A stretch of DNA of 64,000 nt, taken from Gammaproteobacteria bacterium Ga0077554 (lineage in GTDB: Bacteria; Pseudomonadota; Gammaproteobacteria; Ga0077554; Ga007554). Positions 1-64,000 of this stretch are shown here, in pieces. The stretch lies in NCBI GenBank assembly GCA_001464585.1, contig LNFF01000040.1, forward strand, positions 71,267 to 135,266, written 5' to 3'. Every line of letters begins with the position of its first letter. Within the stretch, counting starts at the first letter, position 1. Under the pieces are notes generated by a model that had not been told where the DNA came from, searched no databases, and saw only the letters and a list, made by a program, of their open reading frames with translations. The position numbers and the translations under genes were made by a program.

Positions 1-366
1 GATGCGGCGCGCCATGATTATGCGCTGGGCTTGCGCATTACGGTGGCGCTAGCGGTGGGCGTGGCGCTGGTACTGGGGATGTTTCGCATTCTGAAGGGTT
101 GGCCGGTGCAATACTTTATCATGGGCGGCTATGCAGGGGTGATGGTGATGACGCTGTTTGCGCCGCCGTCGATTATCGGTATCGCTTATGACTCGGGCGG
201 AGTAACGACATCTACCATTACGGTGCCGCTGGTAACGGCGCTGGGCGTGGGGCTGGCGTCGTCGATCAAGGGGCGTAATCCGCTGGTGGACGGTTTTGGC
301 CTGATTGCATTTGCTTCGCTGACGCCGATGATTTTTGTGATGATCTACGGGACGCTGGTGCTATGA
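1..366 (+). CDS. DUF1538 membrane protein, C-terminal part
   Basis: The 5' end lies outside the window; the frame is open from base 1 to a TGA at 364-366. The visible 121 residues are hydrophobic and contain the hallmark stretch [20 protein letters not shown] of DUF1538 integral membrane proteins, followed by [19 protein letters not shown]. The next gene repeats this segment closely, so the two are paralogues or two halves of one transporter. The stop overlaps the next start (ATGA), which implies translational coupling. Function is not established for the family; the context with PII-like and CBS proteins suggests a regulated membrane channel or transporter (inference). Confidence 0.8.
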
Positions 367-1145
367 CGGCGTGGCTGCTCTCGCTGTTAAGCGCGATTGC
401 GCATACCGTGCGTGATGTATTGCCGATTGCGGCGATTCTGTTCGGCTTCCAGTGGCTGGTGATCCGCAAGCCGATGCCCAATCTGAAAAAGGTGCTGATT
501 GGTTTTATTTATGTGCTGGTGGGTCTGGCGCTGTTTCTGGAAGGGCTGAATCAGGCGCTGTTTCCGCTGGGCAAACTGATGGCGCAGCAGTTGACTGATC
601 CGGCGTTTATCTATGGCGCGCTTCAAGCGACGGGGCACACAGCGCAACAGGCGCACTGGTGGGATTATCGATGGGTATATCTGTTTGCCGCGATGATTGG
701 CTTTTCCTGTTCGCTGGCTGAACCCGCTCTGATTGCGGTGGCGATGAAGGCGCACCAAGTGTCAGGCGGCACAGTAGGCGTGTGGGGGCTGCGCATTGCA
801 GTGGCGATCGGCGCGGCGACCGGCATTACGCTGGGCGTGTTTCGCATTGTCACCGGCACGCCGCTGCACTATTACATCATCATCGGTTATATCATTGTAA
901 TGATCCAGACCGCGTTTGCACCGCGCATGATTATTCCGCTGGCATATGATTCTGGCGGCGTGACGACATCCACCGTGACCGTGCCGCTGGTCACGGCCCT
1001 GGGGTTAGGTTTGGCAAGCGTGGTGCCGGGACGCAGTCCGCTGCTGGATGGGTTTGGCTTGATCGCACTGACGGTATTGTGTCCGCTGGTGACAGTGATG
1101 GAGTATGCGCAATTGAGCCATTGGCGGGCGAAGCGGCGCGCTTAG
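363..1145 (+). CDS. DUF1538 membrane protein
   Basis: A 260-residue protein with several membrane segments (roughly residues 5-30, 40-60, 105-125, 140-190, 205-250). It has the same signature as the upstream gene, [20 protein letters not shown], around residue 200. The ATG overlaps the upstream TGA, so the pair is almost certainly cotranscribed and probably forms one complex. No catalytic motif is visible. The 188-bp gap downstream carries a dispersed repeat, yet the following PII-like and CBS genes probably belong to the same functional unit. The substrate is unknown. Confidence 0.85.
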
Positions 1146-1148
1146 CGT

Positions 1149-1300
1149 GTCATTTCGAGCGTAGGGAGAAATCCTTGTCTCGAGTCTCGAACGAAGGTGA
1201 GAGAACTTTGAGAGATCTATTAAAAGATCCCTCACTGCGTTCGGGATGACAGTTATTCTTTGCGTTCGGGATGACAGTAAACGCCTGCGTTCGGAATGAC
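1149..1300. repeat. Intergenic repeat, GTCATTTCGA family (long form)
   Basis: It begins with GTCATTTCGA and ends with three successive copies of a TCGG(G/A)ATGAC end (1241-1250, 1266-1275, 1291-1300). The interior includes GAGAACTTTGAGAGATCT and GATCCCTCACT. A nearly identical long form lies at 12319-12445. Shorter relatives are at 2150, 3839, 28621 and 44388. All of them lie between genes. Confidence 0.85.
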
Positions 1301-1333
1301 AAGACTATTTAAGCAAGAGGGAGGAACTAAAGC

Positions 1334-1684
1334 ATGCACTTCAAATTATTAATTGCATTTGTAGAAGATGACAAAACCGATGCGGTGATGAACGCGGCGC
1401 GTGCGGCAGGCGCCACGGGTGCGACCGTTATCAATCATGCCCGTGGCGAAGGCTTGAAAAAAACCAAGACTTTTTTGGGGCTGACGCTGGAAACCCAGCG
1501 CGACATGCTGTTGTTTCTGGTGGAAGAGCATTTGAGCCGGAAAATTCTCGAACACATTGCTGTGGTGGGTGAGTTTGACCGCAAACACGGCGCAGGCATT
1601 GCTTTTCAGATTGATGTGGAAGACGCCGTGGGTGTTACCCAGCAAGTGCGCCAATTAACCGAAGCGGTGGAGGATGAACTATGA
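1334..1684 (+). CDS. PII-like (GlnB-fold) regulatory protein
   Basis: A 116-residue protein opening with the PII-type first strand (HFKLLIAFVEDDKTDAVMNAARAAGATGATV), followed by GEGLKKTKTFLGLTLE and a C-terminal EFDRKHGAGIAFQIDVEDAVGV. Length and layout fit the P-II family, but the classical uridylylated T-loop tyrosine context is not evident, so this is probably a non-nitrogen PII-like protein. RBS: AGAGGGAGGAAC before the ATG. Its stop overlaps the CBS gene start. It likely senses a nucleotide or small ligand and gates the neighbouring DUF1538 proteins (inference). Confidence 0.8.
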   Translation: MHFKLLIAFVEDDKTDAVMNAARAAGATGATVINHARGEGLKKTKTFLGLTLETQRDMLLFLVEEHLSRKILEHIAVVGEFDRKHGAGIAFQIDVEDAVGVTQQVRQLTEAVEDEL

Positions 1685-2088
1685 GCGAACGCAAACTGAT
1701 CCGGGTGCGGGATGTAATGAAGCGCGAGTTTGACCTGGTGGACGGCATGACCACGGTCAAAGAGGCGCTGCTGAAAATGAAATACATCGAGACCAAGGCG
1801 CTGATCGTCAAGAAACGCCATGCCGATGACGAGTATGGCATGGTATTGCTGTCTGATATTTCACGGCAAGTGCTCGCCACCGACCGCGCACCAGAACGCA
1901 TCAATATTTATGAGATCATGTCAAAACCATTGATCACCGTGCATGCTGATATGGATATCCGCTACTGCGCACGCTTGTTTGAACGCTTTCACCTGTCGCG
2001 TGCACCCGTGGTTGAAAACGGCGAGGTGATTGGCATTGTCAGCCTCACCGATATGGTACTGCGCGGCTTGTGCGCGATGTGGGAGTAG
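1681..2088 (+). CDS. CBS-domain protein
   Basis: A 135-residue protein made of a CBS pair: the first runs about residues 5-60 (RVRDVMKREFDLVDGMTTVKEALLKM) and the second about 75-132 (IMSKPLITVHADMDIRYCARLFERFHLSRAPVVENGEVIGIVSLTD). CBS pairs bind adenosine nucleotides and act as energy or ionic sensors. The start overlaps the PII-like stop (ATGA). With the DUF1538 pair and the PII-like protein it makes a compact membrane-plus-two-sensors module. The residue content shows no extra catalytic domain. Confidence 0.85.
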   Translation: MSERKLIRVRDVMKREFDLVDGMTTVKEALLKMKYIETKALIVKKRHADDEYGMVLLSDISRQVLATDRAPERINIYEIMSKPLITVHADMDIRYCARLFERFHLSRAPVVENGEVIGIVSLTDMVLRGLCAMWE

Positions 2089-2149
2089 TATCATTATCTG
2101 CACATAGCGCCCTAAGGAAACTTAAAGGCACCTCTAATAACTCAAGCAT

Positions 2150-2230
2150 GTCATTTCGACCAACGGGAGAAATCCTGGAAGATCTCCCACATCGTTCGAG
2201 ACAAGGATTTCTCGCTACACTCGAAATGAC
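2150..2230. repeat. Intergenic repeat, GTCATTTCGA family
   Basis: An 81-bp copy with perfect 10-bp inverted ends: GTCATTTCGA at 2150-2159 and TCGAAATGAC at 2221-2230. The interior has GGGAGAAATCC and GGATTTCTCGCTAC as inner inverted arms. It sits between the CBS gene and the GltB-like gene and happens to be open in the frame of the latter. Confidence 0.9.
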
Positions 2231-2324
2231 ACACACCAGCGGCCTCTTAAGTAAAGTCGCCCCTCCTGCCGCTATATATTGTGGGCAATATCTCCCCGTT
2301 GCAGCGGACAAACCATCTACCTTC

Positions 2325-3806
2325 ATGAGCATTACCGACATCGCATCGTGGATCATCGTCATTATGGGCTGGACGGCAGGCCTGGTGATGCTGGCTCTGG
2401 TGTTGATGTTTATTCAGGATGTCACACAAACAGAACACGCGGTGCGGCGCAATTTTCCGGTCATTGGCCGGTTGCGTTATTTTCTGGAGCGGCAAGGCGA
2501 ATATTTCCGTCAATATTTTTTCGCCCACGACCGTCAGGAACTGCCATTCAACCGCGCAACGCGCACCTGGGTATATCGCACCGCAAAGAATCTGGGCGGC
2601 ATCATCGGTTTTGGCTCCACCAATGATTTACGCGAACCCGGCTCGCTGATTTTCGTTAATGCACCGTACGCGGTGCTGGAAGAAGAGCGTCAAACCACCC
2701 CACCACTGGTGATTGGTCCGCGATGCAATAAACCTTTTACAGCATCGAATATCGTGAACATCTCCGGCATGAGTTATGGCGCAATATCCGCCCCGGCGGT
2801 ACGTGCGCTGTCGCATGGCGCCGCAAAAGCCGGGGTATGGCTAAATACTGGCGAAGGTGGCCTGGCGCCTTACCATATCGAAGGCGGCTGCGATGTAATT
2901 TTTCAGCTTGGCACCGCCAAATACGGTGTACGCGACCTGGAAGGGCATCTCAGTGACACGCACTTACGCGACATCGCACAACATGTGCGTGCGTTCGAAA
3001 TAAAATTGGCGCAAGGCGCCAAGCCGGGACGCGGTGGCGTGCTGCCTGCCATCAAAGTCACGGAAGAAGTCGCGCGCATTCGCGGCATACCCTTGGGCCA
3101 ACCCTCCGACAGCCCCAATCGTCATTACGACATCAAGAATGACGATGAGCTACTGGACATGATCGTGCGCATCCGCGATGTCACGGGCTTGCCCGTAGGT
3201 ATTAAAACCGTGCTGGGATCAGAGGCCGCGATTCTCAACTTATGTGAAACCATTTTACGCCGTGGCGTGGACAGCGCACCGGATTTTATCAGCCTGGACG
3301 GCGGCGACGGCGGCTCAGGCGCGGCGCCACAAGTACTCGCTGATCATGTCGGCCTGCCACTTAATGAATCGTTGCCAATGCTGGTAGATGCGCTCATTGC
3401 CAGCGGCCTGCGTGACCGCGTGCGCGTGATTGCGTCGGGCAAACTGGTCACCTCGGCACGGGTTGCATGGGCGCTGTGCGTGGGCGCCGACTTCACCGTA
3501 ACTGCGCGCGGTTTCATGTTTGCGCTGGGCTGCATACAATCGTTGCAATGCCACCAGAACACCTGCCCCACCGGCATCACCACGCACAACAGAAAACTGC
3601 AACGCGGCCTGGTTATGGAAGACAAAACCACGCGTGTCGCAAACTATGCATATTGGATTAACCTGGAAGTGGACAAATTAGCGCATTCCTGCGGCCTCGC
3701 CAACGCCCGCGAATTCCGCCGCGAGCATGCGCGCATCGTGCAAACCGCCGGACGTAGCGTGCCGCTGGATGCGCTGTTTCCGTACCCGGTTAAATTCGGT
3801 CATTAG
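2325..3806 (+). CDS. FMN-binding glutamate synthase-like protein (GltB domain 2 family)
   Basis: A 493-residue protein with one N-terminal membrane helix (residues about 6-30) and a large FMN/GltB-type TIM barrel. Visible motifs: SGMSYGAISAPAVRALSHGA, the glycine-rich KPGRGGVLPAIKVTEEVA, SLDGGDGGSGAAPQ (flavin phosphate site) and a cysteine cluster CIQSLQCHQNTCPTG that matches the 3Fe-4S ligands of glutamate synthase. It lacks the glutaminase and domain-3 parts of GltB, so it is a stand-alone FMN oxidoreductase of this family. The ATG at 2325 was chosen because the upstream open frame merely runs through a dispersed repeat. The substrate is uncertain. Confidence 0.85.
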   Translation: MSITDIASWIIVIMGWTAGLVMLALVLMFIQDVTQTEHAVRRNFPVIGRLRYFLERQGEYFRQYFFAHDRQELPFNRATRTWVYRTAKNLGGIIGFGSTNDLREPGSLIFVNAPYAVLEEERQTTPPLVIGPRCNKPFTASNIVNISGMSYGAISAPAVRALSHGAAKAGVWLNTGEGGLAPYHIEGGCDVIFQLGTAKYGVRDLEGHLSDTHLRDIAQHVRAFEIKLAQGAKPGRGGVLPAIKVTEEVARIRGIPLGQPSDSPNRHYDIKNDDELLDMIVRIRDVTGLPVGIKTVLGSEAAILNLCETILRRGVDSAPDFISLDGGDGGSGAAPQVLADHVGLPLNESLPMLVDALIASGLRDRVRVIASGKLVTSARVAWALCVGADFTVTARGFMFALGCIQSLQCHQNTCPTGITTHNRKLQRGLVMEDKTTRVANYAYWINLEVDKLAHSCGLANAREFRREHARIVQTAGRSVPLDALFPYPVKFGH

Positions 3807-3838
3807 TCCGGAAGACGCTGCCACCAAGGCATTCCCCT

Positions 3839-3907
3839 GTCATTCCGAGCATCGCGAGGAATCTTAAGCAAGGCCCTCACGGCACCTGAAACGATAAAGG
3901 GAATGAC
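3839..3907. repeat. Intergenic repeat, GTCATTTCGA family (diverged)
   Basis: A diverged copy starting GTCATTCCGAGCATCGCGAGGAATC and ending GGGAATGAC. It lies between the GltB-like gene and the clpB promoter. Confidence 0.7.
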
Positions 3908-3979
3908 AATAAACAGCCGAAATGACGGCCTGTCACATACCAAGAGCTTTCCCAAGTATAAAAACACCACGACATCGCG

Positions 3980-4009
3980 CTTGAATCTGCCCCATACTAT
4001 CCCCATCTA
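3980..4009 (+). promoter_or_regulatory. Sigma-32 (heat-shock) type promoter of clpB
   Basis: CTTGAA at 3980-3985 and CCCCATCTA at 4001-4009 are separated by 15 bp. These match the RpoH consensus -35 CTTGAA and -10 CCCCATnTA closely. The start of clpB follows 37 bp after the -10 box, with GAGGG at 4034-4038 as ribosome binding site. ClpB is a classic RpoH target. Confidence 0.85.
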
Positions 4010-4045
4010 CGTAGAAAGCTAACTTTTAATCACGAGGGCACCCCG

Positions 4046-6643
4046 ATGCGGATGGATAAATTGACCAGCAAATTCCAGATGGCGCTGGCGGACGCGCAAA
4101 GCCTGGCGGTGGGGCGCGATCATCAATTCATTGAGCCGGTTCATGTCATGGCAGCGCTGCTCGATCAGCAAGGCGGCACGGTACGTTCGCTGCTGGGGCA
4201 GTCTGACGTTAATGTCAGTCGCTTGCGTTCGCAACTGGGCGAAGCGCTGGATCGCCTGCCGACCGTGGAAGGCAGCGCGGGCGAAGTGCATGTTTCCAAT
4301 GATTTGACGCGCTTATTTAATCTCACTGACAAATTGGCGCAGCAGCGTAAAGATCAGTTTATTTCAAGCGAACTGTTTATACTCGCAGCACTGGAAGATA
4401 AAGGCGGATTGGGCGATTTACTGCGTAAAGCAGGCGCGGCCAAAGGCTCCATCGAACAGGCGATTGAAAAAATGCGCGGCGGCCAAAAAATTAATGACGC
4501 CAATGCCGAAGAACAACGCCAGGCATTGGAGAAATACACCATCGACCTCACCGAACGCGCCGAACAGGGCAAGCTCGACCCCGTCATTGGGCGCGATGAT
4601 GAGATTCGCCGCACGATTCAGGTATTGCAGCGCCGCACTAAAAATAATCCGGTGTTGATTGGTGAACCTGGCGTAGGAAAAACTGCGATTGTGGAAGGCT
4701 TGGCACAGCGCATCATTAATGGCGAAGTGCCGGAGGGGCTGAAAAATCGGCGCGTATTGTCGCTCGACATGGGCGCATTGATTGCAGGCGCAAAATTTCG
4801 CGGCGAGTTTGAAGAACGCCTCAAAGCAGTATTGAATGATCTCGCCAAGCAGGAAGGCCAGGTGATTTTATTCATTGATGAACTGCATACCATGGTCGGC
4901 GCCGGCAAAGCCGATGGCGCGATGGACGCAGGCAATATGCTGAAACCCGCCCTGGCGCGTGGTGATTTGCATTGCGTGGGCGCGACAACCCTCAATGAAT
5001 ATCGCCAATACATCGAAAAAGATGCGGCGCTGGAGCGCCGCTTTCAGAAAGTATTAGTCAATGAACCTTCAGTGGAGGACACTATCGCCATTCTGCGCGG
5101 CCTCAAGGAAAAATACGAAATTCATCATGGCGTGGAGATAACAGACCCGGCGATTGTTGCCGCCGCAATGCTGTCACACCGCTATATCACTGACCGCAAT
5201 CTGCCAGACAAAGCCATCGACCTGATTGATGAATCAGCCAGCCGCATTCGCATGGAAATTGATTCCAAGCCCGAAGTAATGGATCGCCTCGAACGCCGCA
5301 TGATCCAGCTTAAAATCGAACGTGAGGCACTGAAAAAAGAAACTGATGACGCGTCGAAAAAACGCCTCGAAAATTTGAAAACCGAGATCAGCAAGGCGGA
5401 ACACGAATTCTCTGACCTGAATGAAATCTGGAAAGCGGAAAAAGCCGCACTGCAAGGTACGCAGCATATCAAGGAAGCGCTCGAACGTGCGCGCGGCGAA
5501 CTTGAAACAGCGCGGCGCGCGGGTGATTTAAGCCGCATGTCAGAACTGCAATACGGGCGTATTCCTGAGTTGGAAAAACAGCTCGACATGGCCTCGCAGG
5601 CTGAAATGCACGAGATGAAATTGCTGCGCAACAAAGTCACTGAAGAAGAAATCGCCGAAGTTGTTTCCAAATGGACCGGTATTCCAGTATCAAAAATGCT
5701 GGAAGGTGAGCGCGAGAAACTGTTACGTATGGAAGAAGCATTGGGTACGCGCGTGGTCGGCCAGGCCGAAGCGGTAAAAGCGGTGTCGGATGCGATACGT
5801 CGCTCGCGCGCAGGGCTGTCTGACCCGAATCGCCCCAACGGTTCATTCCTGTTTCTTGGCCCTACCGGCGTCGGCAAAACCGAACTTACTAAAGCCCTGG
5901 CGGGATTCATGTTTGACACCGATGATGCTATGGTGCGCATTGATATGTCCGAGTTTATGGAAAAACATTCCGTGGCACGCTTAATCGGCGCGCCACCCGG
6001 TTATGTGGGCTATGAAGAAGGCGGCTACCTGACGGAGGCGGTGCGGCGTCGGCCCTATTCCGTGATTCTGCTCGATGAAGTGGAAAAAGCACATCCCGAT
6101 GTATTTAATGTGTTGCTACAAGTATTGGATGACGGTCGATTGACCGACGGCCAGGGACGCACCGTAGACTTTCGCAATACCGTGATCGTGATGACTTCGA
6201 ACCTGGGCTCGCAACTGATTCAGGAGCTAGGCGGAATGGAAGAAAGTTACGGCGCCATGAAAGACGCCGTTATGGGCGTGGTGGCCCAACATTTCCGCCC
6301 GGAATTTATCAATCGTATTGATGACGTGGTGGTGTTCCATGCGCTGGGCCGCGAACAGATTCACGCTATCACCCTCATCCAAACCGGGTATCTGCGCAAA
6401 CGCCTGCGTGAACGCGACATGGATATCGAACTGTCGCCAGCGGCGCTTGATAAACTCGGTGAAGCCGGTTTTGATCCGGTATACGGCGCGCGGCCACTGA
6501 AGCGCGCCATACAACAGATGCTGGAAAATCCACTGGCACAGGAAATTCTCGCGGGCCGCTTTGCGCCCGGCGATGTGATTCGCGCAGACGTAGAGGCTGA
6601 GCGTATGGTATTCAAGAAAGGGAAATCGCAGGTAGCGGCGTAG
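4046..6643 (+). CDS. clpB: ATP-dependent disaggregase ClpB
   Basis: An 865-residue Hsp100 chaperone of standard length. It has the N-terminal Clp repeat domain (1-145), a first AAA+ domain with Walker [12 protein letters not shown] and Walker [10 protein letters not shown], the coiled-coil middle domain (about 405-525, many E/K/R heptads), and a second AAA+ domain with [34 protein letters not shown] and [14 protein letters not shown]. Pore loops [12 protein letters not shown] and GYVGYEEGG are present. It works with DnaK to solubilise protein aggregates in the cytoplasm. The start [11 protein letters not shown] fits other ClpB proteins. It is monocistronic, behind an RpoH-type promoter, and ends in a strong hairpin. 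Confidence 0.98.
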
Positions 6644-6649
6644 CATCAC

Positions 6650-6693
6650 AATTAGTTTGCATCAGGACTAATTAATCCTGATACAAACTAATT
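6650..6693. terminator. Bidirectional hairpin between clpB and the NUDIX gene
   Basis: The inverted arms AATTAGTTTGCATCAGGA and TCCTGATACAAACTAATT pair with a single mismatch around an 8-nt loop. The arms end in A/T-rich bases on both sides. It sits between the convergent clpB stop and the NUDIX stop, so it can end both transcripts. Confidence 0.85.
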
Positions 6694-6694
6694 T

Positions 6695-7231
6695 CTAACG
6701 CCGCATTTTATGCACCATGCGCATTATCGAATCATCCGCGCTATATTTTTCAATATCCGCAACCGGCACCCAGGCGAGATCTTTTGATTCGCTGCTGATG
6801 ACCAGCGGTGTATGGCGGTCTGCCGTAAATAAAAAACGCACATCATAGTGAAAGTGCGCGGGTTCTTTTGATGAGGCCGGAATAGCGTGGACGTCGAGGT
6901 CATAAATATTTTCTGACACCGGCTTTACATGCTCCAGCCCCGATTCTTCACGCGCTTCACGCCATGCGACATTTAAAATATTTGGGTCGCCGTCGGCATG
7001 ACCGCCCAGTTGCAACCAGCGATCCAGTTTACGATGGTGCGTGAGCAAAACGTGGGTTTTGTCCAGATCAACAATCCAGGCTGAGCCGGTGATGTGGCCG
7101 ATGTCCAGCGAGCGCTCGAAACAACGCGGATTGACCTGTACAAAGCGTTCGAGAACAGTACACATGCGCATCTCGGCCTGATCAAAGCCAGTATAGGCGT
7201 CGAGTTTTTCAAGTAATGCAGCTCTGTGCAT
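6695..7231 (-). CDS. NUDIX hydrolase
   Basis: A 178-residue protein with the NUDIX box region GGHADGDPNILNVAWREAREESGL around residues 75-98. The REAREESGL half is canonical; the usual glutamate six residues after the first glycine is replaced, a variation I believe is shared by GGH(A/C)DGD-type members. It probably hydrolyses a nucleoside-diphosphate-linked substrate that cannot be named from sequence. It lies 16 bp downstream of the DUF938 gene on the same strand, likely as one operon. Confidence 0.85.
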   Translation of the reverse strand: MHRAALLEKLDAYTGFDQAEMRMCTVLERFVQVNPRCFERSLDIGHITGSAWIVDLDKTHVLLTHHRKLDRWLQLGGHADGDPNILNVAWREAREESGLEHVKPVSENIYDLDVHAIPASSKEPAHFHYDVRFLFTADRHTPLVISSESKDLAWVPVADIEKYSADDSIMRMVHKMRR

Positions 7232-7247
7232 GGATAGGTTCCTGAGC

Positions 7248-7841
7248 TTAAACTTTGCGCCACACCAGCGTGCGGTTATTCGCCGGCATTTCGTAATCCT
7301 GCGTTAACGCCATGCCGGCATTGCGCGCCAATACATCAAGCGCTTCAAAATCACGCACGCCACTGGCCGGGTCGCGCGCTTTCAGCCATACATCGAAGCG
7401 TGCGTTGCTGGGGCTGGTGAAAGCGCCGTTGTAGTTGAAGGGGCCATACAGGCAAAACACCCCGCCTTGCGCCAGAATATTACCGATGCCTGCAAACATG
7501 CACTGTACTTGCGGCCATCCCATGATATGCACGGTGTTGGCGCTGAATACCGCGTCCATTTTCCTGGTCGGCCACGGATCATGCTCGACATCCAGTGCCA
7601 GCGGCGGCAATACATTGGGTAGTGCCGCTTCGTCCAGCCAGGCGCGAATCCCGGCATGATAAATGACGATATCGCTGGCCTGCCATGTGAGATGCGGTAA
7701 ATGTTTGCCAAAATAAATAGCGTGCTGACCAGTGCCGCTGCCGATTTCCAGTACGTGCTGCGCGTGTGAAAATTCTTTGCTCAGCACTTCAAGAATAGGT
7801 GCTTTGTTCTGGTCGCAGGATTCGGAGTACGGTTTTACCAT
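7248..7841 (-). CDS. DUF938 SAM-dependent methyltransferase-like protein
   Basis: A 197-residue protein with the DUF938 opening KPYSESCDQNKAPILEVL and the SAM-binding glycine motif VLEIGSGTGQHAIYF (about residues 34-48). Further family landmarks are FSANTVHIMGWPQVQ and LYGPFNYNG. It has a class I methyltransferase fold by family; the methyl acceptor is unknown. The upstream gap to uvrA holds a half copy of the GTCATTTCGA repeat. Confidence 0.85.
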   Translation of the reverse strand: MVKPYSESCDQNKAPILEVLSKEFSHAQHVLEIGSGTGQHAIYFGKHLPHLTWQASDIVIYHAGIRAWLDEAALPNVLPPLALDVEHDPWPTRKMDAVFSANTVHIMGWPQVQCMFAGIGNILAQGGVFCLYGPFNYNGAFTSPSNARFDVWLKARDPASGVRDFEALDVLARNAGMALTQDYEMPANNRTLVWRKV

Positions 7842-7865
7842 GGCATACTTAAACTCTTCGGTACA

Positions 7866-7890
7866 GATTTCTCGCTACGCTCGAAATGAC
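7866..7890. repeat. Half copy of the GTCATTTCGA intergenic repeat
   Basis: GATTTCTCGCTACGCTCGAAATGAC matches the right half of the copy at 2150-2230 almost exactly. No left half is present. It lies between uvrA and the DUF938 gene. Confidence 0.7.
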
Positions 7891-7908
7891 ACATTAATTA
7901 ACAGCTCC

Positions 7909-10776
7909 TTACCCCGCACGCCGTGGCTTTTCATGAACCACAGGCCTCTCCAGCACCGGCCTTAAAAACCGTCCGGTATGCGAATCAGAATAAGCGGCGA
8001 TATCTTCAGGCGTACCTACCACCAGAACTTCGCCACCCTTGTCACCACCTTCTGGCCCCATGTCAATCACCCAGTCGGCGGTCTTGATGACATCGAGATT
8101 ATGTTCGATGACAACAATAGTATTACCGTGATCACGCAATTGATGCAACACTACCAGCAGTTGTTTGATGTCGTGGAAATGCAGGCCGGTGGTGGGCTCG
8201 TCGAGAATATACAACGTAGTGCCGGATTCACGCTTGGAAAGTTCACGTGACAGCTTGACACGCTGCGCTTCGCCGCCGGATAAGGTGGTGGCATTTTGCC
8301 CCAAGCGTACGTACGACAAACCAACATCCATCAAGGTTTGCAGTTTGCGCGCGATGACCGGCACGGCATTGAAAAACGCCAGCGCGTCTTCAATGGTCAT
8401 ATCCAGCACTTCATGAATATTTTTACCCTTGTAGCGCACCTCCAAAGTTTCACGGTTGTAACGCTTGCCTTTGCAGATGTCGCACGGCACATAAATATCC
8501 GGCAAAAAATGCATTTCGACTTTAATCACGCCATCGCCCTGACACGCTTCACAACGCCCACCCTTGACGTTAAAGCTGAAACGGCCGGGGTTATAGCCGC
8601 GCGTGCGCGCCTCTTGCGTGCCGGAAAATAATTCGCGGATTGGTGTGAACAAGCCAGTGTAAGTGGCCGGATTGGAACGCGGTGTACGGCCGATCGGGCT
8701 TTGGTCGATGTTCACTACTTTTTCGAATTGCTCAAGACCGATGATCTCGGCGCACGGTGCAGGCTCGTCACTGCTACCGTACAGCGTACGCGCGGCTTGA
8801 CGATACAGCGTGTCGTTAATCAAGGTGGATTTACCGGAGCCGGACACGCCCGTCACACAGGTCATGAGTCCCACTGGAATATCGACATTCACGCCCTTTA
8901 AATTGTGGCCACTGGCGCCGCGCAGACGTAACTGACGCGCCGGGTTGGAGGGTACGCGCACCGCAGGCACGTCGATTTCACGATAGCCTGCCAGGTATTG
9001 CCCGGTGAGCGATGCGGGATTGGCGATGATTTCATGCGGTGTACCCTGCGCGACGATGTGGCCGCCATGCACGCCCGCGCCGGGGCCGATATCCACCACA
9101 TAATCGGCGAGACGAATTGCATCTTCATCATGCTCGACGACGATCACAGTGTTCCCGAGGTCGCGCAGATACAACAAAGTTTTGAGCAGGCGTTCGTTGT
9201 CGCGCTGATGCAGGCCTATCGACGGTTCGTCGAGCACATACATGACGCCCACCAGTCCCGCGCCGATTTGGCTGGCAAGCCGAATGCGCTGCGCTTCACC
9301 GCCGGAAAGAGTGTCGGCGCTGCGCTCCAGCGTTAAATAATCCAGGCCGACATTAATCAGGAAATCGAGCCGTTGGCCCACCTCTTTGACGATCTTGGCC
9401 GCGATTTCACCGCGCCAGCCGGGCAACACCAGATGCGTGAAAAATTCATACGCCCGACCCACTGGCATCTTCACCGTCTCCGGCAAGGTCTTGCCCGCCA
9501 CAAACACATGGCGCGCCTCGCGGCGCAAACGTGTACCTTTGCAGTCGGGGCAAGGCTGGGTGCTTAAATATTTAGCCAGTTCTTCACGCACCGCGCCCGA
9601 TTCGGTTTCGCGGTAACGGCGCTGCATATTATTGATGACGCCTTCAAACGCATGACGGCGCCTGGCGGCCACGCCACGTTCATTGAGGTAGGAAAATTCA
9701 ATCTCTTCTTCGCCGCTGCCAAACAGCACCAGGTCTTGCAGTTTTTTCGGCAGTTCCTGAAACGCTGTATCAATATCAAATTGATAATGCCCGGCAAGCG
9801 CGTTGATCAACTGAAAATAATAGGCATTTCTGCGATCCCAGCCGCGCACCGCACCACCCGCCAGACTTAACTCGGGATGCGCCACCACCCGCGCCGGATC
9901 GAAAAATTGTTTGACGCCCAAACCATCGCAGGTCTGGCACGCCCCGGCAGGATTGTTGAATGAAAACATGCGCGGCTCAAGCTCAGTGATGCTGTAACCG
10001 CATTGCGGGCAGGCAAACTTGGCGGAAAACACCACGTCGGGCGAGCCATTATCCATAGTGGCATCCATAAACGCCACCCGCGCCAGTCCCTCCGACAGGC
10101 GCAACGCGGTTTCGAACGATTCGGCCAAACGCTGCTGCATCTCAGGCCGCACCTTGAAGCGGTCAATCACCACCTCAATGGTGTGCTTCTTGCGCAGGTC
10201 CAGTTTGGGCGCCTGATCCAGCTCCACCACCGCGCCATTGATGCGCGCCCGCACATAACCCTGCGCACGCAATCCTTCCAGCACATCAACATGCTCACCC
10301 TTGCGTCCGTCCACTACCGGCGCCAGCAGCATGAGGCGTGTGTCCTCAGGCATCGCCAGCACATGGTCAACCATCTGGCTGACCGTCTGGGCGTCCAGCA
10401 CCACGTCATGATCCGGACAGCGCGGTTCACCCGCGCGCGCAAACAGCAGGCGCAGATAATCATAAATTTCCGTTACGGTGCCAACGGTGGAGCGCGGGTT
10501 GTGCGACGTTGACTTTTGTTCGATGGAGATCGCCGGAGATAGCCCCTCAATATGATCAACATCGGGCTTTTCCATCACCGACAAAAACTGCCGCGCATAG
10601 CTCGACAGCGACTCCACGTAGCGCCGCTGGCCTTCCGCATAAATAGTATCAAAGGCCAGCGAAGACTTGCCGGAACCCGACAGGCCGGTAATCACAATCA
10701 ATTTGCCACGCGGCAGGTCAACATCAATGTTTTTCAGATTGTGGGTGCGTGCGCCGCGAATGCGGATCATATCCAT
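7909..10776 (-). CDS. uvrA: UvrABC excinuclease subunit A
   Basis: A 955-residue protein of full family length. It has two ABC ATPase modules ([16 protein letters not shown] near residue 31 and [16 protein letters not shown] near residue 650), signatures [14 protein letters not shown] and [14 protein letters not shown], and two zinc sites (CPQCGY...CQTC near 255 and CEACQGDG...CDICKGKRY near 745). UvrA recognises bulky DNA lesions and loads UvrB in nucleotide excision repair. It is divergent from the MFS transporter gene, and the order uvrA-MFS-ssb is conserved in Pseudomonas. No LexA box was recognised in the 87-bp gap. Confidence 0.98.
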
Positions 10777-10863
10777 GCTGATTTCCTAGGGCTTGAGTAA
10801 CCTGCTAATATACGCCTTTTCAGCCTCTTTAGCCAAAACTCCAAACTCCATTCAGGACACCTC

Positions 10864-12276
10864 GTGCGTAAATCAGCCAGCTCATCCACCCCCCACTCCG
10901 GCATGAATTCAGGCGAACGCACCGCCGCACTGTCACTTTCCAGCATTTACGCGCTGCGCATGATGGGACTGTTCATGATTCTGCCGGTGTTTTCGCTCTA
11001 CGCCCACGATCATCTGGCGGGTGCCACGCCATTGCTGATCGGACTGGCGATTGGCATTTATGGGCTGGCCAATGCCGTATTCCAGATCCCGTTTGGCATG
11101 CTGTCCGACCGCTTTGGCCGCAAACCGATTATCGCCTTTGGCCTGTTGCTGTTTGCCGTCGGCAGCGTGGTGGCGGCGCTGTCGGACACCATCACTGGCG
11201 TGATTATTGGCCGCGCCATTCAAGGCAGCGGCGCGATTGCCGCCGCCGTGATGGCGCTGGCCGCCGACCTGACCCGCGAGGAACACCGCCTGAAAATCAT
11301 GGCCATGATCGGCATGACTATCGGCCTGTCGTTTTCCAGCTCGCTGGTGCTGGGGCCGCTGCTGAATGGCTGGATCGGCGTGTCCGGCATCTTCTGGCTC
11401 ACCGCCGTGCTGGCGCTGGCAGGCATCGGCGTGCTGCATTTATGGGTGCCACAGCCCGTCGCCAGCACTTTTCACCGCGACGCCGAAGCCGTGCCTTCGC
11501 AGCTCACAGACATCCTCAAAGACACGCAGTTGCTGCGCCTTAACTTCGGCATCTTTGCCCTGCACATGATCCTCACCGCCAGCTTCGTGGTGGTGCCTGT
11601 AGCGCTGCGCGACCACGCGGGTCTGATAGGTAGCCAGCACTGGATAGTATATCTGGGCGTGCAACTGATCTCGATGGCGGTGATGATTCCGTTCATCATC
11701 TACGCCGAAAAGCACCGCCACATGAAGCAGGTATTCTTTGGTTGCGTGGTTGCCATTGCCGTGGCGCAGGCCGGGCTCGGTTTCGCACACGCCTCAACCG
11801 TGGCTATCTCATTGTCATTATTGCTGTTTTTCATCGCCTTTAACGTATTGGAAGCCACCCTGCCATCGCTGATCGCCAAAACCGCGCCCTCCGAGAAAAA
11901 AGGCACGGCGATGGGCATTTATTCCACCACCCAATTCCTCGGCGCTTTCACCGGCGGCATTATGGGTGGCTGGCTGTATGGCGCCGTCGGCGTAGGCGCC
12001 GTGTTTGCCCTGTGCGCCGGCGTAGCCGCCGTGTGGGCGGTGATCGCCGCCAGCATGCGCGAGCCGCGCTATCTGAGCAATCACCTGCTCAAAGTCAGCC
12101 CGGCCGATGCCCAGCTTAGCCCGGAACAAGCCCAAACACTCGCCCAACGCCTGCGCCAGGTGCGCGGCGTAGCCGAAGCCACGGTGATTGCGGAAGATGG
12201 CATCGCCTACCTCAAGGTGGATACCGAGGCGCTGGACAATGACGCGCTGAGTGAATTTTCAGTCGTAAAGGCGTAA
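10864..12276 (+). CDS. MFS transporter with C-terminal YAM-like domain (YajR type)
   Basis: A 470-residue major facilitator with 12 predicted membrane helices over residues about 20-395. The conserved loop 2-3 motif GMLSDRFGRKPII is present. A cytoplasmic tail of about 70 residues (LSPEQAQTLAQRLRQVRGVAEATVIAEDGIAYLKVD) looks like the ferredoxin-like YAM domain of E. coli YajR. A GTG start at 10864 with AGGACA upstream is preferred; ATG at 10903 is an alternative. The transported substrate is unknown. Confidence 0.88.
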   Translation: MRKSASSSTPHSGMNSGERTAALSLSSIYALRMMGLFMILPVFSLYAHDHLAGATPLLIGLAIGIYGLANAVFQIPFGMLSDRFGRKPIIAFGLLLFAVGSVVAALSDTITGVIIGRAIQGSGAIAAAVMALAADLTREEHRLKIMAMIGMTIGLSFSSSLVLGPLLNGWIGVSGIFWLTAVLALAGIGVLHLWVPQPVASTFHRDAEAVPSQLTDILKDTQLLRLNFGIFALHMILTASFVVVPVALRDHAGLIGSQHWIVYLGVQLISMAVMIPFIIYAEKHRHMKQVFFGCVVAIAVAQAGLGFAHASTVAISLSLLLFFIAFNVLEATLPSLIAKTAPSEKKGTAMGIYSTTQFLGAFTGGIMGGWLYGAVGVGAVFALCAGVAAVWAVIAASMREPRYLSNHLLKVSPADAQLSPEQAQTLAQRLRQVRGVAEATVIAEDGIAYLKVDTEALDNDALSEFSVVKA

Positions 12277-12283
12277 GATAAAT

Positions 12284-12316
12284 AGAAATCCCTGCGGCAA
12301 GCTGCGGGGTATTTCT
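12284..12316 (+). terminator. Hairpin after the MFS gene
   Basis: AGAAATCCCTGC and GCGGGGTATTTCT form an imperfect stem just after the MFS stop. It lacks a long T tract, so termination efficiency is uncertain. The dispersed repeat at 12319 starts directly behind it. Confidence 0.45.
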
Positions 12317-12318
12317 AT

Positions 12319-12445
12319 GTCATTCCGAGCACAGCGAGGAATCCTTGTCTCGAATCTCGAACAAAGGTGAGAGAACTTTGAGAGATCTTATAAAGATCCC
12401 TCACTAGCGTTCGGGATGACAGTTATTCTTTACGTTCGGGATGAC
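12319..12445. repeat. Intergenic repeat, GTCATTTCGA family (long form)
   Basis: It starts GTCATTCCGAGCACAGCGAGGAATCC and contains the same GAGAACTTTGAGAGATCT and CCCTCACT interior as the copy at 1149-1300. It ends with two TCGGGATGAC ends. The two long copies are nearly identical although 11 kb apart. It lies upstream of ssb. Confidence 0.85.
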
Positions 12446-12547
12446 AATAAACGCAGTAAGCTGAGAGGAGAGCGTAGCGAGGGGTCCAAACCCGAAGAGA
12501 TTAAAGTCTCCCGTTATTTTAGATCAACATTCATATAGAGGCTCATT

Positions 12548-13030
12548 ATGGCAAGAGGCGTAAACAAAGTTATTCTGATCGGCAATCTCGGCAAAGACCC
12601 CGAGGTGCGTTACATGCCCAGCGGCGGCGCCGTCGCCAACATCACTGTCGCCACCACTGACTCGTGGAAAGACAAACAAACCGGTGAAAAAAAAGAAACC
12701 ACCGAGTGGCACAGCGTGGTGTTCTTTAATCGCCTCGCGGAAATTGCTGGCGAGTACTTGAAGAAAGGCTCCAAAGTCTATATTGAAGGCTCGCTGAAAA
12801 CTGAAAAGTATCAGGACAAAGCCACCGGCGCAGACCGCTACAGCACCAAGATTATCGCCAATGAAATGCAAATGCTGGATGGCAAAGGCGGTAGCGCCGA
12901 TTACGCAGCCGCACAAGGAAGTTCAGCAGCACCCAGCGGCGGCTCCCAGCAACGCTCCAGCGAAAACCGGAGCAGCCCGGCAGTGCAGGACAATAAGTTT
13001 GAGGACTTTGACGACGACATTCCGTTTTAG
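12548..13030 (+). CDS. ssb: Single-stranded DNA-binding protein
   Basis: A 160-residue SSB with an N-terminal OB fold ([49 protein letters not shown]), a Gly/Ser/Gln-rich linker from about residue 112, and the acidic protein-interaction tip DFDDDIPF. It coats single-stranded DNA and recruits replication and repair partners through the tip. It is followed by a clear Rho-independent terminator. Confidence 0.97.
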
Positions 13031-13059
13031 GGATTACCTGGAATAGATATGTAAACATT

Positions 13060-13092
13060 AACCCAGCAGGCTATTTGTCTGTTGGGTTTTTT
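13060..13092 (+). terminator. Rho-independent terminator of ssb
   Basis: ACCCAGCAG (13061-13069) pairs with CTGTTGGGT (13079-13087), with one G-T pair, and is followed by a T-rich tract. Confidence 0.85.
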
Positions 13093-13456
13093 ATTGTTTA
13101 CATTATTAACGGGACTTTTCAAGGTTGTTCTGTTTACTTACAGCGAGAGCATCTTTCCCGCCGGGGCATCGCAGCCGTCTGCCGCGACCACGTTAACTTC
13201 ATCGCCCGTCCGGCGACACCCAGCCGCACTTCACCACGATTTAGCCGGTTTGTCTCGACCCTTACTAACGACATCGCCCGGGTCTTTGCCCAGATTAACT
13301 ATCAACGAACGCAATGCCAGAGCTTGAAAATCGGCAAACGCGCCGCAACTAATTATAGGTGGTGTTCAGCCGCATCCGAGGGCAAACTTTCAGCCACTTT
13401 TTTAGGCGAAAGCAGGTCACGTCGCCGCGAATCTACGTAAGTAACGAGACGTGCAT
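13093..13456. other. Gap at the left edge of the GC-rich block
   Basis: About 360 bp without a gene that I recognise. The first part is AT-rich like the ssb side; from about 13150 the composition turns GC-rich. I saw no integrase, tRNA or clear inverted repeat, so this is simply the left boundary of the ligase-cluster block. Confidence 0.5.
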
Positions 13457-14590
13457 ATGAAATATTCTGGCGATCTGGTGGTCGCACACCCATCTGGGCT
13501 CTACTGTCCGCCGGGCAATTTTTTCATCGATCCGTGGCGCCCGGTGGATCGCGCGGTCATTACGCATGGCCACGGCGATCATGCGCGGCGAGGGCATGGT
13601 GCTTATCTCGCGCATGTCCAAAGTGCGCGTGTGTTGCGCACGCGGCTTGGCGCCGACATCGACCTGCAGACGCTGGCGTACGGCGAAACGGTAATGCTTA
13701 ACGGTGTGCGCGTGTCGCTGCATCCTGCTGGGCACGTGCTCGGCTCGGCGCAGGTGCGCATCGAATACGGCGGGCAGGTGTGGGTTGCGTCGGGCGATTA
13801 CAAACTGCAGCACGACGGGACGTGTACGCCGTTCGAGCCAGTGCGTTGCGACGTTTTCATCACCGAGTCGACATTTGCATTGCCGATTTATCGGTGGCCG
13901 ACGCAGCACGAATTGTTCGCCGACATCAACGCGTGGTGGAGCCGCAACGCTGAAGCGGGGCAGACCAGCGTGTTGTTCGCCTACGCGTTCGGCAAAGCGC
14001 AGCGACTGTTGCACGGCGTCGACGCCAGCATCGGGCCGATCATATGCCACGGTGCGGTCGAGCCGTTGAATGAGGCCTACCGCGCCGAAGGTATCACGTT
14101 GCCGCCGACGTTGCGGGTCACGGATGCGGCGGTCACGAAAGACACGTTGAAACGCGCGCTGATCGTCGCGCCGCCGTCGGCTGCGGGTTCGCTGTGGATG
14201 CGGCGTTTTGGCGACTATCGTGATGGCTTCGCCAGTGGCTGGATGCAGGTGCGCGGCTCGCGGCGTCGGCGCGGTGTCGACCGCGGCTTCGTCGTCAGCG
14301 ATCACGCTGACTGGCCGGGTCTGCAAGCCGCGATCACCGCGTCCGGCGCCGAGCGCATCATCGTCACACACGGCAGCGTGCCGGTGATGGTTCGCTGGCT
14401 CAACGAACACGGCTGGAACGGGCAAAGTTTCAGCACCGAATACGGAGATGAAGAAGGGGTCGACGCAGCGGCAGCCGAGGCCGATCTTGCGGATCAGAAA
14501 CAAGACAACACGAACGCTTCCGACGCAATCGTGCCGCAGGACGCGCTCGACGACAACGCGTCGACATCCGCCGACGGCGAGCGCCAATGA
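13457..14590 (+). CDS. DNA ligase-associated exonuclease (metallo-beta-lactamase fold)
   Basis: A 377-residue protein of the MBL/beta-CASP type found beside bacterial ATP-dependent ligases. The metal motif THGHGDHARRGHG (HxHxDH) is near residue 37, with further metal-site candidates at LHPAGHVLGSAQ and VSDHADWPG. A GTG at 13451 is an alternative start. The tail beyond about residue 335 is acidic and rich in Asp/Ala. Related nucleases of the Pseudomonas putida cluster act on DNA ends. The stop overlaps the ligase start (ATGA). Confidence 0.9.
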   Translation: MKYSGDLVVAHPSGLYCPPGNFFIDPWRPVDRAVITHGHGDHARRGHGAYLAHVQSARVLRTRLGADIDLQTLAYGETVMLNGVRVSLHPAGHVLGSAQVRIEYGGQVWVASGDYKLQHDGTCTPFEPVRCDVFITESTFALPIYRWPTQHELFADINAWWSRNAEAGQTSVLFAYAFGKAQRLLHGVDASIGPIICHGAVEPLNEAYRAEGITLPPTLRVTDAAVTKDTLKRALIVAPPSAAGSLWMRRFGDYRDGFASGWMQVRGSRRRRGVDRGFVVSDHADWPGLQAAITASGAERIIVTHGSVPVMVRWLNEHGWNGQSFSTEYGDEEGVDAAAAEADLADQKQDNTNASDAIVPQDALDDNASTSADGERQ

Positions 14591-16389
14591 AGACTTTCGC
14601 CGCGCTGTATCGCGCGCTCGATTCCAGCACGTCGAACCGCGCCAAGCTCGACGCGATGCAGGCTTATCTTCGCGCAGCGGCGCCGGAAGACGCGGCGTGG
14701 GCGGTGTACTTCCTCGCTGGCGGAAAACCCCGCCAGCTCGTTCCCACGAGAACGCTGCGCGAGCTGACGCGCGAGGTCGCGGACTTACCCGAGTGGCTGT
14801 TCGACGAGTGCTATCACGCCGTCGGCGACCTCGCCGAGACGATCAGTTTGTTGCTGCCCGACACCGATGCGGCGGTCGAGCGCAGCCTGGCAGTGTGGAT
14901 GAGCGACGAGCTGCTGCCGCTGCGCGGCCAGCCGCCCGACATCATCCGCGAACGGCTACTGCGGCAATGGCGCGAACTTGCTCCCGACGAACGGCTGCCG
15001 TATTTGAAACTGATGACCGGATCGCTGCGCGTCGGCGTGTCGAAACTCCAGGTCACGCAGGCGCTTGCCGCGGTCGCCGACGTCGACGCCAAGGAAGTGG
15101 CGCAGCGCCTGATGGGGTATACGCAGATCAGCGCGCGGCCGAGCGCCGCCGATTACGCGGCGCTGATTTCGCCGTTGGCGACGGGCGGCCTGCTGCGCGA
15201 CGCGCGCGGCGGCCAGCCGTATCCGTTTTTCCTCGCACATCCGTTCAACGCGCCGCTCGCGCATTTCGATGCGTTGCTCGGCGCGCCCAACGACTGGCAG
15301 ATCGAGTGGAAATGGGACGGCATCCGCGCGCAACTGGTGCGTCGCGACGACGGCGTATGGATTTGGACCCGCGGCGAAGAACTGGCGACCGAGCGCTTTC
15401 CCGAGCTCGAAGCAATGGGACAGTCGCTGCCCGCGGGCACCGTGCTCGACGGCGAGATTCTGGTCTGGATCGCGTCCGGCTCTGCGAACCAAGTCACGGC
15501 CAATAAAGATACAGCGAACAACGAGGTGGCCCACAACGGCGCGACAATGCTCGATGCAACCAGCGCGTTGAATGCAGCCGACAGATCGCTCGCTGGCGAC
15601 GCGGCATTGGCAGTGCTCGAAGGCGTGCAGCCGTTCGCGGCGTTGCAAAAACGCATCAGTCGCAAAACGCTGGGACCGAAAATCCTGCGCGAACAGCCGG
15701 TGGTGATGATGGCGTACGACGTGCTGGAAGCCGACGGCATCGACGTGCGGAACGAATCGCAGCAGCGTCGGCGCGAACGCCTCGAGGCGCTGGTCGCCGC
15801 GCATCCGCATCCCGCGTTGCATCTGAGTCCGCTGGTCCGGGGCGACGACTGGATCGCGCTGGCCCGCACGCGCGAAGCGGCGCGGCGTATGGGCACTGAA
15901 GGCTTCATGCTAAAGCGGCGCGATGCAACGTACGGCGTCGGCCGAACCAAGGCCGAGGGTCTGTGGTGGAAATGGAAAATCGACCCGTTGAGCGTCGACG
16001 CCGCGTTGATTTACGCGCAGCGCGGCCACGGTCGACGCGCGACGCTGTACAGCGACTATACCTTCGCAGTATGGAGCGGTCCGCCCGACGATGCCGGTCG
16101 CACGCTGGTGCCATTCGCGAAGGCGTATTCCGGGCTGACCGACGACGAGATGCGGCAAGTTGATGGCATCGTACGCAAAACCATCCGCGAGAGTTTCGGG
16201 CCGGTGCGCAGCGTCGAGCCGACGATGGTGTTCGAACTCGGCTTCGAAGGCATCGCCCGCAGCCCGAGGCACAAAAGCGGCATCGCGGTGCGTTTTCCGC
16301 GCATCTTGCGCTGGCGCACCGACAAGCCGGTCGCCGAGGCCGACACGCTCGATACCTTATTGACTCTGCTGCCCGAGGCCAACACCTGA
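14587..16389 (+). CDS. ATP-dependent DNA ligase (ligase/exonuclease/helicase cluster type)
   Basis: A 600-residue ligase with an N-terminal DNA-binding domain (1-200), a nucleotidyltransferase core with motif [12 protein letters not shown] (adenylated Lys242), motif III region VLDGEILVW, motif [18 protein letters not shown], motif [11 protein letters not shown], and a C-terminal OB domain. A segment of about 45 residues (about 297-343, Asn/Ala/Thr-rich) between LDGEILVW and [10 protein letters not shown] is not present in relatives I remember. It seals nicks with ATP, probably in repair together with its neighbours. It is translationally coupled on both sides. Confidence 0.93.
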
Positions 16390-19300
16390 TGCCGCGCGCG
16401 AAACGCAGCGAGGTCGACAGCGCGAGCGTTGTCTCTGCACCCGCGGGGCCGACGAAGAAGCCCCGTGCAAAACGCTCGCCCGACTCCCCCGGCGCAGCCT
16501 GGCTGAAATCGCGTGGCCACGAACCCTTCGATTTTCAGCGCGCGGTGTGGCAGGCGATGGCCGAGTCCCGTAGCGGGCTGCTGCACGCGACGACCGGCGC
16601 GGGCAAGACCTATGCGGTGTGGCTCGGTGCGCTGCAGGTGCTGGCCGCAGACCCAGTACCGCCGCCACCCGCCCCCGTTCGCGGCAAGGCCAAACGCGCG
16701 GTCGCGGCGCCGCTGACGGTGTTGTGGCTGACGCCGATGCGCGCGCTTGCCGCCGATACGCTGCGCGCGCTGAACGAACCGCTCGCGACGCTGGCGCCGC
16801 ACTGGCGCTGCGCCACACGTACCGGCGACACGTCGCCCAGCGAGCGCGCAGCGCAAACGCGGCGTTTACCGACCGCGCTGATCACGACGCCGGAAAGCCT
16901 GTCGTTGCTGCTGTCGCGAGCCGATGCGCGCGCGGCGCTGTCCAGCGTGCGTCTGGTCGTCGTCGACGAATGGCACGAGCTGATGGGCAACAAGCGCGGC
17001 GTGCAAACGCAGCTCGCGCTCGCCCGGCTCGCGCAGTGGAATCCGCAATTGATGGTGTGGGGGCTGTCGGCGACACTCGGCAACCTCGACGACGCCATCG
17101 ACGCACTGTTACCGCGCGCGCCGATCGCGCCTACGCGTGCCGCGGTTTACTGGCCGACGGTGGCCGCATCGGACGAAGACGCCGTGGTCTCAACGGGCGA
17201 AGGCCCTGGGGACGCGTGCGCGCCGTGGATCGTGCGCGGCCAGATCGACAAGGCGCTGATTATCGACACGCTACTGCCCGCGCGCGCGGAACGTTTCGCG
17301 TGGGCCGGCCACATGGGCCTGCAAATGCTGCCGCAGGTCGCCGCGGCGATTGACGAGCACGCGTCGACACTAGTGTTCACCAACACCCGCTCGCAAGCCG
17401 AACGCTGGTACCGGGCGCTGCTCGACGCACGGCCGGAGTTTGCGGGTCAGCTCGCCATACACCATGGCTCGCTCGACAAGAGTGTGCGCGACTGGGTCGA
17501 AACCAACCTCAAGGCCGGCAAGTTGAAAGCCGTCGTCGCGACCAGCAGCCTCGATCTCGGCGTCGACTTCCTGCCGGTCGAGCGCGTGCTGCAGATCGGA
17601 TCGTGCAAAGGCGTCGCACGGCTGATCCAGCGCGCGGGGCGCAGCGGCCATGCACCCGGTCGCGCGTCGCGCATCTCGCTGGTGCCCACGCACAGTCTCG
17701 AACTCGTCGAGGCCGCGGCCGCGCAGCGCGCAGTCGCGGCGGGCCGCATCGAAGCACGGCAGGTGCCGCGCGCGTCGCTCGACACGCTGGTGCAGCATCT
17801 TGTCACCGTCGCGCTCGGCGGCGGCTTCACGCCCGACGCGCTGTACGACGAGATTCGTCATGCCGCTTCCTACCGCGCGCTCACGCCCGGCGATTGGGCC
17901 TGGTGTCTGGATTTTGTGCGCTTCGGCGGACCGACGCTGACCGAATATCCCGACTTCCGCCGCGTAGTGCCCGACGCCGACGGGGTGTGGCGAGTCGATG
18001 ACGCGCGGCTTGCGCGCAGGCACCGGGCCAACATCGGCACCATCGTCAGCGACGCAATGGTGACGGTGCAATATCTGCGCGGCAGCCGCATCGGCAGCGT
18101 CGAAGAATCCTTTATCGCGCGGCTGCGGCCAGGCGAAGTGTTCACGTTCGGTGGGCGATTGCTGACGCTGGTGCGCGTCGAACAGATGACCGCGTACGTG
18201 CGGCGCGCCGCGTCGGGCACTGCGGCGCTGCCGCGGTGGAACGGCGGCCGCATGCCGTTGACGAGCACGCTCGCCGATGCGATCGTCGAAGAATTTGCCG
18301 CGTTCGACGCAGGCGGGCCGCGCGGCCCCGAAATGCAGGCGGTGGCGTCGCTGCTCGAGATTCAGAAACGCCGCTCGGCGCTGCCGACGCCCGAGATCCT
18401 GCTCGCCGAAACGCTGAAAAACCGCCAGGGCTGGCACCTGTTTCTGTATCCGTTCGCCGGCCGTCAGGTGCATCTCGGTTTGTCAAGTCTGCTCGCGTGG
18501 CGCGCCGGGCAGCACGTGCCGGCGACGTTTTCGCTCGCGGTCAACGATTACGGGCTCGAGATGCTGTCGGCGACGCCGGTCGATTATGCAACGCTGCTGC
18601 CGATGCTCATCGCCGCGCCGACCGAACATGCCGACGATTGCGCGGCAGGCTTGCGGCCCCGGCTACTCGCCGAGGTGCTTGCGAGCCTCAACGCGGGTGA
18701 ACTGGCGCGGCGGCGCTTCCGTGAAATCGCGCGCATCGCCGGACTGATTTTTCAAAGCTATCCCGGCGAGCAGCGCTCGGCGCGTCAGCTACAGGCGTCG
18801 GCGTCGCTGTACTACGAGGTGTTTTTGAAACACGACCCGGCAAATCGTCTGCTCCATCAGGCACAACAGGAACTGCTGCAACAGGAACTCGACATCGAGC
18901 GTCTCGCCACGACGCTAGCCGCGGTGAACGCGCGGCGGCTTAGCCTGCAGCCGCTGGAAAAGCCGTCGCCGCTGGCGTTTCCGCTGATGGTCGAGCGCTT
19001 TCGCGAAACCTTGTCGACCGAATCGCTGGCGAACCGCATCGCGCGCATGGTCACGGAGCTCGAACTTGACGCCGGCGGCGAACTCGTCGGCACCGACCAT
19101 GCGCCGGTCGCGACGCTGGTCGAGGCCGACTACGACGTTGCAGCGACCCTGCAACTGAGTGGCGCGGGTGAGGGTGCTTTCGGACCCCGCAAAGCCGAAT
19201 CCCGGCGCGCGCCGCGCAAAAATGGTCGCCCGCGGGCGAGCCGGGACGATTCCCGCGTCGAGCCCATCGACGGTGTTGACCTCGGAATTGCAGACGGCGT

Positions 19301-19442
19301 CACGGCGACCCGCATGGCGCCGAAACGGCGCGTTCCGAAGCCGAGGCTTGCGCGTCGGCCGCGCGAACGTCCCGCAACGCACGTCGAGATCGATGCGCCC
19401 GGAGACGGCGAAGATGCGCCGGGAGACGGCCAAGATGGATGA
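16389..19442 (+). CDS. Ligase-associated DEXH helicase (Lhr-core type)
   Basis: A 1017-residue superfamily 2 helicase. Walker A is [14 protein letters not shown] (about residue 64), the DEXH box is [15 protein letters not shown], and motif [11 protein letters not shown] and motif [13 protein letters not shown] follow. A WH and beta-barrel region typical of Lhr enzymes occupies the middle. The C-terminal 100 residues are Arg/Pro-rich and low complexity, which makes the protein longer than the usual 800-900 residues. Its start overlaps the ligase stop (TGATG). By family it is a 3'-5' translocating ATPase that unwinds DNA or RNA:DNA duplexes in repair. Confidence 0.93.
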
Positions 19443-20124
19443 CGGGTTGCGGCGCAGCGCGACATTAGGCGCCGCGTGGCTCGAACTCGACGGCGAGCGT
19501 CTGGCTTTGTTGCCCGACCGCGCCGTCTGGTGGCCGGGAACCGCCACGCTGTTCGTCGCCGATGTGCATTTGGGCAAAGCCGCCACGTATCGCGCGCACG
19601 GCGTGCCGGTGCCCGAATCGACGACGGCCAGCACGCTTGCCACGTTGAGCGCGTTGTTCGGCGACCTCGACGTGCGCCGGGTGATCTGGCTCGGCGATCT
19701 GCTACACGCGCGCGAGGCGCAACAGCCCGTCGTGCTCGACGCCGTGTTCGCATGGCGCTGCCGCCACGCGGCGGTCGATATGCTGTTGGTGCGCGGCAAC
19801 CACGACGCGCGCGCCGGCGACCCACCCGCGAAGCTGGCAATCCCGGTTGTCGACGAGCCTTTCGCCAGCGGGCCGTTCGCCGCATGTCACCATCCGCAAC
19901 GTGTTCCCGGCATGACCGTGCTCGCGGGTCACGTACACCCCGCAATCACGTTGCGCGGCGCCGGCCACCAACGCCTGCGGCTGCCGTGTTACTGGTGGCA
20001 ATCCCGAATGCTGATCCTGCCCGCGTTCGGCGAATTCACCGGCGGTGCCACGCCCGTGGCGACGCGCGACGCGCGTGTCTGGCCGGTAGGCGGCGGCGCA
20101 GTGTGGCCGGCGATCCGGCCGTAA
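19435..20124 (+). CDS. pdeM: Ligase-associated metallophosphoesterase/nuclease
   Basis: A 229-residue calcineurin-like phosphoesterase. The metal motifs are in order: [10 protein letters not shown] (near residue 41), [19 protein letters not shown] and AGHVHPAI. The length matches the MPE nuclease of the four-gene cluster, a manganese-dependent DNA endonuclease in Pseudomonas. The ATG at 19435 overlaps the helicase stop by 8 bp; the longer open frame upstream is only the helicase gene read out of frame. It is the last gene of the GC-rich operon. Confidence 0.9.
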
Positions 20125-20173
20125 GTGAATCTGCGTTCAGCCGTTCGCGGAGCAGCTGTTTTATTTCCAGATA

Positions 20174-20407
20174 TTACTTCGCGCTGGGCCCTTTAATTAT
20201 ACCTGCGTAAGGCGTTTGAAGTAGCGCGTCTCGATATTCGTCCGCGTTCTTGATACGCGGCCATGTCGAATCGAGCAGCGCTAGCCACTCGTGCTCGTCC
20301 ATAAAGGGCGCGATTTCGATTAAAAACGGCAATGCTCGCGCGTCCTCTGTTTGGTCGAGAAAGGCTTTAGCATCCGAATAGGGAAATTTATTGAGATATC
20401 CGATCAT
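20174..20407 (-). CDS. Small hypothetical protein
   Basis: A 77-residue protein, acidic and with many aromatic residues (MIGYLNKFPYSDAKAFLDQ; EWLALLDSTW). I do not recognise a family. A weak GAGAG lies 8 bp before the ATG. The region is bracketed by a 13-bp direct repeat (GGCCCTTTAATTA at 20187-20199 and 20473-20485), the first copy being inside its 3' end. It lies between the ligase cluster and a dead transposase, so it may be a leftover of acquired DNA. Confidence 0.45.
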   Translation of the reverse strand: MIGYLNKFPYSDAKAFLDQTEDARALPFLIEIAPFMDEHEWLALLDSTWPRIKNADEYRDALLQTPYAGIIKGPSAK

Positions 20408-20485
20408 GGCTGATCTCTCTAGAGGTGATAGATCACTCTACCTGAAATAGGGATCAGGCAGAATATCGAGCAGGCCCTTTAATTA
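20187..20485. repeat. 13-bp direct repeat pair around the small gene
   Basis: GGCCCTTTAATTA occurs at 20187-20199 and again at 20473-20485, 286 bp apart. It could be a footprint of insertion or a segmental duplication; the distance and lack of an element between make the nature unclear. Confidence 0.5.
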
Positions 20486-20539
20486 CTCAAAGGGGTCTGG
20501 CTACTTGTATGAGTCATAGTGTCGCTCAACAGATTAAAG

Positions 20540-21190
20540 GCATGCACCGGATGAGGGTGCTTTTCGATAATTTCTCGGCGCTCTGCTACGGGCACGTACA
20601 CCTGGCCTTGTCCATAGGTCTGCGCCTGAACAATGACCTGATGTTTGGCATCCACAGCGACTCCGTCAGTATAGCCTTAAATCACGCTGCGACTGATTTT
20701 TATCTTGGCGCTGTCGTTGTCGGTGATGTTGCTTTTGACTACTTTTCCACTTACGCCTTTTGGGTCTTCATGGGTTTTAAGAAACGGATCGATCTTGTGG
20801 CTGGCACGGTCGAGCTTTTCTTTTTGTTTGAGTTCACGCGTAACGACATCTTCGTCACGCGTCTGGGTGTCGTCTTGGCGGTGCTATAATGGATCGCCTT
20901 GCCGATCTTGGTTTTTTTATTTTTCAACTCGTCGTGGGTACCACTCCATTCTTTGGAGGCGTTGCTCGGCAATTTGCAGCCATCGATGGCAAACATTTCC
21001 TTTCCACACATCCTTCCGCATCGCAGATCAAGAGCACTTGTCCAAATAGCTGGGCGATCGCGCTCTTTGATGATGAAGCAAACTCGGCAAGGGTCGTGAA
21101 ATTCGACTGACTGTCCGCTGAAATGGCTACGCCAGTAAAACAATTTTCAGAAGTATCGCCGGAAGCTTGCTTTTGGACAACCCCCTCTCG
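20540..21190 (-). pseudogene. Decayed IS1182-type transposase
   Basis: Minus-strand translation gives pieces of an IS1182-family transposase in three frames: SQSNFTTLAEFASSSKS, then GKEMFAIDGCKLPSNASKEW, then KVVKSNITDNDSAKIK and VAVDAKHQVIVQAQTYGQGQ. A frameshift lies near 21001-21010 and a second near 20885. An in-frame TAA replaces the expected codon after ISRSVI, and the C-terminus is lost. No terminal inverted repeats were recognised. It is a dead remnant, and the plus-strand open frames over it are shadows. Confidence 0.85.
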
Positions 21191-21208
21191 AATACCTTGT
21201 TGGGCGTT

Positions 21209-21841
21209 TTAAAATGAAACATCGCCTGTGTACTCACGATTCCAATGACCACAAAGTCTGCAAGCACCAGTTGACGGGTTCACCGCCAGGGTGTGGCAGT
21301 ACTCACAGAGTAGATTGGACTCCGATCTAGCTTTTGTGGTTTTCTCGTACCGTTCAGTAAATGCTTTGGCGAAGTGTGGATTGGATTCCAGAAGAAGCTG
21401 AAAGGTGTCATCCTTTCGTGTTTCATAACCAAAGAAGTCATAACCCAACTCATCGCGCGCAAAATGAAGAGCAAAACCTAATGCCTGTCCGATGATTAGC
21501 TCAGCTTCAGCTTTCGTCGTCGTCCAGGTGTAATGCTCTATGGCGTTTCGTGTATCTCTTAGAGACGTGATTAGATCGGAATCCCTGGCTAGGGATTCCA
21601 GGCCACCTATACGTACTAGTCGGTTAAGCGCCGCGTCTACAGTGACTGTTCGTGCACTTAGGCTTGGAAATTTATCAACGTTTTCCCAGATAAGAGCTGG
21701 ATGGACACGACGCAATCGCTCCTTAAGGAGTAGTTCTACTCCATGAGCGATCGCAAGAATAGCTTGTTTTAAACGCCTTGCGTATGCGGCTAATGCCCCG
21801 TAGTTCTTCAACTTCTCGATGTTATGCACCAAACAATACAA
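21209..21841 (-). CDS. HEPN-like protein with C-terminal zinc ribbon
   Basis: A 210-residue protein. The first 130 residues are helical, and RDTRNAIEHY contains the R-x4-H motif found in HEPN-type RNases (RNAIEH, about residue 97). The C-terminal 35 residues hold two CxxC knuckles, CEYC and CRLC, a likely zinc ribbon. HEPN proteins include toxins, defence RNases and nucleotide-binding partners; which of these applies cannot be said. It is AT-richer than the ligase cluster, next to a dead transposase, with no cognate antitoxin gene evident. Confidence 0.6.
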   Translation of the reverse strand: MYCLVHNIEKLKNYGALAAYARRLKQAILAIAHGVELLLKERLRRVHPALIWENVDKFPSLSARTVTVDAALNRLVRIGGLESLARDSDLITSLRDTRNAIEHYTWTTTKAEAELIIGQALGFALHFARDELGYDFFGYETRKDDTFQLLLESNPHFAKAFTERYEKTTKARSESNLLCEYCHTLAVNPSTGACRLCGHWNREYTGDVSF

Positions 21842-21849
21842 GCCGCTTA

Positions 21850-24501
21850 CTATATATGCTTTGGCAACTGCTTAGCCACATCTTGTGCCGGTAACGGTCT
21901 GCTGAAATAATAGCCCTGACATTCATCACAGCCATGCTGCCTGAGAAAAGCAAGTTGTTCCGCTGTTTCGACACCCTCTGCCACCACCTTCATATCCAGG
22001 CTATGCGCCATGGCGATAATAGCCACTACAATGGCAGCGTCGTCCGGATCGGTAGCCACATCCCGCACAAAGGACTGGTCGATCTTTAATTTATCAATCG
22101 GAAACCGCTTCAGATAACTCAGGCTGGAATAGCCCGTACCAAAGTCGTCAATAGAAATGCGGATGCCCATATCGCTTAATGCCTTTAACTTGCCGACCGC
22201 CTCATCGGCACGCTCCATGAGTAAGCTCTCGGTGATTTCAAACTCAATATGCCGTGCCTCAATTCCCGTCTCAGAAATGATTTTTGCAACTACCTGAACC
22301 AGATCACCCTGACGAAATTGCCGGGTAGATAAATTGATGGCGACGCGCGGCGCGGCATACCCTGCGTCCAGCCATGACCTGACTTGCAAACAAGCCGTTT
22401 TGAACACCCATTCTCCCAAAGGGCCTATCAAACCGGTGTCCTCGGCCACAGGAATAAATTTCGCGGGGGATACCCAGCCTAACTCGGGCTGCTGCCAGCG
22501 CAACAGCGCCTCGGTGCCAATCACTGCACCGCTTTCACAGCGCACAATAGGTTGGTAATAAAGCAGGAATTCATCGCGCTCTAACGCGTGGCGCAACTTG
22601 GTCTCCAATGAGTGCCGCTCGGCTGCCATGGCGTTCATATGGGCGGCAAAGAACTGGTAATTATTACGCCCGCTTTCTTTGGCGTGATACATCGCTGTAT
22701 CGCTGTTCTTCATTAATGTTGCGGCATCGTGCCCGTCGTCAGGGTAGATGCTGATGCCGATACTCGCACCGGTATGCAATTCATAGGTTTTCACCATAAA
22801 TGGTTCCGACAATGAAGACAGCAATTTCTGCGCAACTATTGCAGCATCTTCCCTGCGCTTGAGACCGGGTAACACTATAATAAATTCATCACCCCCCTGA
22901 CGTGCCGCCGTGTCCACATCACGCAAACCCATGGAAAGTTTTTCGGCAACGGCTTGCAATAAAAAATCACCGGTATCATGCCCAAGCGAATCATTGACCA
23001 CCTTGAACTTATCCAGGTCGATAAATATTACGGCAACATAACAGCCATCACGATGTGCCTGCGCAATGGCCTGGCAGATACGGTCCTGCAACAGGATGCG
23101 GTTGGGCAGATTGGTTAAGGCGTCGTGGGTTGCCAGATGCGCGATGCGTTGTTCCGCTGCCTTGCGTTCCGTGATGTCGCGTAACGTACCAATGAACATA
23201 CGCCGCTCACCAATATGCATTTCGCTCACCTGCAACTCAAGAGGGAAACACCTACCATCCTTACGCAATCCAGTGACTTCACGCCCCCCGCCAATAACAG
23301 TGGCATGCCCAGCATTTAGATAATTATTAACATAGCTGTCGTGTTCATTGCTGTGTGGTTGCGGCATCAGTAACGCAACGTTTTTGCCGATAATCTCAAG
23401 CACTGAGTGCCCAAAAATGCGCTCTGCCGCAGGATTAAATGATTCGATCATGCCCGCCTCATTGATTGCAATAATACCTTCATCCACACTGTCAACCACG
23501 GCACGCACCCGCGACTCACTTTCCTGCAAGCGAAGATTAGCCACATGCGCGTCATGCTCAGATTGCACTAATTTCTGCACCAGGGGCATCACTTGCCAGC
23601 GCAGCAGCAAACCACCCAGTAACACGGTCAGCATCAACAGTGGCAAGACATAATAGAATTGCTCACGTACCGGCTGATACAATTCATCGGTATCCAGCTT
23701 CAATACCATCCCCAGCCCCAAAGATCCGATCGGGCTATAGGCCGCCACCACATCTTGCCTGCGATAATCACGCGCGTAGATAATGCCACTTTTGCCACGT
23801 AATGCATAACTCATGGGCAAGGGCTTGCCGTCTGCGCCGACCGACTTAACCTTAATCACCGCCGCACTCAGTATGCTCGGAAAACACTGCATGCCCTCCC
23901 CCAGCGGCGCGCATACCACCATCTCCCCGCTTTCGCCCAGCTCTCGCGCCCTTGCAAACATCGCGGTCAATGCTGGCAATATCCTTTCCGTTGTCACCTC
24001 GCCAATACGCTTGCCCTCTTGCATAACATCGGTGCGCATACGCAGCACTATGCCATTGCTCCACAGTAACTCTGCCTCATGGGAGGCTTTCAGCGACATT
24101 GTTATTTGCGGTCGTGGCGCGAAGTGGCCAGCACGAACCACCTCCCTGCCATGCTGGTCATGCAGGGCAACAGCGGAAAAACCAATGGGCAAAAAGGATT
24201 GGGCGACACCTTGCAGAGACTGCTGGGCGATCAGACTTTCGGGATGAGCGTTAAAATTCTCTAATTGCCGAACCAGGGAAGGGCGGGTAACAATAATGGC
24301 AATATCTGAAATACCATCGGCTATCAGATGGTCGAATTCATGCACATTGTTTTGCAGGGAGAGCTTAAGGCTTTTGTCCAGAATATCTTCTGTCTGGCGC
24401 TGCATGATCAGGAACACGCAAACGCCCGCGATCAGGGTAATGGCAACCAGAATGGCGCCCCCGATCAAACTGATTTTGCGTGCTTGTGTTTGCAGAAACA
24501 A
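21850..24501 (-). CDS. Membrane-bound GGDEF-EAL protein with PAS domain
   Basis: An 883-residue c-di-GMP enzyme. It has an N-terminal membrane helix (15-35), a periplasmic sensor of about 240 residues resembling a double-Cache domain, a second helix near 282-302, a PAS domain (about 328-450), a GGDEF domain with intact RQGGDEF and an RxxD inhibition site (RDVD) upstream, and an EAL domain with TEALLRW and [10 protein letters not shown]. Both catalytic signatures are intact, so it may make and/or degrade c-di-GMP. It is encoded 61 bp from dsbC on the same strand. Confidence 0.93.
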
Positions 24502-24562
24502 TCCTTTCTCCCCGGACTCCGTGACGCTCCATCCAGGCTACGTTCACTGTGCTACATAACTA

Positions 24563-25288
24563 TTACGATTGCCCCTCATCCAATAATTTACCAAGGCTTT
24601 GCGCGGGAATATAACCAGGCAGCAAGCGGCCATCTTCCAGCATTAACGTCGGCGTGCCCGTAAGACCCAGACGCTCAACCAGTTTCATGTGCTGATCCAC
24701 TGGGTTTACGCAGGTTTTCTTTTCAATATTACCCGTCGCCTTGGCGCGCGTCAGCGCCGCGTTGCGATCTTTGGAGCAGAACACCGACACGGCCTTGTCA
24801 TACGATGGCGAGTTTCTGCCGGCACGCGGAAACATCAAGTAACGTACCTTGATGCCCTGGCGGTTCAGCTCCGCCATTTCACCGTGCATCTTGCGGCAGT
24901 AAGAACAATCAATATCAGTAAACACGGTAATGGTATGCTTCACCTGCTGCTTTTTTGGCGCAAATACAATCATGGCATTTTCGCTGACCGCATTCACCAA
25001 CTTAAGACGCCCGACACCGCGCTTGGCCTCGGTAAGATTTTTTTGGGCCTGCACGTCCACCAGATCGCCTTGCAGCATATAGCGCCCATCTTTGCTGATA
25101 TATACTATATCGGCACCCACCGTCACTTCATACAGTCCTGGCAGCGATGTCGCGGTAATGCTATCTGCCTTGGCGCCGGGCGCCACTGATTCCAGCGCTT
25201 TTTTCACCTGAACGATGTCTGCATCATCGGCAAGCGCCACCTGCATGCTGACCAGTACACACATCAATCCTATAATTAATTTGCGCAT
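24563..25288 (-). CDS. dsbC: Thiol:disulfide interchange protein DsbC
   Basis: A 241-residue periplasmic disulfide isomerase. It has a signal peptide (RKLIIGLMCVLVSMQVALAD), an N-terminal dimerisation domain and a thioredoxin domain with VFTDIDCSYCRKMHGEM; the active site is CSYC rather than E. coli CGYC. The C-terminal TGTPTLMLEDGRLLPGY is typical (cis-Pro in TGTPT). The ATG at 25288 has AAGGA at proper spacing; the ATG at 25294 does not. Confidence 0.94.
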   Translation of the reverse strand: MRKLIIGLMCVLVSMQVALADDADIVQVKKALESVAPGAKADSITATSLPGLYEVTVGADIVYISKDGRYMLQGDLVDVQAQKNLTEAKRGVGRLKLVNAVSENAMIVFAPKKQQVKHTITVFTDIDCSYCRKMHGEMAELNRQGIKVRYLMFPRAGRNSPSYDKAVSVFCSKDRNAALTRAKATGNIEKKTCVNPVDQHMKLVERLGLTGTPTLMLEDGRLLPGYIPAQSLGKLLDEGQS

Positions 25289-25296
25289 ATCCATCC

Positions 25297-25779
25297 TTAA
25301 TCCCGGAAATTGTTATATTGCAACGGCAAACCGACATCTGCCTTGCGTAACATGGCGATCGCTTCCTGCAAATCATCGCGCTTTTTACCGGTAATGCGCA
25401 CCTGCTCTCCCTGTATCGACGCCTGCACCTTAACTTTTGAGTCTTTTATCAGTTTTACAATTTTACGCGCAATATCAGCATCAATACCCTGGCGCACCGT
25501 CAATGCCTGACGCGCTTTATTTCCCGCCACCTCCACCTTGCCTTTGTCCATGCAGGCAATATCCACGCCGCGCTTGGCGAGCTTGGCGTATAAAATATCC
25601 AGCATTTGATTAATCTGAAATTCGCTGCTGGCATGCAGGGTCAGCACATTTTCGGCCTGTTCCACGCGCGCATCACTGCCTTTAAAGTCAAAGCGATTGG
25701 TGATCTCGCGGTTGGATTGATCTACCGCATTAACCAGTTCATGCATATCAACTTCGGATACTACATCAAAGGATGGCAT
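25297..25779 (-). CDS. yajQ: YajQ family nucleotide-binding protein
   Basis: A 160-residue protein ([44 protein letters not shown] at the end), standard for YajQ/DUF520. Family members bind nucleic acids and, in Xanthomonas and Pseudomonas, c-di-GMP as a transcription-linked receptor. That link fits the c-di-GMP genes in this window, but binding is not shown by sequence. It lies 8 bp upstream of dsbC. Confidence 0.95.
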
Positions 25780-25802
25780 ATCGTTTACAACTCCTATAGC
25801 AG

Positions 25803-25883
25803 CCTGTCGGACTTAGGGGATCGTAACGAAAAAGCGGGGGAGCGCCCCAGTTTTTGCAGTAGATTCGACCTAAGTTCGACAGG
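25803..25883. terminator. Palindrome between xerD and yajQ
   Basis: CCTGTCGGACTTAGG (25803-25817) and CCTAAGTTCGACAGG (25869-25883) form a 15-bp stem with one mismatch, around a 51-nt interior that has its own GC-rich hairpin and TTTTTG. It can act as a transcription end for xerD or as a further small palindromic element. Confidence 0.55.
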
Positions 25884-25891
25884 ATGCTTTA

Positions 25892-26818
25892 TTAACCGCG
25901 TGGATGATGTTTGGCGTGCAAGCTCTTCAGCCGTTCTTTCGCCACATGGGTATAAATTTGCGTTGTGGACAGATCACTGTGACCCAGCAGCATTTGCAGC
26001 ACGCGTAAATCAGCACCGTGGTTGAGTAAATGCGTGGCAAAGCAATGCCGTAAAGTATGCGGTGAAAGCTGGCGGCTGTCGATACCCGCGATGACACCAT
26101 AGCGTTTGATGATGTGCCAGAATGCCTGGCGCGTCATGCCCGCACCGCGCTGGGTTATAAACAGTGTGTCACACTTCTGGATTAGCAACATCTGCGGCCG
26201 CGACTCGCGCAAATAGCGCTCCAGCCACAGCAAGGATTCTTCACCCACCGGCACCAGGCGTTCCTTACCGCCCTTGCCGGTAATGCGCACCACACCCTGA
26301 CTAAGGTTTAACTGTGCCACCTGTAGCAACACCAGCTCCGAAACACGCAAGCCACTGGCATACAGCAACTCCAGCATGGCACGGTCACGCAATCCCAATA
26401 CTTCATCCGTCACCGGCGCAGCCAGCAACGCCTCAACCTGCGTTTCAGTCAACGACTTAGGCAAGGGTCGGCCCAGCTTCGGCGAATCAATACGCGCTGT
26501 CGGATCAATCGGCATGCGCCCTTCACGCACCTGATATTGATAAAAGCGGCGCAGGCACGACATCAGGCGCGCCACCGACCGCGCGCGCACATGGGTTTTA
26601 GCACGCGCGGATAAATAATCCAGCACATCACTATGCTGCACGGTTAATAACGTCTGGTGACGCTCCACCAGCCATGCGGCGATACCAGTAAGATCTGAAC
26701 GGTAGGCTGATAAGGTATTGGCGCTCAGGCCGGACTCCATCCAAACCGCGTCCAGAAATGCCTCAATGGTTGCCTGATCCTGCTCACAGGGGAACAGGGC
26801 GCCCTCAACTGCGCTCAT
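25892..26818 (-). CDS. xerD: Site-specific tyrosine recombinase XerD
   Basis: A 308-residue recombinase. The N-terminal SAM-like domain spans about residues 15-100 and the catalytic domain follows with ASGLRVSELVLLQ (first Arg), TGKGGKERLVPVG (Lys), HTLRHCFATHLLNHGADLRV (His-x-x-Arg), LLGHSDLSTTQIYTHV (Tyr nucleophile) and the HHPRG end characteristic of XerD. With XerC it resolves chromosome dimers at dif. The start overlaps the ogt 3' end by 14 bp. Confidence 0.95.
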   Translation of the reverse strand: MSAVEGALFPCEQDQATIEAFLDAVWMESGLSANTLSAYRSDLTGIAAWLVERHQTLLTVQHSDVLDYLSARAKTHVRARSVARLMSCLRRFYQYQVREGRMPIDPTARIDSPKLGRPLPKSLTETQVEALLAAPVTDEVLGLRDRAMLELLYASGLRVSELVLLQVAQLNLSQGVVRITGKGGKERLVPVGEESLLWLERYLRESRPQMLLIQKCDTLFITQRGAGMTRQAFWHIIKRYGVIAGIDSRQLSPHTLRHCFATHLLNHGADLRVLQMLLGHSDLSTTQIYTHVAKERLKSLHAKHHPRG

Positions 26819-27281
26819 GGTCTAATAGCCAACGCTTGATCTCAAGTTCCGTACTCAGCCCCTGCGTCACGCCCGAATAACCCCCCAGACCTGTTGCGCT
26901 CACCACGCGATGGCACGGCACCACGATCGGCACCGGATTAGCGCGGCACGCGCCTCCCACGGCGCGCGGCCCACTGGATAAACGCCGCGCCAGATCGCCA
27001 TAACGACACGGCTGACCCACCGGCACCTCACGCAACGCCTGCCACACCCGCCGCTGAAAGGGCGTGCCTGCACAGGCTAACGGCATTGAAAATACGTAAG
27101 CAGGATCAGAAAAATAACGCATCAATTGTTGCACCACATTCGCAGCATCCGGGTTTTCAGCAGGCAGGTCATCAACCTCAGGTGCGACAAAATCCAGCGA
27201 GCACAACGCCGCGCCCTGCATGCGTATACCCAGCTTGGCCGAGGCAAAAGGGGCGGTCAATATGGCGTGATAATGTTGCAT
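26805..27281 (-). CDS. ogt: Methylated-DNA--protein-cysteine methyltransferase
   Basis: A 158-residue Ogt/Ada-type repair protein. The acceptor cysteine lies in VVPCHRVV, preceded by GACRANPVPI and followed by GLGGYSG. TPFQRRVWQALREVPVGQ marks the helix-turn-helix start. It removes O6-alkylguanine in a suicide reaction. It is cotranscribed with xerD. Confidence 0.93.
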   Translation of the reverse strand: MQHYHAILTAPFASAKLGIRMQGAALCSLDFVAPEVDDLPAENPDAANVVQQLMRYFSDPAYVFSMPLACAGTPFQRRVWQALREVPVGQPCRYGDLARRLSSGPRAVGGACRANPVPIVVPCHRVVSATGLGGYSGVTQGLSTELEIKRWLLDHERS

Positions 27282-27289
27282 GATTTGGG

Positions 27290-28507
27290 TTAGTGAAAAC
27301 GATCCAGCTTGATATACAAGGCACGTGTCAACGCCGTACCCTGCGGCAACTGGCCTAACAGCGTAATCAACCGCTGATGCGCGCGCAGCCGGATTTCCAC
27401 AGTATCAGCGCGCATCGCTAAAAATGCAAACAAGGCGCGTGCGCGTATCGGATGCTCTTCCGCCAGCGACTGCGCCACCGCAAACCACGGCGCAAAATCA
27501 CCCATCAATAATTGCTGCTGATTACTCAACACCTGCGCGTACGTCACATACGCATCCCACACACTGTCGTCAGTGATATTAAACAAACCTGCAAAGGCAG
27601 AGGGCGTCACGCCTTCATAGAGCGCCAACACATACTCCATTGCTTCTACACGACGCTCATGATCCCCAATCACCTTCGCCGCCTCAGCCTGCGCCACGGC
27701 CGCCAGCCCCTGTGATGCGGTGACAGGCTGCGGTGCCAATAACTGGCGCGCTTCCTGCAAAATATTTTCAGGGCGGCCACCACTGCGCAACCGCGCCAGC
27801 AAATGCAATGCAACCGCAGCGGGTTCCTGCTCCCCCGCCAATAGCGCCGCCGCTTCCGCAGCACGCTCCATCAACAACAAGACATGCGCCTGGAGCAACT
27901 GCGTTTGCACATCCTCGCCATAATCCTGCTGGTAGCGCAGCAGAGCAATGTAGGCGTCATCCACTCGTCCATCCACAATATAGCTGTGAATCACCATGCG
28001 GCGCCATTCCGAGAATAACCGACTGTCCACACCGGCAGGGTGCCAAATCAAACGCAACAGCCCTGCACGCGCGGCAGTGCCCTGGCTTGATTCGAGTTGC
28101 GCGGCAACGCCTTGAGTTAAAACCCAGCGGGTAAATGCAAGGGGTAAATTATCGGGTAACGCCTGCGTGCGACGCACTACCGACGCCCAGTCACGGCGCT
28201 GCTGATAAATTAAAATACGCGCTTTTTCCCATGCGGCCCACTCAACCGCAAGCGGGTCAATAGATGTTTGTTGCTGATCTATTATATGAAGAGCAAGCTC
28301 GGGGGCGCCTTGTTCGGCAAGGGAGATAACGTCCTGGAAGGGAGCCGTTCCTGCGCATCCTGCGCTCACGGCACTTGTGCATCCCGGCAATTGCTCCTGC
28401 ATTGCTCTACCTTCCGCCGTCCTGGCGGTCGCCTGCACAGCGTCGGCATGGGCGGCGGCGGCAAATAATCCTAACGCCGCACAAACACAGATGAGATATC
28501 GCCGCAT
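27290..28507 (-). CDS. Exported TPR-type protein with in-frame repeat insertion
   Basis: A 405-residue protein with a signal peptide (RRYLICVCAALGLFAAAAHA) and a body of Ala/Leu-rich helical repeats suggestive of TPR/Sel1-like structure; no named family was recognised. Just after the signal peptide, GRAMQEQLPGCTSAVSAGCAGTAPF is encoded by the dispersed repeat at 28344-28432. The ATG at 28507 is favoured by the signal peptide; upstream in-frame codons are probably untranslated. It is 8 bp from ogt. Likely periplasmic. Confidence 0.7.
   Translation of the reverse strand: MRRYLICVCAALGLFAAAAHADAVQATARTAEGRAMQEQLPGCTSAVSAGCAGTAPFQDVISLAEQGAPELALHIIDQQQTSIDPLAVEWAAWEKARILIYQQRRDWASVVRRTQALPDNLPLAFTRWVLTQGVAAQLESSQGTAARAGLLRLIWHPAGVDSRLFSEWRRMVIHSYIVDGRVDDAYIALLRYQQDYGEDVQTQLLQAHVLLLMERAAEAAALLAGEQEPAAVALHLLARLRSGGRPENILQEARQLLAPQPVTASQGLAAVAQAEAAKVIGDHERRVEAMEYVLALYEGVTPSAFAGLFNITDDSVWDAYVTYAQVLSNQQQLLMGDFAPWFAVAQSLAEEHPIRARALFAFLAMRADTVEIRLRAHQRLITLLGQLPQGTALTRALYIKLDRFH
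28344..28432. repeat. Mobile-like palindromic repeat, in-frame in a CDS
   Basis: It combines GCCGTTCCTGCGCATCC with CACGGCACTTGTGCATCC (shared with the copy at 39473) and the unit GGCAATTGCTCCTGCATTG..CCGCCGTCCTGGCGGTCGCC (shared with 44432-44480). The host gene stays open across it. Confidence 0.8.
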
Positions 28508-28620
28508 GCGGGTCAGCAGCGATAAAAAGTGGGGGGTAAAAAAACTAAAGGTGTTTATCTGTAACGCGGTGTCTCGCCACAACATCACATCCTCACTATG
28601 TTGCGGAATTTCTGATGCGT

Positions 28621-28704
28621 GTCATTTCGACCGTAGGGAGAAATCCTGGACGTTCAAATTTAGAACCAACCAACACAAAGATTTCTCCCTACGGTCGAAA
28701 TGAC
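28621..28704. repeat. Intergenic repeat, GTCATTTCGA family
   Basis: An 84-bp copy with perfect ends GTCATTTCGA (28621-28630) and TCGAAATGAC (28695-28704). Inner arms CCGTAGGGAGAAATC and GATTTCTCCCTACGG are also perfectly inverted. It is the cleanest palindrome of the family here and lies between rplS and the TPR-type gene. Confidence 0.92.
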
Positions 28705-28770
28705 AACACGCTCATTAATCACGAGATCACCAGGACACGATTACAATTTTGCCTTGGTATACCGAAAAAC

Positions 28771-29112
28771 CTAGAGTTTTTCCTTGATACGCGCGGCTTT
28801 GCCGGTCAGGTCACGCAGATAATACAGCTTGGCGCGGCGCACATCACCACGGCGTTTTACTGCCAGTGACTCCAGGCTCGGGCTGTAGGTCTGGAACACG
28901 CGCTCCACGCCTTCGCCGTGCGACACCTTGCGCACCGTGAACGACGAGTTCAGGCCACGGTTACTTTTGGCGATGACAACGCCTTCAAAAGCCTGCAAAC
29001 GCTCGCGGGTGCCTTCTTTAACCTTCACCTGCACGACAACGGTATCACCGGGCGCAAAAGGCGCCAGCTCACGCGTCATCTGTTCAGCTTCGATTTTTTG
29101 AATAATGTTCAT
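28771..29112 (-). CDS. rplS: Ribosomal protein bL19
   Basis: A 113-residue L19 ([76 protein letters not shown]). The start at 29112 is set by GAGGAG seven bases upstream; the ATG at 29127 lies inside this ribosome binding site. It is the last gene of the rpsP-rimM-trmD-rplS operon. Confidence 0.97.
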
Positions 29113-29147
29113 ATTATTACTCCTCATTAACGATTGGCTGGCAGCCC

Positions 29148-29909
29148 TTATTCCTGCGAAGAACTGCCGTAATACTCCCGGATAAATTCATCCAGTAATT
29201 TTTTCTGCGCGGGATTTAATATCCCCGCTTCCAGCAAATCTGGCCGCCGCAGCCAGGTTCGCCCTAATGCCTGCTTTTGCCGCCAGCAGGCAATTGCCTG
29301 ATGGTCACCGCTGAGCAACACCTCCGGCACCCGCGCCCCATCAACTTCTTCGGGACGCGTGTAATGCGGATAATCAAGCAGTCCAAGGCCGTCCGCAAAT
29401 GAATCCTGCTGCGCGGAATCTTCGTGCCCCAATACGCCGGGCAACAACCGCGCTACCGCGTCGATCATCACCATCGCCGCCAACTCGCCACCGCTCAGCA
29501 CATAATCGCCGATCGACCATTCTTCGTCGATATCAGCCTGCAATACGCGCTCATCAACGCCTTCATAACGGCCGGCCACTAATATCATGCGCGGCACAGC
29601 CGCCAGTTCACGTACGCCCGCCTGATCAAGGCGCCGCCCTTGCGGTGACAGATAGATCACCCGCGCTGGCGTTGCGTCTGCGGCGGTCGCCGCACTTATT
29701 GCTTCGCGCAGTGGCTGCACTTGCATGACCATGCCGGGACCGCCACCGTAGGGGCGGTCATCGACGGTGCGGTGCCGGTCATGCGCGTAATCACGCACAT
29801 TCCACAGCCCCAGTTGCAACACGCCGCGCTGTATCGCGCGGCCTGTAACACCTTCCCTGATCAGCGCATCAAACATCGCTGGAAACAGTGTGACGACATC
29901 AACGCGCAT
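29148..29909 (-). CDS. trmD: tRNA (guanine-N1)-methyltransferase TrmD
   Basis: A 253-residue SPOUT methyltransferase making m1G37 in tRNAs. Motifs: [20 protein letters not shown] at the N-terminus, [13 protein letters not shown], the SAM knot region [17 protein letters not shown] and [13 protein letters not shown], then [18 protein letters not shown]. The frame remains open for 63 further codons upstream, but those are encoded by the dispersed repeat; the family start is the Met at 29909. No good Shine-Dalgarno is left before it, which is unusual for this operon. Confidence 0.95.
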
Positions 29910-29920
29910 CACATGCACCC

Positions 29921-30066
29921 GACCGCCAAGGATGGCGGTCGCTTCCGGCATCCTGCCTCTGGCGACACTTGTGCGTCCCTGCACGGCGGAAGTGCCGAAA
30001 ACGCGCCGGGCAGGAAGCCCAAGTGCTGCGAGTGCAGGGAAGAGCGCCAGCGAAGGGTTCCACATG
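29921..30066. repeat. Composite palindromic repeat between rimM and trmD
   Basis: It begins with the hairpin GACCGCCAAGGATGGCGGTC, continues with CCGGCATCCTGCCTCTGGCG, CACTTGTGCGTCCCTGCACGG and ends with GCAGGGAAGAGCGCCAGCGAAGGGTTC, a module seen again at 55826 and 58938. It occupies most of the 192-bp gap between two genes that normally sit close together. Confidence 0.8.
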
Positions 30067-30101
30067 AGCAGCCAGGAGCAGCTTTTCGGTAAAAACAAAA
30101 A

Positions 30102-30680
30102 TCAATAATCTATGTCCCAGTCAACCCGCAGCACTTTGGCATCCAGATCAACACTGACGATCACACCATCAATAAAGGGGATCAGATGTTTTTTTCCAGA
30201 GGCGCCGCTCTCTTGCACCACCAACACATCATTCGCGCCCGTCTCCATAAGAGACTCTACCGTACCCAGCGGGGTGTTATCCACGCCCTGTACCTGCAAA
30301 CCGATCAGGTCGTTCCAGTAATACTCACCCTTGGAAGGCACGGGCAGTTGCGTGCGTGGAATGGCAATTTCTGCGCCCACCAGGGATCGCGCCGCTTCCG
30401 GGGTATCCCAGCCCTCAAGGCGGGCGACAATGCCTTTGCCCTGGGCGCGCCCATCTAACACAGTGACGGCGCGCCACGTCCCCTCTGGCGGTCGACCGGA
30501 AAGTTGCTCCTGCATTTCCAGCACTTCCGCCCTCCCTGGCGGTCGTATTTGCCAGGGGGCGTAGCCCAAAATATTTTCACGTGGCGCAGTATAAGAGTGG
30601 ATTTTCACCCAGCCGCGCACCCCGTAGATGCCAGAAATCTGCCCTAAAACAATCAAGTCGGAACTTTCTGCCGTGTCCAT
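30102..30680 (-). CDS. rimM: Ribosome maturation factor RimM with in-frame insertion
   Basis: A 192-residue protein: the N-terminal RimM barrel (LIVLGQISGIYGVRGWVKIHSYT), then GKGIVARLEGWDTPEAARSLVGAEIAIPR, then the PRC-barrel (EYYWNDLIGLQV; HLIPFIDGVIVSVDLDAKVLRVDWD). Between APWQI and TWRAVTVLDGR lies an extra stretch (about residues 50-68, with VLEMQEQLSGRPP) encoded by the dispersed repeat. RimM normally has only a short loop here. It assists 30S head maturation with ribosomal protein S19; the insert probably sits in a solvent-exposed loop. Confidence 0.95.
   Translation of the reverse strand: MDTAESSDLIVLGQISGIYGVRGWVKIHSYTAPRENILGYAPWQIRPPGRAEVLEMQEQLSGRPPEGTWRAVTVLDGRAQGKGIVARLEGWDTPEAARSLVGAEIAIPRTQLPVPSKGEYYWNDLIGLQVQGVDNTPLGTVESLMETGANDVLVVQESGASGKKHLIPFIDGVIVSVDLDAKVLRVDWDIDY
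30495..30545. repeat. 51-bp in-frame repeat inside rimM
   Basis: A 51-bp unit (17 codons) ending in TGGCGGTCG (30537-30545); the same nine bases stand just before it (30486-30494), like a target or end duplication. GTTGCTCCTGCATTTCCAGC and CTTCCGCCCTCCCTGGCGG match the copies at 28387 and 44432. Confidence 0.8.
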
Positions 30681-30737
30681 GATGTGCTATTGAGCGGGCA
30701 GGCGCGATACACCGCACCTCCTCACTTGCAGCAATGC

Positions 30738-30983
30738 TTACGCGGCTGCCTGTTGACCAAGCAACATCGCAACGCGATCAGAGGTTTGCGCACCTTTGCC
30801 AACCCAGTATTTGACGCGTTCACGGTCTACATTCAGCTTGACTTCGCCACCGGTGGCAATCGGGTTAAAAAACCCGATGCGCTCGATATAGCGACCATCG
30901 CGCGGGTTACGCGAGTCGGTGACAACAATATGATAAAACGGGCGTCTTTTTGCGCCGCCACGGGACAAACGAATGGTTACCAT
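30738..30983 (-). CDS. rpsP: Ribosomal protein bS16
   Basis: An 81-residue S16 ([53 protein letters not shown]). It is the first gene of the rpsP-rimM-trmD-rplS operon. The ATG at 30983 has AGGAAACAGG upstream. Confidence 0.97.
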
Positions 30984-31055
30984 TTATACCTGTTTCCTTT
31001 GAGTCAATGCTAATAATGAGGCGCCACCCGCCCTGTGTTGCGGACGGCAACGGTC

Positions 31056-31095
31056 GTTCACGGCATCCTGCCTCCCACGCCGTGCAGGGAAGGGC
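31056..31095. repeat. Palindromic repeat copy upstream of rpsP
   Basis: CACGGCATCCTGCCTCCCACG followed by CCGTGCAGGGAAGGGCGG is a short member of the CDS-embedded family. It lies in the gap between ffh and rpsP, upstream of the rpsP operon. Confidence 0.7.
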
Positions 31096-31179
31096 GGAAT
31101 AAAACAGGGTATTTTACGCGAATTGGCGGAAAATGGAAGGTTTCAATTGGAGCTTTAACCTAAAATGTGGAGCTTTAGC

Positions 31180-32526
31180 CTAAAAAGGCAGCTTTCCTTT
31201 CATGCCGCGCAGCATTTTGGCCATGCCGCCGCCTTTGCTGACCTGTTTCATGACGCGTTGCATCTGGTCAAACTGTTTGAGCAGGCGGTTGACATCTTGC
31301 ACCTGGGTGCCGGAGCCGGTGGCGATACGGCGCTTGCGTGAGCCTTTGATGACATCCGGAAAATGCCGTTCCTGGGGAGTCATGGAGTTGATAATGGCTT
31401 CGATGCGGCCAAAATCCTTGTCGCCCACCTGGTCTTTGACCTTTTGCGGGACGTTGGCCATGCCGGGCATTTTGTCCATGATGCTGGCCATGCCACCCAT
31501 TTTGCGCATTTGCTGGATCTGGCTGCGGAAGTCGTCGAGGTCGAAGCCTTTGCCTTTTTTCATCTTGCCGGCAAATTTTTCGGCTTCGGCGCGGTCGATG
31601 TTGCGTTCTACCTGCTCGACCAGGCTCAATACATCGCCCATGCCGAGAATGCGCGAGGCGATGCGGTCGGGATGGAAGGGTTCGAGGGCGGCGGTTTTTT
31701 CGCCCATGCCGATGAATTTGATGGGTTTGCCGGTGATGTGGCGAATCGACAGTGCCGCGCCGCCGCGTGCGTCGCCGTCCGCTTTGGTGAGCACCACGCC
31801 GGTGAGCGGCAGGGCGTCGTTAAACACTTTGGCGGTGTTGATGGCGTCCTGGCCGGTCATACTGTCGACCACGAACAGGGTTTCAGTGGGTTGCAGCGCA
31901 ACATGCAGGCGCTTGATTTCGTCCATCATCTGTTCGTCGATGTGCAGACGGCCAGCGGTGTCGATAATCACTACATCGATCATGCGTTTGCGGGCCTGGT
32001 CTACCGCGCCCAGGGCGATGGCGACCGGGTCTTGCGCAATGTCGCTGGGATAAAATACTGCGCCGACTTCTTTGGAGAGGGTTTCGAGCTGGTCGATAGC
32101 GGCGGGGCGGTAGATGTCGCAACTGGCAACCAGCACGCTCTTTTTGCGGCGTTCTTTGAGCAACCGCGCCAGCTTGGCGACGGTGGTGGTTTTACCGGAG
32201 CCTTGCAGCCCGGCCATGAGAATGATGGCGGGCGGCGGTACATTCAGGTCAAGGTCGGTGACACCGCCCATGATGGCGATCAGTTCATCATGCACCACTT
32301 TGACCAGCGCCTGGCCGGGCGTGAGGCTTTGCAGGACATCCTGGCCAACGGCGCGCTCACGCACCCGCTCGATGAAGTCGCGCACTACGGGCAGCGCGAC
32401 ATCGGCCTCCAGCAGCGCCATGCGCACCTCGCGCAGGGTGTCTTTGATATTGTCTTCAGAAAGCCGGCCCTGTCCACGCAGGCGCTGGATGACGCCATTG
32501 AGCCGCTCGGTAAGATTATTGAACAT
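31180..32526 (-). CDS. ffh: Signal recognition particle protein Ffh
   Basis: A 448-residue SRP54 homologue. It has the N domain (1-90), a GTPase G domain with AGLQGSGKTTTVAKLA, DTAGRLHID and TKADGDARGGAALS, and a methionine-rich M domain (LLKQFDQMQRVMKQVSKGGGMAKMLRGMKG). It binds signal peptides and 4.5S RNA to target membrane proteins. Near its 3' end GGAGCTTTAACCTAAAA is followed by a second near copy that includes the stop codon region, a small tandem duplication. Confidence 0.98.
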   Translation of the reverse strand: MFNNLTERLNGVIQRLRGQGRLSEDNIKDTLREVRMALLEADVALPVVRDFIERVRERAVGQDVLQSLTPGQALVKVVHDELIAIMGGVTDLDLNVPPPAIILMAGLQGSGKTTTVAKLARLLKERRKKSVLVASCDIYRPAAIDQLETLSKEVGAVFYPSDIAQDPVAIALGAVDQARKRMIDVVIIDTAGRLHIDEQMMDEIKRLHVALQPTETLFVVDSMTGQDAINTAKVFNDALPLTGVVLTKADGDARGGAALSIRHITGKPIKFIGMGEKTAALEPFHPDRIASRILGMGDVLSLVEQVERNIDRAEAEKFAGKMKKGKGFDLDDFRSQIQQMRKMGGMASIMDKMPGMANVPQKVKDQVGDKDFGRIEAIINSMTPQERHFPDVIKGSRKRRIATGSGTQVQDVNRLLKQFDQMQRVMKQVSKGGGMAKMLRGMKGKLPF

Positions 32527-32562
32527 GATGTGTACTTCTTATAGCAAAGAGACAGGCTTATT

Positions 32563-32741
32563 ATCCTAAAAACCGCAGTTAAACCGTAGCGAGAAGGGCT
32601 AAGATACTGAAGATGTGCGCGAAAGTCACGAAAATATTCCGCAGTCGTAGCACCGCTACGGCGAGGACAGATTTCGTGGATTTCGCGTGCAGATTCGGTA
32701 TCTTAGTCATTCGCAGTAGGTTTAACTGCGGTTTTTAGGAT
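32563..32741. repeat. 179-bp long palindromic element
   Basis: The outer 23 bp on each side (32563-32585 and 32719-32741) are perfect inverted repeats. The inner arms pair imperfectly (CTAAGATAC with GTATCTTAG; GCGAAAGTCACGAAA with TTTCGTGGATTTCGC), and the centre is a tight GTAGCACCGCTAC hairpin. It lies between the phosphodiesterase-like gene, whose stop it touches, and ffh. It has no coding capacity. It resembles a MITE. Confidence 0.88.
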
Positions 32742-33505
32742 TATAGCCGAATAACCTCACCGCCCCGCAAGGGATGCAAGCGTCGCCCCGGCATGGCGGC
32801 CTGGCATTCGGCAAAGATCAGGTCTTCGCTGCCGGGTTTGTTGTGGGTGATGTAAATCAGGGGGTCGTGGCGTAATTTTGCCATGTCCTGCGCCAATAAG
32901 GATGGGCAGTAGTGGCGCGCCATCTGGCTTAACGCGATACTTTCGTTGGGAAACGCGGCTTCGACGACCAGTGCGTCCAGCCCGGCGCGCGCGTTAAGCA
33001 CGTCCCAGAAGCTGTCGTTGCTGGTGGTGTCACCGCTGATGGCGATAGCGCCTGTCGGGCATTCTATGCGATACCCCACGCCGGGCACGGCATGGTTGAC
33101 AGGGATCATCTCCAGGGCGCGCTCACCCAGAGTGTAGATGTCGCCGGGAGCCATGATTTCATAGCGCAGCACGGGGTGGTCAGGATGCGGCAAGCGGGCG
33201 AAGTCGGGCCAGATGATCCAGTTGAAGATATGTTCCTGCAAGGCGCGCAGTGTGACGGCCTGGCCATGCACCACCAGCGGTTGCTGAATGCGCTCAAAGA
33301 TGCTGTCGAGCAACAGCGGTAAAAAGGCGATGTGATCCAGATGGGAATGGGTGATGAAAACATGGCGAATTTCGAGCATTTCATCCAGGCTCAACTCACC
33401 AACACCGCTGCCGGCATCAATCAGGATGTCGTGATCAATCAGCAGCGAAGTGGTTCGTAGCCCTTGCCCCACCCCGCCGCTTGCTCCTAACACGCGCAAA
33501 TTCAT
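32741..33505 (-). CDS. Metallo-beta-lactamase fold phosphodiesterase (class II cyclic nucleotide PDE-like)
   Basis: A 254-residue protein with the metal motif FITHSHLDHIAFLPLLLDS (HxHxDH), a conserved NHAVPGVGYRIE, AISGDTTSNDSFW and a late ITHNKPGSE. Overall it matches class II 3',5'-cyclic nucleotide phosphodiesterases (CpdP type). The start is well placed and the residue set is complete. The substrate may be cAMP or another phosphodiester (inference). Confidence 0.85.
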   Translation of the reverse strand: MNLRVLGASGGVGQGLRTTSLLIDHDILIDAGSGVGELSLDEMLEIRHVFITHSHLDHIAFLPLLLDSIFERIQQPLVVHGQAVTLRALQEHIFNWIIWPDFARLPHPDHPVLRYEIMAPGDIYTLGERALEMIPVNHAVPGVGYRIECPTGAIAISGDTTSNDSFWDVLNARAGLDALVVEAAFPNESIALSQMARHYCPSLLAQDMAKLRHDPLIYITHNKPGSEDLIFAECQAAMPGRRLHPLRGGEVIRL

Positions 33506-33742
33506 GTGCTCTATTCCGAATAGATCCCCAAATAATTCCCAGCGCCCCGGCGCTTACTATACCTGACGGCTCTGGAAATCCCCAAGTATCACTACATCGA
33601 CCGGTTGTAACGCGAACATGAGCCTTTTCAGGCATCTTAGCTATTCACCGCAGGGTTCACCGGCGTCTTTAGGTTCAATCACCCTTTCACTCAAAGGCAC
33701 AGATGTGCGATGATTCCGCTTGCTCACCACGACTCAGGACTT

Positions 33743-34549
33743 ATGAACACGATCATTATTGGTTTTATCGCCATCGCTCTTTATTGCGCAACCGGCTTTC
33801 TGCTGGCCTTTTCGCTGTATAAAAGGGGCCACTCGCCGGTAAGCCGGGGGCAACTCATTGCGCTGGGCATGACGGCGGCGCTGCTGCACGCCTTTGCGTT
33901 GCAAGAGGATCTGTTTACCAGTCAGGGGTTGAATCTGGGGTTTTTCAATGCCTTTTCGCTGTTTTCATGGCTTATGGCGCTGTTGGTGCTGGTGGCCGCG
34001 CTCAACAAACCGATTGAGAATCTGGGTATTATGGTGTTCCCCATGGCGGCGGTATCTATTGCCCTGGAGATGCTGTTTCCTTCGCAACATCTACTGCTGG
34101 AAAAGGCTCCGCCAGGTTTACAGGCGCATATCCTGATTTCCGTGCTGGCGTATAGTCTGCTGAGTATTGCAGCAGCGCAAGCCATTTTATTATGGGTGCA
34201 GGACCGGCAATTGCGCAGCAAACGGCCCGGCGGTTTTATCCGTGCCCTGCCGCCGTTACAGACCATGGAGACGCTGCTGTTTCAGTTGATTGGCGCGGGT
34301 TTTATCCTGCAAAGCTTATCGCTGATCAGTGGCGTGATCTTTCTGGAAAATATGTTTGCCCAACACCTGGTACACAAAACGGTGCTGTCGATTATTGCCT
34401 GGCTGGTGTTCGCGGTGCTGTTATGGGGACGCTGGCACTTTGGCTGGCGTGGGCGTACGGCTATCCGCTGGACATTAAGTGGAGCCGTGGCACTGATGTT
34501 GGCTTATTTTGGCAGCAAACTGGTGCTGGAGTTGGTGCTGCACCGTTAA
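33743..34549 (+). CDS. CcsA/YpjD-like cytochrome c assembly membrane protein
   Basis: A 268-residue membrane protein with about eight helices of the cytochrome c assembly (CcsA) superfamily. Landmarks: HILISVLAYSLLSIAAAQAILLWVQ and HKTVLSIIAWLVFAVLLWGRWHFGWRGRTAIRWTL. The Met at 33743 begins the first helix; the ATG at 33710 is an alternative. Placement next to ffh is conserved in Gammaproteobacteria. The role of YpjD is not settled. The gap before it (33506-33742) showed nothing I could call. Confidence 0.85.
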   Translation: MNTIIIGFIAIALYCATGFLLAFSLYKRGHSPVSRGQLIALGMTAALLHAFALQEDLFTSQGLNLGFFNAFSLFSWLMALLVLVAALNKPIENLGIMVFPMAAVSIALEMLFPSQHLLLEKAPPGLQAHILISVLAYSLLSIAAAQAILLWVQDRQLRSKRPGGFIRALPPLQTMETLLFQLIGAGFILQSLSLISGVIFLENMFAQHLVHKTVLSIIAWLVFAVLLWGRWHFGWRGRTAIRWTLSGAVALMLAYFGSKLVLELVLHR

Positions 34550-34558
34550 AAGCTCGCC

Positions 34559-35611
34559 TTAAATCACACCTTTCACGGTAGTGTTTTCGGATAGACACAA
34601 CTGGTTACGCCCGTTTTCCTTGGCTTTATACAAGGCTTCATCCGCCATTTCAATGAGCGCGGCAGGAATGCCGCCTTCGCGGGGCAAGGTGCTGGCTACG
34701 CCGAGGCTGATGGTGACATGCGGCGCGGTTTGGGAGTTGGCATGTTCTATATGCAATGCTTCCACGGCGTTACGCAACTTTCCGGCAATAATACCCGCAC
34801 CTTGTAAATCAGTATCGGGCAACACGACCACAAATTCTTCACCGCCGTAACGCGCCGCCACATCCGCCGCGCGCTTAAGCTCGCCATCCAGCGTGCGCGC
34901 CACCTGTTTGAGGCAGGCGTCACCCCCTTGATGACCATAGCTGTCGTTATACGCTTTGAAATGATCAATATCAATCAGGATCAATGCCAGTCTTTTACCA
35001 TCGCGGGCGGCACGCAACCATTCCTGCTCCAGATACTCATCGAAACGGCGCCGATTGGCAATGCCAGTAAGGCCATCCAGACTGGACAGACGTTGCAGAT
35101 CACTATTCTTTTTTTCAAGCTCGACCTGCAAATCGCGCAATTCGCGATAAGCCTCATCACGCTGCTGCTGCGCCAGATAACTGCGGGAATGCGCACGAAT
35201 GCGCGCCACCACTTCAAGCTGGTCAGGAAACTTGACCAGATAATCCGTGGCGCCTAATTTAAAAGCTTCCTGTTTGGTCCTGGCATCTTCCTTGCTCGAC
35301 AGCACCACTATCGGCGTGGTCTTGGTTATCGGGTTCACGCGGAAGAAACGCAACAGCACCAAACCATCCACATCAGGCATTACCAGATCCTGCAAAATAA
35401 CCGTGGGCCGAAATTCAATGGCTTCATTCATGGCGCGGGTAGGATCCATACAAAAACGCAATTCGATGTCAGGTTCACCTTCCACCATGCGCTTTAGCGC
35501 CTCACCTACAATGGCCTGGTCATCAATGAGCAACACCCGCGCCACGTCGATAGGCTCAGGCGCTGTGGCTTGCGCTGTAATTTGCATGGGCGATCTTCTC
35601 TCATTACTCAT
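34559..35611 (-). CDS. wspR: Response regulator diguanylate cyclase WspR
   Basis: A 350-residue REC-GGDEF protein. The receiver (about 20-140) has VLLIDD, phospho-acceptor context ILQDLVMPDVDG and VLSSKEDARTK; a coiled stalk follows (LRDLQVELEKKNSDLQRL); the GGDEF domain carries RYGGEEF and an I-site RAAD. The phrase SRSYLAQQQRDEAYRELR is very close to Pseudomonas WspR. It makes c-di-GMP when phosphorylated by WspE. The start overlaps the cheB-like stop (ATGA). Confidence 0.95.
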   Translation of the reverse strand: MSNERRSPMQITAQATAPEPIDVARVLLIDDQAIVGEALKRMVEGEPDIELRFCMDPTRAMNEAIEFRPTVILQDLVMPDVDGLVLLRFFRVNPITKTTPIVVLSSKEDARTKQEAFKLGATDYLVKFPDQLEVVARIRAHSRSYLAQQQRDEAYRELRDLQVELEKKNSDLQRLSSLDGLTGIANRRRFDEYLEQEWLRAARDGKRLALILIDIDHFKAYNDSYGHQGGDACLKQVARTLDGELKRAADVAARYGGEEFVVVLPDTDLQGAGIIAGKLRNAVEALHIEHANSQTAPHVTISLGVASTLPREGGIPAALIEMADEALYKAKENGRNQLCLSENTTVKGVI

Positions 35612-36681
35612 AGCGCATGCAACCTCGCGTCTTTAGTACCAACATTAATATCGGCAATACACTTAAAATGCTTGATCAGCGTGGGTGCGATATTGCCAAG
35701 GGGGAGTATCTCAATCGCCGCCTTGAGGTCGGCAGCCGCTTTGGGCATGCCATACACTATGCAACTTGCCTCGTCCTGGGCAATCGTGTGCGCGCCATGC
35801 TCGCGTAGCCGCAGTAGTCCCTGCGCGCCATCCCGCCCCATCCCCGTCAATAACGCGGCTGCCACCTGGCCTTTCCAGTGCTTGGCCACGCTCTCAAAAA
35901 AAACATCGACCGAAGGCCGGTACGCAAGCTCCGCCGGGGAATGTGTATAACCTAAATATTGATTAGAGTGCATCACCAGATGATTATTGGTGCCGGCCAG
36001 CAATACTGTGCCCACTTCGGGACAATCACCTTCTCTGGCGAGACGCACATTCAAGAGACATTGTTTATTCAACCACGTAGCCATCTCCCCTGCAAATTGC
36101 GCATCCACATGCTGAACAATGATTACGGGTGCAGGATAATCGGCGGGTAACCGGGATAATATTTGCGCCAGGGTTTGCGGCCCTCCTGTCGAAGAACCGA
36201 TAACCACTAACTTACCCCCTCCCCGCGCATTAATATCATTGGGCTGATTCATATACACCGAGCGGCCCGGAAGAGTAACTCGCGTCAGCTTCTCAATGGT
36301 TTTCAGCTTGGCCTGGAATGTTTCGCAGCCATCACAGACATAGATCTCAGACTGCGGATCAAGTATTGGTGTATTTACCGCATCCAACGCGCCCGCCCCC
36401 ATTGCTTCAAATACACGCGCAGATTGGCTATCTATGGACGTAGTCACAATCAAAATCGGACAGGGTGTTTTCGCCATGATCTGGCGCGTGGCTTCTACAC
36501 CGTCCATTCCGGGCATGAGCAAGTCCATCAAAATCAAGTCTGGCTTGTCTTCAGCGCAGCGTTGGATCGCCTCAACACCATCATGGGCTATCCACGCCAC
36601 CTGGTGAATCCCCATCGCCAGAACCCCACGGCGCAGGCTTTCTATCGCCAGTAACATATCATTAACAATCGCTATTCTCAT
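35608..36681 (-). CDS. wspF: Chemotaxis methylesterase WspF (CheB type)
   Basis: A 357-residue REC-methylesterase. The receiver has LILMDLLMPGMDGVEATRQI; the catalytic domain has VVIGSSTGGPQTL (Ser), VQHVDAQFAGEMA (His) and LLTGMGRDGAQGL (Asp). It demethylates the WspA receptor and so damps the pathway; loss of WspF gives wrinkly colonies in Pseudomonas. TAATG coupling with wspE upstream and ATGA with wspR downstream. Confidence 0.95.
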   Translation of the reverse strand: MRIAIVNDMLLAIESLRRGVLAMGIHQVAWIAHDGVEAIQRCAEDKPDLILMDLLMPGMDGVEATRQIMAKTPCPILIVTTSIDSQSARVFEAMGAGALDAVNTPILDPQSEIYVCDGCETFQAKLKTIEKLTRVTLPGRSVYMNQPNDINARGGGKLVVIGSSTGGPQTLAQILSRLPADYPAPVIIVQHVDAQFAGEMATWLNKQCLLNVRLAREGDCPEVGTVLLAGTNNHLVMHSNQYLGYTHSPAELAYRPSVDVFFESVAKHWKGQVAAALLTGMGRDGAQGLLRLREHGAHTIAQDEASCIVYGMPKAAADLKAAIEILPLGNIAPTLIKHFKCIADINVGTKDARLHAL

Positions 36682-39404
36682 TACACAGCTTCTCCAATCA
36701 GATCACGCACTGCCTGCAGCAATGTGTCATCATGAAAACTTCCTTTGGTCAGGTAATAATTGGCGCCCGCATTCAAGCCGCGATGCCGGTCTTCTGCCCT
36801 GGCTTTATACGATACGATCATTACCGGAGTATTTTTCAGCTTCATATCCTTCTTGATCATGTGCACCAGCTCGATACCATCCATACGTGGCATGTCTATA
36901 TCGGTAATCACCAGATCATATGCACCAGTACGTGCGGCATTCCAGCCATCCATGCCATCTACCGCGACATCAACCTTATAACCATTATTTTCCAGAAGCT
37001 TGCGCTCCACTTCACGCGCTGTAATGGAATCATCAACCACCAGAATATTCTTTTTGGAACGTTTATGGCCAGTTATCTCCTCATCATCAATTCGGCTGAG
37101 GCGCCCCTCCTTAATAACCATTTCTATCGAACGCAACATGTCATCGACATCAATAATCAAAATAGGCGAACCATCTTCCATGAGCGCTGCGGCGCTAATA
37201 TCATTAACCTTACCCAGCTTTTCCGGTAAAACATGAATCACCAGATCACGCTCACCAATAAAGTGTTCTACCACTAAACCATAGCAATTATCCCGGTCGC
37301 CTATAACCACTACAGAAAGACTTCCCTGCGTATCCATACTGCTCTTCATATCCAGGATCTGGGCGGCGGACACCAGCCCCACACGCTGCCCTTCAATACT
37401 CGCATACTGATGCCCTTCAATGGACTCAATGTGCGATTTTTCCAGGCGCAAAATACGCTGTATACGCACCAGGGGGAAAGCATAAGGCTCGCCTGAAATA
37501 TCAACCAATAATGCCGGAATAACTGACAAGGTCAACGGTAACTGCATTTGAAAACGCGTACCATTGCCAAACCGTGATGTCACGCGCACCATGCCACGCA
37601 TTTTCTGTACCGTATCATGCACTACATCCAGGCCCACCCCTCGCCCGGATATTTCCGTCACTGCATCCCGCGTTGTGAACCCCGGCAAAAAAAGAAATGC
37701 AAGCAACTCTTCTTCGGTAAGATTAACCCCCATCTCAGGCGATACCAAACCGCGACCCAATACCTTGATTCGTAATTTTTCTATATTTACACCGCGGCCA
37801 TCATCCTCAATGACAATAGATAACATACCGGCCTGATGATACGCGGATAAACGTAGCGTACCTTTAGCAGGCTTTTCTGCGGCTGCACGCTCTTCAGGAG
37901 ACTCAATGCCATGGTCAACCGCATTACGTAATAAATGATTAAGCGGGGCCTCCATTTTTTCAAGAATTTCCCTGTCTACCATGGTTTCCTGGCCCTTGAT
38001 ATCCAGGGTCACATCTTTACCCAGGGAACGCGCCACATCCCGCACCATGCGGGCGAAGCCGTGCACCCCATCACCAAACGGACGCATACGGCTGGTGACT
38101 ACTTCACGCCGTAAACGCCATGAAAGATTACTTAAACGATTATCAAAAGCCTCGATTTCCGACAGGCGTTCCGCCAAAAATTCACGGCAAGATGATACTT
38201 TATGCTGAATTTCACGCAAGGAGGCATGTGCTTTCTTACCATGCGTATTAAGCTCCAGGCTTTCCGATAACTTATCAATTAATCCTACCAGCTCTACCTG
38301 CTTACGCTTAAGCCGCAGCATTGATTGGGTATAAGGCCGCAACCAGCTTGATTCAATCATGGCCTCGCCCGCCAAACCCATCAGGCGATTGAGCTGTTCT
38401 GCGCTTATTCTCAACACCCGGTCTTTAGGAGGGCTCTCATTCTCTTTAACAGGATTTTTTGGCGCTACCCCTGGGTTACCAATGGGCGTGGAAGCCAGTT
38501 TTTCCGGGGGCATTACTTCGCCAGAAAGAATCGCTTGCAATGCTGCCAGCAAACTATCGTAAACTGATTGATGCTGGGCAACCCACGCGCGCACTGACTC
38601 ATCCAGCACAGCAATGCGCGACATCATATCCACACCTTTCAGCAAGGCATCGACATGACTTGATTGAAAGACCAATTTCCCGGCCTGTGCCGCAACAAAA
38701 CTGTCTTCCATTAAATGCGCTACATTCACTATAGGGGGTATGCCGACAAGACGTGCGGCGCCTTTAATAGAGTGAGCTGCGCGCATCATGGATTCAAGAT
38801 GCCTGGTGAGCGAGGGGTCCTGCTCAAGAGATAACAATCCCTCGGTTAAAACAGCCGCCTGCTGCTCAACCTCAGTGCGAAATAAGGCTAACATTGAGGG
38901 GTCAATCGGGGCAGCATCTTTCAGGTCATTTGCCTGGGGAGTATTTTCGCCTATGAATTGCGTTTTTTGACTGGGTTTGAAGCTTTCTTTTTCAACAGCA
39001 GACGCGGCAAGCAAAACGCCGTTTAATGCATTCAATACTGCATCGAACGCCTGTTGATGCTGCGCCATCCATGACTCTGGCGAGTCTTGTAAAGTGCCAA
39101 TCTGCGCAAGCATGTCAGTACCCTGGAGCAACACTTCAACATTATCTGTATTCAGCAACAGCTTACCCTGCTGTGCTGCGACAAAGACATCTTCCATAAC
39201 ATGCGCAACCTTGGCTGCGGGCGGCACATTCACGAGCCTGGCAGCGCCTTTTATGGAATGGGCAGCCCGCATCAAATCATCCAGCCGCCCATGCTCCGTA
39301 GCATCTTTTTCCAATCCCAATAAATTATCAGACAAGACGGCGGTTTGCTGCTCCACCTCGACACGGAACAAATCAAGCATGGAGAAATCGCCCGCATCCA
39401 TCAT
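36681..39404 (-). CDS. wspE: Hybrid chemotaxis kinase WspE (CheA-REC) with two Hpt domains
   Basis: A 907-residue CheA-type kinase. Two N-terminal Hpt domains each carry AHSIKGAARLV (His49 and His211), an arrangement I believe unusual for WspE. Then come the dimerisation and ATPase domains (LLRNAVDHGIESPEERAA; EDDGRGVNIEKLR; GRGVGLDVV), a CheW-like domain and a C-terminal receiver (VDDSITAREVERKLL; LVITDIDMPRMDG). It phosphorylates WspR and WspF. The ribosome binding site TAGAGGT lies in the end of a palindromic element. Confidence 0.95.
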   Translation of the reverse strand: MMDAGDFSMLDLFRVEVEQQTAVLSDNLLGLEKDATEHGRLDDLMRAAHSIKGAARLVNVPPAAKVAHVMEDVFVAAQQGKLLLNTDNVEVLLQGTDMLAQIGTLQDSPESWMAQHQQAFDAVLNALNGVLLAASAVEKESFKPSQKTQFIGENTPQANDLKDAAPIDPSMLALFRTEVEQQAAVLTEGLLSLEQDPSLTRHLESMMRAAHSIKGAARLVGIPPIVNVAHLMEDSFVAAQAGKLVFQSSHVDALLKGVDMMSRIAVLDESVRAWVAQHQSVYDSLLAALQAILSGEVMPPEKLASTPIGNPGVAPKNPVKENESPPKDRVLRISAEQLNRLMGLAGEAMIESSWLRPYTQSMLRLKRKQVELVGLIDKLSESLELNTHGKKAHASLREIQHKVSSCREFLAERLSEIEAFDNRLSNLSWRLRREVVTSRMRPFGDGVHGFARMVRDVARSLGKDVTLDIKGQETMVDREILEKMEAPLNHLLRNAVDHGIESPEERAAAEKPAKGTLRLSAYHQAGMLSIVIEDDGRGVNIEKLRIKVLGRGLVSPEMGVNLTEEELLAFLFLPGFTTRDAVTEISGRGVGLDVVHDTVQKMRGMVRVTSRFGNGTRFQMQLPLTLSVIPALLVDISGEPYAFPLVRIQRILRLEKSHIESIEGHQYASIEGQRVGLVSAAQILDMKSSMDTQGSLSVVVIGDRDNCYGLVVEHFIGERDLVIHVLPEKLGKVNDISAAALMEDGSPILIIDVDDMLRSIEMVIKEGRLSRIDDEEITGHKRSKKNILVVDDSITAREVERKLLENNGYKVDVAVDGMDGWNAARTGAYDLVITDIDMPRMDGIELVHMIKKDMKLKNTPVMIVSYKARAEDRHRGLNAGANYYLTKGSFHDDTLLQAVRDLIGEAV

Positions 39405-39633
39405 GGGTAACCTCTATAAATTCGATCAAGGCGCGAGGGCAAGGCGCCATGATATATAAGGGTGCGCGAAAAAGCGGCCGTTCCTGCGCATCCTGCGCCC
39501 ACGGCATTTGTGCATCCTTGCACGGCAGAGTTTACACGTAGTCTGCCGCTTCCCGACCCCGCATTTTGAGCGCCCTTTATATATACAGGGCAACGCCGCC
39601 ATCGCGGCTTCAGCGAATTTATAGAGGTACCCA
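39404..39633. repeat. 230-bp palindromic element between wspD and wspE
   Basis: Outer arms 39404-39424 and 39614-39633 are inverted copies (core CCTCTATAAATTCG) with one gap. Inner arms TATATAAGGG and CCCTTTATATATA also pair. The centre contains a copy of the CDS-embedded repeat (39473-39530: CCGTTCCTGCGCATCC, TTGTGCATCCTTGCACGG). It exactly fills the space between the wspD stop and the wspE start. Confidence 0.85.
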
Positions 39634-40362
39634 TTAGGTAATGCCTCGCTCCAATGCGGGAAATAACAATGCTTCATCCAGACAGCCAATATGACGTTCT
39701 TCGCCACCCTCTTTCCAGGACACCAATCCAGACAGATAATCCTTGGCGCCATGGGTTACGGTAGCCGGGGGCGCCAACAAATCATTATCAGAATAACGAC
39801 GAATACCCCGTACTTCGCCCACAGGAAAGACATACCGCATGCCGTCTTTGGCTATGACGATCATCCGTTCATATATGCCCCTTGCGATATTGATTCCCTG
39901 TATTTCGCCCTTTTTAATATCCAGCAATTGGCCGAGAGAGACACATAATTGCAGCTCACCCCGTATATTTACCAGACCGCGCAATATTTTCCCGCGCCGG
40001 TGCGGAATACTGTGGACATTGCGAAACTGAACCACTTCCTGGAATAAGTGGGTCGGCAATCCCAGCCATTCCTCGCCAATCCTGAATATCACAATGGATG
40101 TGGTGTTATGCTTCTTAGTGTTTGTGTTTGTTTTTATTTGCGCCAATGTTGCGGCGCCCTCCTGCATATACCCAGGAGAAATATCCCTGTCCAGCAATTG
40201 ACGTGCGGCAGCAGAATAAATCTTGCAATTAGCGCAATGGATTATTTTTTCCAGTTCAGGACAGCCGGGCCTGACATGGCCCCACACGCCAATCTTATTC
40301 CAGCAATCATCAATTTTTATATTTATATCCGCCATATCTTTATCCATTAATTTATCCATCAA
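39634..40362 (-). CDS. wspD: CheW-like coupling protein WspD
   Basis: A 242-residue protein. The N-terminal part carries WNKIGVWGHVRPGCPELEKI and HCANCKIYSAAARQLLDRD, the cysteine-bearing region typical of WspD. The C-terminal CheW domain (from about 90) has GEEWLGLPTHLFQEVV and HSIPHRRGKILRGLVNIRGE. It couples WspE to the receptor. ATGA overlap with wspC. Confidence 0.93.
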   Translation of the reverse strand: MMDKLMDKDMADINIKIDDCWNKIGVWGHVRPGCPELEKIIHCANCKIYSAAARQLLDRDISPGYMQEGAATLAQIKTNTNTKKHNTTSIVIFRIGEEWLGLPTHLFQEVVQFRNVHSIPHRRGKILRGLVNIRGELQLCVSLGQLLDIKKGEIQGINIARGIYERMIVIAKDGMRYVFPVGEVRGIRRYSDNDLLAPPATVTHGAKDYLSGLVSWKEGGEERHIGCLDEALLFPALERGIT

Positions 40363-41678
40363 TTTTCAATCAAGCGTTTGGCGCGCGTCCGATAAGTCGC
40401 CGCAGCAGCCAGATCACCTTGACGCTCGGCATGTCCAGCAAGATGGATTAATACCTGATAGTGTTTTGGGTCAAGATATAACGCCCGATGAAGCAATTCC
40501 TGGGAAAATAGAATATGCCCTTGCGCTTCACGTATTACCGCCAGTAAATAGTAGGCATCAGCGGAAAATGCATCCAATCCCAGTTGTTTCTCGCAAAGCC
40601 AACCTGCCTCATCTAATTCACCACGGTTAGCAAACTGGGTCGCCTTTATCAATAACCCCTCATAATTTCTATTCGGAATTACCTCTGCCAAAGTCTTGTT
40701 AATAACTTTTTTGACGGGTGACCCCGAGATGGCACTGGAGCTGGCTTCGGCACGAACTGAAAGCTTGATATTATTTTTATGACTTAACCCATCTTTAGAA
40801 TTCGGCCGATTGACAACATTTGGCTCATTGACAACATTCGGCCCATCGGCAACTTTGCCACCTGAAGATATCGCATTGACGACTTCCTTGCCCTTCCTGT
40901 AAGCAAATGTCCCTTCCCGCCGTACTATGGAAAATAACGCATTATCAACACAGCCTGACTCTGCATGCCCAACAAAAAGCATACCCTGAACAGTCAATAA
41001 ACCATACAACTTCAGCAAAGCCATCGCTTGCGTCTGGCGATCAAAATAGATCAGTAAATTCCTGCAAAATATTGCATCGTATATCTCCCTGCCACATAAA
41101 AAATTTTCATCCATCAAATTTTCATGTATGAAATTCACAGACCCACGAACAGAATCATTAATCTCGTATCCATTCGTGACCTCATGAAAATAACGGCTCA
41201 CAGCATCTCCTTCATCACCACGGAAGGAGTTTCCCCCATACACACCCAGCTTGGCGCGATCAATAATCCTGGTATTGATATCTACAGCATCAATATGAAA
41301 TTGCTCTTTTTTAAGACCTACATCCATAAGCACCATCGCAATGGAATAAGGTTCTTCGCCACTGGAACAGGGGATGCTCAACACACGAAAAATCTTGCCC
41401 GGATGGGACTTCTGCCACTCCATTGATACATATTCAGCCAGCAGGCGAAACGGTTCAACCCCACGGAAAAACCATGTCTCCGGAACCGTAACCTCGTCAA
41501 TAAGCGCCTGCAGCTCTATGCGTGATGTTGTTAATAATTCAAAATAGGCCTGCTCATCAGATAACTTACATGCCAGCATACGCCTGCGCACAGAGCGATT
41601 TATTGTGGCAGACCCTATGGAAGTACTGTCTAACCCTATAATTTCTTTTAGTAGTCCCTCTATTATTTGGGTCGCCAT
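40359..41678 (-). CDS. wspC: Receptor methyltransferase WspC (CheR with TPR)
   Basis: A 439-residue protein. The CheR domain (1-260) has EVTVPETWFFRG, LSIPCSSGEEPYSIAMVL, the methionine-binding VDINTRIIDRAKLGVYGGNSF and FCRNLLIYFD. After a linker with a small tandem repeat, the C-terminal part (330-439) is a TPR segment. It methylates WspA. Linker residues PNVVNEPNVVNRPN come from an 18-bp tandem repeat. Confidence 0.94.
   Translation of the reverse strand: MATQIIEGLLKEIIGLDSTSIGSATINRSVRRRMLACKLSDEQAYFELLTTSRIELQALIDEVTVPETWFFRGVEPFRLLAEYVSMEWQKSHPGKIFRVLSIPCSSGEEPYSIAMVLMDVGLKKEQFHIDAVDINTRIIDRAKLGVYGGNSFRGDEGDAVSRYFHEVTNGYEINDSVRGSVNFIHENLMDENFLCGREIYDAIFCRNLLIYFDRQTQAMALLKLYGLLTVQGMLFVGHAESGCVDNALFSIVRREGTFAYRKGKEVVNAISSGGKVADGPNVVNEPNVVNRPNSKDGLSHKNNIKLSVRAEASSSAISGSPVKKVINKTLAEVIPNRNYEGLLIKATQFANRGELDEAGWLCEKQLGLDAFSADAYYLLAVIREAQGHILFSQELLHRALYLDPKHYQVLIHLAGHAERQGDLAAAATYRTRAKRLIEN
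40800..40853. repeat. 18-bp tandem repeat, three units, in wspC linker
   Basis: ATTCGGCCGATTGACAAC, ATTTGGCTCATTGACAAC and ATTCGGCCCATCGGCAAC follow directly (40800-40817, 40818-40835, 40836-40853). They encode a (N)-E/D-x-P-N-V-V-type linker. Copy number may vary between strains. Confidence 0.85.
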
Positions 41679-41681
41679 GGT

Positions 41682-42209
41682 TTACTTTTCCATGCCATTT
41701 CCAACGGCACTTTTATTTCTGCCATCATAAAATAACAGCGTTTTTACAGATTCAGGCAATACCCGCTTGATATCAATAATCTGGATCATAACCTCGTTAT
41801 GGATGGCGATATCACCCAGAAAAGGGGTGTCAGGTGTGATCACCCCGGAATGCGTAAAGGCATGATCAGGAACCCTCATGGTTTCCGTAATTTTTTCAAC
41901 CAGCAATCCCAATAAATGATGGGCTTCACCTTCATCTGTAAAGGCATCTGCAAAGGCATGATGATAATCTACGAGAACTATACGTGAACTTATCCGGTTG
42001 CGGGATGCCTGCGCGGTCATCAGCAAGGTTAAGTCAACCACAGGAACCGCCTGACCACGATAATTAAGCAAGCCGGCCACATATTCCGGGCCATTAGGAA
42101 AATGCTTTAGCGCGACATTGGGCAACACTTCTGTTACATCGCGCACATTAATTCCATAATTATCGCCACCCACGCTAAACAGCAAAATCATCATGTTATG
42201 GTTTACCAC
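41682..42209 (-). CDS. wspB: CheW-like coupling protein WspB
   Basis: A 175-residue CheW-domain protein (LLFSVGGDNYGINVRDVTEVLP; PEYVAGLLNYRGQAVPVVDL). It joins receptor and kinase in the Wsp complex, as paralogue of WspD. Four bases separate it from wspC. A second start is possible at 42194 (MMILLF). Confidence 0.92.
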   Translation of the reverse strand: MVNHNMMILLFSVGGDNYGINVRDVTEVLPNVALKHFPNGPEYVAGLLNYRGQAVPVVDLTLLMTAQASRNRISSRIVLVDYHHAFADAFTDEGEAHHLLGLLVEKITETMRVPDHAFTHSGVITPDTPFLGDIAIHNEVMIQIIDIKRVLPESVKTLLFYDGRNKSAVGNGMEK

Positions 42210-42234
42210 ACCTATGCTTTCCGCTACGTTGCCA

Positions 42235-44226
42235 TTAACTCAGTACTTTGAAGCGCGATACGCCATTCTGCAACCCATGAGCGGCTTCATTTAATCGTTC
42301 TATGACAATATTGGACTGCCTTAACGAATCGACAGTTTGTTGTGCCGATTCACTGAGCTGCATAATTGCCTGCTTGATCTGATCCGCGCCCTGAGCCTGA
42401 AAATGCATGCCTTCGTTGACGTTTTCAAAGCGTGGGGTGAGCTCCCGCACCTGCGCTATAATATGATTCAATTGCGTGCTGACCTGCCGTACATCATTGA
42501 CACTGTGCCGCACCTCTTCTGAAAATTTGTCGACGCTCATTACGCCCGCCGTAACCGCAGACTGCATTTCCTTGATCATTTGTTCAATATCCCATGTGGC
42601 CACGGCGGTTTGATCGGCGAGACGACGGATCTCTGTTGCCACCACAGAGAAGCCCAAACCATATTCACCGGCTTTTTCGGCTTCTATAGCTGCGTTAAGC
42701 GATAACAGATTGGTCTGATCGGCCACTTTGGAGATAGTGGTCACCACCGTATTGATGTTATTTGCCTTTTCGCTCAAGACTTCAAGCTTGGCAGCGATAG
42801 AGGACGAAGCCTCCACCATATGACGCATGGTATCTTCCATCTTTTCCAGGGATGACTGACCCTCAGCGGCTGAATTTGCGGTGCTTTCTGATACGCGGGA
42901 CACCGCATCCATGGTATTCACCAATTCCTTGGTCGTCGCAGAAATTTCCGTGGCGGTGGCAACCACTTCATTGACGGTGACAGCCTGCTCGGTCATGGTC
43001 GCCTCCTGCTGGCGTGACGTGGCCGCAATTTCTGTGGAGGATGAAGTCACCTGAATGCCCGAGCGCTGTACCTGCGATACCAGCACATTCAAATTATCCA
43101 TCATGCGGTCTACTGCCATCGCCAGTTGACCGATGGCATCTTCCCCACCCACTGTGACCTTACCCGTAAGGTCACCTTCGGCGGCCTTGCTCACTACACC
43201 AAGAATGCTGTCTACCTTGTGCCTGAGATCTTCCATGGCGATACGCTTTTCTTCAATCGAAAGGCGCAAGCTATCAATCATTACCTGTAACCCAGCACCC
43301 AATTCACCGACCGCATCGTTACCGGAAAACGTAATTTTTCCTGTCAAGTCGCCTTTGGCGGCCTTGCTTACAACATCCAGCAATACATCTACTTTGTTGC
43401 GCAGTTCCTGCGTCGCGGCACGTTCACGCGCCTCATTGGCATCAGCCATATCAGCCATGTCATTAAACGCTTTCCCCAGACGGCCAATCTCATCTGAACT
43501 TGTGACAGAATACCGCATACCAAGATCGCCCTTGCCACGTTTCGATATCACATCCATGAGTCTTTCCAGGGGGCGCGTAATCCAGCCACGCAGCACCATA
43601 CTCGCCACAATCAAACCCAGCGTCATCAATATCACGTTGGCGGTTGCGCCTATCCATATATCCTCCTCTACTCTATTGTCCAGATCCGCTAATGAATAAC
43701 TCACGCGCACTGCGCCATTGACCGTGCCCGTCGGCACATTGTGGCACGCCAGGCAATTTACATCGCCGGTATTCTCCGTGGCCTTGAAGGGAGTGATTAC
43801 AGTCAGCGCGCGCCCGGTCGAACGACGCTCTACCTGTACAATTTCTTCACCGCGCAATGCCCTGAAATCAAGCTCATCCACCGGCTGCTCATTCGCAAAG
43901 CCCGGCCCAAACTGTTTATTTACCGGCTCGCCGCGCACCACGCGCGCATCCAGCACACCGTGCCGCTGCAATGCTTTTTTGCGCAAAATATCACGCTGAT
44001 TCATTGTGCCGGTTAACATCAAGGTGTTAAGGGCGTCAAAATAGGAATGGGTCATATCTTTGGTTTGATTGGTGGCAAGCGCGAGAATATTCTCTTTCTC
44101 TCTCACACCCGAATAAAATGTGACTGACCCCACCACTACAATAAACACCAGGGCCACGGTCAAATTGACCTTCGCCAGAACCGGCAAACGGTTCAGCACG
44201 GGAATACGGTTAATCAGTGATAGCAT
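42235..44226 (-). CDS. wspA: Methyl-accepting receptor WspA with periplasmic c-type heme motif
   Basis: A 663-residue chemoreceptor. First helix at about 20-45; the periplasmic part (about 50-185) contains VNCLACHNVPTG, a CxxCH heme c site (Cys158, Cys161, His162). A second helix (about 190-210) leads to a HAMP domain, then two more HAMP-like repeats (VVSKAAKGDLTGKITF and VVSKAAEGDLTGKVTV). The signalling tip has DQTNLLSLNAAIEAEKAGEYGLGFSVVATEIRRLAD. The start at 44226 has AAGGA; the ATG at 44295 is less likely. It may sense redox or a heme ligand rather than only surface contact. Confidence 0.9.
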   Translation of the reverse strand: MLSLINRIPVLNRLPVLAKVNLTVALVFIVVVGSVTFYSGVREKENILALATNQTKDMTHSYFDALNTLMLTGTMNQRDILRKKALQRHGVLDARVVRGEPVNKQFGPGFANEQPVDELDFRALRGEEIVQVERRSTGRALTVITPFKATENTGDVNCLACHNVPTGTVNGAVRVSYSLADLDNRVEEDIWIGATANVILMTLGLIVASMVLRGWITRPLERLMDVISKRGKGDLGMRYSVTSSDEIGRLGKAFNDMADMADANEARERAATQELRNKVDVLLDVVSKAAKGDLTGKITFSGNDAVGELGAGLQVMIDSLRLSIEEKRIAMEDLRHKVDSILGVVSKAAEGDLTGKVTVGGEDAIGQLAMAVDRMMDNLNVLVSQVQRSGIQVTSSSTEIAATSRQQEATMTEQAVTVNEVVATATEISATTKELVNTMDAVSRVSESTANSAAEGQSSLEKMEDTMRHMVEASSSIAAKLEVLSEKANNINTVVTTISKVADQTNLLSLNAAIEAEKAGEYGLGFSVVATEIRRLADQTAVATWDIEQMIKEMQSAVTAGVMSVDKFSEEVRHSVNDVRQVSTQLNHIIAQVRELTPRFENVNEGMHFQAQGADQIKQAIMQLSESAQQTVDSLRQSNIVIERLNEAAHGLQNGVSRFKVLS

Positions 44227-44387
44227 AATGAAATGTCCTTTTCTCGGCAAATAGACGATACGGCAGGCAAGCACCCCCGTGCTAATCAGCGGCAAAAGGC
44301 GCTAAAACTTTAATGGGGAATTGAAGTGTTGGAAATACTGTATCGCTTAATAAACCTGGAACAGGCCTTACATAAACCGCGCACGGT

Positions 44388-44495
44388 GTCATTCCGGGCA
44401 CAGCGAGGAATCTTAAGTTAGGATTTCTCCCGGCAACTGCTCCTGCGTTGCTCTACCTTCCGCCATCCATGGCGGTCGCCTTCGGTCGAAATGAC
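44388..44495. repeat. GTCATTTCGA repeat interrupted by a CDS-type repeat
   Basis: The outer copy runs from GTCATTCCGG to TCGAAATGAC. Compared with the intact copy at 28621-28704, the sequence ATTTCTCCC and the CGGTCGAAATGAC end are split by 49 extra bases (44432-44480). The gap 44227-44595 holds no gene. Confidence 0.85.
44432..44480. repeat. 49-bp CDS-type repeat unit, nested
   Basis: GGCAACTGCTCCTGCGTTGC, then CCGCCATCCATGGCGG (a perfect stem), ending GGTCGCC. The ends GGC and GCC are inverted. The same unit is found inside the TPR-type gene (28387-28432) and in rimM. Confidence 0.85.
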
Positions 44496-44595
44496 AACGT
44501 GGGCAGTTAGGGGCAGAATAAGAGGGCAAAAGGTTGAAAGTCTGGCGAAAACTATCCGTTTCAGGCGTGCATTGACGGGCGCACCAGCATATCCG

Positions 44596-45216
44596 CTACG
44601 GACGCTTCATGTGATTTAAATGACGCCTTACATACCAGATCAGGCCAAGCAATAAAACAACACCAATCGCGGCGTCAAAACGGTGGAAATAGACACCCAG
44701 GGTATTCCAGTTCTGGCCGAGCGTCAGGCCCACCCAGGCCAAGCCCCAGCACCAGATATAGGAGCCGACGAAAGTATAAATTACAAAACGCCCCATCGCC
44801 ATGCGGCTGATCCCCGCCGGAAAAGCAATAAAGGTGCGGATCACTGGCAGCAGGCGCCCGACAAAGATGGTGATATCCCCATGGCGCTGGAACCAGCGGT
44901 CGGCCATCGCTAGGTCATGATGGGAAACAAGTATGTACTTGCCATATTTCTCGACAAAAGGCCGACCGCCCCACGCCCCGGCATAATAGGCCACAAACGA
45001 ACCCAGGACACAGCCCACCGCGCCCGCCAAGGCAACTGCCCAGAGTTGCATTTCACCTTTGAATACCAGATAGCCGGCAAAGGGCATGATAATTTCGGAA
45101 GGCAAGGGAATGCAGGCGCTTTCTATCGCCATCAGCAACACAATACCGCCGTAACCCAGATTGGATATAGTGGCGATGACGAAACCCGCCAGAACAGTAA
45201 TGATTTTTTCAATCAT
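44596..45216 (-). CDS. DedA family membrane protein
   Basis: A 206-residue membrane protein of the DedA/VTT family. It has IESACIPLPSEIIMPFAGYL near residue 32 and FVGRLLPVIRTFIAFPAGISRM near residue 118, with four to five helices. DedA proteins are now linked to lipid carrier (undecaprenyl phosphate) and phospholipid flipping. Its neighbour uppP acts on the same carrier, which supports that role (inference). Confidence 0.92.
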   Translation of the reverse strand: MIEKIITVLAGFVIATISNLGYGGIVLLMAIESACIPLPSEIIMPFAGYLVFKGEMQLWAVALAGAVGCVLGSFVAYYAGAWGGRPFVEKYGKYILVSHHDLAMADRWFQRHGDITIFVGRLLPVIRTFIAFPAGISRMAMGRFVIYTFVGSYIWCWGLAWVGLTLGQNWNTLGVYFHRFDAAIGVVLLLGLIWYVRRHLNHMKRP

Positions 45217-45222
45217 GGCGCA

Positions 45223-46017
45223 TCACCAAAAATAAAACAACACAAGCGCACCCAATGCGATGCGGTAATAGGCGAAAATCGTGAAATCGTGACGACCGAC
45301 ATACCCCAGAAACAATTTCACCACTACCAGTGCAGTCACAAAAGCAGACAAAAATCCGGCGGCAAACAATCCGCTATCCTCTACCTGCAATATATCGCGG
45401 CTTTTGTAAAGTTCATACAATGTGGCCGCAAACATGGTGGGCATGGCCAGAAAGAAAGAAAACTCGGTGGCGGTGGTGCGCGACAAACCGCTGACCAGTC
45501 CGCCCATAATCGTCGCGCCGGATCGCGATACACCAGGAAACAGCGCCAACATCTGCGCCAGACCCACCTTAAAAGCATCCATGGGGCGCAACTCCTCTAC
45601 GCTCATGATGCGCGGCTTATACAGTTTGCGCTCAATAATCAAAATCGCAATGCCCCCCACTATCAAGGCGCAGGCGACAGTGACGGGGTTAAACAGATAG
45701 GCCTTGATGGTTTTATGCAGCAACAGGCCCACCACCGCGGCTGGCATGAAAGCGATCAGCAAATTCAGCACAAAACGCTGGGACGCAGGGGTATTCAAGC
45801 TACCCAGCACGCTGAATATTTTGGCCCGGTATAGCCAGGCGATGCCCAGCACCGCACCCAGTTGAATAAAAATCGCAAAGGTTTTTGCCCGTTCCCCGGT
45901 AAAATTCATCAGATCTTGGGCAATGATCAGATGTCCCGTGGAGGATACCGGCAAAAATTCAGTTAATCCCTCTAAAAAACCTAACAATACGGCCTTCAAT
46001 AACAACATACTATCCAT
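45223..46017 (-). CDS. uppP: Undecaprenyl-diphosphatase UppP (BacA)
   Basis: A 264-residue membrane phosphatase. Motif 1 EGLTEFLPVSSTGHLII and motif 2 LFPGVSRSGATIMGGL are intact. It dephosphorylates undecaprenyl pyrophosphate for cell wall recycling. The Met at 46017 begins MDSMLLLKAVLLGFLEG; a few residues upstream are open but not family-like. It lies 6 bp before dedA. Confidence 0.95.
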   Translation of the reverse strand: MDSMLLLKAVLLGFLEGLTEFLPVSSTGHLIIAQDLMNFTGERAKTFAIFIQLGAVLGIAWLYRAKIFSVLGSLNTPASQRFVLNLLIAFMPAAVVGLLLHKTIKAYLFNPVTVACALIVGGIAILIIERKLYKPRIMSVEELRPMDAFKVGLAQMLALFPGVSRSGATIMGGLVSGLSRTTATEFSFFLAMPTMFAATLYELYKSRDILQVEDSGLFAAGFLSAFVTALVVVKLFLGYVGRHDFTIFAYYRIALGALVLFYFW

Positions 46018-46184
46018 GAAAACCTCAGCGTGGCGCTGCTCAACGAGCGTTAAAAATGGGGCTATTCTATATGACAAATATGACGGAATGTCATGTATTA
46101 CTTCTGCGGAAGATGTGATTTAAAAACGATGGTTGTACGCGAGTAAAAACTCAAACCATTGAATATAAAATATAATATCTGCAG

Positions 46185-46212
46185 CCGTAAGCGCGTCTAC
46201 GGGCGCTTACGG
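46185..46212. terminator. Hairpin after the DUF1249 gene
   Basis: CCGTAAGCGC (46185-46194) and GCGCTTACGG (46203-46212) pair perfectly around 8 nt. It directly follows the DUF1249 stop on the minus strand. No long T tract. Confidence 0.5.
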
Positions 46213-46215
46213 GCA

Positions 46216-46662
46216 TTAGACGCTCGAACAGTGTGACTGTGGTGTAAACCTGTAACCATACATAATACAATAATCCAGCCACTCACTCAGAAACCGGTTA
46301 ATACGGCATTTTTCTCTGAGATTGGGTACATTCAAAGTAGCATCAGGATGAAATATTTGTAACTGTGACTGGCATTGATAACTCAAAACCTCGGCGACCC
46401 GCGCATCATGATAAATGCGGATCTTCATAAACGGATCCCTGATCATTGTATCATCCATGCGAAGATGATGCGTCAATGCAATCGTGGTGGTGTATTTGCT
46501 GTGTTCCAGAATAGTCAACTGCAGGCTCATGCCGTCCGCCCCATGAGACAATAATACCCCCCTGATCGATTCAGGCGCTGACGCAAGCGTTGGCGCCAGC
46601 CAGGCCAACCGCTCAAAATTGGCCTCATAGTAGCCTGCTTGTTGACTCACATCGTACTTCAT
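46216..46662 (-). CDS. DUF1249 (YqiB-like) protein
   Basis: A 148-residue protein similar to E. coli YqiB. Shared features: an N-terminal NFERLAWLAP, LQLTILEHSKYTTTIAL, the KIRIYHDARVAEVLSYQ core and KCRINRFLSEWLDYCIMYGY. The function of the family is unknown. A longer start at 46677 is possible. The hairpin behind the stop suggests it is monocistronic. Confidence 0.88.
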   Translation of the reverse strand: MKYDVSQQAGYYEANFERLAWLAPTLASAPESIRGVLLSHGADGMSLQLTILEHSKYTTTIALTHHLRMDDTMIRDPFMKIRIYHDARVAEVLSYQCQSQLQIFHPDATLNVPNLREKCRINRFLSEWLDYCIMYGYRFTPQSHCSSV

Positions 46663-46677
46663 GGTCTTTTGACCCAT

Positions 46678-47297
46678 TTAGTTATGCCACCCAAGTATAT
46701 TATGACCTGTCATTAATAATAGCGTCCAGCCCTGGCAAAACTTTTACTGCGTAGCTACCTCCTATCACCCCCGCCAAAAATATCGCATTAAGCAGGCTTT
46801 TAAAAAGCGCCAGCGAAACCCATAAATTTATTGCAAATCATCAATACAAACCAACTTCCAGCGCCTGTTTCACGGAGTTGTGACCGGATTCCCTCAGCCC
46901 ACCGCTCATCATCTAAAGATTCCATGCTTAAAGGAAATGGTGGCGAGAAAATTTTTCTCATATGTGCGGCGACGCACCGACTTTATTGTGCTTTCCATCT
47001 ACACTAGACTCAAGCTCACTCAATAATTAAATTAAATTGCTGATTATTGCTGAGGCTGCGGGACAGGAGTCTCGTTACGTAACGGATTACGCTGTGAGAC
47101 AGGATGGCTCATTAATAAGTAAAGGATTATAGGATGAAAGACTTGACTGGATGCTCTCCGGTACTCCAGAAAAAAGTGGTAATTATTTTTAATTCCCATC
47201 TGTGGCTTGTTAATCGTTTGGATTGGCCACTTCAAGTTTAGCAACGGACTTTTTATCGGCGCGCCAAGGATGGCGAATATAATACAGGGATGCAACC
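46678..47297. other. AT-rich gap, 620 bp
   Basis: No recognised protein, RNA or repeat. A possible 35-codon frame starts at 47134 (MKDLTGCSPVLQ) but has no family support. The rest is AT-rich and shows no clear promoter. Confidence 0.5.
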
Positions 47298-47444
47298 ATG
47301 ATGGAATTTCTAGTGGAAACAGTCATAATTTCTTTTACGATGGGCGGTCTTATCGGTGGAATTATTTCACTGAAGCTGGTTACGCCTAAAAAAATCGCGG
47401 TCACGCCACCTGAAACCACACTGGGATCTGGCGCACCCAAGTAA
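47298..47444 (+). CDS. Small single-span membrane protein
   Basis: A 48-residue frame (MMEFLVETVIISFTMGGLIG, then GIISLKLVTPKKIAV). One hydrophobic helix of about 22 residues is followed by a basic stop and a Pro/Thr-rich tail. AGGGA lies about 9 bases before the ATG. Unrecognised; small proteins of this form often modify larger membrane complexes. Followed by a small hairpin. Confidence 0.5.
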   Translation: MMEFLVETVIISFTMGGLIGGIISLKLVTPKKIAVTPPETTLGSGAPK

Positions 47445-47472
47445 GGCGTTCATTATTTCAGGATCTGATCCT

Positions 47473-47536
47473 TAGATACGTGTTCGTACCTGCACCTTGC
47501 AGGTAATATTTTTAGCATATCGTTGTTACGTATCTA
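47473..47536. repeat. Nested palindromes after the small membrane gene
   Basis: The outer arms are TAGATACGT (47473-47481) and ACGTATCTA (47528-47536), and the inner hairpin is CCTGCACCTTGCAGG (47489-47503) followed by TAATATTTTT. The inner hairpin plus T-rich tail can be a terminator of the small gene. Confidence 0.6.
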
Positions 47537-47692
47537 TTACGACAAGCACGCAAGACACTAAAGAAAATTTAAAGCATTTCCCTGCATCTCCGCCTTAAGG
47601 GCGTCTGTAACAGACGATAATAATCCAAATGTTTTATACATTCGGGTTAAAATAGCCAGACTCCGCTCCCTAAGCTAAGGCCTGGTTTATTG

Positions 47693-49015
47693 ATGACATC
47701 TCCCACTCAACCATCCCCTCCCGCACGGCGGGAACTCTTCGCCTGGATGATGTATGATTTCGCCAACTCGGGCTATACTACCGTTGTTCTTACTGCTATT
47801 TTCAATGTTTACTTTGTCAACATCATCGCGGGCGGAGCAGACAAATCACTACAGGCCGAAGCCACCCTGTTATGGACGGTGGCCATAGCGATTGCGAACG
47901 GGCTGGTCTTATTATCTGCACCCGTTCTGGGCGCGATTGCGGATCATCTTGCCGCCAAAAAACGCTTATTGCTGGCATCATCGCTGGGATGTGTGATTGC
48001 CACCGCCCTGCTTAGCCTGGCTGGCGCAGGGGACGTGGCGCTGGCCATGGCGCTGCTGATTATTGCCACGGTGATGTTTGCCACCGGCGAAAACCTGATC
48101 GCCGCCTTTCTGCCGGAACTCACCACACAGGAAAATATGGGGCGCCTCTCGGCGTGGGGGTGGACGGTAGGTTATCTGGGGGGATTGCTGGTACTCGGCC
48201 TGTGTCTGGCCATTATTATGGGCGGCGAGGCACGAGGATATTCGGCGCAGCATACCGTGCCTCTCACACTGCTCACTGTCGCCATTATCTTTGCCCTGGC
48301 AGCCACCCCCACGTTTTTATGGTTGCGGGAACGTGCCGTGCCCCTGCCAAAGTCCCCAGGGCAAACCCATAACTATTTAGGCATCGGCTTTCAGCGCCTG
48401 CGCCATACCCTAATCCACGCACGGCATTACACGGATTTATTTCGTTTTCTGCTGGCGCTGACGGTGTATACCTGCGGCATCAATACCGTGATCGTGCTGG
48501 CCGCCATCTACGCACAGCAGGTTATGGGCTTTAATACCCAGGACACCATCCTGTTGATTCTGGTGGTGAACATTACCGCCGCCGTGGGCGCCTTTGTATT
48601 TGGCCACGTGCAGGATCGCATCGGCTCGGTGCCCACCCTCGCCATCACCTTGCTGGTCTGGATCGGCGCCACGGCGCTGGCCTACTTCACCACCAGCCGC
48701 GCCGAATTCTGGGTGGTCGCCAATCTGGTCGGCCTCGCCATGGGCGCCAGCCAATCCGCTGGACGCGCCCTGATCGGCCAGTTTTCCCCACCCGTCCGTA
48801 CCGCCGAATTCTTTGGCCTGTGGGGCCTGGCCGTGAAATTATCGGCCATCATCGGCCCCCTCAGTTATGGCCTCATCACCTACCTGACCGACGGCGACCA
48901 TCGCCTGGCGATTCTTTCCACGGTGTTTTTCTTTATTGCCGGCCTGGTACTGCTCACCGGCATCAACGAACAGCGCGGTCGCAACGCAGCACTCACTGAC
49001 AACACCTGCGCTTAA
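47693..49015 (+). CDS. UMF1-type MFS transporter (Atg22-like)
   Basis: A 440-residue membrane protein with 12 predicted helices. The opening RRELFAWMMYDFANSGYTTVVLTAIFNVYF is typical of the UMF1/Atg22-like group, and LGAIADHLAAKKRLLL and ASQSAGRALIGQFSPP fit the loops. The substrate is unknown, possibly amino acids (family inference). The start MTSPTQPS follows a weak ribosome binding site. Confidence 0.88.
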   Translation: MTSPTQPSPPARRELFAWMMYDFANSGYTTVVLTAIFNVYFVNIIAGGADKSLQAEATLLWTVAIAIANGLVLLSAPVLGAIADHLAAKKRLLLASSLGCVIATALLSLAGAGDVALAMALLIIATVMFATGENLIAAFLPELTTQENMGRLSAWGWTVGYLGGLLVLGLCLAIIMGGEARGYSAQHTVPLTLLTVAIIFALAATPTFLWLRERAVPLPKSPGQTHNYLGIGFQRLRHTLIHARHYTDLFRFLLALTVYTCGINTVIVLAAIYAQQVMGFNTQDTILLILVVNITAAVGAFVFGHVQDRIGSVPTLAITLLVWIGATALAYFTTSRAEFWVVANLVGLAMGASQSAGRALIGQFSPPVRTAEFFGLWGLAVKLSAIIGPLSYGLITYLTDGDHRLAILSTVFFFIAGLVLLTGINEQRGRNAALTDNTCA

Positions 49016-49085
49016 CTGGTTATTGTCTATTACTGCCATTGTTGCTACAGTCAATCTCTGTAACGCTCACCCTAAAGGCTACCCT

Positions 49086-49985
49086 ATGCAAACACCTTCA
49101 GCATCGGCTTCATTCCGCTCTGCCCATCGTCTTTTAACCAGGCAGATTCTGCCTGCCATTGCGCTGTTATTGGCTTTTTGTGGATTCTCACCAGCCGTAT
49201 CAGCCGCAGACGACGCGCAGGGAAGCGCTAGTGCTGCGGGAGGCAGGATGCCGGGAGTGGCCAACGCACCCGTAGCGCCTGGCGCACCTACGCCACAAAG
49301 CGACCCTCTCGCAGATTTTTTACGTTCGCTTGAACCACGCCTGCAACAGGCCATGAGCGATTCGCTGCTCATCTACCGCAATGCGCCGCGCATCACCAAA
49401 GCCGTTGACAAAAAACGGCTGATCTTTGGCGAACCCACCACGCCTCTGCATTTGATAGAGTGGACTGACATTCGTTGCCCCCACTGCAAGCATCTCGAAG
49501 ACGCACTGAGTGAAATGCGCCGTGTCGCACCTGTCGGCTCGTGGAGCGAAGAAGCGCGCCATTTCCCACTCGATTCCGAATGCAACCCCCACGCGCAACG
49601 CTCAGATGGCAGCGGCGTCAGTTGCCTTGCGGCAAAACTGCAAATCTGCCTGGCGGGCGATGCGAAAGAATTCAACCGCGTGCGCGGCACCATGTTCAAG
49701 GAACAGCGTACCCTCACGCGTGACAGAATCTGGCAAATCACCACCACCGATACCAAGCAACGCAAAAAACTCGAAAGCTGCATTAAATCCCCGCAGACTG
49801 CAAAAACCCTGCGCGAAGACATTGACTATGCGATACAGCATAAACTTGAAGGCACGCCGCTGGTGGTGATCAACAACCGCAAAGCCACGGCATTACCGGC
49901 GATGATTTACACCATGATCATGGTCATGGGCCGCGACAACGACCCTGGCTTCAAGGTGTTGCCGCCACCCAATACACAGCCTTAA
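49086..49985 (+). CDS. Periplasmic DsbA-like thiol oxidoreductase with in-frame repeat
   Basis: A 299-residue protein with a signal peptide (about 1-41, LPAIALLLAFCGFSPAVSAA), then ADDAQGSASAAGGRMPGVAN encoded by the dispersed repeat, then a thioredoxin domain with IEWTDIRCPHCKHLEDAL (CPHC active site as in DsbA) and EGTPLVVINN (cis-Pro). Two further cysteine pairs may exist in the helical insert. It likely catalyses disulfide exchange in the periplasm; which partner (DsbB or other) is not visible. Confidence 0.85.
   Translation: MQTPSASASFRSAHRLLTRQILPAIALLLAFCGFSPAVSAADDAQGSASAAGGRMPGVANAPVAPGAPTPQSDPLADFLRSLEPRLQQAMSDSLLIYRNAPRITKAVDKKRLIFGEPTTPLHLIEWTDIRCPHCKHLEDALSEMRRVAPVGSWSEEARHFPLDSECNPHAQRSDGSGVSCLAAKLQICLAGDAKEFNRVRGTMFKEQRTLTRDRIWQITTTDTKQRKKLESCIKSPQTAKTLREDIDYAIQHKLEGTPLVVINNRKATALPAMIYTMIMVMGRDNDPGFKVLPPPNTQP
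49213..49262. repeat. In-frame repeat after the signal peptide
   Basis: CGCAGGGAAGCGCTAGTGC and GGGAGGCAGGATGCCGGGAG give the GGRMPG peptide. The nucleotide sequence matches the copies at 58938 and 61178 nearly base for base, far beyond the protein context. Confidence 0.88.
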
Positions 49986-50007
49986 GAGTTCCCGCATAAC
50001 CCCGGCC

Positions 50008-50346
50008 ATGGACTTCATCGACGCCAGCGCCACACTCTTGTTTCTTGGCTTGGGCTGGTTCTGGTGGGATAGTTTAAAGGTGCGGGAACAGGCCATTAAG
50101 TTAGCCTGGCAGGCCTGCCAGGGCGCGCAGGTGCAATTGCTTGACCATACGGTTGCGCTGAAAAAAATCTGGTTTGGACGCAAACGCAGTGGCCGTATCG
50201 CGCTGCTGCGCTCTTATGAATTTGAGTTCAGCAGCACGGGCACGGAACGCCGCAAAGGACTGGTGGTAGTGTTAGGCATGGCGCAGCAATATTTCTCTAT
50301 GGATTTACCCCAGAGCCGTACCATCACTGTAGATCGGGATGTTTAG
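50008..50346 (+). CDS. DUF3301 protein
   Basis: A 112-residue protein with an N-terminal hydrophobic stretch (LLFLGLGWFWWDSLKVREQAIK) and a conserved RSGRIALLRSYEFEFSSTG core. It matches DUF3301, a gammaproteobacterial family of unknown function. Part of its 3' end is duplicated in decayed form at about 51140-51225. Confidence 0.88.
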   Translation: MDFIDASATLLFLGLGWFWWDSLKVREQAIKLAWQACQGAQVQLLDHTVALKKIWFGRKRSGRIALLRSYEFEFSSTGTERRKGLVVVLGMAQQYFSMDLPQSRTITVDRDV

Positions 50347-50469
50347 CCTATAACATGGATTGGAATGACGAAAGGATCCCAGCAATTGACCGTAAAACTA
50401 AATGTCAGGTTTCGTTTCTCAACCCTGCCACAGCTCATAACTGTCGATGGCAAAGATAGGGAACAAAAG

Positions 50470-50514
50470 TAATCCAGCGGATGCGGCGCTTTTTGCCGCG
50501 CCCCCGCTGGATTA
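50470..50514 (-). terminator. Rho-independent type hairpin of the 50547-50948 gene
   Basis: TAATCCAGCGG (50470-50480) and CCGCTGGATTA (50504-50514) pair perfectly, with an inner GCGGC/GCCGC. Read on the minus strand the stem is followed by CTTTTG. Confidence 0.7.
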
Positions 50515-50546
50515 TCCCCCGTTGGTTATCAATGGGGTTAACGGCT

Positions 50547-50948
50547 CTAGAAACTGTGCGAAACCGTGTTGGTTTTTTTCTTCACCTGCACGAGGGTGCT
50601 GAGATTGGTGAGCTTGAGAAGCCCATAGACCTCATCTTGTCCCCAGTCTTCATCTAAAACTCCCTCCCCCAGCAAAACAGTGAATGTCCGGCTCTCAGTG
50701 GCGGCAGGTGTTGGATCAGGAAAGAAGAAAACATCGGAATAAGTGAAGAGAAAATCGTCATCTCCGGTGAGCCCTGAATCTGCGCCCCAGAGCTGGCACT
50801 GCAATTTAAAAAATCGCGCACCTTGACACATCTTCATTTGGCATAACTCCAGTGCCGTAAAATTTACATTGCACTTTACAACGGCTCGTACTGTTTTCTT
50901 GGTGTGGTCATGCGTTAAAACAAGGTTTGCATTAGTGATTGTAGCCAT
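50547..50948 (-). CDS. Hypothetical protein, 133 residues
   Basis: Unrecognised. The protein is predicted beta-rich (TVRAVVKCNVNFTALELCQM; FFKLQCQLWGADSGL; RTFTVLLGEG) without signal peptide or membrane segment. RBS: AAGGAGT six bases from the ATG. Its upstream region shares a block of about 60 bp with the gene at 51398, so the two are likely coregulated. Confidence 0.65.
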   Translation of the reverse strand: MATITNANLVLTHDHTKKTVRAVVKCNVNFTALELCQMKMCQGARFFKLQCQLWGADSGLTGDDDFLFTYSDVFFFPDPTPAATESRTFTVLLGEGVLDEDWGQDEVYGLLKLTNLSTLVQVKKKTNTVSHSF

Positions 50949-50999
50949 GATTGTTTACTCCTTATTTCTAAAATTGACTGGTATTCAGCACCCATCGAC

Positions 51000-51058
51000 A
51001 ACAAACATTTTGCGCCGATGCGTCACGATAATAGACTCCAAGGCGTTACAGATCAGAT
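51000..51058 (-). promoter_or_regulatory. Shared upstream block, copy 1
   Basis: On the minus strand it reads GTTGTATCTGATCTGTAAC, a spacer of variable sequence, then TATTATCGTGACGCATCGG. Copy 2 at 51764-51822 has the same words with few changes. Both lie at a similar distance from a small unknown gene, which fits a common promoter or operator. Confidence 0.6.
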
Positions 51059-51139
51059 ACAACCTGGAAGAAACAGCGGGGGTCAGCGAGGGTAATATTA
51101 CACAGAAACGGCGTGTATCCATGCGTGAAGATTCAAATT

Positions 51140-51225
51140 TCCGTATCGCTCCGCTACGATTTTATGCATCTGAATTCAGCAGCACGGGAAGGTGAAGCGT
51201 CAAGGATTAATTGTGGTGTTAGAAC
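51140..51225 (+). pseudogene. Fragment of a DUF3301 gene
   Basis: CGTATCGCTCCGCTACGATTTTATG, CTGAATTCAGCAGCACGGG and AGGATTAATTGTGGTGTTAG match positions about 50197-50275 of the DUF3301 gene with substitutions and a small deletion. No open frame remains. Confidence 0.75.
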
Positions 51226-51300
51226 CTGTTCCAGATCCCGATCAAGAAATGCAGTGCGCCAAAAATAGGCGCCTTATTCCGGTCAAGCGAGGCAAAAAAA

Positions 51301-51343
51301 TTCACCTGCCGCTATGGAACGCAACTGAATAGCGGCAGGTGAA
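51301..51343 (-). terminator. Rho-independent terminator of the 51398-51694 gene
   Basis: A perfect 15-bp stem (51301-51315 with 51329-51343) around 13 nt; on the minus strand it is followed by seven T. Confidence 0.88.
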
Positions 51344-51352
51344 GCGTTTTGT

Positions 51353-51389
51353 CAGGCGCCGCGTCACCTGACCGCTGCGCCTGTTTTTT
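51353..51389 (+). terminator. Second hairpin with T tract
   Basis: CAGGCGC (51353-51359) pairs with GCGCCTG (51377-51383) and is followed by six T on the plus strand. It lies just before the minus-strand stop of the next gene. Confidence 0.55.
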
Positions 51390-51397
51390 GAGAAAAT

Positions 51398-51694
51398 CTA
51401 CGCCCTGATCTGGATGTACTTCACCAGATTGAAAGTTCTCAGAGGAAGACCCGGCGGTTCACCCACAGTAAGCGTATCGTAATCCACACCTACTTCAACG
51501 CCACCGCCACCAGCGGCGGCCGCCTTCAGCTTGGTAGCCATATAATTTGCACGCTCCAGCATCAGGTCTCCTGTGTATTCAATCCTGAACCAATTCGCTT
51601 GACCCTGGATTATGAAATAGGTGATTTCCTTAGCCGCTTCTTGTGCTCGCCACACTTCACTGATCACGTTTCCTTCGACTTCGTTGTGCGCCAT
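51398..51694 (-). CDS. Hypothetical protein, 98 residues
   Basis: Unrecognised. ISEVWRAQEAAKEITYFIIQ is helical, then a Gly-rich stretch AAAAGGGGVEVG. The start at 51694 (MAHNEVEGN) has AAGGAG seven bases upstream; the ATG at 51715 is weaker. A strong terminator follows. No signal peptide. It shares its upstream block with the gene at 50547. Confidence 0.65.
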   Translation of the reverse strand: MAHNEVEGNVISEVWRAQEAAKEITYFIIQGQANWFRIEYTGDLMLERANYMATKLKAAAAGGGGVEVGVDYDTLTVGEPPGLPLRTFNLVKYIQIRA

Positions 51695-51763
51695 GACTAA
51701 TCTCCTTTGTTTCAATTAATAGATACGCTTCCGAGAATCAACCCGAAGCGTTCCATCCGCAGC

Positions 51764-51822
51764 AAACATGTTGCGCCGATGTGTCACTATAATAAAGGCG
51801 GGCATGTTACAAATCAGGTACA
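51764..51822 (-). promoter_or_regulatory. Shared upstream block, copy 2
   Basis: On the minus strand GTTGTACCTGATTTGTAAC is followed after a nine-base spacer by TTATTATAGTGACACATCGG and GCGCAACATGTTTGCTGCGG. It is the counterpart of copy 1 at 51000-51058. Confidence 0.6.
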
Positions 51823-51854
51823 ACGCGCGAGGATGTTTCCATGCACCCCCCGCC

Positions 51855-52709
51855 CTATTTCTCCATGAACACCAACTGCTCCGGAGGCACGGTCATCTTA
51901 ATTCGCTGGCCCGTCACCTTGATCACATAATCAAACCCCGTGACATGTCCCTGGGGCAGGATTATCATCCGGTCTTGCCGTGATTCGAGATAATCCTTGA
52001 ATCCAGCGAGGGACAAATCACCATCATTCATTGCCAGGTAATCCACCACGCGGCGAAACAGCTTTGGCAAAATAACATTACGCTCTGTGAGCGCGGCAAG
52101 ATCTTTCACCAGAAATCCTGCGGTAGTTTTATCCTGCAACCACAGCCCTTTGCGGCGTGCAGATGTTACCGCACGGGTCATTTCCTGACGCAGGTCGGGA
52201 TACAGTTTGGAATAATAGGTGGGATAAGCCAACCCTTGACCAAGCATGTGATGATTCGCGCTTTTACGCAGCAGATTTTTATCGACATAAATATACGCGC
52301 CATCAGCTTGAGGATAACCACCTTTGAATGCGAACGCGACACAACGCCCATACACATCCGAAAAACGTGTCAATATAAATCCGGCCGTTTGCTGTGGCTG
52401 GGCTGAAACTACGGTTTCCCGGTTTCCACGAACTACATTCCTGAAACCAAAAAACTTCAATAATTCTTCTGCGGCGCCCTGCGCGAACTGGGCCGGCTGG
52501 TGCAACATGCCCAAGGTGGCGGGGGTGGGTTGATAGTGCGTTTCGAGTGTGTCGATGCCCTCCAGGCGTAATTGCCCTCCGCCGCTGCTATTGGTGCGCA
52601 CACCCAGAGGACGCCATAAGTCTGGATTGTCCGGATAGAATTTAATTGAGTCCCCATCAGGGGCGGCATTGAGTATGCGGTAATTTCCCTTGATCAGCAT
52701 GAGTGGCAT
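51855..52709 (-). CDS. Staphylococcal nuclease-like (SNase) protein
   Basis: A 284-residue protein. The SNase fold shows in DGDSIKFYPDNPDLW, QLRLEGIDTLETHY (Arg and Glu in nuclease-like positions) and DVYGRCVAFAFKG (second Arg). The C-terminal 90 residues (TAGFLVKDLAALTERNVILP) are not part of the core. No signal peptide is visible, so it may act in the cytoplasm or be exported otherwise. It is in tandem with the membrane protein gene upstream. Confidence 0.8.
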   Translation of the reverse strand: MPLMLIKGNYRILNAAPDGDSIKFYPDNPDLWRPLGVRTNSSGGGQLRLEGIDTLETHYQPTPATLGMLHQPAQFAQGAAEELLKFFGFRNVVRGNRETVVSAQPQQTAGFILTRFSDVYGRCVAFAFKGGYPQADGAYIYVDKNLLRKSANHHMLGQGLAYPTYYSKLYPDLRQEMTRAVTSARRKGLWLQDKTTAGFLVKDLAALTERNVILPKLFRRVVDYLAMNDGDLSLAGFKDYLESRQDRMIILPQGHVTGFDYVIKVTGQRIKMTVPPEQLVFMEK

Positions 52710-52769
52710 GGTATAGTCCTCTTGAGGTAGGTGGTGTTTGTTATGATATATCCAGAGCGGGTGAAAAAA

Positions 52770-53561
52770 CTACCTCACCTCCAGCAACGATGGCTGCAAG
52801 TTGTTTCTTTCCTTGAAACGTATCGCGTCCACCAACGCTTCAGACTTGCTGCGCGGTTCTGCGTCTTGAACAATCAAAAAGGCGTCTTTTGTTTGGACGA
52901 TTCTTACCTGGGGGATGGTTCTGCTCAAGATTCGGCTCTTAGCGATAGCTTCATTTTCGGTTGCGGCTTCGTCAAGCACAACCAGATATTTGGGCTGATT
53001 TATTTGTATGCCCATATTAAGTTCCGCCACCACCAATGGCGCGGCCACCTCACTGGCATGAGCTGCGCTGATGCCGAGGATGCCAAAGGCACTGGTGCCT
53101 GGGATATTAGGCGATGATGAATCTTCCATTACAGGGGTGACATTTTCCCCTATGATTGGCGAAAAAGGACGCGTCGGTATATCCGATTTTCGATCCAGCT
53201 CTTTTGTTATTTGGTCATTCTTCTCAACATAAGCATTGACCGTGCTGATGCCCGCCGTTGTATTCAGTGCGCTCGCCAGCAATGCAGGAATACCCAACGC
53301 TTTTACAAATGTATCGCCCGGTCTTTTTGGCTGCCGCCATTCAATGATCATGATTACTGCGCCGATCATGATGGCGAATAACAGTGAAACCGCTATATAA
53401 TCGAGACTGAAAAATATGATTTTATCGCCTTTGACCGGCACCGTCAGCGCGGCAAGCATGCGGGGAGCAATGACTGCGCACACACCCGCAACGAATCCAA
53501 TGAAAAATTTCAACATCGGCCTGGAGACATCCAGGTTGTGAATGTGTTTGATCATTTCCAT
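52770..53561 (-). CDS. Membrane protein with SPOR-like C-terminal domain
   Basis: A 263-residue protein with three hydrophobic segments (about 13-35, 47-68, 85-105), a Pro/Ser-rich linker, and a C-terminal domain (about 190-263: KYLVVLDEAATENEAIAKSR; VRIVQTKDAFLIVQDAEP; EALVDAIRFKE) resembling SPOR peptidoglycan-binding folds. It is likely anchored in the inner membrane. The SPOR assignment is from pattern only. Confidence 0.6.
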   Translation of the reverse strand: MEMIKHIHNLDVSRPMLKFFIGFVAGVCAVIAPRMLAALTVPVKGDKIIFFSLDYIAVSLLFAIMIGAVIMIIEWRQPKRPGDTFVKALGIPALLASALNTTAGISTVNAYVEKNDQITKELDRKSDIPTRPFSPIIGENVTPVMEDSSSPNIPGTSAFGILGISAAHASEVAAPLVVAELNMGIQINQPKYLVVLDEAATENEAIAKSRILSRTIPQVRIVQTKDAFLIVQDAEPRSKSEALVDAIRFKERNNLQPSLLEVR

Positions 53562-53591
53562 GGCGACACCCCCTGACAGTGAGTTGAAAAT

Positions 53592-53630
53592 GGCGGTAGA
53601 ACCCTTCGCCGCACTCTTCCTGTGCCGCCA
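53592..53630. repeat. Diverged copy of the CDS-type repeat
   Basis: On the minus strand CACAGGAAGAGTGCGGCG and AAGGGTTCTACCGCCATTTT resemble the CAGGGAAGAGCGCCAGCGAAGGGTTC module. It sits between the regulator stop and the membrane protein gene. Confidence 0.45.
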
Positions 53631-53637
53631 AAAAGAA

Positions 53638-56004
53638 TTACCTGCTTATTACCGCACGGCGCGCAGCCTCAATATGCGATGATGGTGTAATGCCCAATAC
53701 CGTGGAAAATACGGTGTGGCAACGCTGGTAAACACTCAACGCTTCAGCACAACGCCCCTGCCGTTGATAACAGAGCATGAGACGCTGATAAAGAATCTCG
53801 GCAAGCGGATCAATTTCCAAACCTTTGCGATAACTGTTAATGGCTTTTTCCCATTGGCCAATATCTTCGTTGTGCTTGCCGGTTTGTTCCAGATAACGCA
53901 GAAACTTGCTGCGCAGGCGTTCACGTAATGCCAGCGCCCAGGCGTAGTCATTGTCGTCACCTAAAAAATGTCCCTGATAAATCTCCAGCGCTTTTTCCAC
54001 CAGTGATGCAGTATATGTGGCTGGCGGCTGGCTGAAAAATTGCTCTAACGCCCACACATCTACCCAGCAACAGGAGGTATCCAGGGTAAGGCTATTATCA
54101 CGCATAATAATGGCTTTTTCATGACCCAGCATGTGGCGCAGACGATGCAGGGTGACGCGAAACACTTGATGACCGGCATCGCCTTCGGCATCAGGCCATA
54201 GGGCATCAATGATCTGGGTTTCGTTGACATCGCGCGCGCCCAGAGCGATCAGCGCCTTGAGCAGCAACAGCGGTTTGCCTTGGGCTTTACTTTGATTTTT
54301 GCTGGGATCCTGGCCCTCAAAATTCAGCGGCTCACCGGCTTTGACAATACGAAAATGTCCCAATGTATAAATTTTTATCGGCCACGGCCAATTCTGGCAC
54401 TCTACTGAGGATGTCGGCGGTTGCAGGCCATGTTTTTTTATATAATGGCGTACGTATTCTACTTCTATGCCATTTTCCAGTGCTTTTTTGCACAACAGTG
54501 CGATGGCGCAGGGCCGTAGCGTTGGCATGCTGGCATAGCCATGCTTTCTGGCCAACGCAAAAGCTTTGCTCAAGGTAAGCGCACCACGTTCCTCGGCCAC
54601 TCCCGGCATCCTGCCTCTAGTGACACTTGTGCATCCATGCACAGCGAATGAACGCATGAAGCGGAATTGCGCTTCATGCAGGAGGGTAAGATATTCAACA
54701 TATTTGCTCTGCGTGACAATAGCGTAAGTGCGGGTATATGCGAGATGCCGCAGGGCTTCACGACGGCCACCATATTCAAATAATACTTGCGCCAATAGTG
54801 CATGGCACAAGGCTTGGGCATAAGGCGCAGCGGCAGCCTCAGCGAGCGTTAACGCGAGCCGGGCATGCTCGATGGCGCGCGGCAGGTCATGCTGGCTGGC
54901 ACTGTTCCACGCCAACAGGTAATGGTAATGGCTGGCATCAAGATGGCGGGTGGCGATGAGCAAGGTGCCGAGGTTGCCTAAAAACCCCTGCGCGGCCTCA
55001 CGGTTTCCTTTTACCAGCGCGGCTTGTACACCGAGCGCATATAATTGAAAATCGCCACTGTGCGCGCCCGAATTACGCGCAATTTCCAGACCCTCAGTCA
55101 CAGCTTCCAGGCAGGCGTCCGCAGAGACGCGCATCAAACTGTAAAGCGCCTGGCTGATCTGCCATTCCACTTGAATTGCCGCGCTGGGGTTATCCGCCTG
55201 AGCTTTAAGAGTGTGCAGCACCCAGGCGGTAGCCGCCGTGTCACCCTTGTGCAGATAATGCAAAAACAGCCGGTTGCCCAGTATAAATTGCTGGTTAATC
55301 TCCAAACCGCATTGCAGCAATTGCCGGGCGCGCTGTTCCCAGAACGATACGTCAGGATGCTGCGGTTGATGCTGCGTCAATGCGCCTAGCATGGCCTGTG
55401 TGACGCGGGCTTCCAGCTCCAGCGACGGAAACGTGGGGTGGTCGCGCAGAATGTCACCCAGCGCCGCTATCCACCCCTCCAGCGGGCTAAAGTCGGTACG
55501 GCTGAGTAGAATGCTGTCTACGATGCCAACCCACGCATGCAACATGCCTGATATAGTTTGATGAGTCGTGCCACGCGTATTTTGATCATGGAATACGCGG
55601 TACGCCTGCTCAAAATCGGCGCGCCCCTGCTCGGGGCTCAGCGGCATGCAGCATACGCCACTCCAGTAGAGCAACCAGGGATTGGTTTCCAGTACCTTGC
55701 GCGGTAAACGCCGCAATCTGCCTTCCAGCGTCTGCAGGCGCCCCTGTGCGGCCAGGCCAGCGGCTTGATGACACACTACCTGGGCAACGGTCTGCCAATC
55801 GACCACGGGCACCAAATCCGCCACACAGGGAAGAGCGCCAGCGAAGGGTTCTGTAAGTGCTGAGTGAGGCAGGATGCCGGAAGCAACCGCTTCCATGGTC
55901 GTAATCTGCCCGGCAATACTGCTGGCAGAAGCTGGCTTATGATTGCCATGGTAGCGTGGCATAATTCGTTTAGTAAAATTAATCAAAGAAAATGTGTGTT
56001 CCAT
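53638..56004 (-). CDS. BTAD-type transcriptional regulator with two in-frame repeats
   Basis: A 788-residue protein. The long N-terminal part (about 80-510) is built of helical TPR-like repeats; then comes a winged-helix domain (WPIKIYTLGHFRIVKAGEPL; LLLLKALIALGARDVNETQI; LHRLRHMLGHEKAI) and a C-terminal BTAD with TPRs (ALEIYQGHFLGDDNDYAWAL; YRKGLEIDPLAEILYQRLM). [18 protein letters not shown] (about 44) and GCTSVTRGRMPGVAEE (about 463) are repeat-encoded. It looks like a MalT/SARP-related activator without ATPase. It is divergent from moxR and probably controls this cluster or the Bat operon (inference). Confidence 0.78.
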   Translation of the reverse strand: MEHTFSLINFTKRIMPRYHGNHKPASASSIAGQITTMEAVASGILPHSALTEPFAGALPCVADLVPVVDWQTVAQVVCHQAAGLAAQGRLQTLEGRLRRLPRKVLETNPWLLYWSGVCCMPLSPEQGRADFEQAYRVFHDQNTRGTTHQTISGMLHAWVGIVDSILLSRTDFSPLEGWIAALGDILRDHPTFPSLELEARVTQAMLGALTQHQPQHPDVSFWEQRARQLLQCGLEINQQFILGNRLFLHYLHKGDTAATAWVLHTLKAQADNPSAAIQVEWQISQALYSLMRVSADACLEAVTEGLEIARNSGAHSGDFQLYALGVQAALVKGNREAAQGFLGNLGTLLIATRHLDASHYHYLLAWNSASQHDLPRAIEHARLALTLAEAAAAPYAQALCHALLAQVLFEYGGRREALRHLAYTRTYAIVTQSKYVEYLTLLHEAQFRFMRSFAVHGCTSVTRGRMPGVAEERGALTLSKAFALARKHGYASMPTLRPCAIALLCKKALENGIEVEYVRHYIKKHGLQPPTSSVECQNWPWPIKIYTLGHFRIVKAGEPLNFEGQDPSKNQSKAQGKPLLLLKALIALGARDVNETQIIDALWPDAEGDAGHQVFRVTLHRLRHMLGHEKAIIMRDNSLTLDTSCCWVDVWALEQFFSQPPATYTASLVEKALEIYQGHFLGDDNDYAWALALRERLRSKFLRYLEQTGKHNEDIGQWEKAINSYRKGLEIDPLAEILYQRLMLCYQRQGRCAEALSVYQRCHTVFSTVLGITPSSHIEAARRAVISR
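54597..54645. repeat. In-frame repeat in the BTAD regulator (3' copy)
   Basis: CACTCCCGGCATCCTGCCTC and CACTTGTGCATCCATGCAC are the family core on the plus strand; the minus-strand host reads through it as RGRMPGVA. Confidence 0.85.
55826..55890. repeat. In-frame repeat in the BTAD regulator (5' copy)
   Basis: CAGGGAAGAGCGCCAGCGAA, GGGTTCTGTAAGTGC and GGCAGGATGCCGGAAGC follow on the plus strand. The host gene reads the opposite strand and still stays open ([18 protein letters not shown]). Confidence 0.85.
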
Positions 56005-56078
56005 AGCAGCACCCCCATCCCGAAAAAGCATTTATCTGTTGATGGCTTAAAAATAACCCCAGGAAGGAGGCAATGAAA

Positions 56079-56090
56079 GGTAATATTACC
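56079..56090. promoter_or_regulatory. Palindrome GGTAATATTACC
   Basis: A perfect 12-bp palindrome in the divergent promoter region of the regulator and moxR. Its 10-bp core GTAATATTAC also occurs at 51092-51101, upstream of the shared block of the 50547 gene. This fits an operator site. Confidence 0.45.
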
Positions 56091-56185
56091 CAACGTACCA
56101 GTGATTTATTACCGGTCTGTGCTGACACGCCGGACAGCGGTATACTTGGACATTCAATCGAACAGCGGCACCCGGAACATCATTC

Positions 56186-57151
56186 ATGCAAAACGCACTC
56201 ACGGCGCTTAAAACACATATCGAAACGACGCTGGTTGGCCAAGCCGTGCTGGTGGAACGCCTGTTGATCAGCGTGCTGACCAATGGCCATCTGCTGGTAG
56301 AAGGCGTGCCAGGGCTGGCCAAGACCACAGCGGTGCGCGCCCTGGCGGAGGGTATTGCGGCACGTTTTCAGCGCATTCAATTCACTCCCGACCTGATTCC
56401 GGGCGACATCACTGGCACAGATATATTTATACCTAACGAAGGCCGTTTTCGTTTTGTCGAAGGGCCGATTTTTAACGACATTATTCTCGCCGATGAAATC
56501 AATCGTGCGCCGCCCAAAGTTCAAACTGCCTTGCTCGAAGCCATGCAGGAACACCAGGTGACAACAGGGGGCGTGACGCGCAAACTGTCACCGGTGTTTC
56601 TGGTGATGGCGACGCAGAATCCGATTGAGCAGGAAGGCACGTATCCGCTGCCTGAAGCACAGCTCGATCGTTTTCTGATGAAGGTAGATCTGGACTATCC
56701 TACCTCTGCCGAAGAACTGGAAATCCTGCGCCGCGATAGTGCGCGGCTGCAAGGTGCGAGCAAAGGCACCATCACAGCACCGCAAGCGCCATTAACAGCG
56801 CAACACATCATGGATGCGCGCGCCGCAGTAAATCACATTTATATGGATCAAATGCTGGAACGCTACATTGTCACACTGGTGGGCGCTACGCGTAACGCAA
56901 CACGTTGGGACGACCAGGCCGCGCGATGGCTGGCGCGCGGCGCATCACCGCGCGCTACGCTGGCGCTGGCGCATGCCGCGCGTGCGCGCGCGTATTTGTG
57001 CGAACGTGATTTTGTCGAACCGGGTGATATTATGGATCTGGCATACCATGTGCTGAATCACCGCATCGCGTTAAGTTTTGCCGCACGCGCCGATGGCGTT
57101 ACGCGCCAACAAGTGATTGCGCGTTTGATCGAGAAAGTGCCTGCGCCGTGA
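56186..57151 (+). CDS. MoxR family AAA+ ATPase
   Basis: A 321-residue MoxR protein. Walker A GVPGLAKTTAVRALAEG, Walker B IILADEINRAPPKVQTALLEAM, and ATQNPIEQEGTYPLPEAQLDRFLMK are all present. MoxR proteins act as chaperones that activate or insert cofactors in partner proteins, together with VWA-domain proteins such as those encoded downstream. The start overlaps nothing; the stop overlaps the DUF58 start (GTGA). Confidence 0.95.
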   Translation: MQNALTALKTHIETTLVGQAVLVERLLISVLTNGHLLVEGVPGLAKTTAVRALAEGIAARFQRIQFTPDLIPGDITGTDIFIPNEGRFRFVEGPIFNDIILADEINRAPPKVQTALLEAMQEHQVTTGGVTRKLSPVFLVMATQNPIEQEGTYPLPEAQLDRFLMKVDLDYPTSAEELEILRRDSARLQGASKGTITAPQAPLTAQHIMDARAAVNHIYMDQMLERYIVTLVGATRNATRWDDQAARWLARGASPRATLALAHAARARAYLCERDFVEPGDIMDLAYHVLNHRIALSFAARADGVTRQQVIARLIEKVPAP

Positions 57152-58101
57152 TACACACCTTGAACAATAACACCCCTCGTAGCGTGCGCCATGCGCACGA
57201 AACCACTACGGAGCATCGGTTATTAAGTACTGTCGATTTAGAACAGTTGCAGCTCAAAATCCTGGAACGCACCATGCGCCCCAGGCACCGCGTCACCTCA
57301 CCCATCATCGGCCAGCACCCCTCAATATTTCGCGGACACGGCATGGAGCTTGAGGACATGCGCGCCTATCAGGCAGGCGATGATGTGCGTTACATGGATT
57401 GGCGCGCCACTGCCCGCAGCGGCAAACCCATCATGAAAGTATTCCGTGAGGAACGCAGCCAAGGCCTGTTTTTCATGATTGACCGCCGAGCCAGCATGCA
57501 CTTTGGCACGCGCGGTGAGCTAAAAGCCGTCACCGCCGCACGCAGCGCCGCGATATTGGCATTTTCTGCCCTGGCAGCGCGTGATTCGGTAGCTGGCATG
57601 GTCGTCGAAAGTGATGAGAAATTTTTTCCTGGTGCGCGGGATATTAATAATGCGTTGCAACTGCTGCGCGCCGCCAGCGCACCGCTGACACCGTTGCCCA
57701 TGACTGACCAGCACACCACAACCATGAGCACACTGCTGGCACAAATAGACCGCGCCGCAGGCCGTGGCACATCAATATGCCTGATCAGCGACTTCAAAGA
57801 CTTGCGTGCTGAACACGTTCCTGCATTGTTGCAGCTCACCGCAAGCCATGAAGTATTGGCACTACAGGTTATCGACCCCGCCGAAGAAACATTATCAGAC
57901 GCTGGCAAGCTGCGCATGACATCCCCCAACGGAGAGTTGTTTGTGGTAGACACGGCGGATGCCGGATTACGCACCCGCTACGCACACGCCATGGCGAAAC
58001 AGCACGCTGATCTTGCCCAATTATTTGCGCGTACCGGCATTTCCCTGCAACACCTGTATACCCACAAAGATACTTTCGAACAATTATCCAGCCATGAATG
58101 A
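57148..58101 (+). CDS. DUF58 protein
   Basis: A 317-residue DUF58 protein. GMELEDMRAYQAGDDVRYMDWRATARSGKP is the hallmark near residue 68; VFREERSQGLFFMIDRRASM leads into a VWA-like domain. These proteins are always found with MoxR and VWA genes and probably bridge them. Coupled to moxR and to DUF4381. Confidence 0.93.
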   Translation: MIHTLNNNTPRSVRHAHETTTEHRLLSTVDLEQLQLKILERTMRPRHRVTSPIIGQHPSIFRGHGMELEDMRAYQAGDDVRYMDWRATARSGKPIMKVFREERSQGLFFMIDRRASMHFGTRGELKAVTAARSAAILAFSALAARDSVAGMVVESDEKFFPGARDINNALQLLRAASAPLTPLPMTDQHTTTMSTLLAQIDRAAGRGTSICLISDFKDLRAEHVPALLQLTASHEVLALQVIDPAEETLSDAGKLRMTSPNGELFVVDTADAGLRTRYAHAMAKQHADLAQLFARTGISLQHLYTHKDTFEQLSSHE

Positions 58102-58603
58102 TGCCGACAAAAATTCTGAAATTTTAAGTCGTTTGGCAGATATTGAATTACCTGCGCCTCCCGACTGGCAACCCCTACTAATAGCAAGTGGCGCAATCAT
58201 TATTGCATTGGTGTTAATCGTATTAACACGCCTGTATATCCGTCACAGAAAAAAATCATCTACTGATGCTGGTGCGCATCTGGATCCTGCGCTGGCCGCG
58301 CATTTGCAACTGCAACAACTTATTCATGACTGGCAATCACACGTCATAAATGACCGTGAAGCCGCTTATCGGCTAGTTACTCTGCTGCGGCTTGGCCTCG
58401 GTCTGCCACAGCTCACTCACACCTGCCCGCCACACATCGCGGCTGACCAACAGGCCTGGCAAGAAACTGTAGCGCTCTGCACTCACCTGCGCTATCAACC
58501 AGCGCCCGTAACAGGCCTGTCTCTGGCAACCTTTCAGCGTGCCGAACAATGGCTGCTAAAAACCAGTGCGCATGACCAAGGCGTGCGTGTGCATGGCGTG
58601 TAA
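58094..58603 (+). CDS. DUF4381 membrane protein
   Basis: A 169-residue protein with one membrane helix (LLIASGAIIIALVLIVLTRLYI, about 30-52). DIELPAPPDWQPL and YRLVTLLRLGLGLPQL are recognisable DUF4381 traits. It overlaps the DUF58 stop by 8 bp. Its role in the Bat complex is unknown. Confidence 0.85.
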   Translation: MNDADKNSEILSRLADIELPAPPDWQPLLIASGAIIIALVLIVLTRLYIRHRKKSSTDAGAHLDPALAAHLQLQQLIHDWQSHVINDREAAYRLVTLLRLGLGLPQLTHTCPPHIAADQQAWQETVALCTHLRYQPAPVTGLSLATFQRAEQWLLKTSAHDQGVRVHGV

Positions 58604-58606
58604 ATC

Positions 58607-59674
58607 ATGTTAGAGCTTGCCGCACCGTGGTGGTTGCTTGCCGTGCCGTTACCGTGGCTGGCGTGGTGGTGGAGCGTGCGGCTTAAGTCCGAGAGGTTCA
58701 CACTCGCTACCGTCCCAGCCATACGGCATGCGCAAGCAGATGTACTGTTCAACCTCGTTGGTAACACCCGCCCACACATTAACCGTACCCCTTGGCTATG
58801 GATCATCGGCTGCGTCTGTCTCGTGCTTGCGCTGGCACGTCCACAATGGAGTGAGTCAGCGCCCAACACTTATAAGGGACGCGATTTCCTGCTGGCGCTG
58901 GATGTATCTGGCTCAATGCGCGCGCAAGACTTCGACGCACAGGGAAGAGCGCAAGCGAAGGGTTCTGCAAGTGCCGAGGGAGGCAGGATGCCGGGAGCGG
59001 CCGAGACAAATGGCGCCACCCTAAGCCGTCTCGACATGCTGAAAAAAATCGTCAACCAGTTTCTCAGTGAACGCCACGGCGACCGCATCGGCTTGATTGT
59101 GTTCGCTGACGATGCCTACACGTTATCACCACTCACCAGCGACATGAATATAGTACGCAGCCTGTTGCAAGAAGTGCGTCATGGCATGGCGGGCGAAAAA
59201 ACTGCGCTGGGCACGGCGATGGCACTTGCCGTAAAGCGCCTGCAAGACCGTGATGCCAAAGCCCGTGTATTGATCCTGCTCACCGATGGCAGTAATACTG
59301 CCGGAGAAATCCATCCCGACGCAGCAGCGGCACTCGCTGCTGAAGAAGGCATCCGCATTTACACAGTGGGCATCGGTTCGCATCAAACCGTACCCTTTCC
59401 GCGCGGCCCGAATGAAAAACCTGCCTACACTGAAATGCCACTCGATGAACACTTGCTACGCCGCATTGCCGAACGCACCCAAGGCCGTTACTATGCCGCC
59501 GCGAATACTACTGAAGTCCAGCGCATTATTGGCGATATAGAAAAACTTGAAAAAATAGATATTACAGATAACGCATTATTAAAACACACTGAATGGTACT
59601 GGTTACCACTCAGTGCTGGATTGACGTTACTCCTGGTGTCGCAACGCCGCGCGCGCAACGAGGTATTGCCGTGA
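58607..59674 (+). CDS. batA: BatA-type VWA membrane protein with in-frame repeat
   Basis: A 355-residue protein with membrane helices near residues 5-20 and 65-80 and a third near the C-terminus. The VWA MIDAS motif is FLLALDVSGSMRAQDF. Directly behind it DAQGRAQAKGSASAEGGRMP is encoded by the dispersed repeat, after which SRLDMLKKIVNQFLSERHGDRIGLIVFADDAYT resumes the domain. BatB in this operon has no such insert. It likely works with MoxR at the inner membrane in stress tolerance. Confidence 0.92.
   Translation: MLELAAPWWLLAVPLPWLAWWWSVRLKSERFTLATVPAIRHAQADVLFNLVGNTRPHINRTPWLWIIGCVCLVLALARPQWSESAPNTYKGRDFLLALDVSGSMRAQDFDAQGRAQAKGSASAEGGRMPGAAETNGATLSRLDMLKKIVNQFLSERHGDRIGLIVFADDAYTLSPLTSDMNIVRSLLQEVRHGMAGEKTALGTAMALAVKRLQDRDAKARVLILLTDGSNTAGEIHPDAAAALAAEEGIRIYTVGIGSHQTVPFPRGPNEKPAYTEMPLDEHLLRRIAERTQGRYYAAANTTEVQRIIGDIEKLEKIDITDNALLKHTEWYWLPLSAGLTLLLVSQRRARNEVLP
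58938..59005. repeat. In-frame repeat in batA
   Basis: CACAGGGAAGAGCGCAAGCG, AAGGGTTCTGCAAGTGCC and GAGGGAGGCAGGATGCCGGG are contiguous and match the copies at 55826 and 49213. They interrupt the VWA domain between MIDAS and the following helix. Confidence 0.88.
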
Positions 59675-61428
59675 TTCCACAGCTGGAGTGGCGCGAACCA
59701 TTATGGTTGTTGTTAGCCATCATCCCATGGCTGGGCTTGGCCCGGATGGGATGGGGGCGCAATAAAAAAACCTCAGCGCAGCAGGAACGTCGTAACGCCT
59801 TTGCCGACTCACATCTATGGCAATACCTTATTTTAGGGCAAGGCAAATCAAACCCCACCTTCCATGAAAAAAACCGGCTTGCATGGATAGCCGCATGGAC
59901 ATTGGCAGCACTGGCAGCCAGCGGCCCATCCATGCAAACACAACTACCTGATACCACGGCGCAAGCCAGCGGCATTGACATCGCGGTGGCGATCGACATC
60001 TCGCCCTCCATGTCAGTGCAGGATATTACCCCCAACCGCCTGGAACGCGCCAAACTGGAATTGCGCGATTTCGTTAGCCGCTTAAATGGCGATCGTGTGG
60101 CACTGATTGCATTTTCTGCCAATGCTTACGTGACACTACCATTAACACCCGACACAGCAACTTTTCTAAACTTTTCTGATCTCCTCGACCCTGGCCTGGT
60201 GATCAAGCACGGCTCCAATATTGCGCGCGCATTATTGATGGCACGTCAAACGCTGGAAGGTGCTGAACAACAAAGCCGCGCCATTATCTTAATCACTGAC
60301 GGCGAATCCCACAACAGCGCAGCCGCCCTGGCAGAAGCAAATACATTGCGCGCCCTGGGCATTCCACTGTTCATTGTCGGTGTCGGCACTGACGCAGGTG
60401 GCCCTGTGCCCGATGGCAAGGGACACTTTATGAAAATAAAAGATGAGCTGGTTGTTTCACGACTGGAGCGCGCCACACTGACATCGTTGGCGCAGAAAAC
60501 TGGCGGGCTTTACCTTGACATCAGCAGCGATGACAGCGAGTGGCAGAAATTATTTACCCAGTTGCGTAAACTTAAACCTGCCCAATATTCTCACGACACA
60601 CCGGAGCAACATTACCAACTCTTTCCCTGGCTGCTTGGAATCAGTCTGTTACTGTTCCTGTGGGCAGGTGCGCGACAAGGTACGCTCGCATTACTTGCCT
60701 GGGCCATGGTGATGCCTTTGATGGGATTGCCTGGAAAAGCTCATGCAACGCCCTGGGCAGAACAACGCGCACTGGACGCGCTCAATGAAAATAACTACGA
60801 AAAAGCCACAACGCTATATCGCGGCATAAAATCATTTAATGGCCTGATGGGCCTGGGCGCCAGCGCTTATCGTCAACAACAATGGGAAGTGGCGCTGAGC
60901 GCCTTTCAGCAGGCATCGCGTAATGCCAGCAGCGACACCGAGCGCGCCCAGGCCAGTTATAATACCGGCAATACCCTGGTGAAAATGAACCGCCTCGACG
61001 AAGCGGCCCGCACTTATGAAACCGCGCTCCGCTGGCAAAAAAATTATCCACGTGCCGCGCTTAATCTAACCCTGATCAATAAAGAAAAAGAATTTCGTGC
61101 CCACATTAAATCAGGAGCCGGGGAAACAGGTGACCAGAAAAAAACACCAGCCCTGAACACAGCCACCCAATCTGACGACGCGCAGGGACGCGCTAGTGCC
61201 GTGGGAGGCAGGATGCCGGGAGCGGCAAAAAATGACACTGGGCTTCAACAGGAAAAAACAACCACTGGCGATCCTTCTCAGGATTCAGGGAAAACATATA
61301 AAACATCAAAAACCCGAGAAAAAATGCAAGCCCTGCGTGAAAATTCCCAGGAATTATTGAGCAATCGCTTTTCTACTGCTGACAAATTCTCTGGCGTGCT
61401 GGTGGTAGAGGATGAAAAGCCATGGTAA
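59671..61428 (+). CDS. batB: BatB/BatC-type VWA-TPR protein with in-frame repeat
   Basis: A 585-residue fusion of a VWA domain and TPRs. Membrane helices near 10-25, 60-80, 315-335; VWA MIDAS DIAVAIDISPSMSVQDITP; two TPR units around 400-470 (NTGNTLVKMNRLDEAARTYE). A low-complexity tail contains SDDAQGRASAVGGRMPGAAK from the repeat. The GTG start at 59671 overlaps the batA stop (GTGA) and has GAGG upstream. Confidence 0.9.
   Translation: MIPQLEWREPLWLLLAIIPWLGLARMGWGRNKKTSAQQERRNAFADSHLWQYLILGQGKSNPTFHEKNRLAWIAAWTLAALAASGPSMQTQLPDTTAQASGIDIAVAIDISPSMSVQDITPNRLERAKLELRDFVSRLNGDRVALIAFSANAYVTLPLTPDTATFLNFSDLLDPGLVIKHGSNIARALLMARQTLEGAEQQSRAIILITDGESHNSAAALAEANTLRALGIPLFIVGVGTDAGGPVPDGKGHFMKIKDELVVSRLERATLTSLAQKTGGLYLDISSDDSEWQKLFTQLRKLKPAQYSHDTPEQHYQLFPWLLGISLLLFLWAGARQGTLALLAWAMVMPLMGLPGKAHATPWAEQRALDALNENNYEKATTLYRGIKSFNGLMGLGASAYRQQQWEVALSAFQQASRNASSDTERAQASYNTGNTLVKMNRLDEAARTYETALRWQKNYPRAALNLTLINKEKEFRAHIKSGAGETGDQKKTPALNTATQSDDAQGRASAVGGRMPGAAKNDTGLQQEKTTTGDPSQDSGKTYKTSKTREKMQALRENSQELLSNRFSTADKFSGVLVVEDEKPW
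61178..61227. repeat. In-frame repeat in batB tail
   Basis: CGCGCAGGGACGCGCTAGTG and CGTGGGAGGCAGGATGCCGG encode QGRASAVGGRMPG. It is nearly identical to the copy at 49213 though the surrounding proteins are unrelated. Confidence 0.88.
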
Positions 61429-63083
61429 AAAAAATAGTCGCGCTCATTACCGCATGCATATTATGGACGGCCACCCCGTTTATTATAATGGCTGCGCAGG
61501 CTGCCACCACGCTCACCGCCAGTGTTGACCGCACGACTATTAAAATGGATGAGCATGTTGTATTCACGCTCTCACTGATTAATAGCGACACGCGCTTACG
61601 CGCTGAAGGCCTGTCACCCAACGTGGATCTGAGCGTACTATCCCCTGATTTTGATACAGGCATTCCGCGCGCGGCCAATCGTTTTAATTTATCACGCCAT
61701 GAGGGTGACCAGGGTAACCGCGCCATCTCCAGCATTACCGTGGAATTATTTCCAAAACGTACCGGGCGTTATACCATCCCCGCTTTTCAGGTAGATGGAC
61801 AACGCAGCAATCCTGTTGTGATTAACGTCAACGCCGCTATCGCTACAGATACGCCAGAAGTTTTTATACGCAGTAGCGTTAACAAAAATACTGCCTGGGC
61901 GCGCGAACAAACCCTTGTTTATCTGGAGTTGCTGCATCGCGTCAACCTAAGCACTGCCAGCCTGGGTGGGGATATTCAAACATCACCCACGCGTATTGAA
62001 TTACTCGATTCTCGCAAACTGCCCCAAACCGAACGTAAAGAACAGATTGATGGCATCACTTACAATGTGCAACGTATGGCCTGGGCATTATTCCCCACCC
62101 AAAGCGGTAACCTTACCGTGCGCTTACCTGACATTTGGGCCATTACGGAGAAAGGGCGCCGTTTGCGTTTGCCTGGAAAACAACATCCGATTCAGGTTAA
62201 GGCATTGCCTGCGGGTATAGCTGCTGACCTGTTGGTAGGCAAACCTGAAATTAACCAAAGCCCACTCACCGCTTTACCCGACATCAACAGTCTCACCTCG
62301 TGGAATATCACCTTACGCGCCCCGGTAATGGATCACACGCTACCCGCCAGCTTGCCCGGATTAACCGCTCCGGCAAACATCAAACTCTATCTCGACAAGG
62401 CACAACGGCAAATCGAAGAACATGCCGATGGCATTGTCAGCATCGCAAATTACACCGTTTCTGTCACACCATTGGCCGCTGGCGAATTTCGCATGCCCAC
62501 CATTATCATTCCCTACTTCGACACCCTGCGCGGCAGCGTCGACAAGATCGAACTGCCGGGGCAAACGCTTACCGTAAAATCTGGCCCACCGCCTACTGTG
62601 ATGACACCAACACCGAACCCGCTCGCGCAAGCAAAATCACAAACCACATCCCCTACCACATTATGGCCGTGGAAAGTCTCAACATTCATTTTCGCTGTAC
62701 TGTGGCTGGCGACATTAATACTGTTGAAACGTGCGCGCGCTTCGGCAACCCCACAAGAAAAATATGTAGCGAATGAAAATTTCAACGAACAACCAGGGGC
62801 TCTTGCCCTGCGACCACTGCAAACATTGTTGCTGGAAGCGTTCGGCAGCCAATCGCTTGATCAAGGTTTGCATGAGTGGGAAACCAGATACGGGATCGAT
62901 CAGGAATTACGCCAAACCGTGCGGGAAGTACAACGCTTATATTACGGAAAAGAAAAAACAAATGATGCGCATCTAAAGCAGGCAGTGCATGCGGCGGTAA
63001 CAAAAATCCGCGCCGCTCAGAAGCCATTACCCTCTTCTCCTGATAACACTTGGCGCCCCGAGTCGTTCACACCGCGTTATTAA
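61422..63083 (+). CDS. batD: BatD-like protein
   Basis: A 553-residue protein with a signal peptide (about 1-28), a beta-rich periplasmic region with TTIKMDEHVVFTLSLINSDT and repeated Ig-like modules, then a membrane helix near 420-440 (WKVSTFIFAVLWLATLILL) and a basic cytoplasmic tail. It completes the Bat set (MoxR, DUF58, DUF4381, BatA, BatB, BatD). ATGGTAA overlap with batB. Confidence 0.88.
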   Translation: MVKKIVALITACILWTATPFIIMAAQAATTLTASVDRTTIKMDEHVVFTLSLINSDTRLRAEGLSPNVDLSVLSPDFDTGIPRAANRFNLSRHEGDQGNRAISSITVELFPKRTGRYTIPAFQVDGQRSNPVVINVNAAIATDTPEVFIRSSVNKNTAWAREQTLVYLELLHRVNLSTASLGGDIQTSPTRIELLDSRKLPQTERKEQIDGITYNVQRMAWALFPTQSGNLTVRLPDIWAITEKGRRLRLPGKQHPIQVKALPAGIAADLLVGKPEINQSPLTALPDINSLTSWNITLRAPVMDHTLPASLPGLTAPANIKLYLDKAQRQIEEHADGIVSIANYTVSVTPLAAGEFRMPTIIIPYFDTLRGSVDKIELPGQTLTVKSGPPPTVMTPTPNPLAQAKSQTTSPTTLWPWKVSTFIFAVLWLATLILLKRARASATPQEKYVANENFNEQPGALALRPLQTLLLEAFGSQSLDQGLHEWETRYGIDQELRQTVREVQRLYYGKEKTNDAHLKQAVHAAVTKIRAAQKPLPSSPDNTWRPESFTPRY

Positions 63084-63892
63084 TTAGACCGCCAATTAAT
63101 CTCATGCGCCGTTTTTTCGCCAATGACAACCTGGGTAAGGCTGCGCGGCATCGCCAATTCCTGCTCTGATAGTGGCACTCTGCCGCCCATGATCTCAGCC
63201 TTACTCTGCGGGAACCGTGGCTGCTGCTGTGGCTCTGCATAGCCATCGGGATAAAGCGGAAAATTGGTACTCAAATCGTATTTGTCAGTAGCGCCCACGG
63301 TATGCAGCAACTCATGCGCAATCACCACATTATTGGGCCCTGCCATCTTCTCACTGGCAAACGCATTCACCACCCCTATCAATCCTTTCTCAAGGCCAAA
63401 TGAGTGGCTCAGGCGATCATGTGTTGCAGGATCGTGATATACAACAAACATGCGGATATCAGGGGATGGGCCATCATAGGTGTCCGACTTGAACGCCCAA
63501 TAGCGCATTTGCAGACTCCACCACATCACGGCGAGAATATCGCCATTGCGCGGTGGTTTTGGCGGAAGGTCATTAACAACCGGGCCAAGCTTGATGGTGA
63601 CGGGCTGATCAAGCTTTAACTGATGGCGCCCGGCTTCACGCGTCATGAAGTCTTCTATATCAACGAAGGTTTCCCGCATCGGCGGCGCACGTAAAGCGCC
63701 AACATACGCTGCCGATACCGCACTGCCATCGCCATTAATCGGATACACCACCACCCACAAGGAACGGTCCCAATCCGTCGAACGCAGCTTGCTTAACCAG
63801 GTGTTCGCAGCGACAAAAGCCAGCAACAACAAAAGAAATGCGATGCGTAATTTGCGAAACATACCGCCTGCTATGCGCCGAACAACCGCCAT
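63080..63892 (-). CDS. Membrane-anchored zincin-like metallopeptidase
   Basis: A 270-residue protein with one N-terminal membrane helix (KLRIAFLLLLLAFVAANTWL) and an extracytoplasmic domain containing VVIAHELLHTVGATDKYD, a zinc HExxH followed by G and D at metzincin-like spacing. FVVYHDPATHDRLSHSFGLEKGLIGVV precedes it. No named family was recognised. It is convergent with batD (4-bp overlap), and its start overlaps the partial gene upstream. Confidence 0.7.
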   Translation of the reverse strand: MAVVRRIAGGMFRKLRIAFLLLLLAFVAANTWLSKLRSTDWDRSLWVVVYPINGDGSAVSAAYVGALRAPPMRETFVDIEDFMTREAGRHQLKLDQPVTIKLGPVVNDLPPKPPRNGDILAVMWWSLQMRYWAFKSDTYDGPSPDIRMFVVYHDPATHDRLSHSFGLEKGLIGVVNAFASEKMAGPNNVVIAHELLHTVGATDKYDLSTNFPLYPDGYAEPQQQPRFPQSKAEIMGGRVPLSEQELAMPRSLTQVVIGEKTAHEINWRSN

Positions 63893-63999
63893 TCTTCCGT
63901 ATAGAAATGCAATGCGGGCACAGGTTTATCTGTGAGCTTAACTGTTTCCAGTACGCGCTCTTTCTCGCCGTCCAGCACGGTAACCGTACCATCAGTGGG
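63871..63999 (-). CDS. C-terminal part of an unknown protein
   Basis: The frame runs from the window edge to TAG at 63871-63873. DGTVTVLDGEKERVLETVKL resembles a YVTN-type beta-propeller blade, then PALHFYTEEWRLFGA. Only 42 residues are seen. The stop overlaps the start of the zincin gene by 22 bp. Confidence 0.55.
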   Translation of the reverse strand, partial: PTDGTVTVLDGEKERVLETVKLTDKPVPALHFYTEEWRLFGA

Positions 64000-64000
64000 A

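Follow-up and report, generated by a model that had tools for sequence, protein, structure and literature searches.

The rimM gene in the window (the whole analysed stretch of 64,000 nucleotides from Gammaproteobacteria bacterium Ga0077554) contains a 17-codon insert that is very probably a copy of a non-autonomous mobile palindromic element, which moved into a loop of the RimM protein within the lineage of this species. The element belongs to a repeat family, has a folded structure that co-varies, is read in frame, has empty sites in related genomes and is not accompanied by a target-site duplication. The coordinates of the gene, the insert and the related units are given in Table 1.

The ORF scores 148 bits against the NCBIfam equivalog model TIGR02273, which is above the cut-off of 66.2, and is also matched by the Pfam families RimM and PRC_RimM. 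It is the only RimM match in its genome, in agreement with the original prediction, which had treated the gene as single-copy. Two copies of the 9-mer TGGCGGTCG were found exactly where they had been predicted, at 30486-30494 and 30537-30545 with a spacing of 51 bp, and both are part of a longer match with the same spacing (two similar 18-mers, CGTCCCCTCTGGCGGTCG and CGCCCTCCCTGGCGGTCG). In the window, the 9-mer occurs six times compared to 0.73 expected occurrences; this number was reached in 0 of 100 shuffles and thus indicates a repeat family. The predicted 17-codon insertion was borne out, with the unit now refined to the interval in Table 1, and its proposed membership in a repeat family holds as well, with matches elsewhere in the window (28384-28431 and 44430-44478) and in the rest of the genome.

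Table 1. Position, strand and supporting evidence of the rimM insert and related features in the window
Feature	Position	Strand	Evidence
rimM, ribosome maturation factor RimM, 192 aa, insert-bearing	30102..30680	(-)	ORF list, NCBIfam, Pfam
Two-hairpin 51-bp element (17 codons), in-frame reading RPPGRAEVLEMQEQLSG	30495..30545	(-)	Covariance model R1, 75 bits; copies elsewhere
First hairpin of the element (P), stem CCGCC/GGCGG	30527..30542	(-)	Fold and covariation
Second hairpin of the element (H), variable co-varying stem, conserved loop TGCAGGAGCA	30495..30522	(-)	Fold and covariation
Putative decayed head of a second tandem unit, CGACCGCCAGAGGGGACG	30477..30494	(-)	Comparison with tandem units
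45-bp sister unit, in frame in ORF 27293-28588	28387..28431	(-)	Covariance model, host classification
46-bp sister unit, without host gene, nested in another repeat	44433..44478	(-)	Covariance model, host classification
Solitary palindromic head CGACCGCCAAGGATGGCGGTCG upstream of trmD, with a longer repeat module behind it	29920..29941	(+)	Sequence, matches, covariance model

The unit of about 51 bp forms two hairpins, of which P has the form CGACCGCCA-NGGA-TGGCGG and H is a variable stem around TGCAGGAGCA. The sequence of the H stem is free, but its two sides co-vary. The alignment used to assess covariation comprises 78 matches (68 distinct ones) drawn from the family and from distant genomes; 94% of its cells pair, and changes on both sides were found in 14 of 17 pairs. 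Both-side changes affect 123 cells, whereas shuffles gave 34.3 (sd 5.9) and slid controls no more than 31; the alignment was fitted to the model and thus favours its structure. The raw stems around TGCAGGAGCA, taken from rows found by the model but without using its pairing, co-vary as well (GCTGGAAA/TTTCCAGC, GTCGATAA/TTATCGAC, GCCGGTTT/AAACCGGT). Judged by eye, the ends of the element, CGACC and CCAGC, are not mutual reverse complements and do not form terminal inverted repeats. P is followed by AAGT in 44 of the 68 distinct copies; immediately 3' of the element, 48 of 61 flanked copies have a C.

A BLAST search of the 51-bp unit against its own genome returned 31 matches at E ≤ 1, with 94% identity over 52 bp between the rimM unit and a copy in polA. 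The covariance model R1, which was built from eight copies that match it by construction, yielded 62 matches at E ≤ 0.1 in this genome, 17 of them above 50 bits; many of the weaker matches represent a second form of 46-47 bp, for which no named host gene was found. At the same threshold there were 24 matches in the sister genome (G002), 17 in a third species of the genus (G001), and 10, 5 and 3 in G005, G003 and G006, respectively, with none in G004 and G007. By this model, matches exist in both congeners and in three of five further family members. Of 274 genomes sampled across the class, 27 were matched at E ≤ 1e-4; the copies that were read are mostly 50 bp long, and several are nested in other palindromes. 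Copies in L267, L269 and L272 lie within the loop of a GTCATTCCCGCG...GCGGGAAT-like palindrome, which suggests that the element prefers hairpin targets. Tandem arrays with an exact spacing of 51 bp occur in two other genomes of the class (L268:1501-1805, L274:1501-1688, L263:1-178). Named plasmids and phages searched with the polA copy gave no match, and the 24-base consensus core was seen in two viral contigs (L306 and L307).

Further repeats were observed in the window. The 45-bp sister unit stands directly after the signal-peptide-like start of its ORF (432 aa), and a cytochrome c gene of G001 (L238) carries a 45-bp unit whose peptide is identical. Immediately upstream of trmD, the segment 29920-30060 contains a perfect palindrome together with a longer repeat module; the longest ORF call of trmD extends into this repeat, and its start is probably wrong. 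Another palindromic module (CGGCATCCTGCCTC...) is found at 49209-49264, 54594-54646, 55819-55890, 58933-59004 and 61174-61229, and in composite copies it is situated between both hairpins of the element found in RimM.

We manually classified 104 of the 121 covariance-model matches, leaving out the 17 weakest, and set aside 18 with unnamed or doubtful ORFs for the length test (13 of these 18 have a length divisible by three). Such a length was found in 28 of the 30 copies with a named host gene, among which orthologous sites recur, compared to 6 of the 56 copies without one (Fisher 1.4e-14). Copies of at least 45 bits gave 25 of 26 versus 3 of 10 (p 1e-4). Two named-host copies of 50 bp are located in the N-terminal regions of surA and tonB. 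At 24 host sites, four of the six reading frames are used (9, 9, 5 and 1 times), with a simulated P of 0.0009 under even use; the two unused frames encode peptides rich in Cys, Trp and Phe. Selection against harmful insertions would be expected to produce such a bias in frame and length, which speaks for translation of the insert.

Hosts identified by Pfam or NCBIfam in the genome itself include polA, aspS, mfd, pyrB (at the C-terminus), traD, hemX, a flippase and a glycosyltransferase, as well as uvrD and a ChuX/HemS protein. Relatives have copies in dsbC, a Mur ligase, ATP sulfurylase/APS kinase, a DEAD-box helicase, peptide deformylase (def), Leu/Phe-tRNA transferase (aat), proS (twice), ShlB, SurA and TonB; where a copy is near a terminus of its host, it may lie partly outside the true reading frame. 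Empty sites in relatives were found for rimM, aspS, uvrD and mfd. The aspS insert is common to the window's genome, G001 and G002, and the genera g2 and g3 are empty; the gain relative to them amounts to 17 residues. At one site in uvrD, the window's genome and G002 differ in insert length, and G001 and the aligned g2 loci are empty. The mfd insert was found only in the window's genome when compared to five aligned relatives; a search for the mfd orthologue in G002 and G007 found none. In polA, the insert occupies a variable linker and is present in the window's genome and in G002. For peptide deformylase, Aat and UvrD, the insert is visible against solved structures, and in the deformylase it comprises 17 residues. 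A 66-bp (22-codon) variant of the element was observed in coding genes (L017, L019, L208 and L211); in uvrD, this variant occupies the position of the 51-bp form in the sister genome. The insert in G001 aspS (L146) has a further module nested within it and is still in frame.

For RimM itself, the alignment across relatives that had been proposed as a check was carried out with the window protein and 105 loci, one of which (L031) is the window's own genome and some of which duplicate one genome, e.g. L032 and L061. The 51-bp unit is present in none of the 104 other loci, and G001 is empty. The insertion is thus known from one assembly only; sharing of the insert by all relatives, which had been named in advance as the refuting outcome, was not observed. 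The stretch bounded by the flanking Ile and Trp comprises 23 residues in the window RimM, 10 in G002, 5 in G001 and about 5 in most other RimMs; at the insert site, the window gene thus exceeds that of G001 by 18 codons and that of G002 by 13. In the DNA of G002 rimM, the palindromic head CGACCGCCAGGGATGGCGTCG stands alone at the same place. The dN/dS ratio between the window and sister genes is 0.20 (167 codons, insert excluded). An AlphaFold2 model (42 sequences) has a mean pLDDT of 87.4, with about 50 in the insert block between strands 43-46 and 70-72. By this evidence, RimM appears to be still functional and under purifying selection, and the insert is predicted to be placed in a low-confidence loop. 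The folded protein apparently tolerates the insertion, as the original prediction had supposed.

These results are consistent with the following course of events. A two-hairpin element of about 51 bp would have moved into the RimM loop within the lineage of this species. The rimM site may first have received at least a head, such as the solitary one still found in the sister genome; the 51-bp unit may then have been gained or lost either by a change in the number of tandem units or by insertion beside that head. With a length of 51 bp, a multiple of three, an insert that is open in most frames and does not duplicate target bases could leave the protein working with 17 additional residues. Insertion into such a tolerant loop would yield a working protein and harmful insertions would be lost, as the frame and length bias suggests. 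Two hairpins and the absence of a target duplication recall single-strand transposition, and the element may move as folded single-stranded DNA by means of an enzyme.

The origin of the 9-bp direct repeat allows several readings. CGACCGCCA is the head of the element, is part of the consensus of most copies, and recurs at the start of each next unit in the tandem pairs L004, L005 and L011 and in the arrays L268, L274 and L263. In rimM, the 51-bp unit is followed by CGACCGCCAGAGGGGACG, the first nine bases of which are the second copy of the repeat; in L004, L005 and L011, another unit or head likewise lies directly behind. Among 61 distinct flanked copies, no target-site duplication of 2-7 bp was found at single copies, and matches occurred only within tandem arrays. 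Because the head recurs in tandem units and single copies have no duplication, the direct repeat is best read as two unit heads and not as an insertion scar. The earlier idea that it records the insertion mechanism was thus not upheld, while the suggestion of slippage survives in part: a changed number of tandem 51-bp units fits, but duplication of the unit's end alone would leave the tandem pairs of the family unexplained. A cut-and-paste, transposon-like insertion would account for the two identical 9-mers that flank the rest of the unit. However, the 9-mer lies within the element's consensus, and the aspS gain compared to the empty site is exactly 17 residues. As copies in unrelated targets are free of 2-7 bp duplications, we rejected this extremely improbable explanation. 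Local slippage that duplicated native RimM sequence, with the likeness to repeats being secondary, would produce two similar 18-mers at a spacing of 51 bp, but the entire unit with both hairpins recurs in unrelated genes such as polA; we rejected it too, and its probability is practically negligible. A variant of our preferred explanation is that rimM already carried the P head when the 51-bp unit inserted beside or into it in this lineage. The solitary head in the sister genome and the nesting of elements in other palindromic repeats favor this order, but deletion of a unit in the sister would give the same picture and tandem units are common in the family; the empty G001 site fits both a head-first gain and a loss from a tandem pair. 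We consider the variant quite possible, at somewhat less than an even chance; under it, the direct repeat would reflect homology of the element to its target instead of an old tandem array.

Mobile DNA that is translated as part of RimM also has to be weighed against an element that leaves the protein unchanged, because it is cut out of the message like an intron or passed over by the ribosome as in translational bypass. The bypass in T4 gene 60 is a comparable case, in that the present element likewise places hairpins in a coding region and measures close to 50 nt. A skipped element would be free of frame constraint, yet the lengths of the named-host copies are divisible by three with two exceptions and two of six frames are unused; in addition, none of five loci searched against Rfam at E ≤ 0.5 was matched. 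We regard this possibility as very improbable. An ordinary REP element that depends on a RAYT transposase is suggested by the short hairpins, by the intragenic copies in repair genes and tRNA synthetases, which resemble those described in PMC3733652, and by the Y1 transposase matches in the genome. However, the tag GTAG is found in only 7 and CGTC in 2 of the 68 distinct copies, no element modules were found beside the four Y1 loci examined, and PF01797 (Y1) is not significantly more common in element-bearing genomes (22 of 27 versus 164 of 247 others in the sample of 274, p 0.13). We consider this reading unlikely; the four loci, and the survey of 274 genomes with its weak association, gave no support for Y1/RAYT as the mover and revealed no mobilizing enzyme. 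More speculatively, the element may have a coding-adapted form, with mostly 50 bp in intergenic and 51 bp in intragenic copies and most frames open, which spreads through the proteome of the clade, housekeeping proteins included. It would insert cleanly without target duplication, often beside or within other hairpins, as a folded single strand moved by a hitherto undescribed enzyme. We hold this to be possible but rather doubtful.

Several known systems resemble the family. Palindromic selfish repeats that are in frame in unrelated protein genes are described for Rickettsia and Wolbachia in PMC10969869, PMC3767692 and PMC4224334; RPEs are reported there in Rickettsiales, with a length of about 100-150 bp (PMC3767692). 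Our element is likewise an in-frame palindromic repeat within protein genes, but with 50-51 bp, two hairpins and a gammaproteobacterial host it differs from the RPEs as they have been described. Intragenic GTAG/CGTC REPs, as presented in PMC3733652 for several species, are also small hairpin repeats in genes, share the hosts uvrD, polA and tRNA synthetases, and form dimers and nest in other palindromes. In contrast, the present unit as a rule has no GTAG or CGTC tag, and its H stem is free in sequence and co-varying. MITEs and enterobacterial repeat units are equally short and non-autonomous, and sometimes translated when intragenic, according to PMC10969869 and PMC2759123; unlike MITEs, the unit has neither terminal inverted repeats nor a target-site duplication. 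Five consensus strings of the element were looked for in the papers searched, and none of them occurs there. The family thus appears to be an undescribed variant of known intragenic palindromes such as RPEs and GTAG/CGTC REPs.

The family provides a case outside the Rickettsiales in which a selfish palindrome repeatedly adds peptide segments to core proteins, and empty sites in sister genomes date the insertion events. It thereby opens several questions to testing: the amount of foreign sequence that a folded protein will take up, the possibility that inserts of this kind acquire a use, and the identity of the enzyme behind the movement of a tiny hairpin element. The finding also calls for caution, as mobile DNA instead of adaptation can underlie the inserts that set the essential proteins of a clade apart.

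Follow-up and report, generated by a model that had tools for sequence, protein, structure and literature searches.

The stretch inserted in batA very probably belongs to a family of mobile DNA elements, non-autonomous and built of two hairpins, that land widely and of which selection keeps the tolerated in-frame copies. BatA itself is nothing special; the family of elements is the finding. "Window" refers below to the whole 64,000-nucleotide stretch of DNA analysed. The batA locus contains the following features:

58607..59674, + strand: batA, open reading frame of 355 aa with a VWA domain (PF13519 at residues 95-228, plus PF00092).
58934..59002, + strand: element inserted in batA, extended 69-bp form, sense, frame 0 (DAQGRAQAKGSASAEGGRMPGAA); hit of covariance model R1 at 58931-59006; empty site in sister genome G002, net 69 bp.
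59593..61428, + strand: batB, VWA plus TPR (open reading frame and Pfam), with its own MIDAS loop free of insert.
61177..61227, + strand: 51-bp copy in the C-terminal part of batB, sense, frame 0 (DAQGRASAVGGRMPGAA); R1 hit; empty site in G002, net 51 bp.

The operon encodes a MoxR-type ATPase, a DUF58 protein, BatA, BatB-TPR and BatD, so that the VWA-domain protein BatA stands in the order MoxR-DUF58-BatA-BatB-BatD. Its top NCBIfam model was a BatA model, with a score under the cut-off of that model. BatA reads ALDVSGSMRAQDF, then DAQGRAQAKGSASAEGGRMPGAA, then ETNGATLSRLDMLKKIV, the residues after DAQGRAQAKGSASAEGGRMPGAA being ETNGATLSRLDM; BatB reads IDISPSMSVQDITPNRLERAKLEL at the corresponding place, without insert. 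The BatA insert of 69 bp corresponds to 23 codons (residues 110-132) and lies directly after the MIDAS motif (DxSxS), within the VWA domain. Pfam VWA_2 (95-228) covers it, and the PF00092 alignment starts only at residue 142. An earlier note on this DNA had described an insert behind the MIDAS motif of BatA that is absent from BatB. This was confirmed, and the insert is missing also in the closest relative, G002 (locus L036; 89% identical protein), where the empty site reads TTC followed directly by TTTGCGGACGGC. The span given in that note, 58920-59040, had the right location but was too long, the actual unit being slightly shorter (58934-59002). Its statement that the insert has been kept is weakened by the comparison of BatA homologues: the complete insert was present only in this genome, the closer relative G002 is empty, and the BatA of the other sister genome, G001, has a shorter stretch, DAQGHAVAT, at the insert spot. 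DAQGHAVAT looks like the element minus most of hairpin 2, and is either a decayed shared copy or the result of a second insertion event. G002 BatA is closer to the window BatA than G001 BatA is; therefore, either the copy was lost in G002 or the spot was hit twice. G001 BatA also has a second, element-like in-frame insert further on (L037:5592-5657; DAQGRTSAVDSTTPRMEEA), whose hairpin is divergent (CCAAGGATGG); at the place of this second insert, the BatA of g2 genomes has short QG-rich loops.

In an AlphaFold model of BatA based on eight sequences, the VWA core was reasonable and residues 118-136, which link the MIDAS strand to the long helix that follows, had pLDDT <50. The model of the insert-free BatA (L036) was poor (mean pLDDT 50.6), and a with/without comparison was not usable. 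The model of the window protein suggests that the insert forms a disordered loop next to the MIDAS site, and nothing points to a new function for it.

The element has the consensus GCCGTGCAGGGATGCACAAGTGTCGCGGGAGGCAGGATGCCGGGAGCGACC. Its standard unit is 51 bp (G[AC]CG ... GCGACC), with hairpin 1 GTGC-AGGGAT-GCAC and hairpin 2 GTCGC-GGGA-GGCA-GGA-TGCC-GGGA-GCGAC. In extended forms of 66, 69 or 84 bp, hairpin 1 is longer by 18 bp (as in the BatA copy), hairpin 2 is longer by 15 bp, or both are lengthened in this way. The 20-base core, with up to 3 mismatches, had 87 matches in the 2.9-Mb genome vs. 0 in the reversed control, and covariance model R1, with 150 candidates scored, gave at least 146 copies in this genome. 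The element occurs in both orientations, within genes and between them. In an alignment of 108 copies, which was fitted to the covariance model and thereby favours the structure, 95.4% of pair cells were standard pairs and two-sided changes numbered 177, whereas shuffles had 56 and slid controls never more than 28. RNAalifold on a free MAFFT alignment recovered the same stems. The GGA loops are almost invariant, while the stems change by compensation. The 15- and 18-bp extensions (GAGCGAAGCGAGGGGTYC-like; e.g., window 58944-58965, and L130) are found repeatedly, in one hairpin or the other, and perhaps represent a small insertion unit of their own.

Direct and inverted repeat analysis of the window found the BatA-insert unit on both strands. 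Besides the copies in batA and batB, the following were located:

49212..49262, + strand: 51-bp copy just behind the signal peptide (judged by eye) of a DsbA/thioredoxin-like exported protein (open reading frame 48936-49985; PF13462/PF01323), sense, frame 0; R1 hit.
54595..54645, - strand: 51-bp copy in a BTAD-type transcriptional regulator gene (53638-56031; PF03704), sense, frame 0 (AVHGCTSVTRGRMPGVA); R1 hit.
55820..55888, + strand: 69-bp extended copy at the 5' end of the same regulator gene (53638-56031), antisense; R1 hit at 55817-55892.
29937..29987, - strand: 51-bp copy classed as overlapping a gene end; R1 hit at 29933-29990.
39476..39526, - strand: 51-bp intergenic copy, GCGC/GCGC inner stem variant; R1 hit at 39472-39529.
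28343..28393, - strand: 51-bp copy at a gene 5' end (gene call), GCGC/GCGC stem variant; R1 hit at 28339-28396.
31053..31081, - strand: partial copy with hairpin 2 only; R1 hit.

Two other repeats were seen. A second palindromic family, TGTCATTYCGAGCGYAGSGAGRAATC, occurs at window 1148, 2149, 3838, 7866, 12318, 28620 and 44387 and resembles CGTC/TGTC-tagged REPs (PMC3733652). A companion repeat, GGCAATTGCTCCTGCATTGCTCTACCTTCCGCC, often adjoins copies of the element (window 28382-28422, 30495-30535 and 44428-44468; L034).

Stretches around 141 copies were compared with ~1.1 Mb of the two sister genomes, G001 and G002. Fifteen sites filled in the present genome were cleanly empty in a sister, the net difference being 51 bp at 11 sites, 66 bp at two and 69 bp at two. 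These 15 precise empty sites indicate that the element moves. The base before the insertion point, read by eye, was C in 11 of the 15 empty sites (P = 3e-4 vs. 0.28). No clear target duplication was observed at the empty sites; one or two C are possible. Six sites were filled in both genomes of the sister comparison. In G002, one of these (C31:75682) carries a further 51-bp element nested within the hairpin 1 loop, and another (C34:6656) carries the 15-bp extension. In the shared copy at C12:10278, the hairpin 1 stem GCAC/GTGC is changed to GTAC/GTAC, a compensatory pair of changes. At C12:10278, C30:31886, C32:105856 and C40:59752, hairpin 2 is identical to that in G002 and the flanks are ~10% different; constraint or copying between elements could explain this.

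Many copies lie within genes, as called by our own codon-usage model, which ignores the copies themselves: 79 of 141 in this genome (62 of them at least 60 bases from gene ends) and 72 of 102 in G001/G002. Because 118 copies would be expected in genes at random from their share of the DNA, more than the 79 observed in this genome, most insertions in genes are evidently purged or avoided. Net length was divisible by three for 75 of the 79 genic copies vs. 41 of the 62 non-genic copies (Fisher P = 1e-5), and the sister genomes repeated this bias (69/72 genic vs. 23/30 non-genic). The possibility that all copies have triplet lengths was rejected; it holds for genic copies only, and about one third of non-genic copies departing from 51 bp are triplets. 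Each in-gene insertion adds 17 to 23 amino acids and leaves the frame open. The two mildest frames, AVQGCTSVAGGRMPGAT and, in reverse, VAPGILPPATLVHPCT, account for most readings of genic copies. By peptide, DAQGRASVAGGRMPGAA-like readings were used 32 times, VASGILPPATLVHPCTA-like readings 21 times, an 18-letter peptide 12 times and a 19-letter peptide 9 times; the two remaining frames were used 3 and 2 times. This skew exceeded the prediction from open frames (P = 2e-14) and that from C or G content by codon position (P = 3e-5 for sense, 1e-3 for antisense copies), and therefore the peptide is most likely visible to selection. Because copies share descent, the triplet and frame P values are rough. 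All six frames of the element consensus are open, but 25% of its shuffles have this property too, and the idea that the family is tuned for openness in all six frames was rejected. Translation of the in-gene copies is strongly implied.

Of 30 host genes scanned against Pfam, 28 matched. Era, PheT, alanine racemase (Alr), PurH, RimO, GcvPA, amino-acid N-acetyltransferase (ArgA) and CysE scored above the NCBIfam cut-off, and GpsA did so at subfamily level. The element was inside the Pfam domain envelope in more than half of the scanned hosts, including the SMC hinge, PheT B3/4, PurH AICARFT, RimO TRAM, ETF and AAA_22. Beyond the family, motifs recognised by eye suggest copies in frames resembling valyl-tRNA synthetase (L055), MurD (L257, two in tandem) and MetH (L260).

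Three other explanations were considered. Positions in the core domains of essential enzymes, where 17 extra residues are surprising, would speak for inserts that are not translated, through ribosome bypass or removal from the mRNA; byp elements of yeast mitochondria are a precedent for bypass. A bypassed element would not need triplet length or an open frame, whereas the genic copies keep both and their frame use is skewed by the peptide, which makes such bypass or removal very unlikely. An RNA function is improbable too, although somewhat less so. The element would then be mainly a regulatory module whose copies in mRNAs bind CsrA, the in-gene positions being a by-product. The loops (C-ANGGAU-G, CAGGAUG) seem to resemble CsrA/RsmA sites and CsrB repeats, the near-invariance of GGA above compensating stems fits such binding, and one CsrA is encoded in each of five genomes tested. 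However, antisense copies would present UCC loops, and no strand bias was found, either in genes (47 sense vs. 32 antisense; P = 0.11) or among intergenic copies (co-directional, 23 vs. 19), which argues against an RNA role being the main cause. Rfam also gave no match at E up to 1 (window 48000-63000).

That the BatA loop is ordinary length variation with no mobile origin is hardly conceivable. DAQGHAVAT in G001 and the short QG-containing loops of g2 genomes at the second site are in line with it; however, the match between insert and dispersed element runs over the full length, and the G002 site is empty. Length variation is thus already refuted for the 69-bp unit; except for G001, the BatA homologues compared lack any such loop. 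The proposal that a mobile-like sequence entered a metal-binding domain loop is borne out by the precise 69-bp empty site, the dispersed family and the placement behind DxSxS in the VWA domain. The earlier reading as a whole is supported in part: mobile entry holds, retention of the insert less so, and the focus on BatA overlooks that dozens of genes carry the same element.

Seven genomes of the same bacterial family had 22-147 copies each, and G004 had a single copy. In an even sample of Gammaproteobacteria, at least one strong match was found in 66 of 369 genomes and 54 of 272 genera; per-genome copy numbers in this sample are lower bounds for many genomes (at least 15 candidates). Outside Gammaproteobacteria, only weaker matches were found, in one family. 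Plasmids gave one match, an antisense in-frame copy in the primase gene of a Lonsdalea populi plasmid (L259:2998-3055, NZ_CP072857.1), and a peptide search of plasmids gave none. There was one half-length match in phages, and no match in viral contigs, in E. coli or in a peptide search of PDB.

We propose that mobile copies land widely and that selection would retain only open-frame insertions in tolerant loops, where they add flexible peptide. A transposase acting in trans, possibly a REP-type tyrosine transposase or another single-stranded DNA enzyme, would recognise single-stranded hairpins with GGA loops. Covarying stems together with nearly invariant GGA loops would suit an enzyme that, like REP tyrosine transposases, recognises single strands in folded form. 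No mobilising gene was found: Y1_Tnp genes occur also in element-free genomes, and none of 28 Y1_Tnp loci tested had flanking copies. Neighbourhood thus gave no support for RAYT as mobiliser. In G002, the open frame of one Y1_Tnp transposase gene contains a nested pair of copies (L197:1675-1783).

Mitochondrial double-hairpin elements and related hairpin repeats are small GC-rich two-hairpin units that are seemingly mobile. They are similar to the present element by description, as small two-hairpin units, and differ in belonging to organelle genomes. MITEs have terminal inverted repeats and target-site duplication, whereas the hairpins here are internal and no clear duplication was seen beyond the possible one or two C. 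Rickettsia palindromic elements (RPE) are small palindromic repeats of unexplained mobility that occur both in intergenic DNA and as in-frame fusions within conserved protein genes (PMC2229807, PMC3733652). They are 105-146 bp long with terminal inverted repeats; their hosts are alphaproteobacteria with an obligate intracellular life, and the first work cited in these papers counted 19 intragenic cases (PMC2229807, PMC3733652). The present element is of the same kind, a palindromic repeat inserted in frame in conserved protein genes, and would work like RPE. It is set apart from the RPE description (PMC2229807) by its 51-bp length, two hairpins, presence in many gammaproteobacterial genera and more than half of its copies in genes. 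GTAG/CGTC REPs with RAYT are high-copy short palindromes with compensatory stem changes and some copies in genes (PMC3733652), all of which apply here as well. However, REPs are mostly intergenic, and the present element has two hairpins with GGA loops, flanks none of the Y1_Tnp loci tested, and has the 5' end CG[ACT]CG, with CGTC in only a few copies and no GTAG end. ERIC, YPAL and Correia/NEMIS elements are likewise short and non-autonomous, and their open frames can be fused to genes (PMC2229807); unlike the present element, they are ~107-168 bp, are listed with target duplications and are mostly intergenic (PMC2229807). The kind is thus known from RPE and intragenic REPs; we found no description of this family among the papers searched, including a search by sequence string.

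We tentatively suggest, at somewhat less than even confidence, a family spread across the class Gammaproteobacteria that routinely colonises protein genes and is moved by a putative GGA-hairpin enzyme also targeting resident copies in their loops; such a family would steadily supply essential enzymes with new peptide loops. Most knowledge of palindromic elements that code for protein comes from Rickettsia and its relatives. In the present family, insertions are recent, the empty sites in sister species are exact, some copies are nested, and dozens of conserved enzymes are hosts, so that the agent moving such elements and the way in which proteins absorb random inserts become directly testable. 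Annotators should expect 17-residue repeat inserts in otherwise conserved proteins.
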